The notes beneath the pieces are model-generated. The model had not been told where the DNA came from and did no database searches. It was given only the letters and a program-made list of their open reading frames with translations. This document shows, one piece after another, positions 1-43,558 of a stretch of DNA of 43,558 nt. Positions within the stretch are counted from its first letter, which is position 1. Each line of letters begins with the position of its first letter. Source of the stretch: Candidatus Ancillula glyptotermitis (GTDB taxonomy: Bacteria; Actinomycetota; Actinomycetes; Actinomycetales; Bifidobacteriaceae); NCBI GenBank assembly GCA_031268675.1, contig JAIRWY010000088.1, positions 1 through 43,558 of the forward strand. Reading direction: 5' to 3'. The position numbers and the translations under genes are program-made.

Positions 1-3000
1 ACTTTTGATCCGTCAAGCTTTCCTTTTTGTGTTCCATCATTTTCAACCTCTCCGCCAGGTTCTACGATTACGCGCCCAGTATTATCCACATGTAGTGTGC
101 CGCCATCTGCAATATACAACTTCCCAAATACATCAACAATTCCACCATCTGCAACAGTTAGTGTTTTTCCACTTGGGATGCTTACTTTTTCAACTGCAGA
201 AATAGTAAAAGTTCCACCACTTGGTATTTTCAGATCAGACTTGAGATCTACAAGTATAGTAGTGTTTGATGCATCAACAGAAAACTTATCCGAGCCAACC
301 AATATGCCGTTTTCTGGGTCATTACTTCCGCCTTTTATTGTAGTGGTCAAGATTATGGGGTGGTTCGTAATAGTCGTACTTGTCAAAGTATCGGTGTTAA
401 TACCACTTCCAGTTGCAATAATTGTTCCACCAGAAATATTAAAAGTGCTGGTTTGATCTAGGTTCTTTCCACTTCCTGCACCCATAGCCAAACAACTTTC
501 GGGCGCTAGTGCTGTAATTGATCCACCTGTGATATTTATATTGCCTACAGGAGCAAATTTACTACTACCAATTGCTGGAGAAGAAATATCTCCACAAGTA
601 TGCGGCAATAACTTTGCTGTAACTGCACCTCCAGAAATGTTGATTGTATAATGTTCTAGGTTATATGATTTGCTGTCAACATAAAGTTCATACGGATCTC
701 CACCACCAATTGCTGATGCATTGTCACCACCAATCGCATTAACAACTCCGCCGTTTATAGTTATATTTCCGCTAGCTCCAGAATATCCACCGCCGATACC
801 AGCTGCTCCAGTAGCACCAATTGCAGTAACATCTCCACCATTTATAGTAATATCTCCACCAGGTGAATATGCACCTCCTCCAATTCCTGCTCCACCAGCT
901 TGTTCTACTTCAGAACCTACACTAGAAAAATCAGCACCTTTTGCAAATATAGTTCCGCCATTAATTGTGATAGATCCTAGTCTTTCTTGTGATCCACCTC
1001 CAGTGCCTATTGCAGCAGCATCCCCCATTTCTTCAAGCTTGGTCTCAACACTTGCATTGAGAATTCCGTTTTTATTATTATCCCCGTCTGCACTTGTAAT
1101 CGTTAATTTGCTACCAGTAGGTACATATATTGCAGGAGATCTTGAATCAATGGTTTTCAAGGTATTAGTTCCTTTAAGATTAAGCGTGGCAGTGCCAAGA
1201 ACTGCAATTGGAGGTATATTCTCTTCAGAAATTATTTGAGCATCTACAAGCGTAATTGTCACTACTGAATCGACAGTCATCATTTTTATATGCTTTTTAG
1301 TTGTACTACCAGTAATAACCACATTTGCACCATTATCTATATAGTAACAATCCAAATTCCCGAGTTCGTATGCGCTGTAACAGTCTCTTAGCTGCCATCC
1401 AACACCATCAATTATACTTTCATCATTAAGATTGATAGTGGATGACCCTCGCACTCCGCTTATTGTTGAAGTTTTTACTATTCCACTTTTATATGTATTA
1501 TTGGCTTTAGATCTTGAAAAGATATAATATATGTTTTTCTCAGTATCAAGTCCTGAAAATGTAGTCTCAGTTTGCCATTTGTTATCAGTTGGTACTACAT
1601 TTTCTGTTGAAATTGCATATTCTATTTCCTGACCTGTTTGATAAATAAGAACTGCAGGATTTAGTACAATGCTTGTTGGCGTTAAAGATTTATATGATGT
1701 AGTTCCTATGTCAGATCCATTCAATTTACCTACTAAAGTTCCATGATTAGAAAAAGATCCATACACATCATGTATAGCATTAGCATTGTTAGAAATATCA
1801 AGAGTTCCAGTTGTTTCAACAGAAAGATTACCACTGAATTCTAGTTTGCCGTTATCTTGAATGCCCAAACTTCCATATATATTAAGTTTTCCACTAGTAT
1901 CAATGGATAATGTCTTGCCATTTGGTACAACGACTTTCCATCCCAAAGGTATAGCAAACCTACTATTTTCTGGAATAATAAAATTGACATTTAAAGTTAT
2001 TGTTTTAGTAGTAGCATTAATGTCTACATCAGCATCTCCAATTAGTGTTCCAGAGTTGGCGTTAGGTATATTCACATCAACTGCACTAAATGCACGTGCT
2101 AAAATTGTAGGATTTCCAAAAATATGCGGCGGAGATGAAATATGCGTAGAGTTAGACCCACTTAGCGTACTACCACTAATAATTCCAGCTGCAATAACTG
2201 TAGTGTACCCATCTACACTAGATATCATGGTTGTACTATCATGCGCATTACCTAATCCACCAATTGCAACCCCATGCGGATCATGCGGTACTGCAATAAC
2301 TGTCCCACTTTCTATAGATATGACACCAACCTTCTCACTTGCTGAATTTGCGCCAAGTGCAGAAGCATCTTGACCTCCGTACACAGTTATAGAATTATCG
2401 TAACCTATATCTCTATTTGAAGATGGCACTTCGACAGTCAAACTAGCATTACCTTTCACATTTAGACCCGCTTTATTATCTGCAGTTGCCTTTAATGTAT
2501 TGTTATTTTTTAAGTTAATATCTACATTTTCAGTGGTAAGAGTAAGTGGAGATTCAGTTTCTGATGTTATACTTACATTGTCCAAATTAACTATTGTATT
2601 CGCATTAGGAGACTCCGCACCAGTCACAACTACCCTCTTATTCGTGGTTGTACCTGAAATTGTTACATCTGCACCGCTGTTGATTGTGTACACGCTAGTT
2701 GTTGAATCGTAAGTCCAACCAGTACCACTTGTTTTTGTTTCTGCTTCGTCTGAAAGCTCGATATTTGTATCTGGGCTTGATAAAGGGGTTATAGTACTTA
2801 GTACACGTGAAGGTACTTGCGCGCTAATTTGCGTGTTTAAATGCGTTATATGGCTATTTGACTCCAAATCTTGCTCAGCAGAATGAGTTTGCACGCCGTT
2901 TTGGTCGTTTAAATGAGCTGCCGCGCCATTATCTTGCGCATCTTGCCCAGAACTAGCAGAATGTTCGCATAAAACTTTAGTTTTATTCAGATCTTGCACG

Positions 3001-3545
3001 TCTTGTTTAGCAGAACCAGCAGAACCGCCGCGTGAAACGTCAGTTTTACTCAAATCTCGTGCGCCTTGCCCATGATTAGCAGAATGTTTGCATAAAACTT
3101 CAGCTTTATTCAGATCTTGTGCGGTGTCTTCTGCAAATGCTGGTAGTTTTATAAATGTGAAGATGGAAAATGCAACAAGTGCAAAAACGGCAATAAGTGG
3201 AGTAATTTTTGCATGAAAATTGCGAAAATTACGCATATTCTGCATATTCTGCGCGCTTGAGTTCTTGTTGTTGTTCGTGCTTGTACTCTTAGTGCTGCTC
3301 GCGCTTGTACTTGTACACAATCTAGTGCGTGCATGTGCAAGATTTACTGCTCCTATTTTACCGCACTTTTTTATGCTTGTGCTAAATCCAGAGTTATTTA
3401 CACTACGCTTTATTTGTGCTTGTGCTAGATTTAGCAATATGTACATTGTTTTGCGCAAGTTGTTTACAGCTTGCACTGTTTTTCGCACTGTTTTTTCAGC
3501 TAGTTCGCCACTTCTACGCACATCCCTATCTGCACTTGAATTCAT
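1..3545 (-). CDS. Large secreted surface protein with beta-helix 'INGG...GIGGG' repeats (3' end outside window)
   Basis: One uninterrupted minus-strand frame runs from ATG 3545 past base 1, so at least 1181 residues are present and the C-terminus is missing. An AGGTGA site ends 10 nt before the ATG. Residues 1-112 are Ser/Asn/Lys-rich. A hydrophobic export segment follows at about 113-138 and ends PAFA-ED, like a signal-peptidase site. Three imperfect ~21-residue repeats (DLNKxxVLCxHSA type) come next. Two related domains then start with a Trp and a 'Y.INSGADVTISG' or 'YYIDNGANVVITG' strand. About six rungs of 'ITINGGxVxAxG...AGIGGG' lie near residues 848-1048. These rungs resemble the right-handed beta-helix repeats of Cthe_2159-type carbohydrate-binding surface proteins. 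The role is probably an adhesin or glycan-binding protein (inference). In-frame ATGs at 3245 and 3236 would give an ordinary signal peptide but lack a Shine-Dalgarno site. Confidence 0.85.
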   Translation of the reverse strand, partial: MNSSADRDVRRSGELAEKTVRKTVQAVNNLRKTMYILLNLAQAQIKRSVNNSGFSTSIKKCGKIGAVNLAHARTRLCTSTSASSTKSTSTNNNKNSSAQNMQNMRNFRNFHAKITPLIAVFALVAFSIFTFIKLPAFAEDTAQDLNKAEVLCKHSANHGQGARDLSKTDVSRGGSAGSAKQDVQDLNKTKVLCEHSASSGQDAQDNGAAAHLNDQNGVQTHSAEQDLESNSHITHLNTQISAQVPSRVLSTITPLSSPDTNIELSDEAETKTSGTGWTYDSTTSVYTINSGADVTISGTTTNKRVVVTGAESPNANTIVNLDNVSITSETESPLTLTTENVDINLKNNNTLKATADNKAGLNVKGNASLTVEVPSSNRDIGYDNSITVYGGQDASALGANSASEKVGVISIESGTVIAVPHDPHGVAIGGLGNAHDSTTMISSVDGYTTVIAAGIISGSTLSGSNSTHISSPPHIFGNPTILARAFSAVDVNIPNANSGTLIGDADVDINATTKTITLNVNFIIPENSRFAIPLGWKVVVPNGKTLSIDTSGKLNIYGSLGIQDNGKLEFSGNLSVETTGTLDISNNANAIHDVYGSFSNHGTLVGKLNGSDIGTTSYKSLTPTSIVLNPAVLIYQTGQEIEYAISTENVVPTDNKWQTETTFSGLDTEKNIYYIFSRSKANNTYKSGIVKTSTISGVRGSSTINLNDESIIDGVGWQLRDCYSAYELGNLDCYYIDNGANVVITGSTTKKHIKMMTVDSVVTITLVDAQIISEENIPPIAVLGTATLNLKGTNTLKTIDSRSPAIYVPTGSKLTITSADGDNNKNGILNASVETKLEEMGDAAAIGTGGGSQERLGSITINGGTIFAKGADFSSVGSEVEQAGGAGIGGGAYSPGGDITINGGDVTAIGATGAAGIGGGYSGASGNITINGGVVNAIGGDNASAIGGGDPYELYVDSKSYNLEHYTINISGGAVTAKLLPHTCGDISSPAIGSSKFAPVGNINITGGSITALAPESCLAMGAGSGKNLDQTSTFNISGGTIIATGSGINTDTLTSTTITNHPIILTTTIKGGSNDPENGILVGSDKFSVDASNTTILVDLKSDLKIPSGGTFTISAVEKVSIPSGKTLTVADGGIVDVFGKLYIADGGTLHVDNTGRVIVEPGGEVENDGTQKGKLDGSK
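2950..3122 (-). repeat. Three tandem ~21-codon repeats in the surface protein
   Basis: The blocks beginning at 2971, 3034 and 3094 on the plus strand are imperfect copies spaced 63 and 60 nt apart. They encode the DLNKAEVLCKHSA / DLSKTDVSRGGSA / DLNKTKVLCEHSA series just after the export signal. Two of the three copies carry a Cys. Confidence 0.75.
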
Positions 3546-3616
3546 CAACTCATCATCACCTGCAATACTCACTTACTTTTCTCCAATCAATATTTGTTTT
3601 CACCGTATATAGTGTT

Positions 3617-3622
3617 ATTATA
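3617..3622 (-). promoter_or_regulatory. Candidate -10 of the beta-helix surface protein gene
   Basis: TATAAT on the minus strand lies about 72 nt upstream of the ATG at 3545. No good -35 is visible at 16-18 nt, so this is a tentative call. It would give a leader of about 65 nt. Confidence 0.35.
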
Positions 3623-3754
3623 TACTATTTGATGAGTTGTTTATAAGATATTTTGGTTATTTTTAATATAAATTCCAACTAAATAGAAGTTTTTTGTATG
3701 ACCACTACAGAAAATTAGAAAAATAACTACAACTTTTCAATTATTCCACACTTT

Positions 3755-3788
3755 TAGTAGTTCTTAAAGTATAGTAGTTCTTAAAGTA
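3755..3788 (+). repeat. Perfect 17-bp tandem duplication
   Basis: The 17-mer TAGTAGTTCTTAAAGTA occurs twice head to tail at 3755-3771 and 3772-3788. It is in non-coding DNA just upstream of the pseudogene. It may be simple slippage. Confidence 0.85.
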
Positions 3789-3819
3789 CAGCAAAGTTTT
3801 GAATACTTAAGGGTCATAA

Positions 3820-4572
3820 ACTCTGAATTATAGATGCTATACTTCAAGACGTGCTGTCAATTTCAAGACTACTTCATATGAGGTTGCTCCAGATGTTCAG
3901 CCAAATGTGCATGTGCATATTTCAGATGTTGATGCTACTTGCGAGTATAAATCCGATGAGTTTGACAAAGCATGCACCAAAGAACACCTTATAATATGTC
4001 CGTATCTCCAATATACAAGAGTGGAATCATAGAGAACAAGATATATGTACGCAAATGGTAAATATCAAGGTGAAAAGGCGAACAAAAAGTTAAAGTACTT
4101 GGATTTCCAAGCGGAGAAGAAAACACAAACAGAAATGTCATGCGCATAGAATTTGCTCCGTCATACAAGTACATGAATACAGATGACAAATCTAATGCAG
4201 ATACTTGTACGTTCCTTGAAGATGTGCAGAAAGTCGCGTATAAAGAGCACCCAAATAATCAGCAAGATGCAAATTTAGAAGTTGCGACGTATATTGAGGT
4301 ATATGCGGTGTATAAAATACGATTCTTTCAAGTGGATTAGAGTACTTGGACAAGGTTGTGTTTCACTTTTTGCCAGATTTCAAACGATAATTTCCAATAA
4401 ACTACTTTCTGCTGATGTATAAGTGCGGCATGCATTCGCAAAAAGCAAAATTCTGATATAGCTATGAATGGTAATGTTGATGAAGAAAACGCAGGAAGTT
4501 GATGATAATATTCAGGGGGAGGTACATGTAAAAACTTCTTCTGGAGCAAATCCAGGTGGTTTTATAACCTAG
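3820..4572 (+). pseudogene. Frameshifted remnant of a surface-type protein gene
   Basis: Protein-like sequence continues across several frames. Frame one, open from 3820 to the TAG at 4030, gives AVNFKTTSYEVAPDVQPNVH and then an Asp/Glu/Cys-rich stretch. A second frame over about 3995-4060 gives YKSGIIENKIYVRK. A third gives NGKYQGEKANKKLK. A fourth, to the TAG at 4340, gives VLGFPSGEENTNRN and then MRIEFAPSYKYMN. A last piece ending at TAG 4570-4572 reads VHVKTSSGANPGGFIT. At least three or four frameshifts are needed to join them. The composition (many Asn, Asp, Lys, Tyr and aromatic beta-strand patterns) resembles the giant protein at 31091-40276, so a dead paralogue is likely, but I could not align them. 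Confidence 0.7.
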
Positions 4573-4651
4573 ACCTTCATTAAGGCTATTTATAAGCACG
4601 TGGTTTGATTTAAGGTGCTTATGTGTGCTATATACACATGTACTATTTTGA
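4530..4651 (+). repeat. Dispersed repeat, copy A
   Basis: The 122 bp match the reverse complement of 18377-18506 with three substitutions and one 8-bp indel. The first ~43 bp are the last codons and stop of the pseudogene (KTSS.AN.GGFIT-stop). The remaining ~80 bp are non-coding. They contain a hairpin TAG-A-CCTT/AAGG-CTA and a second stem ATAAGCAC/GTGCTTAT with a 15-nt loop. Confidence 0.92.
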
Positions 4652-4681
4652 ATTCAGCTACGCACATTCTAATCAAAATTC

Positions 4682-4690
4682 TGCTATAAT
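4682..4690 (+). promoter_or_regulatory. Extended -10 upstream of elp3
   Basis: TGCTATAAT is a TGn-extended -10. No convincing -35 is visible. The predicted start near 4697 leaves a leader of about 94 nt containing a 15-codon mini-ORF (ATG 4700). The segment from about 4673 to 4705 also has a degenerate second copy at 4447-4480. Confidence 0.45.
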
Positions 4691-4790
4691 GGTAATGTTG
4701 ATGAAAGTTAACAGTCTCTGTTTTGGAACCACTAGAACAAGGTTTTAGAAGTGTTTGCAAAGTGCATGAGTCAAGTCGGCCAGAGATACT

Positions 4791-6827
4791 ATGGAGCAGA
4801 TAGTTCGAACGCTTCTAGCGCTAATTTCTGCAGAACAAGAATCTGCAGTTGTTGGTTTGTCATGTGGAAACTTGCATGATGATGCTGGTCATGAAAATTA
4901 TAGCAACGACCACAATAGTAACCGCGACAGTACAAACAGCGGAAAAAACGACCGAAAGATGATCCAAGCAGCTGCAGTTATGAACGGTTTTACAGGTGGC
5001 TTAATTTCCAAGAAGCGGCTTTTGCCAATCTACCTCAAGCATACTCGCGAGTTCTGGGGAGCCAGCGAAAAAGTTGACGCGAAGATGCGCCAAATTCTGC
5101 AAATAAAACCGCGCAGGACGGCTTCTGGTGTAGCAACAATCACAGTGATGACAAAACCTTGGACCTGCTTAAGTGCATGCATTTACTGCCCCAATGATGT
5201 GCGCATGCCCAAGAGTTATCTTGCTGATGAGCCTGTATGCCAGCGAGCACTCCGAGTGTATTTTGACCCCTACTTGCAGGTGATTTCCAGACTCCGCGCG
5301 CTCAAGCAAATGGGACACCAGACAAATAAGATTGAGTTGATTATTCTTGGTGGTACTTTTACTGACTACCCAGTGGAATATCAGAACTGGTTTATACATG
5401 AACTTTTCCGTGGATTAAACGACTCAGACTTTTCTTCAAAATCTGTTGAAACTACGCCTTATATAAGTGGTAATGAGCAAATGAAAGATAAATATGCACC
5501 AGTTATAGGTAATACGCCAAAAGCAGAAGCGCAGGTCAAGGCTCGCAAGGCATTTTATAAACAAGTTGGGTTACTAAATGTACGCAATGAAATTGATGAA
5601 CAAATGAAAACTACTCAAAAAATGGTGCTAAATCAGGAGTTAACGTATAACCTAGCAATCCGCACTCTTTACCTAGAAAATGATGCATGGAAAGCAGTTG
5701 CAGAATTTCAAAAGTCTACTATGGATGAAATTATCAAGCAGCAGAAACTTAATGAACACAGTACGCATAGAGTGGTTGGACTAGTTGTTGAAACTCGTCC
5801 TGATACTCTCAACACCAAGAAAATGCTGCACCTAAGGCAACTTGGCTGTACTAAAGTTCAAATTGGTTTGCAAAGCCTTGACGAAAAAGTACTTAAGGCG
5901 AACCATCGGAATATAACGCTAGATGAAATTACCAATGCTTTTGCTCTTTTGCGCTTGTACGGTTTTAAGATCCACATTCACTTCATGATGAATTTATATA
6001 CTTCAAATCCTTATAAAGACTTGTTGGACTACGAGAAATTAGTGACAGATCCTAGATTTTTACCAGATGAGATTAAACTGTATCCGTGTATGCTAGTGGA
6101 TGGAACGCCTTTGAAATCGCTATATGAAACAGGTGATTGGACACCATATTCACACGATGAACTAGTTACTTTACTTGCTAAATGCACTAAGAAGACCCCC
6201 CGTTATGCCCGTATTTCACGCATGATTAGAGATATTTCCGCTGCTGATATTTTAGCTGGCAATAAAAAGAGCAATTTACGACAAACTGTTGATATTGAGC
6301 TAAATAAGGAGTTTGAGAACGCAGACACGACCAACAGAATCTGCATAAACGAGATACGATATAGAGAAATTGGTACAAAAAACATCAACACATCTGCCTT
6401 GCAAATGCGCACTCATAGTTATCAAACTAATTATACCACAGAATACTTCATCGAGTGGATAACGGAGCAAGATTTAATTGCAGGATTTTTGCGCCTGAGC
6501 ATTCCAACTGCTGATATTCTAGGTGTAGATAAGCAAAATGACCCATTCTCAGGCTCAATACTAGACCACGCGATGATTAGGGAAGTGCATATATACGGTG
6601 CATCGGTAGCGCTAAATCCTCAAGAATTATCAGGAGCAAGCAAAACCCAGCACAAGGGTTTAGGGCGCAAGTTAATTGCTGAGGCTGAAAATATCGCGCG
6701 CATGCATAATCGGAAGTTCATACGGGTAATTAGTGCTGTTGGTACGCGTGATTACTACAGAAAGCAGGGTTTTTCAGACTCTGAGTTGTACCAGATTAAG
6801 GAACTAAAGGTAGAACCAGATGAATAA
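4791..6827 (+). CDS. elp3: Elp3-type tRNA U34 carboxymethyl synthase (radical SAM + GNAT)
   Basis: Single-chain Elp3 enzymes use acetyl-CoA and S-adenosylmethionine to add the carboxymethyl precursor at C5 of wobble uridine 34 in tRNA. The protein has 678 residues. The radical-SAM cysteines are C126, C130 and C133 (CLSACIYC). They are followed by the Elp3 signature PKSYLADEP, by RALKQMGHQTNKIELIILGG, and later by VVGLVVETRPD and QIGLQSLDE. A GNAT acetyltransferase domain fills roughly residues 560-675, with the acetyl-CoA loop QHKGLG and the ending GTRDYYRKQGF. Length and domain order fit prokaryotic Elp3. ATG 4791 is the first start after an in-frame TGA. No clear Shine-Dalgarno site precedes it. 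It overlaps the methyltransferase gene by 8 nt. Elp3 is patchy in bacteria, so transfer is possible. Confidence 0.93.
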   Translation: MEQIVRTLLALISAEQESAVVGLSCGNLHDDAGHENYSNDHNSNRDSTNSGKNDRKMIQAAAVMNGFTGGLISKKRLLPIYLKHTREFWGASEKVDAKMRQILQIKPRRTASGVATITVMTKPWTCLSACIYCPNDVRMPKSYLADEPVCQRALRVYFDPYLQVISRLRALKQMGHQTNKIELIILGGTFTDYPVEYQNWFIHELFRGLNDSDFSSKSVETTPYISGNEQMKDKYAPVIGNTPKAEAQVKARKAFYKQVGLLNVRNEIDEQMKTTQKMVLNQELTYNLAIRTLYLENDAWKAVAEFQKSTMDEIIKQQKLNEHSTHRVVGLVVETRPDTLNTKKMLHLRQLGCTKVQIGLQSLDEKVLKANHRNITLDEITNAFALLRLYGFKIHIHFMMNLYTSNPYKDLLDYEKLVTDPRFLPDEIKLYPCMLVDGTPLKSLYETGDWTPYSHDELVTLLAKCTKKTPRYARISRMIRDISAADILAGNKKSNLRQTVDIELNKEFENADTTNRICINEIRYREIGTKNINTSALQMRTHSYQTNYTTEYFIEWITEQDLIAGFLRLSIPTADILGVDKQNDPFSGSILDHAMIREVHIYGASVALNPQELSGASKTQHKGLGRKLIAEAENIARMHNRKFIRVISAVGTRDYYRKQGFSDSELYQIKELKVEPDE

Positions 6828-7731
6828 AGTTGCAGCTGAGTTCCTCGCGAACCTAAATAATGAGTTCTACAACAATAATGCACAGTCATTTGCTAGTACA
6901 CGGAAAACGGCGTGGACTGGATGGGACTTGGGCATGCAGATTATTAGCAAGGATATGAAAAACCAGCAACTTAACGCTCATCTAAATAGTTCTTTTTACC
7001 TAAATTTGAATCACAAAATAACTACTCAGGATACAGAAAGTATGCTAAATACCCCAGATCAGCAAATATCTGCACATAATAGTATACCATTTCAAATTTT
7101 GGATATTGCAGCAGGAAATTTGCGTTTTGAGCAGTTTGTACGCAATAAATACCCAGATCTTTGCTCAAAATTTACTGCAATTGACCACTCACAGGAGCTG
7201 TTTGACTCTTCAGAGTTTATGAATGATGATGTTGAATTTATTAGAGAAGATGTTGTGGAGAAAATACTCTACGGGCAAAAAATATGCAGCAAAAAGGCGG
7301 ATCTTGTGGCTTGTTTTGGGTTTATGCATCATGTGCCAGGTTTTGATAATAGAAAGCAGTTCTTTAACCAACTTGCAGAAATTACACGCCCAGGAGGTTA
7401 TCTATTCGTGTCATTTTGGGGATTTGCAAACACCGAACCAGGATTAAAAAAAGCGCACAACTTCACAGCTGAATTTATGGCATATGATGATTTGTACAAA
7501 GCACATTGCTGTAATTTAACTGAAGAATTAGAGCATGATGATTACTTTTTGGGGTGGAAGAATAACGGAACATATAGATATTGCCACAACTTTCAAGATG
7601 AAGAAATTGACCAGCTTAAATTTGCTCTTGAAGTAAATGGACAGTTCACACTCATCAAGAAATATAAAGCTGATGGCAAATCAGGCGCTGAAAACACGTA
7701 CTTGGTTATGCGGCGAAACAGTGCATATTAA
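6820..7731 (+). CDS. Trm9-like class I SAM methyltransferase, partner of Elp3
   Basis: The 303-residue protein begins NLNNEFYNNNAQSFASTRKTAW, a pattern like the FY..hA..Fs.TR..pWp start of Trm9/ALKBH8-type tRNA methyltransferases. A Rossmann SAM-binding core follows: ILDIAAGN (motif I, with AAG for the usual GCG), the acidic strand end FTAID, and CFGFMHHVPG..NRKQFF with LAEITRPGGYLFVSFW. The C-terminal half has DDYFLGWKNNGTYRYCHNF. Yeast Trm9 methylates the carboxymethyl group made by Elp3 to give mcm5U34. The 8-nt overlap with elp3 suggests translational coupling and the same pathway. That function is inferred from family resemblance and context. No Trm112-like partner is in the window. Confidence 0.78.
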   Translation: MNKVAAEFLANLNNEFYNNNAQSFASTRKTAWTGWDLGMQIISKDMKNQQLNAHLNSSFYLNLNHKITTQDTESMLNTPDQQISAHNSIPFQILDIAAGNLRFEQFVRNKYPDLCSKFTAIDHSQELFDSSEFMNDDVEFIREDVVEKILYGQKICSKKADLVACFGFMHHVPGFDNRKQFFNQLAEITRPGGYLFVSFWGFANTEPGLKKAHNFTAEFMAYDDLYKAHCCNLTEELEHDDYFLGWKNNGTYRYCHNFQDEEIDQLKFALEVNGQFTLIKKYKADGKSGAENTYLVMRRNSAY

Positions 7732-7816
7732 CTACTACTGTATTGCCATCTGTGCAACTTCTAGCCACGCAAGCACAGTAAATTGCAACCACTTGTAAAT
7801 AAACATCATCTATAAG

Positions 7817-7889
7817 AGCGGATGACGAGACTCGAACTCGCGACCCTAACCTTGGCAAGGTTATGCGCTACCAACTGCGCTACATCCGC
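7817..7889 (-). tRNA. tRNA-Gly (anticodon GCC)
   Basis: The minus strand folds as a 73-nt cloverleaf without encoded CCA. The acceptor stem pairs GCGGATG with CATCCGC and the discriminator is T. The D-arm is GCGCAGTTGGTAGCGC. The anticodon stem TAACC/GGTTA encloses loop TTGCCAA, and the T-arm contains GTTCGAGTC. It is transcribed alone from a consensus promoter. Confidence 0.97.
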
Positions 7890-7897
7890 ACAAGTAT

Positions 7898-7926
7898 ATT
7901 ATACCACACATCCTTATGCGTGTCAA
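7898..7926 (-). promoter_or_regulatory. Consensus promoter of tRNA-Gly
   Basis: On the minus strand there is TTGACA (7926-7921), a 17-nt spacer and TATAAT (7903-7898), preceded by the extended element TGTGG. The predicted start is G 7891, leaving only a 2-nt 5' leader before the mature tRNA. Confidence 0.9.
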
Positions 7927-7947
7927 GTATCTGTTGAACAAACTCCA

Positions 7948-8661
7948 CTACCCATTTGGATTATTAACACACTTCAAGAATGTATCACTATCTTCTTTAC
8001 TAGGAGATTTATCACTATTAGAATATTTATCAACAATTCCGTGCTTTTTCTCGTCCGTTCCACCAAAATCGTACTTGAATTCATCAACTGTATAATCTTC
8101 AGGTGCAAGTTTTTCCTCCTTAAGACAACTAACTCGTTGTTCATCTGTTGCATAAACTGTGCTACCATTTGGATAATGTATTGCGTTATAAACCATTTCA
8201 AAATTTGAATAGTCAGTTTCTTGCCAACATTTCATTTCGGCATTAAGTTCTTTTTGAGATTGTTCATCCGCAATTTTGTCATCAGTTGAAAAATCTCCAG
8301 GCATTTTTATACTTTCCCTGTCTGGTCCACCTTCATGTTTTTCAAAAGCCACTTCATAACCAAGTTTATGCATACAACTAATATACATATCTCGTACATC
8401 GTGAAAATCTTGTTCAGAAAAATCTCCATCAGATAGTAACTTTGCAGCTTTTTGGTTCTTGGTGTTCTTATACAAGTCATAAATCTCAGATCCATGCTCG
8501 CCAGTAAAACTAGATTTATCTACATCCCTAGAAACTGGTGCTATATCATCACTAGCATTATTTGAAGAAGTACAACTAGTTAGTGAAACGATTAAAACAG
8601 TTGCAAATGCAAAAACAGATATTACAGCAAGTAACTTGTTACCAACTTTTACCATATTCAC
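7948..8661 (-). CDS. Hypothetical lipoprotein
   Basis: The 237-residue protein has a lipoprotein signal: a basic start (MNMVKVGNK), a hydrophobic stretch and the lipobox LTSC, with Cys near residue 30. The mature part is acidic and Lys-rich, with several Cys and Trp residues and no domain I recognise. The start is GTG 8661, five nt after a GAGGAG site; ATG 8655 is the alternative but lies farther from that site. It is a single-gene unit reading toward the tRNA. The cell location would be the outer face of the membrane. No function is proposed. Confidence 0.82.
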   Translation of the reverse strand: MNMVKVGNKLLAVISVFAFATVLIVSLTSCTSSNNASDDIAPVSRDVDKSSFTGEHGSEIYDLYKNTKNQKAAKLLSDGDFSEQDFHDVRDMYISCMHKLGYEVAFEKHEGGPDRESIKMPGDFSTDDKIADEQSQKELNAEMKCWQETDYSNFEMVYNAIHYPNGSTVYATDEQRVSCLKEEKLAPEDYTVDEFKYDFGGTDEKKHGIVDKYSNSDKSPSKEDSDTFLKCVNNPNG

Positions 8662-8718
8662 ATCATCTCCTCAAGATGAATAACCTTTAACTGCAAGCTT
8701 TCTACTTACAACAAGTTC

Positions 8719-8749
8719 ATTATAACAATAAGTGGCTTGTATAAGTCAA
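8719..8749 (-). promoter_or_regulatory. Probable promoter of the lipoprotein gene
   Basis: TTGACT (8749-8744) and TGTTATAAT, with its -10 hexamer at 8724-8719, are separated by 19 nt. The spacing is long, but the extended -10 compensates. The leader would be about 50 nt with a strong GAGGAG site. Confidence 0.5.
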
Positions 8750-8942
8750 GCAAGGTTCTGTCAATATTTGAAGTAGAAGGTTTTACAAGCTGCAAAATGA
8801 AGAAACTGCAAATGTTATTCACATTGGTAATTCAAAAATCTAGTTATTGACATTTTACAAGAAGTAGAAAATTCCATCTGTAAACACGCTGTATACTTAA
8901 TACAAGAACAAGTTAAATAAGTTATTGTGGAAAGGAAAGATT

Positions 8943-9152
8943 ATGACACAATTATATGTAAAATTTGCAAGCCGTATACGCGGGATGATAGAAGACCAAC
9001 GAGGTGCAGCAACTGTGGAGTACGCAATTGTAATGGTTGCAGCTGCAGGCCTTGCTGGGATACTAATCCTGATACTCAAAAGTGATACTGTACGCACACT
9101 ACTAGAAAATATCATCACGAATGCACTATCAACTGGTAGTAGTAGTGATTAA
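8943..9152 (+). CDS. DUF4244 / Flp-pilin-like small membrane protein
   Basis: The 69-residue protein has the core DQRGAATVEYAIVMVAAAG followed by a long hydrophobic helix. This matches the DUF4244 family (Rv3656c-like), in which the G-ATVEYA motif resembles the Flp prepilin processing site with Glu at +5. ATG 8943 follows an AAAGGAAAG site. It is the first gene of a three-gene set with the order of Rv3656c-Rv3655c-Rv3654c in Mycobacterium. The product is expected to be a prepilin-like subunit in the membrane. The tadA/B/C assembly genes usually found upstream are absent here. Confidence 0.82.
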   Translation: MTQLYVKFASRIRGMIEDQRGAATVEYAIVMVAAAGLAGILILILKSDTVRTLLENIITNALSTGSSSD

Positions 9153-9519
9153 GGAGCAAAGAGGATCAGTTACTGCAGAATATGCGATATGTTTACCAGT
9201 AGTAGCTTTTTTAATAGTGTTAATAGTTTCACTTGTATCGTTATCATCTACACAAACAAAGTGCCAGAATGCCACTTCGGCAGTTATGCGAACCGCGATA
9301 GAACTAGATGATCCGACTTCAGATGAAAATCTACAAACACTACATGCACTAGCGAAGACTGTTGTTGGTGAAGACTATGCAGATGATTATAAACTTGATG
9401 TTGTAAAAGATGATGAAAACTGGGTGAAAATCAAGATGGAATTACCTATACACAACAAAATACTCAAGATGATGCTAAAGGAGGTACATGCAGAAGCAGT
9501 TGGACGGCTTGATATCTAA
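9145..9519 (+). CDS. TadE-like pseudopilin
   Basis: EQRGSVTAEYAICLPVVAFLIV is a TadE-type N-terminus: a short polar leader, the G-x-x-TAEYA processing region and one transmembrane helix. An extracellular domain of about 90 residues follows. GTG 9145 overlaps the stop of the preceding gene (GTGATTAA), which suggests coupling. ATG 9121 is an upstream alternative that would add eight residues read from within the previous gene. The gene overlaps the next one by 32 nt. It is probably the Rv3655c equivalent. The start is the least certain point. Confidence 0.75.
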   Translation: MIKEQRGSVTAEYAICLPVVAFLIVLIVSLVSLSSTQTKCQNATSAVMRTAIELDDPTSDENLQTLHALAKTVVGEDYADDYKLDVVKDDENWVKIKMELPIHNKILKMMLKEVHAEAVGRLDI

Positions 9520-9874
9520 AGGAAGTAAAAAACTACTAGAAGAAAAAGGATCTGGAACCATTACAATCATTGGTGTGATTTTTCTTGCAGTTGTTTCAAT
9601 ATCAACAGTTTGCAGTATATTCTACGCATTCTCAAAATACAACGACCTCAAGATGGTGAGCGATATCACTGCACTAGTTTCTGCTAAAGCTGCTCAAAAT
9701 GGTGAAAATGCCTGTGAAGTTGCAGAAATGGTCTCTGAGAAGAATGAAGACGAACTAGTAAGTTGTCAAGTTCTTGAAAGTGATGTACGGATTAAAATTT
9801 CTAGTAGTAAATTGTTATTCGTGTCTGCAACTTCTCAAGCAGGTCCTAGTGCATTGAATTGTCCACCAGATTAA
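9488..9874 (+). CDS. Rv3654c-family TadG-like membrane protein
   Basis: The 128-residue protein has EKGSGTITIIGVIFLAVVS as a single N-terminal membrane helix, then DITALVSAKAAQNGENACEVAE and later DELVSCQVLESDVRIKI. This order (GSGT helix, D.tALvsA, CxxA, a second Cys) is that of the Rv3654c family of TadE/G-like helicase-secretion neighbourhood proteins. ATG 9488 follows AAAGGAGG three nt earlier, inside the preceding gene. Its stop overlaps the stop of convergent ftsQ by 4 nt. Confidence 0.8.
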   Translation: MQKQLDGLISKGSKKLLEEKGSGTITIIGVIFLAVVSISTVCSIFYAFSKYNDLKMVSDITALVSAKAAQNGENACEVAEMVSEKNEDELVSCQVLESDVRIKISSSKLLFVSATSQAGPSALNCPPD

Positions 9875-10614
9875 CGCACAATTGGTGATTTCGGAGCAGA
9901 AACATCAAGAGTTGTCTTACCAGCAATTAGTTCACTAGCCATTATCTGCTTTATATCTGCAAGTTTAAGCGTCAACTGGTTGGTATTACCAATAACGATA
10001 TTGAAACCACTGTTTTGAATTATCGTAATATCATCACGCGTATTTGCGGTAATTGCTTTAATATTCAATTGTTCATTCGCAATCGTGTCCAGAATGCGCA
10101 GTACATCATGTTTTGCCTCAGCAGTTGCAACAACTTCTGGATATACGGGCATATTTTGTGCAACATCGCCTAAAACTTCACCTTCTTTATCAACGAGCTT
10201 ATCCCCAATCCTACATATTGGTTTTCTAGGCTCAATAACAACTGCAATTTCATGCGGCCATTGTTTCATAACCGTAACTGATTTTACACCATGCATATGA
10301 GATATTTCATCTTGCATTTTATCTGTGCTAAACAGTATTAGCGAATGCTTTTCAGTTTGAAACCTGTTGCTTATATTATTCAATGCTTCTCTATCTACAA
10401 ATACTGGATATTGCTGATCATCAAGACCGAAGAAGTTTACTTTTTGTATCTGAAAAATTGACGAAAACAGTAGAATATATAATCCACCAGTTAATCCTAA
10501 ACATATAAAAAAATAACGAAGTAGACGTATTACCATCATTCTAACTGCAAAGCGTCGTTTTTCTAGCGCTCTTTGTTCAATTTCCGACAGATTTTTACTA
10601 CTAAACACCAACAA
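9871..10614 (-). CDS. ftsQ: Cell division protein FtsQ
   Basis: The 247-residue protein has a cytoplasmic tail of about 32 residues rich in Arg, one membrane helix (about 33-53), and then IQKVNFFGLDDQQYPVF, the start of a FtsQ POTRA domain. VTVMKQWPHEIAVVIEPRKPICRI is the conserved POTRA end (V.r.wP..l.i.v.Er.P). FtsQ links early and late divisome proteins through the FtsB-FtsL subcomplex. It overlaps the murG-murC stop by 14 nt and ends the cell-wall cluster, as FtsQ does in bifidobacteria, with no ftsA or ftsZ following. Confidence 0.92.
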   Translation of the reverse strand: MLVFSSKNLSEIEQRALEKRRFAVRMMVIRLLRYFFICLGLTGGLYILLFSSIFQIQKVNFFGLDDQQYPVFVDREALNNISNRFQTEKHSLILFSTDKMQDEISHMHGVKSVTVMKQWPHEIAVVIEPRKPICRIGDKLVDKEGEVLGDVAQNMPVYPEVVATAEAKHDVLRILDTIANEQLNIKAITANTRDDITIIQNSGFNIVIGNTNQLTLKLADIKQIMASELIAGKTTLDVSAPKSPIVR

Positions 10615-13006
10615 CCTTTTTAAAAATATCTATAAGTGACGGACCTGCACCAACACTCAAAATAACCGCTCCTTTACTGCTCTTTTTTGCTTCATCAAGT
10701 GCCATTTTTACCCCACTTTCAAGCGTGTTGGTAGTAAATATTTTTGAATTATATTGAGCTATTGTATTAGGAGAAACATCTGGAAAGTCTTCTTGGATTT
10801 CTCTTGCTGGGTAAATTTTAGTTACTATTGGAACATCCATGCGCCCAAGTTGTTGTGCAAATTCTTCAGCAAAATTAAGAGTACGTGAAAATAGATGTGG
10901 TTGGAAAAGAGCAATAATTTGCTTATCTGGATATTTCTCTAATGCAGCATCTAGTAATACTCGTATTTCTGTTGGATGATGTGCATAATCATCAACAACT
11001 TCAATTGACTTACCGTTGAAATTTAATTCATGAACCTGAAATCGGCGCTGTGCCCCTTGAAACTCGGATAATGCAGTTCTAGCTTCATTTTCACGCGCTC
11101 CGACGATTCCAGAAGCCAAAAGAGCAAGTCTAGCATTTACACGATTGTACTCACCTGGAACCTGCAAATTAACTGCACAAGTAGAATCTATAATGTGCAG
11201 ATTTTCTCGCGGAAGTTGCAATATATCTTGAACTTCAGGAGTGACAACAACATCTTTTGAATTTGCTGCATATCTTCTAAAAGTATTACAAATGTTGTCA
11301 AAATTCTTGTAGAAATCTAAATGATCAGCCTCAATACTTGTGATTATTGCAACATCTGAATGATATTTAATAAAACTGCCATCGGATTCATCTGCCTCAG
11401 CAACCACTATATGCATACTTTTATCCAAATATCCCCCATTTGTATTCTCTTTGCAAATTTGAGCTTCTGCACCGATGATGAATGAAGAGTTGGCATTAAA
11501 AAATATACTAGCAAGCATAGAAGTTACTGTAGTTTTCCCATGACTACCAGCAACTGTTATACTAATATCGTGTGCATTTAACAGAAGTTCAAGCGCATCT
11601 GATCTATGGAACACATGAAATTTACCAGAATTTGACTTATACAACTCTATAGCTTTATTCAGCTCCAAGTTCTCACGTTTTATTGCAGATGAATATACAA
11701 GTGCATCAACTTTAGGGCTACCATTGACATCAACTATATGTTTCGGACTATGTCCTCCAGTTGCACTATCACAACCAGTTACTTTTGACAACAACGAGAA
11801 ACAAGTAGCAATTGGAGCAATTCCTGCACCCGAAATTGCCATAAAATGCACATTTTTGCAATCATTAAGCAACTTTTTCGCCAAGATTTGATCAATTTTC
11901 TTCGCAAGCAATTTCGCACCATCTGCATTTGCATTTTTTGCTGCAGCATTACTCATTTGAGCAAGCTTTTCTTGTCCTTTTAGTAACTCAATAACTTCAG
12001 ACTTTATAAAATTTGCGTTGAACTCTGAATCATCAACAATTATCGTACCAGAACCCAAAAGTCTCGCATTCAAATGCTGTTCACCGTTTCCAATTGGTAA
12101 AGGAACTAAAACACTTGCCTTTTGCATAATCGCCAATTCATGAACCGTACCAGCACCACTTCTAGCAATAACTAAATCAGCATCCTGCATTAACTCGCTG
12201 ATATTATCGGAGTACTCAAGAACCTGATATTTCAGCGCTTTTTCTGGATTAGACTTTACGAGTTGTTCTCTGTACTCAAGAGCTTCTTCTGCTTTTTCAT
12301 ATCCAGTTATATGAACTACACTTGCATTATCTAGTAATTCATCAAGAGCTTCAATTACTGCTCTGTTGATTGAAACTGCACCTAGCGAACCCCCGAACAC
12401 TAAGAGTTGTGGTAATTTGTCATTACTTGTATCTTTTTGCGAACTTCTTGATAAAACAGCAACTGGAAGTCCAGTGCATTCAGCAACATCCATTTTAGCA
12501 CGCAAGCTGCGCGGCAACTTTGTGTAGTGAAATGTATATGCGAAGTAGTTGCATATTTTAGCACCAAGAATATTTGCAAGACCAACTTTTGCATTTTGCT
12601 CATGTACAACAACTGGGATTTTTCGCCGCGATGCTGCAATATATGCAGGTGCTGCAATATATCCTCCAAAACCGACAACAACTTGAATATTTTCATCAAC
12701 TAGTATTTTTTCAACATCTTTAACTACTGAAAAAAATCGAAGAGGAAGTGTAAGATTCTTCGCAATCTGCTTTAGGCTCCTTACGACTGGAGTTTTTCTA
12801 ACCTTGAACAATTTGTATCCACTAGTTGGAACAAGTTTTTCCTCTAGTCCATTACTGCCTAGAAAAACTGCGTCTACTCCACGACCTTTTAGTTCATTTG
12901 CAACGCAGATTGCGGGTTTTATATGTCCTGCGGTTCCTCCCGCTGCTAGTAATACTTTGAATTTTGGCACACGCTGAAATCTTGAAGAATTGTCTTGTAC
13001 ATCCAC
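10601..13006 (-). CDS. murG-murC: MurG-MurC fusion protein (lipid II GlcNAc transferase / UDP-MurNAc-L-alanine ligase)
   Basis: A single 801-residue frame carries two peptidoglycan enzymes. Residues 1 to about 380 are MurG: LLAAGGTAGHIKPA, VVGFGGYIAAP, VVHEQNAKVGLAN, LLVFGGSLGA, and RSGAGTVHEL with GNGEQHLNA. From about 384 it is MurC: HFMAISGAGIAPIA, VYSSAIKRENLEL, the ATP loop AGSHGKTTVTS, EADESDGSF, EADHLDFY, DDYAHHPTEI and FQPHLFSRT. There is almost no linker and no stop between them. MurG is membrane-associated and transfers GlcNAc to lipid I; MurC is cytosolic. The start is GTG 13006, exactly 6 nt after a TGTGGTATAAT element, so the mRNA is probably leaderless. Longer frames run through the SRP RNA gene and are not real. 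Confidence 0.93.
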   Translation of the reverse strand: MDVQDNSSRFQRVPKFKVLLAAGGTAGHIKPAICVANELKGRGVDAVFLGSNGLEEKLVPTSGYKLFKVRKTPVVRSLKQIAKNLTLPLRFFSVVKDVEKILVDENIQVVVGFGGYIAAPAYIAASRRKIPVVVHEQNAKVGLANILGAKICNYFAYTFHYTKLPRSLRAKMDVAECTGLPVAVLSRSSQKDTSNDKLPQLLVFGGSLGAVSINRAVIEALDELLDNASVVHITGYEKAEEALEYREQLVKSNPEKALKYQVLEYSDNISELMQDADLVIARSGAGTVHELAIMQKASVLVPLPIGNGEQHLNARLLGSGTIIVDDSEFNANFIKSEVIELLKGQEKLAQMSNAAAKNANADGAKLLAKKIDQILAKKLLNDCKNVHFMAISGAGIAPIATCFSLLSKVTGCDSATGGHSPKHIVDVNGSPKVDALVYSSAIKRENLELNKAIELYKSNSGKFHVFHRSDALELLLNAHDISITVAGSHGKTTVTSMLASIFFNANSSFIIGAEAQICKENTNGGYLDKSMHIVVAEADESDGSFIKYHSDVAIITSIEADHLDFYKNFDNICNTFRRYAANSKDVVVTPEVQDILQLPRENLHIIDSTCAVNLQVPGEYNRVNARLALLASGIVGARENEARTALSEFQGAQRRFQVHELNFNGKSIEVVDDYAHHPTEIRVLLDAALEKYPDKQIIALFQPHLFSRTLNFAEEFAQQLGRMDVPIVTKIYPAREIQEDFPDVSPNTIAQYNSKIFTTNTLESGVKMALDEAKKSSKGAVILSVGAGPSLIDIFKKVVGV

Positions 13007-13012
13007 ACTATA

Positions 13013-13023
13013 ATTATACCACA
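13013..13023 (-). promoter_or_regulatory. Leaderless promoter of murG-murC
   Basis: TGTGGTATAAT ends 6 nt before GTG 13006, so the predicted +1 is the G of the start codon. No strong -35 is visible. It begins right after the SRP RNA terminator. Confidence 0.85.
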
Positions 13024-13051
13024 CAATACACTCAACAAGCAGTATAAAAAT

Positions 13052-13135
13052 GCCTAGCACACCATCATCTCGATCGCTTATCCTTGCTACATTCCTGTCC
13101 TGGGGAGGTTCAGCGTGACACAATCCGTACTAGGC
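13052..13135 (-). ncRNA. ffs: SRP RNA (small bacterial type)
   Basis: The minus strand contains the SRP domain IV core CCAGGACAGGAATGTAGCAAGG. It has the GGAA tetraloop, closed by ACA/TGT, and the AGCA side of the Ffh-binding internal loop. The ends pair as GCCTAG/CTAGGC, giving an 84-nt hairpin RNA, and a run of five T (13050-13046) follows as terminator. The RNA binds Ffh for membrane protein targeting. It lies between the Xer gene and murG-murC. Confidence 0.93.
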
Positions 13136-13141
13136 AGTTAT

Positions 13142-13152
13142 ATTATACCACA
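13142..13152 (-). promoter_or_regulatory. Promoter of SRP RNA
   Basis: TGTGGTATAAT has its -10 hexamer at 13147-13142. Six nt separate it from G 13135, the first base of the terminal RNA helix. This fixes the -10 to +1 spacing used elsewhere in the window. Confidence 0.88.
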
Positions 13153-13177
13153 CTTTGCGATTGGAGGTACAAAACAT

Positions 13178-14077
13178 TTAAGCACGTGGAAATGCCTGCA
13201 AATAAACCGCTTGTAGTCTTCGCGATGAAACATGTATATATTTCTGAGTTGTTGCAATTGAAGAATGCCCAAGTATTTCCTGAACTATCCGTATATCAGC
13301 ACTATTATCAATCATGTGCGTTGCCATTGTGTGGCGAATCATGTGAGGGTGAACATTGTCAATATCTGCTGATTTTGCTAGTTTTTGTATAATACGATAT
13401 GCATCTCGAACCTTCAACCGTGCTCCTTTATTGTGCATAAATAGTGCGCCTGAATTATTCCTTTGATGGACAAGTTCAAGTAGTGCTTTTCTCGCAGTAC
13501 CATTAAAGGGCACAACTCTACTCTTGTTACCTTTTCCAACTACGCACAGCTGATTCTCTTCAAAATCCAAATCATCAACATTTAGTGATACTGCCTCAAA
13601 AATACGCAGTCCAGATGAATAAAGAAGTTCAAAAAGTGTATAATTTCGCAGCGCAGTTTCATACATTTTTGTGTTATTCATCTTCGCATATTCAACATCA
13701 TGCATTGCCAAATTTAGTATTTTATCCATCTGTTCAGTTGACAAAATATGCGGAAGTTTTTTTTCTGTCTTAGGATATCTGAGGCGCGCTGATGGATTTT
13801 TACTGATATAATCATTCTGGTGCAAAAACGAGAAAAATGCTTTAAGAACTGAAACTCTATGATGAATAGTTGTCTTTTTTACTTCAAGACTGACAAGTTT
13901 TGTTATATATACTCGTAAAATTTCCAAATCAACATCTTTTATTATTGCTACTTCAACTTCAAACAGAAAAGTATCAAAATGTTCCAAAGCACCAGCGTAT
14001 GATCGCAAAGTATTAACAGAATAACCACGAATTTTCAAGTTCTCAGTAAATACTCTTATCGCATCCTTAATTTCCAT
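13178..14077 (-). CDS. XerC/XerD-family tyrosine recombinase
   Basis: The 299-residue protein has an N-terminal SAM-like DNA-binding domain (about 1-95) and a catalytic domain. The catalytic set is visible: Arg in YSSGLRIFEAV, Lys in VVGKGNKSRVVPF, His-x-x-Arg in HPHMIRHTMATH, His in ILGHSSIATTQ and the nucleophile Tyr in QKYIHVS. Size and motifs are those of chromosome-dimer-resolving Xer proteins acting at dif. XerC versus XerD cannot be decided from one copy. ATG 14077 follows the hisH stop by one base, so it is read in the his operon. No dif-like site was recognised nearby. Confidence 0.9.
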   Translation of the reverse strand: MEIKDAIRVFTENLKIRGYSVNTLRSYAGALEHFDTFLFEVEVAIIKDVDLEILRVYITKLVSLEVKKTTIHHRVSVLKAFFSFLHQNDYISKNPSARLRYPKTEKKLPHILSTEQMDKILNLAMHDVEYAKMNNTKMYETALRNYTLFELLYSSGLRIFEAVSLNVDDLDFEENQLCVVGKGNKSRVVPFNGTARKALLELVHQRNNSGALFMHNKGARLKVRDAYRIIQKLAKSADIDNVHPHMIRHTMATHMIDNSADIRIVQEILGHSSIATTQKYIHVSSRRLQAVYLQAFPRA

Positions 14078-14078
14078 A

Positions 14079-14702
14079 TTACAACCCTTTAACCCAATTT
14101 TCTATTAGTTGCAGACCTGCATGACCAGATTTTTCTGGATGAAATTGCGAACCAAAAAGTGTTTTATATTCAACCGCACTAATAAACTTATTGCCATCAT
14201 GTTCTGTGTAGAAAAACTTTGGTGGTTGATTAGTATCTACATCATATAAATTCTTCAACACGGCGTAGGAATGGACAAAGTAGAAGTATGGATCATCAAT
14301 CTGATTAAAAAGCGCGGAGCCACTCATGCCTTCAACCTTATTCCAACCAATATGAGGAACTGTTTCTGCGCGAATTTCCTCAACATTGCCCCTAAGTAGT
14401 CCGATTCCAGCAATTTCGCCTCCTTCAGTTGAAGAATTAAACATAATCTGATGTCCAACGCAAATTCCAAATACAGGCGATGAGTTCTTAAAGCGCTCAA
14501 GAGCTATCTGCTTTCCACGAGCTAGCTCAAAACCGTTCATACACGCAGCGAATGAACCAACACCTGGAATTACTAAACCGTCTGCATTTATAGCATCATC
14601 ATAATCCTTGGTTATGTTTACATTAGCTCCAACATGAGAAAATGCCCGTTCTGCTGAGCGCAAGTTTCCAAAGCCATAGTCAAAGATAACAACTTTTTTC
14701 AC
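14079..14702 (-). CDS. hisH: Imidazole glycerol phosphate synthase glutaminase subunit HisH
   Basis: HisH releases ammonia from glutamine and passes it to HisF in histidine synthesis. The 207-residue frame from GTG 14702 starts KKVVIFDYGFGNL. It has the class I amidotransferase elbow GICVGHQ with the nucleophile Cys, the HIGWN motif and FHPEKSGHAG with the catalytic His and Glu. GTG 14702 is one nt past the upstream stop and follows AGAGGTGG; the longer frame to 14765 runs inside the previous gene. HisF is not in the window. Confidence 0.93.
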   Translation of the reverse strand: MKKVVIFDYGFGNLRSAERAFSHVGANVNITKDYDDAINADGLVIPGVGSFAACMNGFELARGKQIALERFKNSSPVFGICVGHQIMFNSSTEGGEIAGIGLLRGNVEEIRAETVPHIGWNKVEGMSGSALFNQIDDPYFYFVHSYAVLKNLYDVDTNQPPKFFYTEHDGNKFISAVEYKTLFGSQFHPEKSGHAGLQLIENWVKGL

Positions 14703-14703
14703 T

Positions 14704-15348
14704 TTAGGGCAACCACCTCTTATTCGCTGTTTTATTATCAGTTCCAATAGTATCATCATCTTCATCTACAGTGTGGAATTTACTAAGAATTATGTCTGCA
14801 TCTAGTTGTGAAATTTTTGATGTATCCAGAATTTCTTGTAACTGGTCATCATCCATAATATAATCGCAATAATTGTAGTAGCTATTCTTATTAGACTTTG
14901 TATTCTTCTTGCTAGTTTTGTAAATACTCTCATCAAAAGGATCAATTTCACCCATTAACACCTTTTCTGCAAAATCTGAAAAATTACTAATCACGAGTGT
15001 TGGAATTAGTGAATGCATTTTCGCACCATTTTTATATAGAGATGCATCTATTCTACCAAACACATATTGAATTAGTACTGCATCCATGTCTTGAACTAAC
15101 TTAGTAAGTCCAACTACTGAGTGCTCCGAGTGCTTATTTCCTGTATCTGGTAAGAATGCCAATGTTCCATACTCTCCATTAGATATTATAATCGCATGAA
15201 TGTTGGATAGTGTACAAAGTGCGGCACAAACAATAGGCTCTTGTATTGGAAGTATTATCAATGCAATTTTTGGAATACAATCAACCTCACATTCATCATT
15301 GATAATTTCATCAGGAACATCAAAATCTAGGTATGAAATATCGCTCAT
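14704..15348 (-). CDS. Uncharacterised his-operon protein
   Basis: The 214-residue protein is acidic, with no signal peptide or membrane segment. The N-terminal ~120 residues look like an alpha/beta fold (PKIALIILPIQEPIVCAALC, AIIISNGEYGTLAFLP, MDAVLIQYVF). The tail is Asp/Lys/Asn-rich and low complexity. Its ATG shares one base with the hisB stop, and AGGAG lies 7 nt upstream. I recall an unknown gene in this position between hisB and hisH in bifidobacteria, which supports a real gene and the taxonomic placement. Its role in histidine synthesis is unknown. Confidence 0.8.
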   Translation of the reverse strand: MSDISYLDFDVPDEIINDECEVDCIPKIALIILPIQEPIVCAALCTLSNIHAIIISNGEYGTLAFLPDTGNKHSEHSVVGLTKLVQDMDAVLIQYVFGRIDASLYKNGAKMHSLIPTLVISNFSDFAEKVLMGEIDPFDESIYKTSKKNTKSNKNSYYNYCDYIMDDDQLQEILDTSKISQLDADIILSKFHTVDEDDDTIGTDNKTANKRWLP

Positions 15349-15953
15349 TATAGAACTCCTTTAGTTGACAAAATCTGTCCTTCAATTCTTGGGTTAATTT
15401 CAACTGCTTTTCCAAGTGCGCGCGCAAATGCCTTGAACTGTGATTCAACTATATGATGTGGATCTCTTCCGTTCAACAACTTGATATGTGCACAAATTCC
15501 TGCATTTGAAGTAATAGATTCAAAAACATGTCTAGTAAGTGAGCCTGCAAAATGGCCAGCAACTAGATGATATACCTGCTCTTTTGGTTCACCACTATGT
15601 TCTAAATATGCACGCCCAGAAATATCAACAACTGCCATAGCAAGTGCTTCATCAAGCGGCACAAATGCCGTACCAAACCTAGTAATACCACTTCTGTCTC
15701 CCAATGCTTCCTTTATGGCAGTGCCAATGCATATAGCAATATCCTCAACAATATGATGAGAATCAACATCATGGTCACCAGTTGCCTCAACAGTTAAATC
15801 AAATAGCGAATGCTTTGAAAATGTCGTGAGCATGTGGTTGTAAAAGCCAATTGGTGTTGAAATGCTTGATAAACCACTACCGTCTAAATTTATACTTACT
15901 GTAACTGATGATTCAAGTGTTTTACGCCTAATTTGGGCAGTTCGTGTATTCAT
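15348..15953 (-). CDS. hisB: Imidazoleglycerol-phosphate dehydratase HisB
   Basis: The 201-residue monofunctional HisB catalyses the dehydration of imidazole glycerol phosphate. The metal-binding motifs are [13 protein letters not shown] near residue 63 and [14 protein letters not shown] near residue 162. [11 protein letters not shown] and [14 protein letters not shown] are also typical. GGAGG lies 7 nt before ATG 15953. It follows the DUF3027 gene by 17 nt, so both share one transcript. Confidence 0.96.
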
Positions 15954-15970
15954 TATATATCCTCCTCTTT

Positions 15971-16981
15971 TTACTTTTCTTGTGATTTTTCTCCATTTAT
16001 TTCAAAAAAATCTACATTTGCAGTTTGATCTATAACGGTTTCCGATTGTGACCACCGCTTTTTATGCCGAGTTGTATCTGTCTCTGAATGCATTCCACAC
16101 CCATGATCGCTTGACACAACTCTTGCATCATCACGACTCCACAAGTTCGCGCATACACCAAATAGTTGCCCTAAATCACCCTTAACTGGAATAAAAAAAC
16201 CGCAAGTCATGCATTTTGCTAGTGATATACGTGTTGAAGCTGTATAAGGACCAGAATTTCCTCTATACCACCTATCTGCAACATCATTTTTAGCATTGAG
16301 CGTCATAACTCGCTTTTTATCCAGCGCAATTCTTCCAAGTACTCCAAAATCCACAGCATCATCTGAATTGTCAATGCCCATCAACCTTGAATCTTGCGCA
16401 TCATACGGTAACTCATCATACTCCATAATATCAGTTGGTTTAATTCTCTGATCCCATGGTACCCATTTTGGTGCCAGAAGTGCTGAATCATCTGGTAAAT
16501 GCGACACTTCAATGACATTGATATTATTAGAATCTGATAATTTACTCATATAGACGAACCATGTCCAATCTTTGTATCCCTTTAAGTTGGACCTAAAAGA
16601 GTGAATACCAGTTGTATCATCAAGCATCTCAAAATCTACATGTTCACCTATATCCTCTGGTTTATTTACACTTGGGAGTAATGCTTTGCGTGCCATATCG
16701 ACCGCACTACTTAAATCTTTGCCTATCTGTGTTGCTGGTTTTTTACGCTTCTTATTTAAATTAGAGTCTTTATTTACACCTACTCCACGATCAACTGTAT
16801 GTGTCGAGCCAGAAGTAGAAATATCCTTATCGTTGCTGTCAACAAATGCTGTATCTTCTAATTTACTATCTTGATTATTTTCAGGATTTTGCTCCACGCC
16901 TAGCTTGTCCTTAGACACCACTAAAGACTTGTTTCGTCGACTCCTCTGACCTGGAATAACTGCTTTGAAAAACTTGAACAT
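15971..16981 (-). CDS. DUF3027 family protein
   Basis: The 336-residue protein has a low-complexity Lys/Asn/Ser-rich region of about 100 residues after a short basic start. The DUF3027 core follows: [87 protein letters not shown]. The two Cys pairs suggest a metal site. DUF3027 is an actinobacterial family of unknown function. ATG 16981 lies 7 nt after TATAAT, so the transcript is probably leaderless or nearly so. It heads the his-xer unit. Confidence 0.88.
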
Positions 16982-16988
16982 GTTACAT

Positions 16989-16999
16989 ATTATACCATA
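16989..16999 (-). promoter_or_regulatory. Promoter of the DUF3027-hisB-hisH-xer unit
   Basis: TATGGTATAAT is a TRTGN-extended -10 with its hexamer at 16994-16989. ATG 16981 is 7 nt downstream. No -35 match was found. Confidence 0.75.
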
Positions 17000-17101
17000 T
17001 ATCAGAAAATGACATCTTAAAAGTTCATATTCAAAAAAACAGTGTATTATAAAATGTTCTTGTATTTATGCACACAATAGTAAGAATTCAACACTTTATA
17101 C

Positions 17102-18304
17102 TCACTCTTGAAAGCTTAAAACTTCAACTTTTAGCAAAGACTCAACTTGTTTTGCTCGCTCAATGGCGCATACAACAGTATCAGCTCTGCTAAGAGTAAC
17201 AGCAACTCGTCTATGACCGTTGATGAATGGCTTTCCAAAGACTCTAATAGCAGAATTCGCAGTAGAAAGTGCAACTTGTGCATTAGAAACAACAGGCTTA
17301 CCGAAACCTTGCGCATTTACGGCACATGAACTTGATGGTGATAGTAAAACTGGCTGCTCAATTGGAAATCCTAAAATTGCTCGTGCATGTATTGCAAACT
17401 CAGAAACATCTTGTGATATCATAGTGACCATACCTGTATCATGCGGGCGTGGTGACACTTCTGAAAATATTGCGCTATCTCCTTTTACAAAAAACTCTAC
17501 ACCGAACACTCCCCAACCAGTTTCTGTTTCCGATGTAAGAGCATCAACCACTGTTTTTGCTATAGACCTAGCATTTTCAAGTGCAGTAGGATTTACTTCA
17601 GCTGGTTGCCAAGACACCTTATAATCACCATCTTCTTGTATATGACCAATTGGCTCGCAGAAAAATACACCGTTAACCGCCTTAACTACTAGTAGCGTAA
17701 TTTCAGAGTCAAAATTTACAAACTCTTCAACTATAACTCGCAAACTACTAGAACTTTTACCGCGCGCTTGACTTTTTGCAACTTCCCAACTCTTGCCTAT
17801 ATCAGAACTACTTTTTGCAACTGACTGTCCTTTTCCTGAACTGGATTGTATAGGCTTAATTACCACAGGAAAGCCTATTTTTTCTGCAACTAGTAGTAGT
17901 TCTTCTTCACTGTTGGCAAATTCATATTCGGATGTTGTCAAGCCTAGTTCTTTAGAAACCAAGTTGCGAATTCCTTCCCGATTCATCGTCAGATCAACCG
18001 CTTTTGCACAAGGAACAACTCTAACTCCACCAGTTTTAGCATCATTTTCTATTTCTACAAGCACTTTAGTCGCAATCGCCTCAATTTCTGGCACAATAAT
18101 GTCTGGAGAAACTTTTTCAACGAGCGCACGCAATTCATCTTCATCATTCATGTCCAGAACATATGACTTATCTGCGACATGCATCGCTGGAGCATCGGCG
18201 TACCTATCTGCTGCAATTACAAATACATTATATCGCATCAACTCAATTGCAACCTCTTTTCCAAGTTCGCCAGATCCTAGTAGTAGTACTTTAATATTTT
18301 CCAC
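17102..18304 (-). CDS. purT: Formate-dependent phosphoribosylglycinamide formyltransferase PurT
   Basis: PurT uses formate and ATP to formylate GAR in purine synthesis, without folate. The 400-residue protein has an N-terminal VLLLGSGELGKEVAIELMRY, then ADAPAMHVADKSYVLDM and IIVPEIEAIAT. An ATP-grasp domain follows: FPVVIKPIQSSSGKGQSVA, VIVEEFVNFDSEITLL, GVFGVEFFVKGD and EVSPRPHDTGMVT. GTG 18304 is exactly 6 nt after TATAAT; the longer frame to 18340 would include the promoter itself. Single-gene unit. Confidence 0.95.
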   Translation of the reverse strand: MENIKVLLLGSGELGKEVAIELMRYNVFVIAADRYADAPAMHVADKSYVLDMNDEDELRALVEKVSPDIIVPEIEAIATKVLVEIENDAKTGGVRVVPCAKAVDLTMNREGIRNLVSKELGLTTSEYEFANSEEELLLVAEKIGFPVVIKPIQSSSGKGQSVAKSSSDIGKSWEVAKSQARGKSSSSLRVIVEEFVNFDSEITLLVVKAVNGVFFCEPIGHIQEDGDYKVSWQPAEVNPTALENARSIAKTVVDALTSETETGWGVFGVEFFVKGDSAIFSEVSPRPHDTGMVTMISQDVSEFAIHARAILGFPIEQPVLLSPSSSCAVNAQGFGKPVVSNAQVALSTANSAIRVFGKPFINGHRRVAVTLSRADTVVCAIERAKQVESLLKVEVLSFQE

Positions 18305-18310
18305 TAGTAA

Positions 18311-18321
18311 ATTATACCACA
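18311..18321 (-). promoter_or_regulatory. Leaderless promoter of purT
   Basis: TGTGGTATAAT is followed by 6 nt and GTG 18304. The 15 bases at 18340-18326 (GCAAAATGTCATAGG on the minus strand) recur upstream of dapC. Confidence 0.85.
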
Positions 18322-18376
18322 CCCCTATGACATTTTGCACAACCTCATGAAGTCTAAAAAAGCCTGTTTTCCCTCT

Positions 18377-18506
18377 TCAAAATAGTACATGTGTATATAT
18401 GTATATAACACACATAAGCACCTTAAATCAAACCACGTGCTTATAAATAGCCTTAATGAAGGTCTAGGTTATAAAACCACCTTGATTTGCTACAGAAGAA
18501 GTTTTT
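18377..18506 (-). repeat. Dispersed repeat, copy B
   Basis: The 130 bp are the inverted partner of 4530-4651. Read on the minus strand it starts with a coding relic (KTSSVANQGGFIT then TAG at 18466-18464) and continues into the same two hairpins. It lies in the 250-bp gap between ung and purT. Relative to copy A it has three substitutions and an extra 8 bp in the TATATAC tract. Confidence 0.92.
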
Positions 18507-18554
18507 GCATATGGACAGATCCGCACCTAAAAACAAGACATCATTTAGTTCAAA

Positions 18555-19235
18555 CTAGTCATCTTCCGTCAAATCCCAATCTATTGTTGCAACTTTTCTA
18601 TTCTCCAAGAATTGATTAGTTCGAGAAAATGGACGAGATCCAAAAAAACCAGAATGAGCAGAAAAGGGACTTGGGTGTGAACTTTCAATAATATCAACAT
18701 TACTAGATTCAAGGATAGGTTTAAGCCCTCTAGCTTGATTTCCCCATAAAATAGCAACTAAAGGTTGTTCTCTACTTACTAAATGTTTAATGGCAGTTTC
18801 AGTAATCCTTTCCCAGCCTTTATCTTTATGACTACCAGGTTTATTAGGTTGTACTGTTAATACTCTATTTAACAGCATAACGCCTTGCCTTGTCCATTTT
18901 AACAAATCTCCATTTTTTGGAACGGGTACACCTATATCAGCATGTAGTTCAGTAAATATATTTTGCAGTGAACGAGGAAGTGGATTTACACCAGGATTTA
19001 CTGAAAAAGATAGTCCAACTGGATGTCCTGGTGTTGGATATGGATCTTGACCAACAATTAGCACTTTAACATCTGAACATGGTGTTTGAAACGCGCGCAG
19101 AATATCCTTAGAAGCTGGCAAGTAACCACGACCAGCAGCGGCTTCTGAACGCAGGAAATCACCCATTTTATGCAAATGCTCTTCTTCACTTGACAATGCA
19201 GTAGCCCAATCTTTTGCAACTATGTTTTCTAACAC
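18555..19235 (-). CDS. ung: Uracil-DNA glycosylase
   Basis: Family-1 UDG removes uracil from DNA at the start of base excision repair. The 226-residue protein has the catalytic-water motif [17 protein letters not shown] with the active Asp, [16 protein letters not shown] and the leucine-loop-type motif [24 protein letters not shown] 19235 lies exactly 6 nt after TATAAT. The longer frame to 19271 includes the promoter and is rejected. Confidence 0.95.
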
Positions 19236-19241
19236 TGCATT

Positions 19242-19271
19242 ATTATACCACAAAATATGGCGCACTTTCAA
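19242..19271 (-). promoter_or_regulatory. Leaderless promoter of ung
   Basis: On the minus strand: TTGAAA (19271-19266), an 18-nt spacer ending TGTGG, TATAAT (19247-19242), then 6 nt to GTG 19235. Confidence 0.85.
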
Positions 19272-19279
19272 TAAAACTG

Positions 19280-19330
19280 TTGCTTTTAAAATATCATGTG
19301 TGTATAATATAATGAAACGCGTATATTATA
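19280..19330 (+). promoter_or_regulatory. Candidate divergent promoter inside a 9-bp inverted repeat
   Basis: TTGCTT (19280-19285), 17 nt, TATAAT (19303-19308). The -10 lies in the left arm of a perfect inverted repeat: TATAATATA at 19303-19311 and TATATTATA at 19322-19330, with a 10-nt centre. A 48-codon ORF (ATG 19312 to TGA 19455) starts in it; whether it is translated is unknown. Confidence 0.35.
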
Positions 19331-19440
19331 TCAGAAGAAGCTACTTCGAGTGTAAAAGTCAAGTAACGAGCAGAAAAACCGCACAAAATACAATTATTTG
19401 CATGCGCATGTACATTTTTAGCGCAATATTAAAGTTTGGC

Positions 19441-19470
19441 TTGACAAGTGGATGAATGCAGTGGTATAAT
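19441..19470 (+). promoter_or_regulatory. Strong promoter of the surface operon
   Basis: TTGACA (19441-19446), 18 nt, TATAAT (19465-19470) with TGG before it. The predicted +1 is near 19477, giving a leader of about 27 nt before the small leader ORF. Confidence 0.88.
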
Positions 19471-19503
19471 ATAGGAGTTCATATTATATAGGAGATGTAG
19501 GTT

Positions 19504-19572
19504 ATGAAGTTGAAGAATGTATTTTCTGGCAGGTGCGTCTGCTTGTTGAAAATGGAAAAGAGTGTTCGGTAA
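19504..19572 (+). CDS. 22-residue leader peptide of the surface operon
   Basis: ATG 19504 lies 9 nt after GGAG and is the first start downstream of the consensus promoter. The product is short, basic and Cys-containing (MKLKNVFSGRCVCLLKMEKS plus two residues). Its stop TAA overlaps the next ATG (TAATG at 19570-19574). The arrangement suggests translational coupling, so the leader may set translation of the membrane-anchored protein. Expression of the peptide itself is unproven. Confidence 0.5.
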   Translation: MKLKNVFSGRCVCLLKMEKSVR

Positions 19573-20540
19573 TGGCTGATAAAGTTTATAGCTCAAGACC
19601 GAAGGTGAAGTTCTACGAGTCAAGTCGTTTTATGACCATTGCTGTTTTAGCAATTTCTGTATTATTTATCCTTGTTGCTGCAATTGCTGGTAGTATGAAT
19701 AGCATAAGTGGCACGTTTACGGGTGAGACAAAATTGAAGCAAAGTATAGATCTTATTTCATCTGACTCTCCGAAAGAGGCAAAGCAAGATACAACTTCTC
19801 GATTGAATTTATATTCCTATCAACGAGCAGCTGGTAATAAAAATGGTCAGTTTGGTGAAAATATTCGTCACTATATGATGAAATGCGATGCAAAAAGCAT
19901 GGACGCATGGTATTTTCCGAAGAATGGCTACGATTCTGATAAGAATCCAAATAGTGATGAATTTGTGCCAGGAGTTTGGACAGGAGCGCATTGGTGTGCG
20001 AATAACGCAGATGAAGGTGGAAAAAATCATAAACACTGGTCTATTGAAGTTCCAGATCAAAGTGGGCAATTACAAACTAGATTTGAAGTGGTATTTGGTG
20101 AGCGTGATCGTAATGATGATTTAGCGGGATTAGAAATAACAGAAATCAAAACGCATCAGTCAAATTTTACATTTCTTAAAACTACCGATGAAAGGTTTCG
20201 CATATTAGGTTCTGACACGCACCCGCCATCACTGGAATTAGGAACCTCAAAAGGTAATGATTCTGACACAACAAAATGGTCAATTGAGATGCAAAATAAG
20301 GAGAATGGAGGTAACTCGGGCTCTGATTTTGCAGTTGTAAATTACGATGACAATGGAAATAAAATAAGTACTCCACTCTCAATAGATAGAGCCACTTCAA
20401 GAATACGCATTGAAAGTAATCATCCACCTACTAGTTCGCATGACACTTGCAAAAAGGGTGAAATTGCTTGGGATAGTAACCATACATATGTGTGCGTAGA
20501 AGATTCTCACTGGAAGAGAACGGCTTTAGAGGAGTGGTGA
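19572..20540 (+). CDS. Membrane-anchored surface protein with a phage-tail-spike-like module
   Basis: The 322-residue protein has a basic cytoplasmic start (MADKVYSSRPKVKFYESS), one membrane helix (about 20-42), and an outside domain rich in Trp and Asn. Near residues 220-285 the pattern LELGTS...W.IEMQ.KENGGNSGSDFAVVNYDDNGN then PLSIDRATSRI matches a motif I know from phage tail spikes and fibres (ESGSNaGSDF..yrYDDaG...PLsInRatG). The C-terminus is CKKGEIAWDSNHTYVCVEDS then HWKRTALEEW, a small two-Cys module also seen in tail and surface proteins. ATG 19572 is preferred; a GTG at 19533 would add 13 residues. It is the first main gene of an operon with the GLUG protein 1 nt downstream. Function unknown; binding of a surface partner is inference. 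Confidence 0.78.
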   Translation: MADKVYSSRPKVKFYESSRFMTIAVLAISVLFILVAAIAGSMNSISGTFTGETKLKQSIDLISSDSPKEAKQDTTSRLNLYSYQRAAGNKNGQFGENIRHYMMKCDAKSMDAWYFPKNGYDSDKNPNSDEFVPGVWTGAHWCANNADEGGKNHKHWSIEVPDQSGQLQTRFEVVFGERDRNDDLAGLEITEIKTHQSNFTFLKTTDERFRILGSDTHPPSLELGTSKGNDSDTTKWSIEMQNKENGGNSGSDFAVVNYDDNGNKISTPLSIDRATSRIRIESNHPPTSSHDTCKKGEIAWDSNHTYVCVEDSHWKRTALEEW

Positions 20541-20541
20541 T

Positions 20542-23500
20542 ATGAAAAAACTTGTAAATATTTTTGTAGTTGTTTTGATGCTTGTGAGCAGTTTTTGCAA
20601 TATTAAACTAGCTCAAGCAGCAGTGGTTGCCGAAAATGAATGTAAATCAGGTGGTTCACCTTATATCATTTGTACAGCGCAGGAACTAGATGAACTACCA
20701 AGACATGACTTATCAGGCTCATTTATTTTGGGTGCAGATATTGATCTCAAACCTTATCTGACTCCAGGAGGCACAGGATTTAGCAAATATCAACTGGAGA
20801 AATGGCTACCAATTGGAAGTATAGACAATCCATTTACTGGAACTTTTGACGGTAGAGGACATATAATCTCTGGACTTGAAATTAACCGTCTTTCTTCTGA
20901 TGATATTGGGCTTTTTGGTAATACAATAGATGCACATATATCAAATTTAGTGGTAAAAATTGGAGCAAGTGGTGTTCTTGGTGGCAAAAATGTAGGTGCA
21001 ATTATCGGAAATCAAGTCATTGATAATGGGAGTCGCGATTTAATTAACAATGTGCATGCATATGGATATATTGCAGGTTCGGAAAATATCGGTGGACTTT
21101 TTGGGCAGATAACCGTTCAAGGAGGTGCAGTAGCTTCTTCAGATAGTTCACACTTTGATGGTGAAATTCATTCTACTAGCGGATTTGTGGGTGGACTTTT
21201 TGGAAAAGTTAACATCTTGAACGGTGGTAATATTATACTCAAAACGAGTTTTTCAATTGGTGAAATTTTAATATCTAGTGCAAACTCGCAGGGTGTTGCT
21301 GGTCTTATTGGTGGAATTGTCGCAAATGGTGGTGCAGAAGCAGAAGTTCAAGCAAGTTATTCTACTATGAATATTTCTTCGCCAGGTAGTTCAGTTGCTG
21401 GTCTTATTGGTGGATTTCTAGGAAGTGATGGTGCTATTTTAACAGTTGATCAATCGTACGTTAGTGGACAAATCAACGGTGTTTCTTCAGTAGGCTCAAT
21501 TTTTGGTAGTATTTATGCGGCTAGAGGTGCCAATGCATATATTGTTGATACATATTCTAAAGCAGATGTTTTCGGCGAAGATAATTGTGGTGGAATTATT
21601 GGAAGTGTTGAAGTCAGTAGTGGTGGTCATTTCAGGGTCTTTGACATTTACAATATTGGTAGTTTAGTGCGCGTGAATCGGTCCAGTGGTGGTAATTTCG
21701 GACAATTTATTGGGAGTGCGCAGACTGATAACTCAAATTTGACAATTGACTTTTCGCATTCATATTTTAACCCTACTAATATGGTTGCCAACACTTTAAT
21801 TGGATATACGCATGGTAGTGTTACTTTTGATGATGCAGATGCAAGAACTAATGAGCAACTACTTGAAAAGGCAACTTATATTGGATGGGACTTTGATAAA
21901 ACTTGGGGAATGTTCACAAAAGAAGGTGCATCTACAAAAGGTGAGAGCTACGGTCATCCATATTTGAAAGTTATGAAAAACGAGATGCTAATAACACCAA
22001 TTCACACTTGGAAAGAAAGTGATAATACACCTGCTCCATATCCAATTCCTTGGTGTGCTGCAGGGGGAGGAGATCCATATGACGACTTTTCCGTCTATGA
22101 CAACGATGATACAACCTGCGCACAATTTAGAGACTCAAAGTATAAAAAAGATGAGTTTTCACTTACTGGTCAACTGGAATATTCAGCTCTAGATCCAACT
22201 AATCCTGGTGTTTATCACATACTTGCAGGTACTTTAGATCTTCAAAATCCGTACTACCAGGAATTTTTCAAAGGTGGAGATGCAAATCGCCCTGATTATC
22301 GCATTGTTAAATTCTACACCAATCGAGCAACTGTTCCTGTCGGGCAAAAAATCGAACTTCATGGGGAAGGTTTTCAGCCCAGAGAAACTGTGAACCTATT
22401 CAGTAATACCACTACTTTTCCGCTGTCAGAAGCAGCTACCGTTGATGAAAATGGTTCATTTATGAAGGTTCTTGAAGTACCAAGTGATGCAACACTAGGT
22501 GAGGTTACTTTGCAGTCCGTTGATTCGCAGTCCGTTATTCGTACAACCTCTTTTGAGATACTTGAAAAAACAAAAGATCCAGAAATTGCAACGTCAAGCG
22601 CGAAATTAGCGGCAGGAGATGTTATGCATATTAGCGGAACTGGTTTTACTCCGAACTCTGCGGTAAAAGTTCTTGCGCCAAATATTCAAATTCCAGATGT
22701 TGCCTCTTCTTCTAGTGGTGAAGTTAGTGTTGATTTGACAATTCCGTTAAACACTCCACAGGGTAACTTTTCGTTAATGCTGTATGATGAAGTTTCTGGG
22801 ATATATTCAAACCAAGCAGTTACATTTATAGATGTATTTCGTTTTCAAGTATCTGATATAGTTTTACATCCAGGTGCGAATTTTAATGCTGCAGTTGGTA
22901 ACGGTGTAAATAATGGAGAGGTTCATATTTCTTCTACAGCGCACGACTGGGGAAATTTTCCGTTGAATAATTCTGGGCGGTTACTGCAAACTCAGTTGCA
23001 ATTACCACTTTCTGAAAAGTCCACAATTGAATCTATTCAGGCAGAAGATTTAACAACAGGAATTTCAAGGACTAGTAGTATTTCTGTAAGCGTTCCAAAA
23101 ATTGAACAAATTCTACCGCAGAATCCAGTTGCTGGTGGTAATCTTCAGTTGTTTGGATCTGGTTTTCTTCCAAATTCTACTGTTACTGCATATATTGATG
23201 GTGTTCAAGTCGGCAAGTTCAAGACTGACCAAAGTGGCTACACGAATATAAATGCACCAGTAATACGAATTCCGTCAAGTGCTGTAGATTCTGTGGTAGT
23301 AAAACTAGCAGATTTAGGCGGTGGTGTAAATTATGCACAGCGACGAGTTTATTTAAGGACTTCATCGGGCACTTCGGATGCTGGTGGCGGAGGAACTAAT
23401 CCCAGTGGTGGCGGAGGAACTAGTGGTGGTGGCACAATTATAGATGATGATCGCGACCCTAATGCAGATTTACCTTCTACTCCCATTAGCGATGTGCCTG

Positions 23501-24360
23501 CTAACCGCATTCCAGATACTGGTTCTGATGATATTTCCGCTCTTATTGACCCATCTGACGGTTTCACCCTGTCAAATTCTACAGCTCCAAAAGGTGGTGA
23601 AATCAGTGTCAAGGGTGGAAATCTCACTCCTAGCACTTCCTACACATTCACTTCTCCAGTGACTGAAACAGCAAGTTTTATTACTGACAACAGTGGTGTT
23701 TTACAATATGGTGCATACTTGAAGGTGCTGAGTAATGCAGATTCTGGCGATTGGGAGCTAGCGATTACCAGCAATGAGACTGGAGAGACGATAAACTTAC
23801 CATTTAGTATAACAACTCCTACGTTCAAATTTGATGCTGATTGTGTACATCCTGGAAGAGCGTATTATGTCAGTGCTATTGGAGAGGGTCTCCAACCAAA
23901 TGCTCTATTTGATCTATACCAAGGTGGTGCGAAATTGACATCGGGAGTAACTTCAACTATTGGTAGGATAGTTCTACAAACGACCGTTATACCATATGCG
24001 CAAGAAGCTGGAAGTGAATTGTCATACAAGATTGTTGACAGATATACTGGTGCTGAAACTGGAACTGTTAAGTTGAAAATTGCAAACCCTACAATTTCAG
24101 CAGATGAAAATACTGTAAGTCTTGGTGATGATTTCGTTTTCGCTGGTTCTGGTTTTGTGCCTAATCGCCCGATTACTGCTAAAATTGTTACTAATAACGG
24201 GGCAACACTTGTTTCTGGAGAATTTAAGGCAGATGCATCTGGAACTGTTAATTCTACACTAACTATACCTGCGACAGCTCCAAAAGGTGAATATATGCTG
24301 GTTGTAAATGATGATCGGCCAGGCAAAAGTAGGGCGTATCTGAAAATAAGAGTTGTATAG
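20542..24360 (+). CDS. Secreted 1272-aa GLUG-motif / beta-sandwich repeat protein
   Basis: A signal peptide ending AQA (about residues 1-26) is followed by TAQELDELPRHDLSGSFILGADIDL and FTGTFDGRGHIISGLEI, the usual opening of GLUG-repeat beta-helices. GLUG-type rungs (IGLFG, VGAIIG, IGGLFGQ, VAGLIGG, CGGIIG) continue to about residue 410. From about 590 on there are five beta-sandwich repeats with the signature 'G..i...G.GF.PN..V' and '..G.a......iP..ap.G'. A Gly/Ser linker and an Asp/Pro-rich hinge lie near 945-1000. There is no LPXTG motif or C-terminal membrane helix, so it is either released or held by another partner. GGAG precedes ATG 20542. Probable adhesin; related GLUG proteins occur at the surface of gut bacteria. 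Confidence 0.83.
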   Translation: MKKLVNIFVVVLMLVSSFCNIKLAQAAVVAENECKSGGSPYIICTAQELDELPRHDLSGSFILGADIDLKPYLTPGGTGFSKYQLEKWLPIGSIDNPFTGTFDGRGHIISGLEINRLSSDDIGLFGNTIDAHISNLVVKIGASGVLGGKNVGAIIGNQVIDNGSRDLINNVHAYGYIAGSENIGGLFGQITVQGGAVASSDSSHFDGEIHSTSGFVGGLFGKVNILNGGNIILKTSFSIGEILISSANSQGVAGLIGGIVANGGAEAEVQASYSTMNISSPGSSVAGLIGGFLGSDGAILTVDQSYVSGQINGVSSVGSIFGSIYAARGANAYIVDTYSKADVFGEDNCGGIIGSVEVSSGGHFRVFDIYNIGSLVRVNRSSGGNFGQFIGSAQTDNSNLTIDFSHSYFNPTNMVANTLIGYTHGSVTFDDADARTNEQLLEKATYIGWDFDKTWGMFTKEGASTKGESYGHPYLKVMKNEMLITPIHTWKESDNTPAPYPIPWCAAGGGDPYDDFSVYDNDDTTCAQFRDSKYKKDEFSLTGQLEYSALDPTNPGVYHILAGTLDLQNPYYQEFFKGGDANRPDYRIVKFYTNRATVPVGQKIELHGEGFQPRETVNLFSNTTTFPLSEAATVDENGSFMKVLEVPSDATLGEVTLQSVDSQSVIRTTSFEILEKTKDPEIATSSAKLAAGDVMHISGTGFTPNSAVKVLAPNIQIPDVASSSSGEVSVDLTIPLNTPQGNFSLMLYDEVSGIYSNQAVTFIDVFRFQVSDIVLHPGANFNAAVGNGVNNGEVHISSTAHDWGNFPLNNSGRLLQTQLQLPLSEKSTIESIQAEDLTTGISRTSSISVSVPKIEQILPQNPVAGGNLQLFGSGFLPNSTVTAYIDGVQVGKFKTDQSGYTNINAPVIRIPSSAVDSVVVKLADLGGGVNYAQRRVYLRTSSGTSDAGGGGTNPSGGGGTSGGGTIIDDDRDPNADLPSTPISDVPANRIPDTGSDDISALIDPSDGFTLSNSTAPKGGEISVKGGNLTPSTSYTFTSPVTETASFITDNSGVLQYGAYLKVLSNADSGDWELAITSNETGETINLPFSITTPTFKFDADCVHPGRAYYVSAIGEGLQPNALFDLYQGGAKLTSGVTSTIGRIVLQTTVIPYAQEAGSELSYKIVDRYTGAETGTVKLKIANPTISADENTVSLGDDFVFAGSGFVPNRPITAKIVTNNGATLVSGEFKADASGTVNSTLTIPATAPKGEYMLVVNDDRPGKSRAYLKIRVV

Positions 24361-24365
24361 ATCAA

Positions 24366-25328
24366 ATGTCGTTTCTAAATCCTAAAATATTTCACACAGC
24401 AGTATTGTCATTGAGCGCGTTTGCAGTTAGCGTTTTAGTCTTCTATCAATTTTATCCCGCTATAATTAGGTCTGGAAGTGTTGGAATTGATATATATTTA
24501 ATACTAATTGGTTACCAAATTACCAAATTGTTTTTATTTTCAGATGTTAAAAATATTGATAATCTATACAAGGTTATTTTTAATATTGGGCTGTTTTATT
24601 TAGTAGTTATTATTGCGGTGCTTATTTGCACAACAGCAGTCCAAATAATTCTACATCCTGGAACTGATCTATTTGAAAATTTCAAAGTTGTTGCAGTTAT
24701 TGTATACTACTTATTACTTCTGGCAATATCATGCTTTTGGTCTCATGAACTTACTAGACTAAATAATTTTTACAAAACAGTTTGCTTAACCTTACTTGTT
24801 TTAGTTTGTATTTCTGTCTACTTTATTGGTGCAGATCTAGACTTTTTCAAATCTAATGGCTTGAAATTATTTGAGTTGTATTTTGGAACTATCTTAGCAT
24901 ATTTAGCAAAAGCAGTTGATGACAGACAAAGGACATTTTTGAATTATGGTGATCGCTGTATATTAGCCAGTGGCGGAATTATATTTTTAATAACTAGTGT
25001 GCTGACAAAATTTAGTGGAATTCTAAATACAGCTCTGTCAATTTTTGGTACTATATTTATTTTACTCTCCAGAATGAATACAAAACACCAAATTGAGCCA
25101 TTGCTTGATAATGTACTAATGAAATATCTAGGAGAATCAGCGTTTATAATGTACTTGGTGTATTATCCTGTCTATGCTACACTTCAGCATGGTCAAAACC
25201 ACTACTTTTTAGTTCAACATCCGATTTATGTGATTATTTTAATGTTTATGGTATCCGTTACTGTTCGTTTATTGATTCAAGAGCCAGTTTATTTAAAGTA
25301 TAAAGAGGGAATTTATGATACAGTTTAA
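24366..25328 (+). CDS. Acyltransferase-3-like membrane protein lacking the catalytic His
   Basis: The 320-residue protein is mostly hydrophobic, with about nine or ten membrane helices. VLVFYQFYPAII then GSVGIDIYLILIGYQIT lines up with the OafA/Acyltransferase_3 start (vvlfHa...gGfvGVDvFFvlSGfLIT). LMKYLGESAFIMYLVYYPVY lines up with the family's last helices (fLG.iSYslYLwHwPv). The His of helix 1 that transfers the acyl group is Tyr here, and the usual W-S-L-x-x-E-x-x-F-Y segment is degraded to SCFWSHELTRLNNFY. It may be an inactive scaffold or channel for the neighbouring synthase (inference). It overlaps the GT2 gene by 14 nt. Confidence 0.65.
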   Translation: MSFLNPKIFHTAVLSLSAFAVSVLVFYQFYPAIIRSGSVGIDIYLILIGYQITKLFLFSDVKNIDNLYKVIFNIGLFYLVVIIAVLICTTAVQIILHPGTDLFENFKVVAVIVYYLLLLAISCFWSHELTRLNNFYKTVCLTLLVLVCISVYFIGADLDFFKSNGLKLFELYFGTILAYLAKAVDDRQRTFLNYGDRCILASGGIIFLITSVLTKFSGILNTALSIFGTIFILLSRMNTKHQIEPLLDNVLMKYLGESAFIMYLVYYPVYATLQHGQNHYFLVQHPIYVIILMFMVSVTVRLLIQEPVYLKYKEGIYDTV

Positions 25329-26889
25329 TGCAATTGTCCTATTACCTTTTATATGCCTATTCTTCATTATAAATGTAGTGGTTACTGTTCACAGGCGTTT
25401 TATGGAAGGTGAAAAGGGAGTTGTTTTAGAAGGAAAAGACGCATCTAGTAGAAGGCGTAATTTGAACTATATAAGACGAGTATATAAAATGCAAAAACAG
25501 TGTTCTTTTATGGATATTGATGTGCCTGATAATATAGTGCCAGAATTTTTGGATTCCTACAAGTATAAGCCTCTACAAGCAATTTGGTCTATTAATAAAC
25601 GTATGCATTTTGAAATATTTCCTGTTATTTTACTTTCTTGGATACTTTGGAAAGAGTTCGCAAAATACAATTTTATTTTGAAGCCATACCAAATATTCTT
25701 TCTTATTTTTGGTGCATTTTTTATATTTAAGTGGTTTAATTGGATTTTACTAGACACTTATCAAGCCGATGAAACTGCTGATGTTGATATAAGCAAACTA
25801 CCAGTGGCAATCGTTATACCAGTTTATAACGAAGATAAAAAATCACTTGTAGATTGTATTATTGCACTTTTACTTCAAACTCGCAGACCAAATGAAATAC
25901 ATATAACGGATGATGGTTCTGGGTATGAATACCAAGATATAAAGGAGTGGTTTTGTAGAAAATGTGAAGAATTTGGAGTTATTGGAACTTGGGCAAGGCA
26001 AGAAAACTTAGGCAAAAGAGAGGCGCACTGTAATTCAATATCTAGGATTTGCAACAAGAATTCTATAGTTTGCACAATTGATTCAGATGCAACTTTGGAT
26101 CCACGCGCAATTGAAGAGGGCATGAAACCTTTTGCTTGGAGTCAACACAAATCAGTTACTGGTCTAGTTATTTCAAAAAAAGTGAATTCAAATTTTCTTA
26201 CTAGAATTGTTGATAGTATTCCATTGGTTAGCTCGCAACATTTAGGAAAAGGCTCAATGTCTGGATATGGCTGCGTTGTGGTAAATTCAGGAGCAATTTC
26301 GCTTTACCGCCCCGATGTAATTGCTAAAGCATTAGAAGTTGGATATCAAACAGAAACTTACAATGGAGAGCCTGTGCATTTTTCTGATGATTCCTTTTTG
26401 ACGCTAATTGCTCTGTCTCTTGGGAAAACGATTTTTCAACCATCATGCTTTTCATTTGCAGATATGCCAATTACTCTCAACCATCATCTGCGTCAATATA
26501 CTCGTTGGGCGCGCGGTGCAGTAATTCGTGGATTTTGGAGAGTTAAGTTTTTTCCATTCCCAAATTGGGTCTTCATTGTCCAATTTTCAAACTGGGCGTC
26601 ATTTTTTGTTGCCACGATGATTTTTATTATTTGGGGAGTTGAAGGTATTACCCCTGATACAATTTTGTTTTTTCTCATAACGAGTACTGTATTTTGTTTT
26701 CTTTTAGGAATGCAGTATTCATCAGTAAAACGCATAGATGTGTCAAAAAAAGATGCAATTATAAATTTATTACTACTACCACTTTCTATGACCTGGCAAT
26801 ATAGTGTTTTGCGAATTGTTAATATTTACGCGATGTTTACTCATTCTACACTCAAATGGGGTACTAGACAAAGCGTGGAGAAGACTTGA
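25315..26889 (+). CDS. Processive family-2 glycosyltransferase, hyaluronan/cellulose-synthase-like
   Basis: The 524-residue membrane enzyme has an N-terminal helix, a region of about 70 residues, two more helices (about 100-145) and the GT-A domain. Its motifs are VAIVIPVYNEDKK near residue 164, HITDDGSG, the DXD motif DSDAT near 256, SDDSFLT near 357 (catalytic base Asp) and RQYTRWARG near 392, the (Q/R)xxRW motif of processive synthases. Several C-terminal helices follow. It probably polymerises and exports a surface polysaccharide from a UDP-sugar. The sugar cannot be predicted. It is the last gene of the surface operon; GAGGGA precedes ATG 25315. Confidence 0.85.
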   Translation: MIQFNAIVLLPFICLFFIINVVVTVHRRFMEGEKGVVLEGKDASSRRRNLNYIRRVYKMQKQCSFMDIDVPDNIVPEFLDSYKYKPLQAIWSINKRMHFEIFPVILLSWILWKEFAKYNFILKPYQIFFLIFGAFFIFKWFNWILLDTYQADETADVDISKLPVAIVIPVYNEDKKSLVDCIIALLLQTRRPNEIHITDDGSGYEYQDIKEWFCRKCEEFGVIGTWARQENLGKREAHCNSISRICNKNSIVCTIDSDATLDPRAIEEGMKPFAWSQHKSVTGLVISKKVNSNFLTRIVDSIPLVSSQHLGKGSMSGYGCVVVNSGAISLYRPDVIAKALEVGYQTETYNGEPVHFSDDSFLTLIALSLGKTIFQPSCFSFADMPITLNHHLRQYTRWARGAVIRGFWRVKFFPFPNWVFIVQFSNWASFFVATMIFIIWGVEGITPDTILFFLITSTVFCFLLGMQYSSVKRIDVSKKDAIINLLLLPLSMTWQYSVLRIVNIYAMFTHSTLKWGTRQSVEKT

Positions 26890-26910
26890 GAAGCCTATAA
26901 CAAGCAGTTT

Positions 26911-26921
26911 TATGGTATAAT
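26911..26921 (+). promoter_or_regulatory. Extended -10 of the lemA-htpX unit
   Basis: TATGGTATAAT (TRTGN type). Start near 26928, with a 24-nt leader containing AGGAGG before ATG 26952. This unit is leadered, unlike the leaderless group. Confidence 0.75.
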
Positions 26922-26951
26922 GTAGTATATTACAAATTTAGGAGGAATTAT

Positions 26952-27545
26952 ATGAGTACAAATCTTTTAGTACTGATTGTGGTAGTTGCTGTGCTGGTAA
27001 TAGGAATTATCAGTATATATAATGGTCTAGTAAAGCGAAAAGTTGCAACACAAGATGCTGCTTCAAACATAATCGTTATACTTAAACAGCGAGCAGATTT
27101 ATTACCTAATCTGGTTGAGACCGTTAAGGGCTATGCAAAACATGAACAAACAACTTTTTCTGATGTTACTGCTGCACGTGCATCAATCAACACTATGGCC
27201 AGTCAAGGTTCTAGCGTTGATCCATCAGAATTAGCAAAAAATGCAAACTTTTTCAGTAATTCGCTTGCTCGTTTACTTGCTGTTTCAGAAAATTACCCAG
27301 ATCTAAAAGCGAACCAGAACTTCTTGCGACTTCAAGAAACTATTGAGCATACAGAAAATTCTCTTGTTCAGGCTCGCCGTTTTTTCAATGGAACTGTGCG
27401 CGAATATGAAACAAAACGGCAAGTATTTCCAGCGAACATCATTGCAAATGTTGCTAATTTCAAGACAATTGAATTTTACGATGATGAGGCAGCTAAGGAG
27501 TCTGCAAAAGGTCTAGATTCGTCTGACATCAAGGTTTCATTTTAA
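26952..27545 (+). CDS. lemA: LemA family protein
   Basis: The 197-residue protein has one N-terminal membrane helix, then IYNGLVKRKVATQDAASNI and LKQRADLLPNLVETVKGYAKHE, the LemA signature, and a long helical region ending FYDDEAAKES. LemA proteins are membrane-anchored helical bundles of unclear function, often paired with HtpX-type proteases, as here (TAATG overlap). AGGAGG lies upstream. Confidence 0.93.
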   Translation: MSTNLLVLIVVVAVLVIGIISIYNGLVKRKVATQDAASNIIVILKQRADLLPNLVETVKGYAKHEQTTFSDVTAARASINTMASQGSSVDPSELAKNANFFSNSLARLLAVSENYPDLKANQNFLRLQETIEHTENSLVQARRFFNGTVREYETKRQVFPANIIANVANFKTIEFYDDEAAKESAKGLDSSDIKVSF

Positions 27546-28687
27546 TGTATAGAGCAATTTCAAAGAACAAGAGAGTTTCGGCTCTGTGTATCACGGTCTT
27601 TTTAATACTCTTCACTTTAATTGCAGCACCTTTTGCGGTAATTAGCAGCAGAACTGGTGATTCAAGTGGTTATTTTATCAGTTTCATGATAATTGGTATT
27701 GCATTTTTCTACATACTGTTTCAATACAACAACGGGACAAAACTAGTTCTTGCAGCAAGTGGAGCAGTTGAGGCTGATGAACATATACACCAAGAGTTAT
27801 ACCACATTTGTCAAGAACTTGCAATTGGCTACAACATTCCTATGCCAAAAGTGTACATAATCACTGACCAGTCCCCCAATGCCTTCGCAACAGGAAGGGA
27901 TCCTGAGCACTCTGTGGTTGCTGTCACAACAGGAATTCTAGAAATCATGAACCGCGAAGAACTTGAGGCTGTTTTAGCGCATGAATTTGCACATATTAAG
28001 AACTATGACATCAGGTTGTCAATAATTGTGTTCGGTATGGTTGCTGCAATTGCATTATTTTGTGACCTCATGCGCAATGTTGCATACAGAGTTTTATGGA
28101 ACTCGGATTCACGTTCTAAAGATGATAACTCTGCTGGTATAAACGCTGTGGTTGTAGTTATTCTTGTGTTTGCTTCAATTCTACTGCCGATTATATCTGC
28201 TATAGTTCAAATGGCAATATCCAGAAATCGCGAGTACCTTGCGGATGCAACTGCTGCATCAATGGATAAAAGCCCAGTTATGCTAGCATCTGCACTAGAA
28301 AAGTTGCAAAACGGTAGTTTTCCACCGCTTTCGCGCCAAAATACATCAACATCGCATATGTTCTTCAGTGCCCCCATGAAACAAAATGGCATGAATAAAC
28401 TTCTGGACACGCATCCTCCGCTTGAAAAAAGAATTGCAAGGTTGTTGAATATGAAGGATATGGCATACGAAATGCCTAGTAAAGACTTCAAGAACGTGCC
28501 ATATTTACATGATGAAAATGGTAATGAACTTTATAAATCAGGTCTAAAAGGACTTCTTGGTATGCGTCAAAGGGCAATTCAAGGACATATTGACATTAAA
28601 GCTGGTGAAATGATCTGGGTTGAAACTGCAACTGATGAAATTATTAAGGCATATAAACTGCGCACGAAAAGACAGGTAAGGAAGTAG
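27545..28687 (+). CDS. htpX: M48 membrane metalloprotease HtpX with C-terminal extension
   Basis: The protein has 380 residues. Two N-terminal helices are followed by MPKVYIITDQSPNAFATGRDP and VLAHEFAHIKNYD, the zinc HExxH motif near residue 145. Two more helices follow, then SRNREYLADATAA with the third zinc ligand Glu, and THPPLEKRIARL, which normally closes the family. HtpX degrades damaged membrane proteins. About 75 residues beyond the usual end (from about 305) form an extra basic domain (LLGMRQRAIQGHIDIKAGEM) that I do not recognise. Typical HtpX is close to 290-300 residues. Confidence 0.92.
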   Translation: MYRAISKNKRVSALCITVFLILFTLIAAPFAVISSRTGDSSGYFISFMIIGIAFFYILFQYNNGTKLVLAASGAVEADEHIHQELYHICQELAIGYNIPMPKVYIITDQSPNAFATGRDPEHSVVAVTTGILEIMNREELEAVLAHEFAHIKNYDIRLSIIVFGMVAAIALFCDLMRNVAYRVLWNSDSRSKDDNSAGINAVVVVILVFASILLPIISAIVQMAISRNREYLADATAASMDKSPVMLASALEKLQNGSFPPLSRQNTSTSHMFFSAPMKQNGMNKLLDTHPPLEKRIARLLNMKDMAYEMPSKDFKNVPYLHDENGNELYKSGLKGLLGMRQRAIQGHIDIKAGEMIWVETATDEIIKAYKLRTKRQVRK

Positions 28688-28699
28688 AAAGATACGTAA

Positions 28700-29809
28700 A
28701 TGTTATATTACCTGTTGATCATTGTAGTTGCTACTTTAGGAACTTATTTTTTATGCTTTCCTGTTCAAAAAATTGCGCGCTTAACTGCTCGTAATGAACT
28801 GCGCAGTAGAGATATCCACACAGAACCAACTCCTAGACTTGGTGGTATAGCAATGCTCATGGGTTTTGTAGTTGCACTACTAGTTGCTGGATTTATACCA
28901 TACTTTAGTCAAACTTACAGCGATGGATTTCAACTGTACTCAATTATAATTGCTAGTATTTTAATATCTGTTGTTGGTATTATAGATGATATATTCAATA
29001 TTGACTGGATGATTAAACTTGCAGGGCAAATAGTTGCTGCATCGATTGTTACAGTAAATGGTGTTCAGATAATGTCATTGCCCATCGGTGGATTAACAAT
29101 TGGATCTAACCGCATCTCGATGGTATTAACAGTTGTTATAATTGTGGCAGTTATTAACGCGATCAACTTTATAGATGGACTGGATGGATTAGCAGCTGGA
29201 GTTGTTGGAATTGGCGCGATTTCTTTTTTCTACTACGCATTCTCACTTTCTGGTACTCATTACAACTACGCTTCTTTAGCATGTTTGATTACTGCTACAA
29301 TGATTGGAATTTGCATCGGGTTTCTACCGCATAACTTTCACCCTGCGAAGATTTTTATGGGAGATACTGGCTCACAACTACTCGGACTGCTGATGGCATC
29401 TTCTTCACTTTTAATTACTGGAAAGATTGATACTGCAGATGCTAATATACACTCAATTCCTGCATTTATGCCGATACTCTTACCATTTCTAGTCTGTTTA
29501 TTACCGATTTTTGACATGTTGTTGGCAATTATACGGCGGTTGCTAAAAGGAAAAAGTCCAACTAGTCCAGACCAAGGTCATCTACATCATAAAATGCTAG
29601 AACTTGGACATTCTCATCAAGTTGCTGTGCTAATTCTGTATATTTGGGCAGTACTCTTCGCATTTGGAGGCTTTCTTTTTATCTACCTGCGAGGAAGAAT
29701 TGCGTTTATTATACTACTACTTGCATCTATTGCAATTGTAATTTTAACAGCAAGCCCGAAGTTATTCATCAAGCCCATTTTTGAACAAGATGATGACACA
29801 AAAAAGTAG
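28700..29809 (+). CDS. Undecaprenyl-phosphate sugar-1-phosphate transferase (WecA/TagO type)
   Basis: The 369-residue, roughly 11-helix member of the MraY/WecA family starts polymer synthesis by loading a HexNAc-1-phosphate on undecaprenyl phosphate. Motifs: TPRLGGIAML, VVGIIDDIFNID, NAINFIDGLDGLAAG, IFMGDTGSQLLG and DQGHLHHKMLELG. The HLHH form marks the WecA/TagO branch rather than MraY. It may supply a lipid-linked starter for a surface glycan. It is read in a unit with lemA-htpX (12-nt gap) and overlaps dinB. Confidence 0.9.
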   Translation: MLYYLLIIVVATLGTYFLCFPVQKIARLTARNELRSRDIHTEPTPRLGGIAMLMGFVVALLVAGFIPYFSQTYSDGFQLYSIIIASILISVVGIIDDIFNIDWMIKLAGQIVAASIVTVNGVQIMSLPIGGLTIGSNRISMVLTVVIIVAVINAINFIDGLDGLAAGVVGIGAISFFYYAFSLSGTHYNYASLACLITATMIGICIGFLPHNFHPAKIFMGDTGSQLLGLLMASSSLLITGKIDTADANIHSIPAFMPILLPFLVCLLPIFDMLLAIIRRLLKGKSPTSPDQGHLHHKMLELGHSHQVAVLILYIWAVLFAFGGFLFIYLRGRIAFIILLLASIAIVILTASPKLFIKPIFEQDDDTKK

Positions 29810-31007
29810 TATATTACACATCGACATGAATGCATTTTACGCCAGTTGCGAGCAGGCGCGAAAACCGCAACTACGAGGACTACCTGTGGTGGTGGGCATG
29901 GATATTAGTAGATCAGTTGTAAGTGCAGCATCATACGAGGCGCGAGAATATGGAATACACTCAGCAATGCCAATTTTCCGCGCAAAAGAACTGTGCAAGA
30001 ATGCTATTTTTCTACCAGTTGACATGGATTACTATGTGTCCATTTCACAAAAAATTCATAAAATACTACAATCGATTACTTACCAAGTTGAAAAAGTTGG
30101 ACTTGATGAATTTTTTCTTGATGTTTCTGGAGCGCAGAAAATATTCGGAGAGCCTCGCGAAATAGCACTCAAAATACGAAGTCGCATTCTACAAGAATTG
30201 AGCATCAACTCCTCAGTTGGAATTGCGATATCAAAATCAGTTGCAAAAATTGCCTCTGGATTTGCAAAACCAGCATCAAAATCTGGAAAAACTGACGGTT
30301 ACGGAGCAGTTGACAATATACTAGTAATTGAATCAGAAAAAACACTTGATTTTATACATCCACTTGATATTTCAAAAATTCCAGGAGTTGGTCGTTCAAC
30401 AGCCAGAAATCTTAAGCAGTTGGGAATCCAGAAAGTTGCTGATATTCTACTAGTTTCACCAAGAACACTTGCAAAAGCAGTTGGTAATGCACATAGCGAG
30501 AACTTGATTAGACTAGCAAATGGACTGGACATAAACGAGGTTATGCATAAAGCTGCACCAGCTAAAAGCATTGGCAGAGAGAGGACCTTGCGCGAAGATA
30601 CTCGTGATAAACGCTTGTTGTATGATTATCTGCTCTGGGCTGCTCAAATAATTAGCCAGGAATTACGAGAAGTAGAAATGACCGCAAAAACAATCACGCT
30701 GAAACTAAAAACTACTGATTTTATTTCATGCACTAGATCAAAAACACTTGATATCGGAACTGATACTGCCTTGATGCTGTATGAAAATTCTTGCGCACTA
30801 CTGGACACTTGGTTAAGTCAGGACAGTAGAAAAATACGACTAATTGGAATTTCTACTGCCAAATTTGCGCCTTTCAATATTGAGGGGCAGAAAATATCAC
30901 TACTTGATGCTGATGCAAGTACAGAAAAAATGCGCGCTGCAGAAGTCACAATGGACAAAATCCGCGCGAAATTAGGCAACAACAAGATTATACATCTGGG
31001 GAAATAA
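29790..31007 (+). CDS. dinB: DNA polymerase IV (DinB, Y family)
   Basis: The 405-residue translesion polymerase has LHIDMNAFYASCEQ with the first catalytic Asp, VVSAASYEAREYGIHSAMP, and VGLDEFFLDVSGA, the catalytic Asp-Glu pair in a GLDE form of the usual SIDE. A helix-hairpin-helix follows (IPGVGRSTARNLKQLGI), then SIGRERTL and the little-finger domain. ATG 29790 or 29793 is plausible. It overlaps the preceding gene by about 20 nt and has no clear Shine-Dalgarno site or LexA box, so it is probably coupled to the upstream genes. Confidence 0.93.
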   Translation: MMTQKSSILHIDMNAFYASCEQARKPQLRGLPVVVGMDISRSVVSAASYEAREYGIHSAMPIFRAKELCKNAIFLPVDMDYYVSISQKIHKILQSITYQVEKVGLDEFFLDVSGAQKIFGEPREIALKIRSRILQELSINSSVGIAISKSVAKIASGFAKPASKSGKTDGYGAVDNILVIESEKTLDFIHPLDISKIPGVGRSTARNLKQLGIQKVADILLVSPRTLAKAVGNAHSENLIRLANGLDINEVMHKAAPAKSIGRERTLREDTRDKRLLYDYLLWAAQIISQELREVEMTAKTITLKLKTTDFISCTRSKTLDIGTDTALMLYENSCALLDTWLSQDSRKIRLIGISTAKFAPFNIEGQKISLLDADASTEKMRAAEVTMDKIRAKLGNNKIIHLGK

Positions 31008-31019
31008 TGCACATCGCTA

Positions 31020-31068
31020 ATCTGGTGTTGCTTATTGCTGCACCTTTTTTGAAAGCAACACCACAGAT
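31020..31068. terminator. Inverted repeat between convergent dinB and the giant gene
   Basis: ATCTGGTGTTGCTT (31020-31033) pairs with AAGCAACAC-CA-CAGAT (31053-31068). This makes a 14-bp stem with a 2-nt bulge and a 19-nt loop. No T-run follows on either strand, so it is either a non-canonical bidirectional terminator or an RNA end-protecting hairpin. Confidence 0.5.
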
Positions 31069-31090
31069 GTATTTTACATCAACCAGAAAC

Positions 31091-34000
31091 TTACCATACT
31101 ACGTGTGTAACATCCATGGGGATAAGATGACCGAGGAACATACTTAGAAAATAAAACTCTACAGACACTTCTTGAGTCAATTCAGCACCATGACCATTAA
31201 ATGGACTGCCACTAATGAGAGTAAGTTCTATATTGCCATTTGTTATCGATGACACTTTATAAACCCCAGCATTTCCTTTGCCATTAGGTCCATAATAAAC
31301 CTCTTCTCCCTCATATGGTCCCTTTGCAAGAACTTCAAATTTCTCACGTAACTCATCAATATGGAGAGTCACTATATCTCCACTTTCAAGCTGAATTTTA
31401 AATTTCGGTCCAAGCTGTGATAGTATAATACCCTTTTGACCTTGATATTCCCCTATCGTAAATCTTATTTTATAATTAATACCAGCTCCATTAAGACTAT
31501 ACGCTCTTCTAGGTACCAAACCAAACTCACCTCCTCGGGGAAGTCCATTATTTACGAACCTATAAAATACCATTTCTCTCATTGTGATGGTCTCCGCACC
31601 TTCAACATTAAGAGGAATTTCAATCCCCTCAATATATTTAGTGTAGTCACTTTTACTAAGACTACGAATGGTAACATTACCACCCTCAACTTTTGTCACA
31701 ATAAAAGTAACCGCTCCATTACCGAAACCAATATCGCCAGCTTTAACATCATAAGATATTGGAGATCCATCAACAATCATATGTGATAAGTCGTCAAATG
31801 AAATATCCATCCTAGCATTTGGACCAAAATAACGACCAAGGAAATTATAAGCATCTGAACCTTCACCGAAATCGAAATAGTCAGCTAAACGCACCCTAAC
31901 CGTTTGATTCTGAAAATCGACTGCATCTACAGATATATTAAATACTTCATCTCTAAACTTAATCTGAAATTTCGCACCATTTACAAGCTTTAATTTTTTG
32001 CCAGTGGAACCATATGGTAATTCAACTGCTTCCACTCTTGCAGGTGGTTTAGAAGTTGGAATGACCTTATTCTTGGCAAACAAATCTCTCAATCCCTCTT
32101 CAGATATTGAATGTTCAGAATAATTAAAGGCTAAGGAGTAACTAAAATCGTCTGAAAAACTCACCATTATCACGCTGTACTGACCATTACCAAGACTTAC
32201 AAGACGGAATTTTGTAACTCCACTGTATCCAGTTACTCCTATTCCAGACACAGAATCTAAATTAACATTATCGTCTTCTGTAAACACAAGTTGATACCAG
32301 TTATCACCAACTTCTGGTTCGATATGAACTTCTTCACTACTTTTTACAACCATTTTAGCAAAATCAACTTTTTTGAGGGTTACTTCTGCCCTATTTGAAA
32401 AATGCACAACTACATTATCGCCATCAACTTTTTCAACATATGCATAACCAATTGAACCATTTTGCCTAATCTGCACTAATTTTCCAACGTTATGATCTAT
32501 ATATGAAATCTCCTCAGATAGCCTCTGAACAGGAGAACCTACAGGTACAATTTTCGTAGCACGCCCAGAAACTATTTCAATTTGCAACTGAGCAGGAGAT
32601 ATATGTTCCACACTACCATCAGCAGCAGTTAAACGATAAGAAAACGGTAGATCAGCTGCAGTTCCTTTCCACTTAGCTTCCAAAGAGTCTTGCAAATAGC
32701 AAACTGTTAAAGTATACTCTTTACCATCGATCACAATCTTATCACCAGAGACTAGCGAACCTTCAATACTAGCACCACTTCCTTGTAAATTAATCCTTTT
32801 TGCTCGACGAATCAGTTCTCCACTAGATATTTTATTTCTCAACTCAGTAATACTCAATCGTCGCTCATAAATCACATCGCCAATCTTCTCTTTAGCGATA
32901 ACTAAAGTCTCACCATTTGTACCTTCTTCTAGTCCAGTAACTACAAGATCATATTCTGCACCATCGACAACATGTCCAAAAGTTGAACCAGCAAAAATAC
33001 CTTTCAAGATGCGCTTAAAGCTAGAAGAGTTAAATCCAACTTTAGTAATACTAACATCACTACCGTCTTCAAGCCGTAGAACAAAAGTATCATCAGTTTT
33101 GGAAATTACAACAGCCTCAACAAATTTGTCATCTTTTTTGTACAATACATGCGAATCAACTTGGAAATTTTCAAATTGTATGTCTTCTCTGATTGGTAGA
33201 TACGAAAAACGAATACTAGTACTTCCTTCTACTAGTTCACCAGTACTGTTATAGTACAGATGCAGTGACTTACCATCAGGACCCTTTATTATAAAATGCG
33301 GTTTACCTACTTCTTCGACAGGAATGCTATCTCCTACAACCTGATAAACACCTTCATAAGGATCGATTAGGCGAGGACTAATATCTGATCTTTTATAAAT
33401 GCCGCGCGCTTCCGCCAAAACAGTATCATCTTTTTCCCACTTATCTGCACTAGCATCGTATCTATAGCCCACAAGTTCACCTTTAGACTTAACTACTGTA
33501 ATAGTAGTAGAACTACCACCACTTCTAAGTTCAACAATTTCGCCTGGTCTAAGATCAGCATGCAAACTACCTTTAACGTACTTCGTGCTAAGTTCGCTAA
33601 CCTTCATTGTATGAAGTTCTTCTTCTCCAAAATAGCTAAAAGTAAATTCAGCATCATGCTCAACTGTACCAATAGTTGAGCTCCTGATAATGACGCATCG
33701 CTCGCCTCCTCCATCAACTCGAATTTTAGCTGCTATACCCAACTCAGACTCATCTAAAACTCGTATATCAGCTGCTATAATATCGTCAAGCAACTCTTTA
33801 CCTATTTCTGTTTTTTGAAATAGATACCAGAACTTACCTATTACAGTAGATGTCCTTATATCTTTCATAAAGCGCTTGAAGGAAGAAGAATTAAAGCCGT
33901 CTTTGTTAATACTAACATCACTACCGTCTTCAAGCCGCAAAACAAAAGTATCATCAGTCTTGGAAATTACAACAGCCTCAACAAATTTGCCATCTTTTTT

Positions 34001-37000
34001 GTATAGAACAGAAGAACCTAGTTTGAAGTCATTAAATTGTATATCTTGTTTAATTGGTAAATAAAAATAAAATGGAGCAATAGCAGACCTTCCTTCTACT
34101 AATTCACCAGCATCGTTATAGTACAAATACACTGACTTACCATCAGGACCCTTTATTATAAAATGTGGTTTGTCAAGTTCATCAGCAGGAACATTATCTC
34201 CCACAATCTGAAAAACATCTTCATCTGGATTGATCAGGTGAGGACTAATATCTGATCTTTTATAAATGCCACGCGCTTCCGCCAAAACAGTATCATCTTT
34301 TTCCCACTTATCTGCATTAGCATTGTATCTATAGCCCACAACTTTATCATCAGACACAACTACTGTAATAATAGTAGAACTATCATCAGTGTTAAGCTCA
34401 ACAATTTCGCCTACTCTAAGATTGGCATGCAAACTACCTTTAACGTACTTCGTACTAAACTCACTTGCTTTCATCGTCTTTACTTCGCCATTTAGTTCGG
34501 TGAAAGTAACCATCGAATCACCTGTTGTACGCCAAGCAAAAGAATTTATAGTAACTTTTCTTTTAACTCCGTTTTCTAAAATCTCAGCTGGCCAATGATT
34601 ATTTCCAGGATACAAGAAATCTAAATTTTGAGCCATAAGATCACCTAGTAAATCTCCAGCAATATTTACTCTTCCAAGATTATATATAAGTGTTATTTTA
34701 GAATCTTTAAGTAAATCTCGAACTTCAGAAAATGTTAGAGTTTTACGAACAAACACTCCTTTAGCGGTATCATAACTCCGTAATTCATATGAATATTTAT
34801 CTGTTTTTACAAGATATGCATAACTACCAGCAGCTTCAAATCCAGGAATCCCATCTCTTTGAACCATATAAAATCCACCATCTACAATTGCAGAGGTTGC
34901 TGAATGTGCTTTAATTATATCTTTAAGCTGTTCTTTTTTCAGCCGAACGTAATATACACCATCTGCTCTATATGCTTGTGGTATTGCGTCAGGATCCTCA
35001 AACTCAACATCAAAATATTCCCCATCAGCAGAAAGACTTCTGCACTGTACCACAAGTCTTCCCATCTTATCCCCACTCTCATACTCATAAACATACCCAA
35101 CCTCAATATTTTTGCCATCTCCTGCCAAGACATGAGGATACCTATGAATTGGACGGTACTTTTGCTTAAATTCAGCATATGTCATGCTTTTCAATTCATT
35201 AGTATCTTTATCAATAAGGTATACAATACGACTTGTTCCTGTTCCTGTATCTGCATCTTCCACTTTCCAAATTTGCACCCTCTTTGCCTTGCAACTAGGT
35301 GCTCCATACACACCTCTTGGCATCGTTTGAACAGGCGCACAAACAGCATCTCCTTCTTCCCATTCAGTTCCGATTAAATGTTCGCTTCTATCAAAAAGAT
35401 CTACTGCACTCATTCTGTGGATAGTAAGAAGTTCACTTACTGACATATCCGTCGTTAGTCCCTCACCTGCTGCACCACCTACATGATATTTTACGGTAGC
35501 AATATCACCATCAATTGAAATAACTTCAACTCTAGTGCAACGGTTCCCATCTGCAACTGGGATATCAAATGAAACCTTCTGATGATTAGCAATCCGCTCT
35601 CTCATTGTCTGCAAAACTGCCGCATCCTGCTCCGCACTCTGCTTAAGCGCAGCTTTTACAGGTGCAAGTTTTATTGCTTTTGCAACAGATCCCGCAAAAT
35701 CTACTGCAGAAAGCGCAATGAACACACCGTCCATAATGTAGCCAATAAGTTGATCAACACTTACATGCGCTTGTTTTGCAAAATTAAGTATTTTAGCATC
35801 AGTTATATCCTTGCTGTTGTATGATGCAAGCATTGCCTTTTTATCGGTTGCAATGCCGTAGCTTAAATAACCTGCGCGCGTTTGAAAACCTTCTTTATAC
35901 ACAAAGTTCTCTTTTGTCTTCCTCTTGCTTGCATCAGGATTTGCTTGCTCCTTATCTGATTTTAGCCCAAGCCAAACTCTTGAACCATTAGGAATCAGCT
36001 GCTTTGTATTGTAGTTGTGTTCTTTTCCATTCTGGGATACGTCATCAATTGCAAGAGCACTTGAACCTCTTTCTTGTTCACCAGCATTATAATCTATATG
36101 CTTAACCTGAGGATTATAGTTTACAACAAGTGGATCAGTCTTTAACCGTTCTTGGTAGTACAAAGTATACTGATCTTTATACATACCATATTGCGCCCAG
36201 TCAAAACCGCCAATTGTCCATGCTTTTGCAGTGTTGTCGTAGTTTGGATCCATTATTTTATGACCGCCTAGATCCTTAATTTCTTGACCTTGATAATCAT
36301 GTTTATAAATAAAGCGCTTTGACATGTCAACAGGTGCAATATCAGGAGTTGCTTGTTCATATATATCCATAACCAGTCCGCCAACGGTCGTTGCTAAATA
36401 AATCGCCGCAAAAGCCATATCTGTTGCAACTGCTGCACCAGGAGCGAGTATATGCAGTGCAATTTGTGGAACAATCAAAGCAATCGAACCGTATGAAAGT
36501 GCAGTGTGAATCATGTCCATAGCAACTTGCTTTTGCATCCTAGCAATTGATTCTCCCATGTCCTTTTTCTCGCCATAAGCAAATACATGAATATTATTAC
36601 TGTTGTTGACAGTCATAAGGTCTCCAAAAGTTGCATATCCTGCTTCAAGAACTGAAGACTCATCAAAATAAAATACCTCTGTCCATAAATTAGAATCTGT
36701 TTTCTTACCCTTTGCTCCTTTAACATCAGAACCAAGACGAACCACGCTATGATTTGGAACTCCGCATTCTTTCAAATTCTTCTCAACTGCTGAGTGTTGA
36801 GGAATTGAATTTCCGCAATTTGTAAATTTCCATTCATGAGCATCTTGAGTTAAATATGCAACTTGTGGAGCAACATTAGCAACAGTTCCATTCACATATG
36901 CTAAATTGCCAATTGTTGCAATTGCTGTTCTAGAATCAGCCTTTGGAATAATACGTACGCGAATAGCTTTAATATCATAATTAGGATCTATAATGCCAGC

Positions 37001-40000
37001 AACATTTCCATCTTTAATCCAAGCAGTCCAATTTTCCTTACCACTTTGCCAAACTGAAGTTTCAACAGTAAATAGGTCATCAAAACTACCGCCAAAGCGC
37101 ACTCCAACTTGTTTAAGCTTTGCATCTTTGTTCATATAATAACGTGTACTATCAAGATTTGCATAATCAATATTTCCAACATCATTGGTTTTTGTATAAG
37201 TATCGTCAGTTGAGTATTTTGATTTTTTATCATCAGCATTACATCCTCCAGAAAAATTAGAGGCTTTTTCCTTAGAAGAAACAGTTGCATCGCTAGAAAT
37301 TCTCCAAAGATCTGAATTTTGATCTATTTGCAATGGAATATCTTTGTTGAATACATCAACCATTTCCTTGCATCCTGCATAATGCCCATCTGAAAAGCTA
37401 ATTCCATATCCAGGATAAGCTGATTTTACTCCGCCGCCATCAGTGCTCGTGAGTCCGCTATTTTCATAAGTTGCATCAACTATAACAGAATTATCATTCG
37501 TCTTGCCATTTTTATCCTCATCAATTAAATTTGCTCGTAGATTGTTAATAGTTGGAGCATCGCTACTAGGATTTCCAACTTGCAAATATTGAGTTCCAGA
37601 TTCATCAGTTAAGGTCTTCTGGCTCGTTTCATCCCAAGTATTAGAGGAAGCAAGATGTGGAGCTAACTTTATCATGTTTGAACGCGTAAAGTAGTTCATT
37701 TTAATACCAGTTAACTTATCAACACCAATAAAACCGTCACTATCTGCTGAAGATACCCATTGATTTTGAGAATTTCTTATACTCGTATTTATACCAATTG
37801 CCTCATTTATTGTGCCCTCAAAACGAACACTTGTATGATTGATATCACCTTGAACATTTTCAACTTTACCGTCAAAATCTGGACCTTGATGATATTGATT
37901 ACTTGCATCAAACTTGTATAGGCAATTTCCACCAGCGCCAATGTCATACTCGTTAATTGCCTTCAAGTCCAAAATCTTTGACTCTTTATCTTTACAACTA
38001 GTAGAAAATTTAACTTTCACCTTAGATGCATTCGCTGGAGCAACAATATTTCTAGTACCTCCAACAAGAACATTATCAGTAGTTTTACTATCAACTTGTT
38101 TTGAATTGTCATCATAGAACGTATAGGTAAACTTACCCCAAGCGCCAGCTCCACCATCAACATGAAGTGCAAGTTTCGCACCATCAATTCCCTTAATTGC
38201 TGCCCACTTGTGGTTTTTTACATAATCTTGGTCATAATTACAATCTGTCGCTGTACACTTGTGTTGCAAAGCAGCAGGATTAGTATTCGGGTTGTTGGCT
38301 TTCTCATCAAAACCATAACGCATGTCTTTACTTTCATCATGAACAAGTTTTGCATTTGGACCCATTACATCTTTTGTACCTTCAAGATATTGGTAATAAA
38401 GTGGCTCCAGATCAAGATGCTTGATGCCGTAGTCTTCCGTAGCACCTGCAAGCTTAAATTCAACATGCTCTTTCACAGTGTTCGTGTCAAAAACAGTTGT
38501 AAAAGTCCTGCCAACCGTGTTGTCGTAGTTATCCCAAAACCCATTATCACTGTCTCCTGTATAATATACAGTTCGAAGATTACCAGAACTGTCAATAACA
38601 TCTGCCCAAATCTTATATTGCGCTGCATAACCTACACCAACTGGAAGGTGAATATCCAAAATTGGGCGGAATTTCACTGCATTCTTGTTAATCGAAGCTG
38701 TTGGTTGTCCAGGCTTTGAAATAAATGTGCGGTCTTTATATTTACTAGTATCTGTTTTCATATACGCCAAAACAGAAGACTTGCTATTATATGCAGAGTT
38801 TATATGCTGCTCAAATTTCAGGTCTTTTGCACTCTTGCCCTCTGGAAGTTCAACTACTTTTGGATCTGGAAGTGCCTCACGCGCCTGTTGTGAAGAAGAG
38901 TCCAATGTGCCCTTGTAATCAGTTCCGTCTTGATCAGTTAGAATTGGAGTTATATCTGTTCTTGCAAATTTAGGATCATCGTCCGTTCCAATACATCTTT
39001 TGAAACCTTCTGCATCTGTTACGCTACCTGCTTGCGCGGCGCAGTCTCCGCTTATATTCAGGTGGATGGGCTTTCCAGAGCTATCTCGCATCTGTGCAAA
39101 AGCGCCGTTTAGAGGATCAAGTCCTGTTGTTTGCAGATCTTTGGCCTCCCGCAAAGCTTCTGCATCAACACCACCTTCTGCAAGAGTCTGAAAATCTTCA
39201 TCTTTTAAGTTAGTAGAATCAAACGAAGGTTGTATCATTGCAATGCGCAGTTCTAATGCTTTGTTCTTATTTTCTACTGTTTGTTTATCTTCTTGAATAA
39301 TTTTTATGAAGTTGTGAATTTTTACCTCAGTTTCATACATTTGAGCTGCAATATTGACAGCATTTGAAATTGCAAACTGATCATCTCTTGGTTCAATGTA
39401 TTTATCATCAAGATCTCCAATTGTACCACCTGAGTAACTATAGAATTTATCTGCAGAAAATGAAGCGAAAGCAGTTTCAGCCCACTTTTGAACGCACTTA
39501 TCTTTTTCTAAATCTTCATGTTTTGTATCAGAATTTGGAATTGGAATATTATTTTGTAGATGGCAAGTCTGGAACCAGTCGTGTTCAGTTTGAAAAGGAA
39601 CTTTATATGTATCAAAATACTGATCATAGTAGTCAACATAATAGTTAAGCTGTGAAATATCAGAATCTACTGTCATTTTGGCAACATCAATTTCAAGTTT
39701 AAGTGACTCTTGAAGTTTCTCTCTATCCTCTTTTTGGTTTTCAGCGTTTTTTTGATGCCATGTAATATAGTCATCAAAGTAGTGTAAGTTAATATCTTTA
39801 TCTTCTCTACCACCATTTTTAACTGCAAGCAAGTTAATTCCAGTGTCTGAATATTGCGAATCTACAAAAAGAGCTAATTGCATGTTTAATTGATCGGCAT
39901 TTGTTCCATGTGTAGTATCTTCAGTATTTTGCAACATCTTGGTAACTTTATCGTAGTAGTTTTGCATAGTTTCACAGTTCTTGTAGCTATCAAAATCTTT

Positions 40001-40276
40001 AAGGTTTGCAGACTCCTTAAAGTTCTTACCATCGCAATAGTTATATGCCCAAGGATTTACTGAACGCGTGTAGTCAGGAAAAGGACGAGATGAGAAGTAC
40101 TGAGCCATTTCACCCTGCGGATAGACTTCAGCTGCATTAGCAATATTGGGCTTCACAACAGCATACATAGATACAGTAACTGCTATAGTTAACGCAATTC
40201 CAACAACTCTCTTTAACTTATTCAACGCTTTCAACTTCTCCAAAACTACTTGCCTTCCAACTTCAGGTGAATTCAT
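31091..40276 (-). CDS. Giant secreted protein (3061 aa) with SH3/Tudor-like module array
   Basis: ATG 40276 follows GGTGAGG by 5 nt, and an export signal ends ANA-AE near residue 48. A helical, Asp/Lys/Tyr-rich region (to about 380) comes first. Beta-sandwich segments follow, one of which (near VETSVW...WTAWIKDGNVAGI, then IKAIRVRI) resembles a ChW-type repeat. Two hydrophobic Ala/Gly-rich segments lie near 1250-1310 and 1510-1540. From about 1545 to the end there is an array of small beta modules that each finish with a short helix (SVSELL, TYAEFKQKYR, TFSEVRDLL, KASEFSTKYV, SITELRNK, SFDDLSHM, HIDELREKF). One pair is a ~289-residue duplication. The module VLYKKDDKFVEAVVIS, with RLEDGSDVSI after it, looks like an SH3/Tudor barrel. 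No cell-wall anchor is seen. I do not recognise the whole protein. A large adhesin or secreted effector-like protein is a guess. Confidence 0.85.
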   Translation of the reverse strand: MNSPEVGRQVVLEKLKALNKLKRVVGIALTIAVTVSMYAVVKPNIANAAEVYPQGEMAQYFSSRPFPDYTRSVNPWAYNYCDGKNFKESANLKDFDSYKNCETMQNYYDKVTKMLQNTEDTTHGTNADQLNMQLALFVDSQYSDTGINLLAVKNGGREDKDINLHYFDDYITWHQKNAENQKEDREKLQESLKLEIDVAKMTVDSDISQLNYYVDYYDQYFDTYKVPFQTEHDWFQTCHLQNNIPIPNSDTKHEDLEKDKCVQKWAETAFASFSADKFYSYSGGTIGDLDDKYIEPRDDQFAISNAVNIAAQMYETEVKIHNFIKIIQEDKQTVENKNKALELRIAMIQPSFDSTNLKDEDFQTLAEGGVDAEALREAKDLQTTGLDPLNGAFAQMRDSSGKPIHLNISGDCAAQAGSVTDAEGFKRCIGTDDDPKFARTDITPILTDQDGTDYKGTLDSSSQQAREALPDPKVVELPEGKSAKDLKFEQHINSAYNSKSSVLAYMKTDTSKYKDRTFISKPGQPTASINKNAVKFRPILDIHLPVGVGYAAQYKIWADVIDSSGNLRTVYYTGDSDNGFWDNYDNTVGRTFTTVFDTNTVKEHVEFKLAGATEDYGIKHLDLEPLYYQYLEGTKDVMGPNAKLVHDESKDMRYGFDEKANNPNTNPAALQHKCTATDCNYDQDYVKNHKWAAIKGIDGAKLALHVDGGAGAWGKFTYTFYDDNSKQVDSKTTDNVLVGGTRNIVAPANASKVKVKFSTSCKDKESKILDLKAINEYDIGAGGNCLYKFDASNQYHQGPDFDGKVENVQGDINHTSVRFEGTINEAIGINTSIRNSQNQWVSSADSDGFIGVDKLTGIKMNYFTRSNMIKLAPHLASSNTWDETSQKTLTDESGTQYLQVGNPSSDAPTINNLRANLIDEDKNGKTNDNSVIVDATYENSGLTSTDGGGVKSAYPGYGISFSDGHYAGCKEMVDVFNKDIPLQIDQNSDLWRISSDATVSSKEKASNFSGGCNADDKKSKYSTDDTYTKTNDVGNIDYANLDSTRYYMNKDAKLKQVGVRFGGSFDDLFTVETSVWQSGKENWTAWIKDGNVAGIIDPNYDIKAIRVRIIPKADSRTAIATIGNLAYVNGTVANVAPQVAYLTQDAHEWKFTNCGNSIPQHSAVEKNLKECGVPNHSVVRLGSDVKGAKGKKTDSNLWTEVFYFDESSVLEAGYATFGDLMTVNNSNNIHVFAYGEKKDMGESIARMQKQVAMDMIHTALSYGSIALIVPQIALHILAPGAAVATDMAFAAIYLATTVGGLVMDIYEQATPDIAPVDMSKRFIYKHDYQGQEIKDLGGHKIMDPNYDNTAKAWTIGGFDWAQYGMYKDQYTLYYQERLKTDPLVVNYNPQVKHIDYNAGEQERGSSALAIDDVSQNGKEHNYNTKQLIPNGSRVWLGLKSDKEQANPDASKRKTKENFVYKEGFQTRAGYLSYGIATDKKAMLASYNSKDITDAKILNFAKQAHVSVDQLIGYIMDGVFIALSAVDFAGSVAKAIKLAPVKAALKQSAEQDAAVLQTMRERIANHQKVSFDIPVADGNRCTRVEVISIDGDIATVKYHVGGAAGEGLTTDMSVSELLTIHRMSAVDLFDRSEHLIGTEWEEGDAVCAPVQTMPRGVYGAPSCKAKRVQIWKVEDADTGTGTSRIVYLIDKDTNELKSMTYAEFKQKYRPIHRYPHVLAGDGKNIEVGYVYEYESGDKMGRLVVQCRSLSADGEYFDVEFEDPDAIPQAYRADGVYYVRLKKEQLKDIIKAHSATSAIVDGGFYMVQRDGIPGFEAAGSYAYLVKTDKYSYELRSYDTAKGVFVRKTLTFSEVRDLLKDSKITLIYNLGRVNIAGDLLGDLMAQNLDFLYPGNNHWPAEILENGVKRKVTINSFAWRTTGDSMVTFTELNGEVKTMKASEFSTKYVKGSLHANLRVGEIVELNTDDSSTIITVVVSDDKVVGYRYNANADKWEKDDTVLAEARGIYKRSDISPHLINPDEDVFQIVGDNVPADELDKPHFIIKGPDGKSVYLYYNDAGELVEGRSAIAPFYFYLPIKQDIQFNDFKLGSSVLYKKDGKFVEAVVISKTDDTFVLRLEDGSDVSINKDGFNSSSFKRFMKDIRTSTVIGKFWYLFQKTEIGKELLDDIIAADIRVLDESELGIAAKIRVDGGGERCVIIRSSTIGTVEHDAEFTFSYFGEEELHTMKVSELSTKYVKGSLHADLRPGEIVELRSGGSSTTITVVKSKGELVGYRYDASADKWEKDDTVLAEARGIYKRSDISPRLIDPYEGVYQVVGDSIPVEEVGKPHFIIKGPDGKSLHLYYNSTGELVEGSTSIRFSYLPIREDIQFENFQVDSHVLYKKDDKFVEAVVISKTDDTFVLRLEDGSDVSITKVGFNSSSFKRILKGIFAGSTFGHVVDGAEYDLVVTGLEEGTNGETLVIAKEKIGDVIYERRLSITELRNKISSGELIRRAKRINLQGSGASIEGSLVSGDKIVIDGKEYTLTVCYLQDSLEAKWKGTAADLPFSYRLTAADGSVEHISPAQLQIEIVSGRATKIVPVGSPVQRLSEEISYIDHNVGKLVQIRQNGSIGYAYVEKVDGDNVVVHFSNRAEVTLKKVDFAKMVVKSSEEVHIEPEVGDNWYQLVFTEDDNVNLDSVSGIGVTGYSGVTKFRLVSLGNGQYSVIMVSFSDDFSYSLAFNYSEHSISEEGLRDLFAKNKVIPTSKPPARVEAVELPYGSTGKKLKLVNGAKFQIKFRDEVFNISVDAVDFQNQTVRVRLADYFDFGEGSDAYNFLGRYFGPNARMDISFDDLSHMIVDGSPISYDVKAGDIGFGNGAVTFIVTKVEGGNVTIRSLSKSDYTKYIEGIEIPLNVEGAETITMREMVFYRFVNNGLPRGGEFGLVPRRAYSLNGAGINYKIRFTIGEYQGQKGIILSQLGPKFKIQLESGDIVTLHIDELREKFEVLAKGPYEGEEVYYGPNGKGNAGVYKVSSITNGNIELTLISGSPFNGHGAELTQEVSVEFYFLSMFLGHLIPMDVTHVVW
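33000..33620 (-). repeat. Intragenic long repeat, copy 2
   Basis: This matches 33860-34490 at a period of about 868 bp. Over 76 bp starting near 33376 and 34244 there is only about one mismatch, while other parts have diverged. It encodes the KYVKGSLHADLRPGEIVEL through NSSSFKRILKGI part of the giant protein. Confidence 0.9.
33860..34490 (-). repeat. Intragenic long repeat, copy 1
   Basis: Encodes KYVKGSLHANLRVGEIVEL through NSSSFKRFMKDI. With copy 2 it frames a ~70-residue insert seen only once (RTSTVIGKFWYLFQKTEI onward). Confidence 0.9.
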
Positions 40277-40340
40277 ACGAACCTCACCAAACCTACACTT
40301 AAAAATTGTCATCAACTAGTTTGAACTACTAAACGCAAAA

Positions 40341-40412
40341 ACAAGTACCTAAGATCTAGACCTTAAGCACTCATCTGGCTTGAGCATTCAACTGCTCGGT
40401 CTACTAACTTGT
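40341..40412 (-). promoter_or_regulatory. Structured 5' leader element of the giant gene
   Basis: On the minus strand ACAAGT pairs with ACTTGT (40412-40407 with 40346-40341) and TAGACC pairs with GGTCTA (40403-40398 with 40362-40357). Inside are two hairpins, GAGCA/TGCTC and AAGC/GCTT. This forms a three-way junction, followed at once by TTTTT (40341-40337). An alternative pairing ACCTAA/TTAGGT is possible. It could be an attenuator or RNA thermometer-like element. No known riboswitch class was recognised. Confidence 0.5.
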
Positions 40413-40476
40413 ATTAGGTCTACTATAAGCAGACTTAAAACCAGTAGTAAACCCTTGATAATAACAACAGTAATTT

Positions 40477-40505
40477 ATTATAACATACTTCTTTAAGTTT
40501 GTCAA
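40477..40505 (-). promoter_or_regulatory. Consensus promoter of the giant gene
   Basis: Minus strand: TTGACA (40505-40500), 17 nt, TATAAT (40482-40477) with an upstream TG. The predicted start near 40470 gives a leader of about 195 nt, unusually long for this window. Confidence 0.9.
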
Positions 40506-40732
40506 GTTAATTTTATACTTTTTTTGTTTTTCTTACGAATTACTTTAGTTTTCCCACACATTAGGGAGCACTAGGTTAACTTGTACTCAATTTCGTCTCT
40601 TGTTCATAAATCTTATTGCTCGCTACTGACTTGATGATATTTTATTTTGCACATGTTTTCCTTCAACTTGGTTGTTGTTGTAATATCGCACTTAATGCAA
40701 AGTGTCCTACTTCTGATTAGAATTCAGCCCAG
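40506..40732. other. Intergenic region between divergent giant gene and dapE promoters
   Basis: T-rich just after 40506 (runs of T near 40518-40533). No ORF or RNA gene was recognised. The end carries one arm of the 26-bp inverted repeat (40703-40728). Confidence 0.6.
40703..40728 (+). repeat. 26-bp inverted repeat, dapE side
   Basis: These 26 bases are the exact reverse complement of 43047-43072. Each copy sits upstream of the promoter of one of the two convergent dap genes. Confidence 0.93.
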
Positions 40733-40761
40733 TTGAAAAGACAAAGGAGATGTGGTATAAT
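40733..40761 (+). promoter_or_regulatory. Leaderless promoter of dapE
   Basis: TTGAAA (40733-40738), 17 nt ending TGTGG, TATAAT (40756-40761), then GGAGGT and ATG 40768. The predicted +1 is the A of ATG, so the GGAGGT would not be transcribed. Confidence 0.88.
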
Positions 40762-40767
40762 GGAGGT

Positions 40768-41874
40768 ATGGATGAAGAACTTACTTCAATATTGATGAAC
40801 ATTTGCGATATATATTCTGTGTCTGGCGATGAAAAAAATCTTGCAGACTATGTAGAAGGTTGTTTGTCCAAAATCTCGCACCTAGAAGTTGCCCGCATTA
40901 AAAACAATGTTGTCGCAAAAACCAATTTCAAACATGCAAAACGCATAATCTTGGCTGGACATATTGATACAGTACCAGTTTCAAAGATTACTGATAATTT
41001 ACCAACTAGACGAATATTTGAAAATGCTGAACAAGTAATCTACGGGCGAGGAACTGTAGATATGAAAGCAGGAGATGCTGTTTTTCTTTACTTGGCGCAG
41101 AATTTAGATGCGCTTAGTGAACAGTTGAAATATGATATCACATTCATTTTTTACGAAGGTGAGGAAATAGCAAGTGAATTCAACGGATTAAAGTACATCA
41201 CCGAGAATCATGCTGATTTAGTTCATGCAGATTTTGCAATACTGGGTGAACCAACTGGAGGTGGAGTTGAAGCAGGTTGTAACGGCTCACTGCGCTTTGA
41301 CATAGTTTTACGCGGAAAAGCAGCACATTCTGCACGCGCGTGGAAAGGTGAAAATGCAATTCACAAATTATATCCAGTTCTGGAAATATTGAACAACTGG
41401 AACAACACCGAGCCTAAAGAACACGCTGTTATAGTAGATGAACTTGAATATAGGGAAGGTCTAAATGCGGTATTGATTAGTGGAGGTGTTGCATCAAATA
41501 TTATACCTGATGTATGCAAAATCCACATAAACTACAGATTTGCACCGAACAAGAATGCTATAGAAGCTCAAGAAATCATGCAGAACTTGTTTCGCAACTA
41601 TGAACTAGAATATAGTGATGTATCAGATGGTGCAAGACCTGGATTAAATCTTGAGTCTGTGCAGAAATTTGCAAACTACGCACAGGAACAAACTGGCATT
41701 AATCCTCGTGCCAAGATGGGTTGGACAGATGTTGCAAGATTCAGCGCACTTGGAATGCCTGCACTGAATTTCGGACCAGGAGATCCAATGCTGTGCCATC
41801 ATGATGATGAGAAAATTGCAGTTAGAGATATCTCCAAGTGTTATGAGGTTCTTGTAGGATTTCTGACTTCTTAA
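40768..41874 (+). CDS. dapE: Succinyl-diaminopimelate desuccinylase DapE (M20 family)
   Basis: DapE releases LL-diaminopimelate for lysine and peptidoglycan. The 368-residue protein has the zinc-site motifs AGHIDTVP (near residue 65), GRGTVDMKAGDAV (near 97) and FYEGEEIAS with the catalytic Glu (near 134). GEPTGGGVEAGCNGSLRF, KAAHSARAW and the closing LNFGPGDPMLCHHDDE follow. This is the actinobacterial DapE style. The upstream in-frame ATG at 40750 lies inside the promoter and is rejected. It is convergent with dapC, overlapping by 4 nt at the shared TTAA. Confidence 0.93.
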   Translation: MDEELTSILMNICDIYSVSGDEKNLADYVEGCLSKISHLEVARIKNNVVAKTNFKHAKRIILAGHIDTVPVSKITDNLPTRRIFENAEQVIYGRGTVDMKAGDAVFLYLAQNLDALSEQLKYDITFIFYEGEEIASEFNGLKYITENHADLVHADFAILGEPTGGGVEAGCNGSLRFDIVLRGKAAHSARAWKGENAIHKLYPVLEILNNWNNTEPKEHAVIVDELEYREGLNAVLISGGVASNIIPDVCKIHINYRFAPNKNAIEAQEIMQNLFRNYELEYSDVSDGARPGLNLESVQKFANYAQEQTGINPRAKMGWTDVARFSALGMPALNFGPGDPMLCHHDDEKIAVRDISKCYEVLVGFLTS

Positions 41875-43007
41875 ATTTCCACACCAAGTCGTCTGCCAAT
41901 TTCAAGTATATCTTCTGTTCTAATAGTTGTAGAAATGCGTATGTTGTTCAACAAACTATGCTTATAGAAACTACCAGGTGTCACTAAAATTCCAAGCTTT
42001 ACAAATTCATCAAGAACTTCCCACTCATCCTTTTTCGTGCGCATCCAAATATATAGACCACCTTCAGAATGTTCAATATCATATCCTGCTCTTTGCAGAA
42101 TACTATGCAGTAAAAAATGTCTAGTTTGGTAGTTTTCAAGAATTTTAGTAATGAACTCGTTATCTTCTAGTGCAGCTTTGAGCGCAATTTGAGAAATATG
42201 TGGAGGAATTAGTCCAAGTTGTTTGCGAATTGTTAATAGTTCTTGGATAATTTTCTTGTCGCCAGCAATAAATGCACTTCTATATCCCGCTAAATTTGCA
42301 TGTTTAGAAAGCGAGTAGAGCATCAAAATATTGGAAAAATCACCGTCTAAAGCAGTTTCTAGTACTGAGGGATGTGGAACAATTGCACCATTTGCACCAT
42401 TTTTCCAATTGAACAAGGAATAGCATTCATCACTTGCAACAACTGCACCAATTCTTCGAGCTGCACGTACAACTGCTTTAAGATGCTCTAGCGAAGTACA
42501 CTCTCCAGTAGGATTATTCGGATAATTGATCCACACCAGTTTTACACTAGTATTATTGCACCAATCTTCAATGTTGTTCGTCGCTAAAATCTGCGTGCGT
42601 GCAGCAACTGCACCGATATCATAAGTTGGATACGCAATTGATGGACGAACCATGATGTCATCAGGTCCAAGATTAAGCATCATCGGCAGCATGCCAACTA
42701 CCTCTTTTGAGCCTATAGTTGGCAAAATGTTGTTTTCATCAAGTTCTGGAATATTCCATGTTGTTTTTAGCCACTGGACTATTGCCTTGCGTAGTTCTGG
42801 AAAACCTGCGGTCATTGGATATCCATGTGCATTCAGACTAGGAACCACAGCATTTTGAACAGTCTTTGAAACATCATCTATCGGACTTCCAACAGTTGTA
42901 TCTATAAAACTACAGCCTAATTTTTCTGCAGATGCTTGTGCCAACTTTCTGTATGGCAACAACTGATCCCAAGGGAATGTTACTGCTGCAAGATTCGCTA
43001 AACTCAT
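41871..43007 (-). CDS. dapC: N-succinyldiaminopimelate aminotransferase DapC
   Basis: DapC forms succinyl-diaminopimelate, the substrate of DapE. The 378-residue PLP aminotransferase (fold type I) has TVGSPIDDV, YPMTAGFPELRKAI, VWINYPNNPTGE, ASDECYSLFNW and YSLSKHANLAGYRSAF with the PLP Lys. The conserved Arg is near NIRISTTIR. ATG 43007 is 6 nt after TATAAT; the frame to 43025 would include the promoter. Its partner dapE is opposite and the two share promoter sequences. Confidence 0.93.
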   Translation of the reverse strand: MSLANLAAVTFPWDQLLPYRKLAQASAEKLGCSFIDTTVGSPIDDVSKTVQNAVVPSLNAHGYPMTAGFPELRKAIVQWLKTTWNIPELDENNILPTIGSKEVVGMLPMMLNLGPDDIMVRPSIAYPTYDIGAVAARTQILATNNIEDWCNNTSVKLVWINYPNNPTGECTSLEHLKAVVRAARRIGAVVASDECYSLFNWKNGANGAIVPHPSVLETALDGDFSNILMLYSLSKHANLAGYRSAFIAGDKKIIQELLTIRKQLGLIPPHISQIALKAALEDNEFITKILENYQTRHFLLHSILQRAGYDIEHSEGGLYIWMRTKKDEWEVLDEFVKLGILVTPGSFYKHSLLNNIRISTTIRTEDILEIGRRLGVEI

Positions 43008-43013
43008 ACCTCC

Positions 43014-43024
43014 ATTATACCACA
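43014..43024 (-). promoter_or_regulatory. Leaderless promoter of dapC
   Basis: TGTGGTATAAT, then GGAGGT and ATG 43007. The 21 bases from 43025 to 43005 equal those at 40750-40770 on the other strand. GCAAAATGTCATAGG just upstream is shared with purT. Confidence 0.87.
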
Positions 43025-43046
43025 TGCCTATGACATTTTGCTTTCA

Positions 43047-43072
43047 GCTGAATTCTAATCAGAAGTAGGACA
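43047..43072 (-). repeat. 26-bp inverted repeat, dapC side
   Basis: Exact reverse complement of 40703-40728. It lies about 23 bp upstream of the dapC extended -10, whereas the dapE copy lies 22 bp upstream of its own. Confidence 0.93.
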
Positions 43073-43558
43073 ACCAAAATCAAATCACCAAGTGGAAAAA
43101 TGCGAAGAAAATGCGAAGAAGATTATGGAAGATACAAGAACACAAGTAAATAAGAACACCAGATGTCAAAACTTGAAAAATGTAAACATCTGATGTGTAT
43201 TGTGTGTGTGTATGACCAAGTACACGCACCTCAGTATAGCAGACAGAAAGAGAATTAGCAAGTTAACACTTGACAAGAATTCTATGAACGCTATGAACTA
43301 ACTTAAGCAACTTTGTATAAAGACGTACTTTGCAGATCCAGATGAAGTATGAATCAAGAAGATTGATTGCTTGGTAGTCTTTATAAGCCTAGTGTTAATC
43401 CAGAATACTCTTAACTCAAAAAAAGTCATCCCCAAGTCTATAACCATAACACTTCTCAGTTACTATATACTTAGCTACCTTTTCATCAACTCTTTTAATC
43501 TTATGTCTTATAATACTAATATGAGTATTTAAAAGATTATCATCACTACTAGTTTTAT
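43073..43558. other. Intergenic region, no gene recognised
   Basis: AT-rich and without a convincing ORF. It holds a short GT run near 43195-43215 and a weak inverted pair AGATGT/ACATCT near 43163-43196. A candidate plus-strand promoter is TTGACA at 43270-43275 with TATGAA 16 nt later. A TATAAT at 43509-43514 points to a gene beyond the right edge. Confidence 0.5.

Follow-up and report, generated by a model that had tools for sequence, protein, structure and literature searches.

A predicted Elp3-Trm9-like pathway for wobble-uridine modification in Candidatus Ancillula and other bacteria

The locus and its Elp3 protein

The DNA analysed here, referred to as the window, is a stretch of 43,558 nucleotides (contig JAIRWY010000088.1 of assembly GCA_031268675.1) from a 1.80-Mb draft genome of a Candidatus Ancillula-type member of the Bifidobacteriaceae, which is divided over 100 contigs and 82% complete. 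Ancillula bacteria are symbionts of termite flagellates and belong to a genome-reduced lineage for which gene uptake from other gut bacteria has been described, in a paper that does not mention Elp3 (PMC11707648). The window carries two overlapping open reading frames, one for an Elp3 protein of 678 amino acids and one for a class I methyltransferase of 303 amino acids (Table 1), with coordinates and an overlap of 8 nt exactly as given in the original prediction. Around the pair, a promoter scan gave a count that was not above expectation and a terminator scan one that was weakly above it.

Table 1 Features of the elp3-methyltransferase locus (positions in the window)
Feature	Position	Strand	Remarks
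elp3, single-chain radical SAM + GNAT (KAT) enzyme, bacterial subfamily with helical insert	4791..6827	+	TIGR01211, PF16199, PF04055
Radical SAM cluster motif C126-x3-C130-x2-C133	5166..5189	+	aligned with Dmc Elp3 C23/C27/C30
Elp3 insert, ~105 residues (211-316), in radical SAM part	5421..5738	+	from alignment and predicted structure
GNAT/KAT domain, ~residues 538-672, with E598, H600, Y655	6402..6806	+	equivalents of Dmc E386/H388/Y441
Overlap of elp3 3' end and methyltransferase start, 8 nt	6820..6827	+	ATG 6820, TAA 6825-6827
Trm9-like class I SAM methyltransferase, 303 aa	6820..7731	+	PF08241 over cutoff; family profile points to Trm9
N-terminal Trm9 signature Y..NAQSFASTR..AW, residues 17-32	6868..6915	+	R28 = yeast Trm9 R29
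SAM motif I LDIAAGNLRF, residues 94-103	7099..7128	+	D95, G99, R102, F103 invariant (40 sequences)
HH.P....R motif (H170, H171, R178)	7327..7353	+	invariant in 40 sequences; H170/171 = yeast H115
Lid hairpin DYFLGWK...YRYCH, residues 241-256	7540..7587	+	R253 = yeast R241; R253, H256 invariant
N292 = yeast Trm9 N271	7693..7695	+	invariant in 40 sequences; equivalence inferred from position

The assignment of the first gene to elp3 rests on several comparisons. With the NCBIfam ELP3 model TIGR01211 the protein reaches 419 bits over residues 75-672 (curated cutoff 350), and Pfam (PF04055, PF16199) recognizes the radical SAM, radical SAM C-terminal and GNAT domains. Every PDB sequence match was an Elp3, and the same holds throughout for the 11 best PDB fold matches of the AF2 model (pLDDT 86.8). 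None of the 105 Elp3 rows covering the cluster motif deviates at the cysteines C126, C130 and C133. Of the Dehalococcoides mccartyi (Dmc) enzyme, the residues K77, K193, E386, H388 and Y441, whose roles are described in PMC6367351, are all present in the window protein, as K180, K393, E598, H600 and Y655, and these catalytic positions are invariant across the approximately 105 covering rows, with the exception of the position equivalent to H388.

Elp3 sequences and their methyltransferases fall into two groups, of which the branch holding the proteins of the window is called the window type and the other bacterial group the classic type. The window-type Elp3 proteins contain an insert of 55-136 amino acids, as compared to 1-15 in classic Elp3; in the window protein it is modelled as 4-5 confident helices, starting at residue 243 (AF2). 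The zinc-binding cysteines, present in each of the 11 classic rows, have given way to other residues in almost all rows of the window type, and the middle one is E, D or N in all 95. These cysteines are conserved in bacterial and archaeal Elp3 and absent from the eukaryotic protein, and hence they do not define the family (PMC6367351). Judged by its sequence, the gene of the window is an intact member of the Elp3 family and belongs to a distinct subfamily.

A Trm9-like methyltransferase

The second protein matches the methyltransferase model PF08241 with 28 bits (cutoff 21). When used as a single sequence against the PDB it gave no match, being too divergent to find Trm9 without a family profile. 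No curated methyltransferase model of NCBIfam was matched near its cutoff by the window protein, and the NCBIfam matches of 40 members of its family were weak and scattered. A search of 177,635 PDB sequences with a profile of the family that included the classic actinobacterial members (A3) gave as best match chain Z of 5cm2, which is Trm9 from the Yarrowia Trm9-Trm112 complex (E 6.6e-15; runner-up 5e-9), and the same chain came first when the classic actinobacterial members were left out of the profile (A4; 6.1e-9 vs 7.8e-6 for the next match). In the reverse direction, the Trm9 sequence was compared with 9,348 frames taken from the loci, and its 46 best matches all belonged to the methyltransferase family, with the members from Patescibacteria forming a bridge to the window type.

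The fold is less discriminating. With the AF2 model of the methyltransferase (pLDDT 89.4), Foldseek returned many tied class I methyltransferases, Trm9 (5cm2_Z) ranking 38 by E-value, yet having the top target-normalised TM-score (0.72) among the matches listed, and with VIA-align it was absent among the best 50 rows. Fold similarity was set aside as functional evidence, Trm9 not being singled out by Foldseek or VIA-align alone. The fold comparison also matched METTL6, a tRNA m3C32 methyltransferase, as well as CmoM at Z 17, and there were weak profile matches of the family to CmoA. Such matches would fit an enzyme that is only functionally associated with Elp3 and acts elsewhere on tRNA or rRNA, or on a carboxylate of the cmo5U type in the manner of CmoM. 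This we consider quite improbable, given that the sequence profiles match Trm9 best and that the residues orienting cm5U are mostly conserved.

In yeast Trm9, R29, H115, R241, Y243 and N271 position cm5U34, and the enzyme is impaired in its activity and in the binding of tRNA by the replacements R29A, H115A, R241A, Y243A and N271A (PMC5372719). Four of these five have invariant counterparts in 40 sequences of the family, namely R28, H170/171, R253 and N292, and Y17 and W32 of the N-terminal signature are as invariant as R28. The lid hairpin is modelled as two strands (241-246 and 251-256) at the place where Trm9 has its lid. At the position of Y243 the window protein has C255; a cysteine is nearly invariant here across the window-type family, and the classic bacterial members have Y, F or C. 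The change from tyrosine to cysteine could alter the specificity of the enzyme. The Trm9-like character that was originally read from the sequence is thus borne out by the family profiles, the reverse search and the active-site residues. The protein is best described as Trm9-like, on what appears to be a sister bacterial branch, and it is not filed as Trm9 proper.

Distribution, linkage and descent of the pair

The pairing of Elp3 with the methyltransferase goes far beyond chance. Among 396 Actinomycetota genomes Elp3 was found in 32 and the methyltransferase in 31, both being present in all of these 31; among 239 Patescibacteria the numbers are 89 for Elp3, 71 for the methyltransferase and 66 for both (Fisher co-occurrence p approximately 3e-45 and 9e-33, respectively, uncorrected for phylogeny). 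The methyltransferase is rarely found without Elp3 (0/31 and 5/71), which argues against a general tRNA or rRNA enzyme, as that should also occur by itself. In the loci, the methyltransferase gene adjoins elp3 in 76 of 80 named cases, although these do not form a random sample since they were ranked by similarity to the Elp3 of the window and are nearly all from Coriobacteriia. The orientation is divergent in 68 of the 76, tandem with the methyltransferase just downstream, as in the window, in 5, and just upstream in 3. Families f32, f39 and f53 were counted as Coriobacteriia by their likeness to the named loci. The Patescibacteria pairs are adjacent and divergent in 57 of 66 cases. The neighbourhood search that had been suggested thus returned the same pair many times over. 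The association extends over two phyla and over the two Elp3 groups, window-type as well as classic, and instead of being one odd operon, the pair is common to many Coriobacteriia of the gut and to candidate-phyla bacteria.

Closer to the window, the methyltransferase was confined to its genus among 39 relatives, and Elp3 was found only in the genus and, as a partial copy at the edge of a contig, in one other genome of the same family (G016). The four genus members compared, G000 (the genome of the window), G001, G002 and G003, are drafts of 81-89% completeness, and in each of them Elp3 is present, together with the methyltransferase or at least its beginning. The tandem order is seen in the window and in G003, where the contig stops 48 nt into a GTG-started frame directly after Elp3, MDKITAEFLVNVNNEF, the window counterpart being MNKVAAEFLANLNNEF. 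In G001 and G002 both genes are kept, with the methyltransferase on another contig than Elp3, and that of G001 is fused behind a dephospho-CoA kinase domain. Because of these unlinked pairs, and because 23 Patescibacteria have Elp3 without a detected methyltransferase, the link is not obligate. The loss of linkage, in a lineage with reduced genomes, could be taken as a sign that the two genes are in decay or are carried along without a function, or that one partner is inactive. We regard this as very improbable, as both frames are intact, all tested residues but one are kept, and all four genus members, G003 included, retain Elp3 and no less than the first part of the methyltransferase.

The classic and window types are divided by strongly supported branches in the trees of both proteins. 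Both trees also place Patescibacteria basally in the window type and the Ancillula sequences together with those of Coriobacteriia. In the methyltransferase tree, Trm9 joins the classic bacterial members, the window type lying across a branch with 99% support (one fragmentary eukaryotic row, with a long branch). Elp3 and the methyltransferase evolve in parallel: their path distances in the two trees correlate with r 0.93 overall and 0.66 within the actinobacterial window type, and 0 of 2000 permutations gave a correlation as high. This joint evolution, the cysteine at the Y243 position and an Elp3 subfamily that has gained a helical insert and lost its zinc cysteines would also be compatible with a methyltransferase that acts on the Elp3 product with another end result or with an extra partner; a variant side chain, or a physical complex of Elp3 and methyltransferase, might for example lie behind the Y-to-C change and the insert. 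All other tested active-site residues of Elp3 and Trm9 are kept, however, which argues for the same chemistry, and we consider this alternative unlikely, if less so than the two mentioned above.

Acquisition by transfer, earlier held to be plausible, is supported by the trees. Since the rest of the order is without the pair in the sampled genomes, the simplest explanation is that the pair was acquired by transfer from a Coriobacteriia-like lineage, and since the nearest proteins are bacterial, with eukaryotic Trm9 outside, it appears to have come from a bacterium and not from a eukaryote. The exact donor is unsampled, because in the Elp3 tree the Ancillula branch forms the sister group of the main sampled Coriobacteriia and is not nested within them. 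A mobile origin of the methyltransferase was also considered and found no match in 50,697 phage records. A similar pair was observed in a termite Propionibacteriaceae MAG (L148), with an Elp3 that groups with termite Coriobacteriia; this may be either another transfer or a binning error.

The predicted pathway and known systems

The bacterial route to (c)mnm5(s2)U34 consists of MnmE, MnmG, MnmC and MnmA, and MnmG is required for the usual bacterial U34 side chain. Like the predicted pair, this route is directed at the C5 position of U34 in tRNAs of split codon boxes, and it has the MnmA step in common with the pair, whereas its chemistry and its other enzymes are different. MnmG was absent in 38 of 38 genomes searched, including that of the window and those of Elp3-less relatives, and positive controls worked. 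A one-for-one exchange of MnmG for Elp3 was rejected, since MnmG is missing from the Elp3-less relatives too.

In the first step of the proposed mechanism, which follows from the family to which the protein belongs, Elp3 alone would use its radical SAM cluster and GNAT-bound acetyl-CoA to introduce a carboxymethyl group on C5 of U34, giving cm5U34. In the second step, suggested by homology, active-site residues and linkage, the Trm9-like methyltransferase would esterify the carboxylate with SAM to mcm5U34, and it would do so without a Trm112 partner. The two-step Elp3-Trm9 route is the best reading because the methyltransferase is Trm9-like in profile and residues and is linked to Elp3 across two phyla. 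It is quite probable that the two genes form a wobble-uridine module in which Elp3 produces cm5U34 and the methyltransferase mcm5U34, or mcm5s2U34 in combination with MnmA. The mcm5U34 pathway put forward in the original prediction thus holds as the preferred reading, with a chemistry that is predicted. Its predicted independence of Trm112 fits the finding that the Trm112 domain (PF03966, a model of 40 positions) had no match in the four genus members (drafts 81-89% complete) and in 14 of 15 Patescibacteria, also incomplete drafts, but this absence is suggestive only, since the domain is short and the genomes are incomplete.

As compared to eukaryotic Elongator with Trm9-Trm112 or ALKBH8, the system of the window has the same catalytic residues in the radical SAM/KAT enzyme, and its class I methyltransferase likewise carries a lid hairpin and the R, H, R and N residues that orient cm5U. 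It differs in having a single-chain Elp3 with a bacterial insert, adjacent genes, and a methyltransferase from what appears to be a sister branch outside the Trm9 group, with Cys for Y243 and no Trm112 detected. Closer parallels exist in archaea such as Haloferax and Sulfolobus solfataricus, which have Elp3 and Trm9 homologues and for which the same pathway has been predicted (PMC2584109; PMC5372719), putatively also with an Elp3 that lacks Elongator partners. A 2008 paper put forward the combination of Elp3 and a Trm9 homologue for archaea, the genes being clustered in S. solfataricus (PMC2584109). Archaeal Trm9, however, is reported to work with Trm112 (PMC7694415), to which some archaeal orthologues are fused (PMC5372719), and archaeal Elp3 has the zinc-binding cysteines (PMC6367351), which are replaced in nearly all of the window type. 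Furthermore, the carriers are different, being Actinomycetota and Patescibacteria in the present case. Among bacterial enzymes, D. mccartyi Elp3 (5L7J), in which acetyl-CoA hydrolysis is triggered by tRNA, shares K77, K193, E386 and Y441 with the window protein, but it has no insert and contains the zinc cysteines, and a methyltransferase partner is not mentioned in the accessible part of its description (PMC6367351).

According to a 2020 review, cm5U and mcm5U derivatives occur in archaea and eukaryotes, where Trm9-Trm112 forms mcm5U, and bacteria have only cmnm5U, mnm5U and nm5U (PMC7694415). In the open-access PMC literature we found no publication on a bacterial Elp3-Trm9 pair or on bacterial mcm5U. 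The pair thus predicts a modification that has not so far been credited to bacteria. On balance we lean towards the wider view that a bacterial mcm5U34/mcm5s2U34 pathway, with a distinct Elp3 subfamily (insert, no zinc knuckle) and a Trm112-free Trm9-like partner, serves Coriobacteriia and many Patescibacteria as their standard wobble-uridine system, that it was passed laterally to termite-flagellate symbionts, and that eukaryotic and archaeal Trm9 are part of a larger, largely bacterial family. If this is true, common genera of the human gut (Collinsella, Adlercreutzia, Slackia), as well as candidate-phyla bacteria, would make a wobble modification that is looked upon as archaeal or eukaryotic, which would explain U34 modification in lineages without MnmG. 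A Trm112-independent Trm9 would be a simpler model enzyme, and the origin of Trm9 would be set in a wider bacterial context. Several of the human-gut carrier genera are in culture, so that the prediction can be decided quickly.

With respect to 2-thiolation, MnmA is encoded in the genome of the window (C96) and in all Coriobacteriia-type genomes examined. It could add the 2-thio group, and because the genome encodes it, the end product in the split-box tRNAs for Lys, Glu and Gln is probably mcm5s2U34. The distribution of MnmA in the order, where it is common, lacking in many Bifidobacteriaceae and missing in the drafts G001 and G003, rejects it as a strict companion of Elp3. The role predicted here for MnmA is taken by Ctu1-Ctu2 in eukaryotes.

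Arrangement of the pair within the genus

In the draft genome G003, a genus-mate of the window's organism, the methyltransferase gene starts directly 3' of Elp3 and the contig stops 48 nt into it, so that the tandem Elp3-methyltransferase order is common to this genome and the window, and the apparent absence of the methyltransferase from G003 is due to the assembly edge. In another genus-mate, G001, an in-frame fusion places the methyltransferase C-terminal to a dephospho-CoA kinase (CoaE) domain; the fused gene adjoins a HemW-like gene and lies apart from Elp3.

Elp3 subfamily and distribution of the methyltransferase

One bacterial Elp3 subfamily, common to Coriobacteriia, Ancillula and some Patescibacteria, is marked by a helical insert of 55–136 amino acids and lacks the Zn cysteines (Elp3 rows of sets A2 and A5). 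The methyltransferase was not detected in G232 and 23 Patescibacteria, all of which possess Elp3; in these genomes the pathway might end with cm5U, or its second step might be a different one. Two copies of the methyltransferase occur in each of two genomes, G327 (C4, C6) and G442 (C14, C58).

The pair is also present in a termite Propionibacteriaceae MAG (L148), the Elp3 of which clusters with termite Coriobacteriia. This pair reflects either a second transfer or mis-binning.

Other genes of the window, and feature locations

Locations of the features discussed
Feature	Location	Strand	Length
Helical insert of Elp3	window 5421-5738		
CoaE-methyltransferase fusion, G001	L005:763-2106		
Methyltransferase start, G003	L009:3217-3272		
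Pair, Propionibacteriaceae MAG	L148:4001-6689		
MurG and MurC domains, one open frame	window 10601-13123	-	840 aa
Frame running past window start	window 3-3572	-	1190 aa

The MurG/MurC frame is an apparent fusion, and FtsQ comes next after it. The frame that runs past the window start appears to encode a large secreted or surface protein, rich in glycine and containing repeats.

Follow-up and report, generated by a model that had tools for sequence, protein, structure and literature searches.

A putative accessory operon in a Bifidobacteriaceae symbiont combines a hyaluronan synthase-like glycosyltransferase with two candidate surface proteins

Introduction

In the ica operon, icaADBC, a class I GT2 glycosyltransferase is coupled with a membrane protein of the AT3 family (PMC9558356). 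Loss of the AT3 protein, IcaC, abolishes PNAG (PMC4117637), and whether proteins of this kind act as transferases or in export is still debated (PMC9558356). Class I hyaluronan synthases (HAS), for example the Chlorella virus HAS and Xenopus HAS1, are defined by the motifs GDDR and WGTSGRK (PMC11750622). Comparable exported proteins are the MAT fibres of Bdellovibrio, the tips of phage tail spikes (PMC10769870) and the GLUG-repeat surface proteins.

Here we describe a locus in a stretch of 43,558 nucleotides (the window) from a member of the Bifidobacteriaceae, most likely Ca. Ancillula and apparently a symbiont of the termite gut. Its lineage has been described as eroded, and as lacking sortase-dependent and tight-adherence pili (PMC11707648). 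The gene combination found is new among everything searched, and each of its parts is of a known protein kind.

Promoter and gene order

An earlier note had read the region as operon-like, with a consensus promoter and five tightly spaced frames, and these points held. On the plus strand, a sigma-70-type promoter (TTGACA-18-TATAAT, 19441–19470) matches the consensus at 12 of 12 positions; its spacer is 18 nt long, and a TG stands ahead of the -10 element. Three 12/12 promoters occur in the window, against 0.05 expected per window, the remaining two lying on the minus strand ahead of tRNA-Gly (7926) and of a giant 3074-aa secreted protein (40505). Behind the promoter come a leader of 22 codons (MKLKNVFSGRCVCLLKMEKSVR; 19504–19572, plus strand) and four closely packed genes (19572–26889), whose successive joints, from the leader to the GT2 gene, are TAATG, 1 nt, 5 nt, and -14 nt, the same spacings as given before. 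Because the TAATG couples the leader stop to ORF1 by overlapping its start, ORF1 should begin at ATG 19572 and not at GTG 19533.

No terminator-like sites were seen at the joints between the operon genes, and GC3 is alike in these genes and in the window (0.23–0.29). From the sequence, ORF1 through GT2 are predicted to be co-transcribed. Attenuation by a structured leader was considered and is unsupported, as no Rfam family was found in the operon region and the fold of the leader RNA is ordinary (z -0.85).

The glycan synthase

The last gene, ORF4 (25315–26889, plus strand), encodes a class I processive membrane glycan synthase of 524 aa with a HAS-like fold, which belongs to the SDDS subclade and bears an extra N-terminal helix. 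Its assignment as a processive GT2 enzyme was upheld by Pfam, structural profile, fold, and catalytic residues. Against the PDB, its profile matched CvHAS (4e-46) and XlHAS1 (1e-39), and with the AF2 model (pLDDT 80.8) the top 13 Foldseek matches were all HAS (E 1.4e-17 to 1.4e-13, TM about 0.6). Fold and topology are of the HAS type, with TM helices at the N-terminal and the C-terminal side. The motifs DDG (199–201), DSD (256–258), SDD (357–359), QYTRW (394–398), and WGTR (515–518) are kept. GT2 shares with class I HAS the DxD, the QxxRW, the catalytic lysine, and the WGT gating motif, and every residue invariant in its family is present. Unlike HAS, however, GT2 has SDDS where those enzymes have GDDR, a residue set found in only 11 of the 85 rows of the family comparison, and its gating loop reads WGTRQSV instead of WGTSGRK/R; the extra helix is a further difference.

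Among the closest known systems are also the solitary HAS-like synthases of Actinomycetota (Actinomyces, Streptomyces, Pseudonocardia) and of the Saccharibacteria UBA1949, which belong to the same subfamily (26–39% identity) and mostly carry SDDS or NDDS; those of Actinomyces and UBA1949 also have the fused N-terminal helix. Beside them lie genes for UGDH, for a deacetylase, or for an LAxTG micro-protein; homologues of ORF1–ORF3 never occur there.

Could the locus be a hyaluronan-type (GlcNAc/GlcA) capsule synthase operon? HAS is the closest solved structure by both profile and fold, and 19 of the loci with GT2 relatives have a sugar-dehydrogenase homologue nearby, most of them belonging to the SDDS or GDDR group. 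We nevertheless consider this highly improbable, given the replacement of both HAS-defining motifs (PMC11750622) and a tree position of GT2 on a long branch with weak support (81/81), a placement that is not firm and from which no donor or acceptor assignment was drawn. The polymer is probably not hyaluronan, because no UDP-glucose dehydrogenase was found in the bacterium's own genome (assembly 82% complete). The sole NDP-sugar dehydrogenase above the cut-off in this 82% complete genome carries GGHCIPVDP, which we take to mark the UDP-HexNAc dehydrogenase class, and not GGSCFPKD.

The AT3-family protein

ORF3 (24366–25328, plus strand; 320 aa) is a polytopic membrane protein, probably of the AT3 family. 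It matched Pfam Acyl_transf_3 (PF01757) at 6.5e-7, its 29.1 bits being below the cut-off of 31, and a PHROG O-antigen acetylase at 1.8e-6, and it is collinear with the same genome's own AT3 (24% identity). No relatives of solved structure were found by sequence. In the alignment with the genome's own AT3, the arginine and histidine of RX10H are replaced (R to S17, H to Q28), RXXR is absent, and SGF has become IGY, with loss of its SG; the roles of these motifs are taken from PMC9833829 and PMC9558356. The protein is thus the degenerate acyltransferase that had been supposed, and since all catalytic motifs are gone, the suggested acylation of the polymer by ORF3 is unlikely. A naturally acyl-dead AT3 beside a processive synthase bears on the question of whether IcaC is a transferase or serves export (PMC9558356).

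As in icaADBC (PMC9558356), a class I GT2 and a membrane protein of the AT3 family share an operon here, which could point to a PNAG locus of the ica/pga type, with GT2 as IcaA and ORF3 as IcaC. The PgaC_IcaA model does score on GT2, and in the Actinomyces relatives a polysaccharide deacetylase lies directly upstream of the synthase. But the score, 56 bits, is far from the equivalog cut-off of 422, the operon has no homologue of IcaB or IcaD, ORF3 is without the motifs required for acyl transfer, and neither fibre proteins nor GLUG proteins are encoded in the ica locus. We regard this reading as very improbable. As no polysaccharide deacetylase (IcaB/PgaB) was found in the bacterium's genome (82% complete), the polymer is probably not PNAG of the ica type.

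That the acyltransferase residues were lost to endosymbiont genome erosion, leaving a decaying and functionless operon, is extremely unlikely. Erosion and pseudogenes do occur in the lineage (PMC11707648), and DinB is broken in the congener G003; the four frames of the operon, however, are intact across 7 kb, GT2 has kept all its family-invariant residues, and the promoter is perfect.

The two exported proteins

ORF1 (19572–20540, plus strand; 322 aa) has one N-terminal TM helix (about residues 20–38), a beta-rich extracellular part, and a C-terminus resembling tail spikes and MAT fibres, as expected from its earlier description as an anchored, tail-spike-like protein. The fibre-tip module comprises residues 212–322, and the protein matched PHROG 29706 tail spike (2.8e-6), a virion protein of cyanophage S-TIM54 (3e-6), and PDB 8ojn, the Bdellovibrio protein Bd3182 (E 2.7e-5). 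Whereas its C-terminus aligns with Bd3182 and with virion tip modules (PMC10769870), ORF1 differs from MAT fibres and tail spikes in being short and anchored by its N-terminal TM helix; a match to S74 or to the N-terminal domain of MAT was not seen. Its single-sequence AF2 model (pLDDT 40) was unusable, also as regards a trimeric beta-prism, and was discarded. No homologue of ORF1 was found in 189 family genomes.

ORF2 (20542–24360, plus strand; 1272 aa) carries a signal peptide, a GLUG-like beta-helix at about 60–440, some six Ig-like domains, and a C-terminal match to Pfam MG2 (8.6e-11); a match to the NCBIfam GxPGS Ig-like model (5.7e-9) was under that model's cut-off. Its description as a GLUG adhesin was sustained only indirectly: there are six GLUG-like repeats spaced by about 33 aa, and residues 62–313 match (E 5.6e-15) a paralogue encoded on contig C52, itself a clear Glug protein (E 5.5e-35), but Pfam Glug did not reach its threshold on ORF2. 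The repeat length and this homology ally ORF2 with the GLUG-repeat surface proteins; it departs from them in having Ig-like domains and, by hydropathy, no C-terminal anchor, whereas the C52 paralogue has SLH domains.

A possible surface coat

For the locus as a whole we propose, with about an even chance of being right, an accessory and strongly promoted surface-coat operon, in which GT2 makes a polymer, ORF3 is its partner, and ORF1 and ORF2 sit in or on the product. GT2 would polymerise a beta-linked sugar, probably of the HexNAc type, from a cytosolic UDP-sugar and push the chain out through its own membrane channel. ORF3, whose gene overlaps that of the synthase, may be a non-catalytic membrane partner of GT2, the counterpart of IcaC in the ica locus. 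ORF1, membrane-anchored, and ORF2, secreted and anchorless (exported or membrane topology being assigned by hydropathy), would be made concurrently and serve as binding or scaffolding proteins, ORF2 presumably being retained by the polymer or by ORF1. It counts against such a coat that no donor-sugar gene lies within the operon and that no carbohydrate-binding module was demonstrated in ORF2.

A stronger version, which we think improbable, is a dedicated glycan-plus-adhesin machine on a protist-associated actinobacterium. Its HAS-fold synthase would have a non-catalytic partner of the AT3 fold, and the anchorless GLUG adhesin would be kept next to a MAT-like fibre by the polymer itself in place of a sortase or S-layer domain; such a display of an adhesin would not have been described before. 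If the genes do function jointly, an eroded endosymbiont lineage still invests in a highly promoted coat of glycan and adhesins, and this coat, which may act in contact with the host or neighbours, is a concrete candidate for contact with the flagellate host or with neighbouring symbionts.

Distribution and flanking genes

The idea that these genes form a conserved system failed on comparison, as they were never together elsewhere among 84 GT2-relative loci, 189 family genomes, and three congeners. Homologues of ORF1, ORF2, and ORF3 were near GT2 relatives in 0 of 84 loci, as were adjoining AT3-type genes (0/84), and GT2 itself is absent from the three congeners. Because the set is missing both beside GT2 relatives and in congeners, the operon is a lineage-specific accessory one and not a conserved system. 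This absence leaves joint function undisproved, but with no second instance of the full set in the genomes and loci searched, no conservation supports it.

The same distribution would fit two unlinked modules under one promoter, an adhesin pair (ORF1–ORF2) and a synthase pair (ORF3–GT2), joined by a recent rearrangement. The set occurs only in its own genome, and GT2 relatives are usually solitary or accompanied by the micro-protein, a sugar dehydrogenase, or a deacetylase. The flanks in the closest congener also differ, UDG adjoining a hisA-like gene there and the LemA-M48-WecA block being retained without the operon. On the other hand, gaps of 1, 5, and -14 nt join the four genes, terminator-like sites are absent from their joints, and GC3 is similar throughout, so that we hold this origin to be possible but doubtful.

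We also considered whether the operon had been inserted between UDG and LemA, but a clean empty site could not be shown, since G003 has the two genes on different contigs, with different neighbours. Origin as phage cargo is unsupported, scans of viral contigs with GT2 and ORF2 having returned no relatives of either. In the closest congener, the 1.8 kb preceding LemA showed no trace of the operon. In the window, LemA, which falls outside the coordinates of the earlier note, lies 62 nt downstream of GT2 and has an extended -10-like sequence of its own.

Operon organization

The consensus promoter (19441-19470, plus strand) matches at 12 of 12 positions and is followed, on the same strand, by a leader frame of 22 codons (19504-19572), ORF1 (19572-20540), ORF2 (20542-24360), ORF3 (24366-25328), and GT2 (25315-26889). 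The tight arrangement of these five frames behind one promoter, as described in an earlier note, is real: the leader overlaps the ORF1 start in a TAATG, and the next gaps are 1, 5, and -14 nt. Perfect consensus promoters occur three times in the window, against 0.05 expected for its make-up; the other two precede a tRNA-Gly gene and the gene of a 3074-aa secreted protein. We infer that ORF1, ORF2, ORF3, and GT2 are co-transcribed. LemA, starting 62 nt past the GT2 end, was left out of the operon because, as we read the sequence, it has its own extended -10-like sequence.

The GT2 synthase

The assignment of GT2 as a processive class I enzyme held in Pfam, NCBIfam, and PDB searches and in the fold of its AF2 model (pLDDT 80.8), whose 13 best matches are hyaluronan synthase (HAS) structures. 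A profile built from 32 relatives matched Chlorella virus HAS (4e-46) and Xenopus HAS1 (1e-39) in the PDB, followed by chitin synthase (4e-8) and cellulose synthase (3e-6). The synthase is intact, keeping every residue invariant in its family, but relative to the HAS motifs (PMC11750622) GDDR is replaced by SDDS and WGTSGRK by WGTRQS, a departure common to most actinobacterial relatives. Since the fold and kept residues are HAS-like but two HAS motifs are altered, GT2 is predicted to act as a HAS-type synthase-translocase and is not classed as a hyaluronan synthase.

In 40 of the 84 loci holding GT2 relatives, all within L054-L135, a micro-protein of about 50-80 aa precedes the GT2 domain by at most 700 nt (for example, L084:7557-7815, L055:7576-7776, and L054:7636-7803). 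It consists of almost nothing but a sortase signal (LAxTG, one TM helix, and a basic tail), and the pattern was absent from the remaining 2.48 Mb of strand searched. The hosts are Streptomyces, Nocardiopsis, Nonomuraea, Actinomadura, and Pseudonocardia, and a class E sortase lies close by within loci L054 and L061. These proteins score below the cut-off of LAXTG_small_WW, the NCBIfam model for LAXTG small proteins. Instead of the micro-protein, the window GT2 and its relatives in Actinomyces and Saccharibacteria (UBA1949) start with a fused extra helix.

Proposed partners of the synthase

ORF3 aligns collinearly with an AT3 domain found in the same genome. In AT3 proteins, RX10H is reported as absolutely conserved, and RXXR and SGF as conserved motifs that matter for function (PMC9833829, PMC9558356). 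ORF3 has Ser17 in place of the Arg and Gln28 in place of the His, lacks RXXR, and reads IGY for SGF. The earlier description of a degenerate acyltransferase was thus confirmed, and, because these residues are lost, ORF3 is very probably not an acyltransferase. In the ica locus, an AT3 protein of unsettled biochemical role stands beside a class I GT2, and loss of this AT3 protein abolishes the polymer (PMC4117637, PMC9558356). Given this precedent, our best guess is a structural or export role for ORF3, which may be a partner of GT2.

The two exported proteins also agree with what had been proposed, a tail-spike-like anchored protein and a GLUG-type protein. ORF1 carries a single TM helix at its N-terminus. 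Its C-terminal residues, from about 212 to 322, match phage tail-spike and virion proteins, as well as Bd3182, a MAT fibre of Bdellovibrio (PMC10769870). In ORF2, a signal peptide is followed by a GLUG-like beta-helix and some six Ig-like domains, with an MG2 match at the end; no anchor was found in it. An ORF2 paralogue on contig C52 of the same genome (L151:4044-6335) combines Glug repeats with SLH domains, which serve S-layer anchoring. Other GLUG-type proteins were found in the genus, so GLUG adhesins are habitual in the lineage, while their pairing with a synthase is not. On contig C83 a GLUG-type protein lies within an 8553-aa open frame.

Conservation of the neighbourhood

Comparison did not support a conserved system. 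Near the 84 GT2-relative loci there were no homologues of ORF1, ORF2, ORF3, or LemA and no AT3 gene, and among 189 family genomes ORF1 had no homologue and ORF3 only weak partial matches; the combination is unique among what was searched. The closest congener (G003) keeps LemA-M48-WecA at 75-90% identity, with no trace of the operon in the 1.8 kb upstream of LemA, and its UDG has different neighbours. The operon is accessory, and the locus is a HAS-like synthase locus of known kind with unusual partners. ORF1 and ORF2 may bind the polymer that GT2 would make and form one coat with it, a reading about evenly balanced between right and wrong; that two modules merely share the promoter appears rather unlikely.

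A looser parallel is seen in Bifidobacteriaceae bacterium Md513_bin16 (L115:349-4239), in which a HAS-like GT2 is directly preceded by a pair of secreted proteins with Ig-like repeats and by a small TM protein. In G003, DinB (polymerase IV) is broken across multiple frames (L165:4664-5747); it is intact in the window.

Sugar supply and host genome

Of the 84 GT2-relative loci, 19 have a sugar-dehydrogenase homologue in the vicinity, and 10 Actinomyces loci have a polysaccharide deacetylase there. The genome holding the window has one sortase and one NDP-sugar dehydrogenase over the cut-off, whose motif GGHCIPVDP we take to mark the UDP-HexNAc class. No dehydrogenase over the cut-off was found in the three congeners and no polysaccharide deacetylase in this genome, where, at 82% completeness, absences of sugar-supply genes are suggestive only. 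A HexNAc- or glucose-type homopolymer would be the most economical product of GT2. The sugar dehydrogenase of this genome, on contig C2 (L150:10050-13605), adjoins an AT3-SGNH acyltransferase and the cell-wall genes murF/mraY.

The genome measures 1,802,720 bp and the window has 37.6% GC; 1.80 Mbp and 37.92% GC are published for Candidatus Ancillula glyptotermitis (PMC11707648). Its family, of 16 genera in Actinomycetota, has a make-up that fits Bifidobacteriaceae, and its genus comprises four small genomes. Members of the genus include intracellular symbionts of termite-gut flagellates; for this species, the lineage probe gave no signal on the Glyptotermes sample.

Elsewhere in the window, the 3074-aa secreted protein (31091-40315, minus strand) has no Pfam match and carries an internal repeat at about residues 1954 and 2243; the 12/12 promoter at 40505, minus strand, stands before its gene. 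A single frame at 10601-13123, minus strand, encodes a MurG-type glycosyltransferase (Glyco_transf_28) and then a Mur ligase, apparently a fusion of the two.
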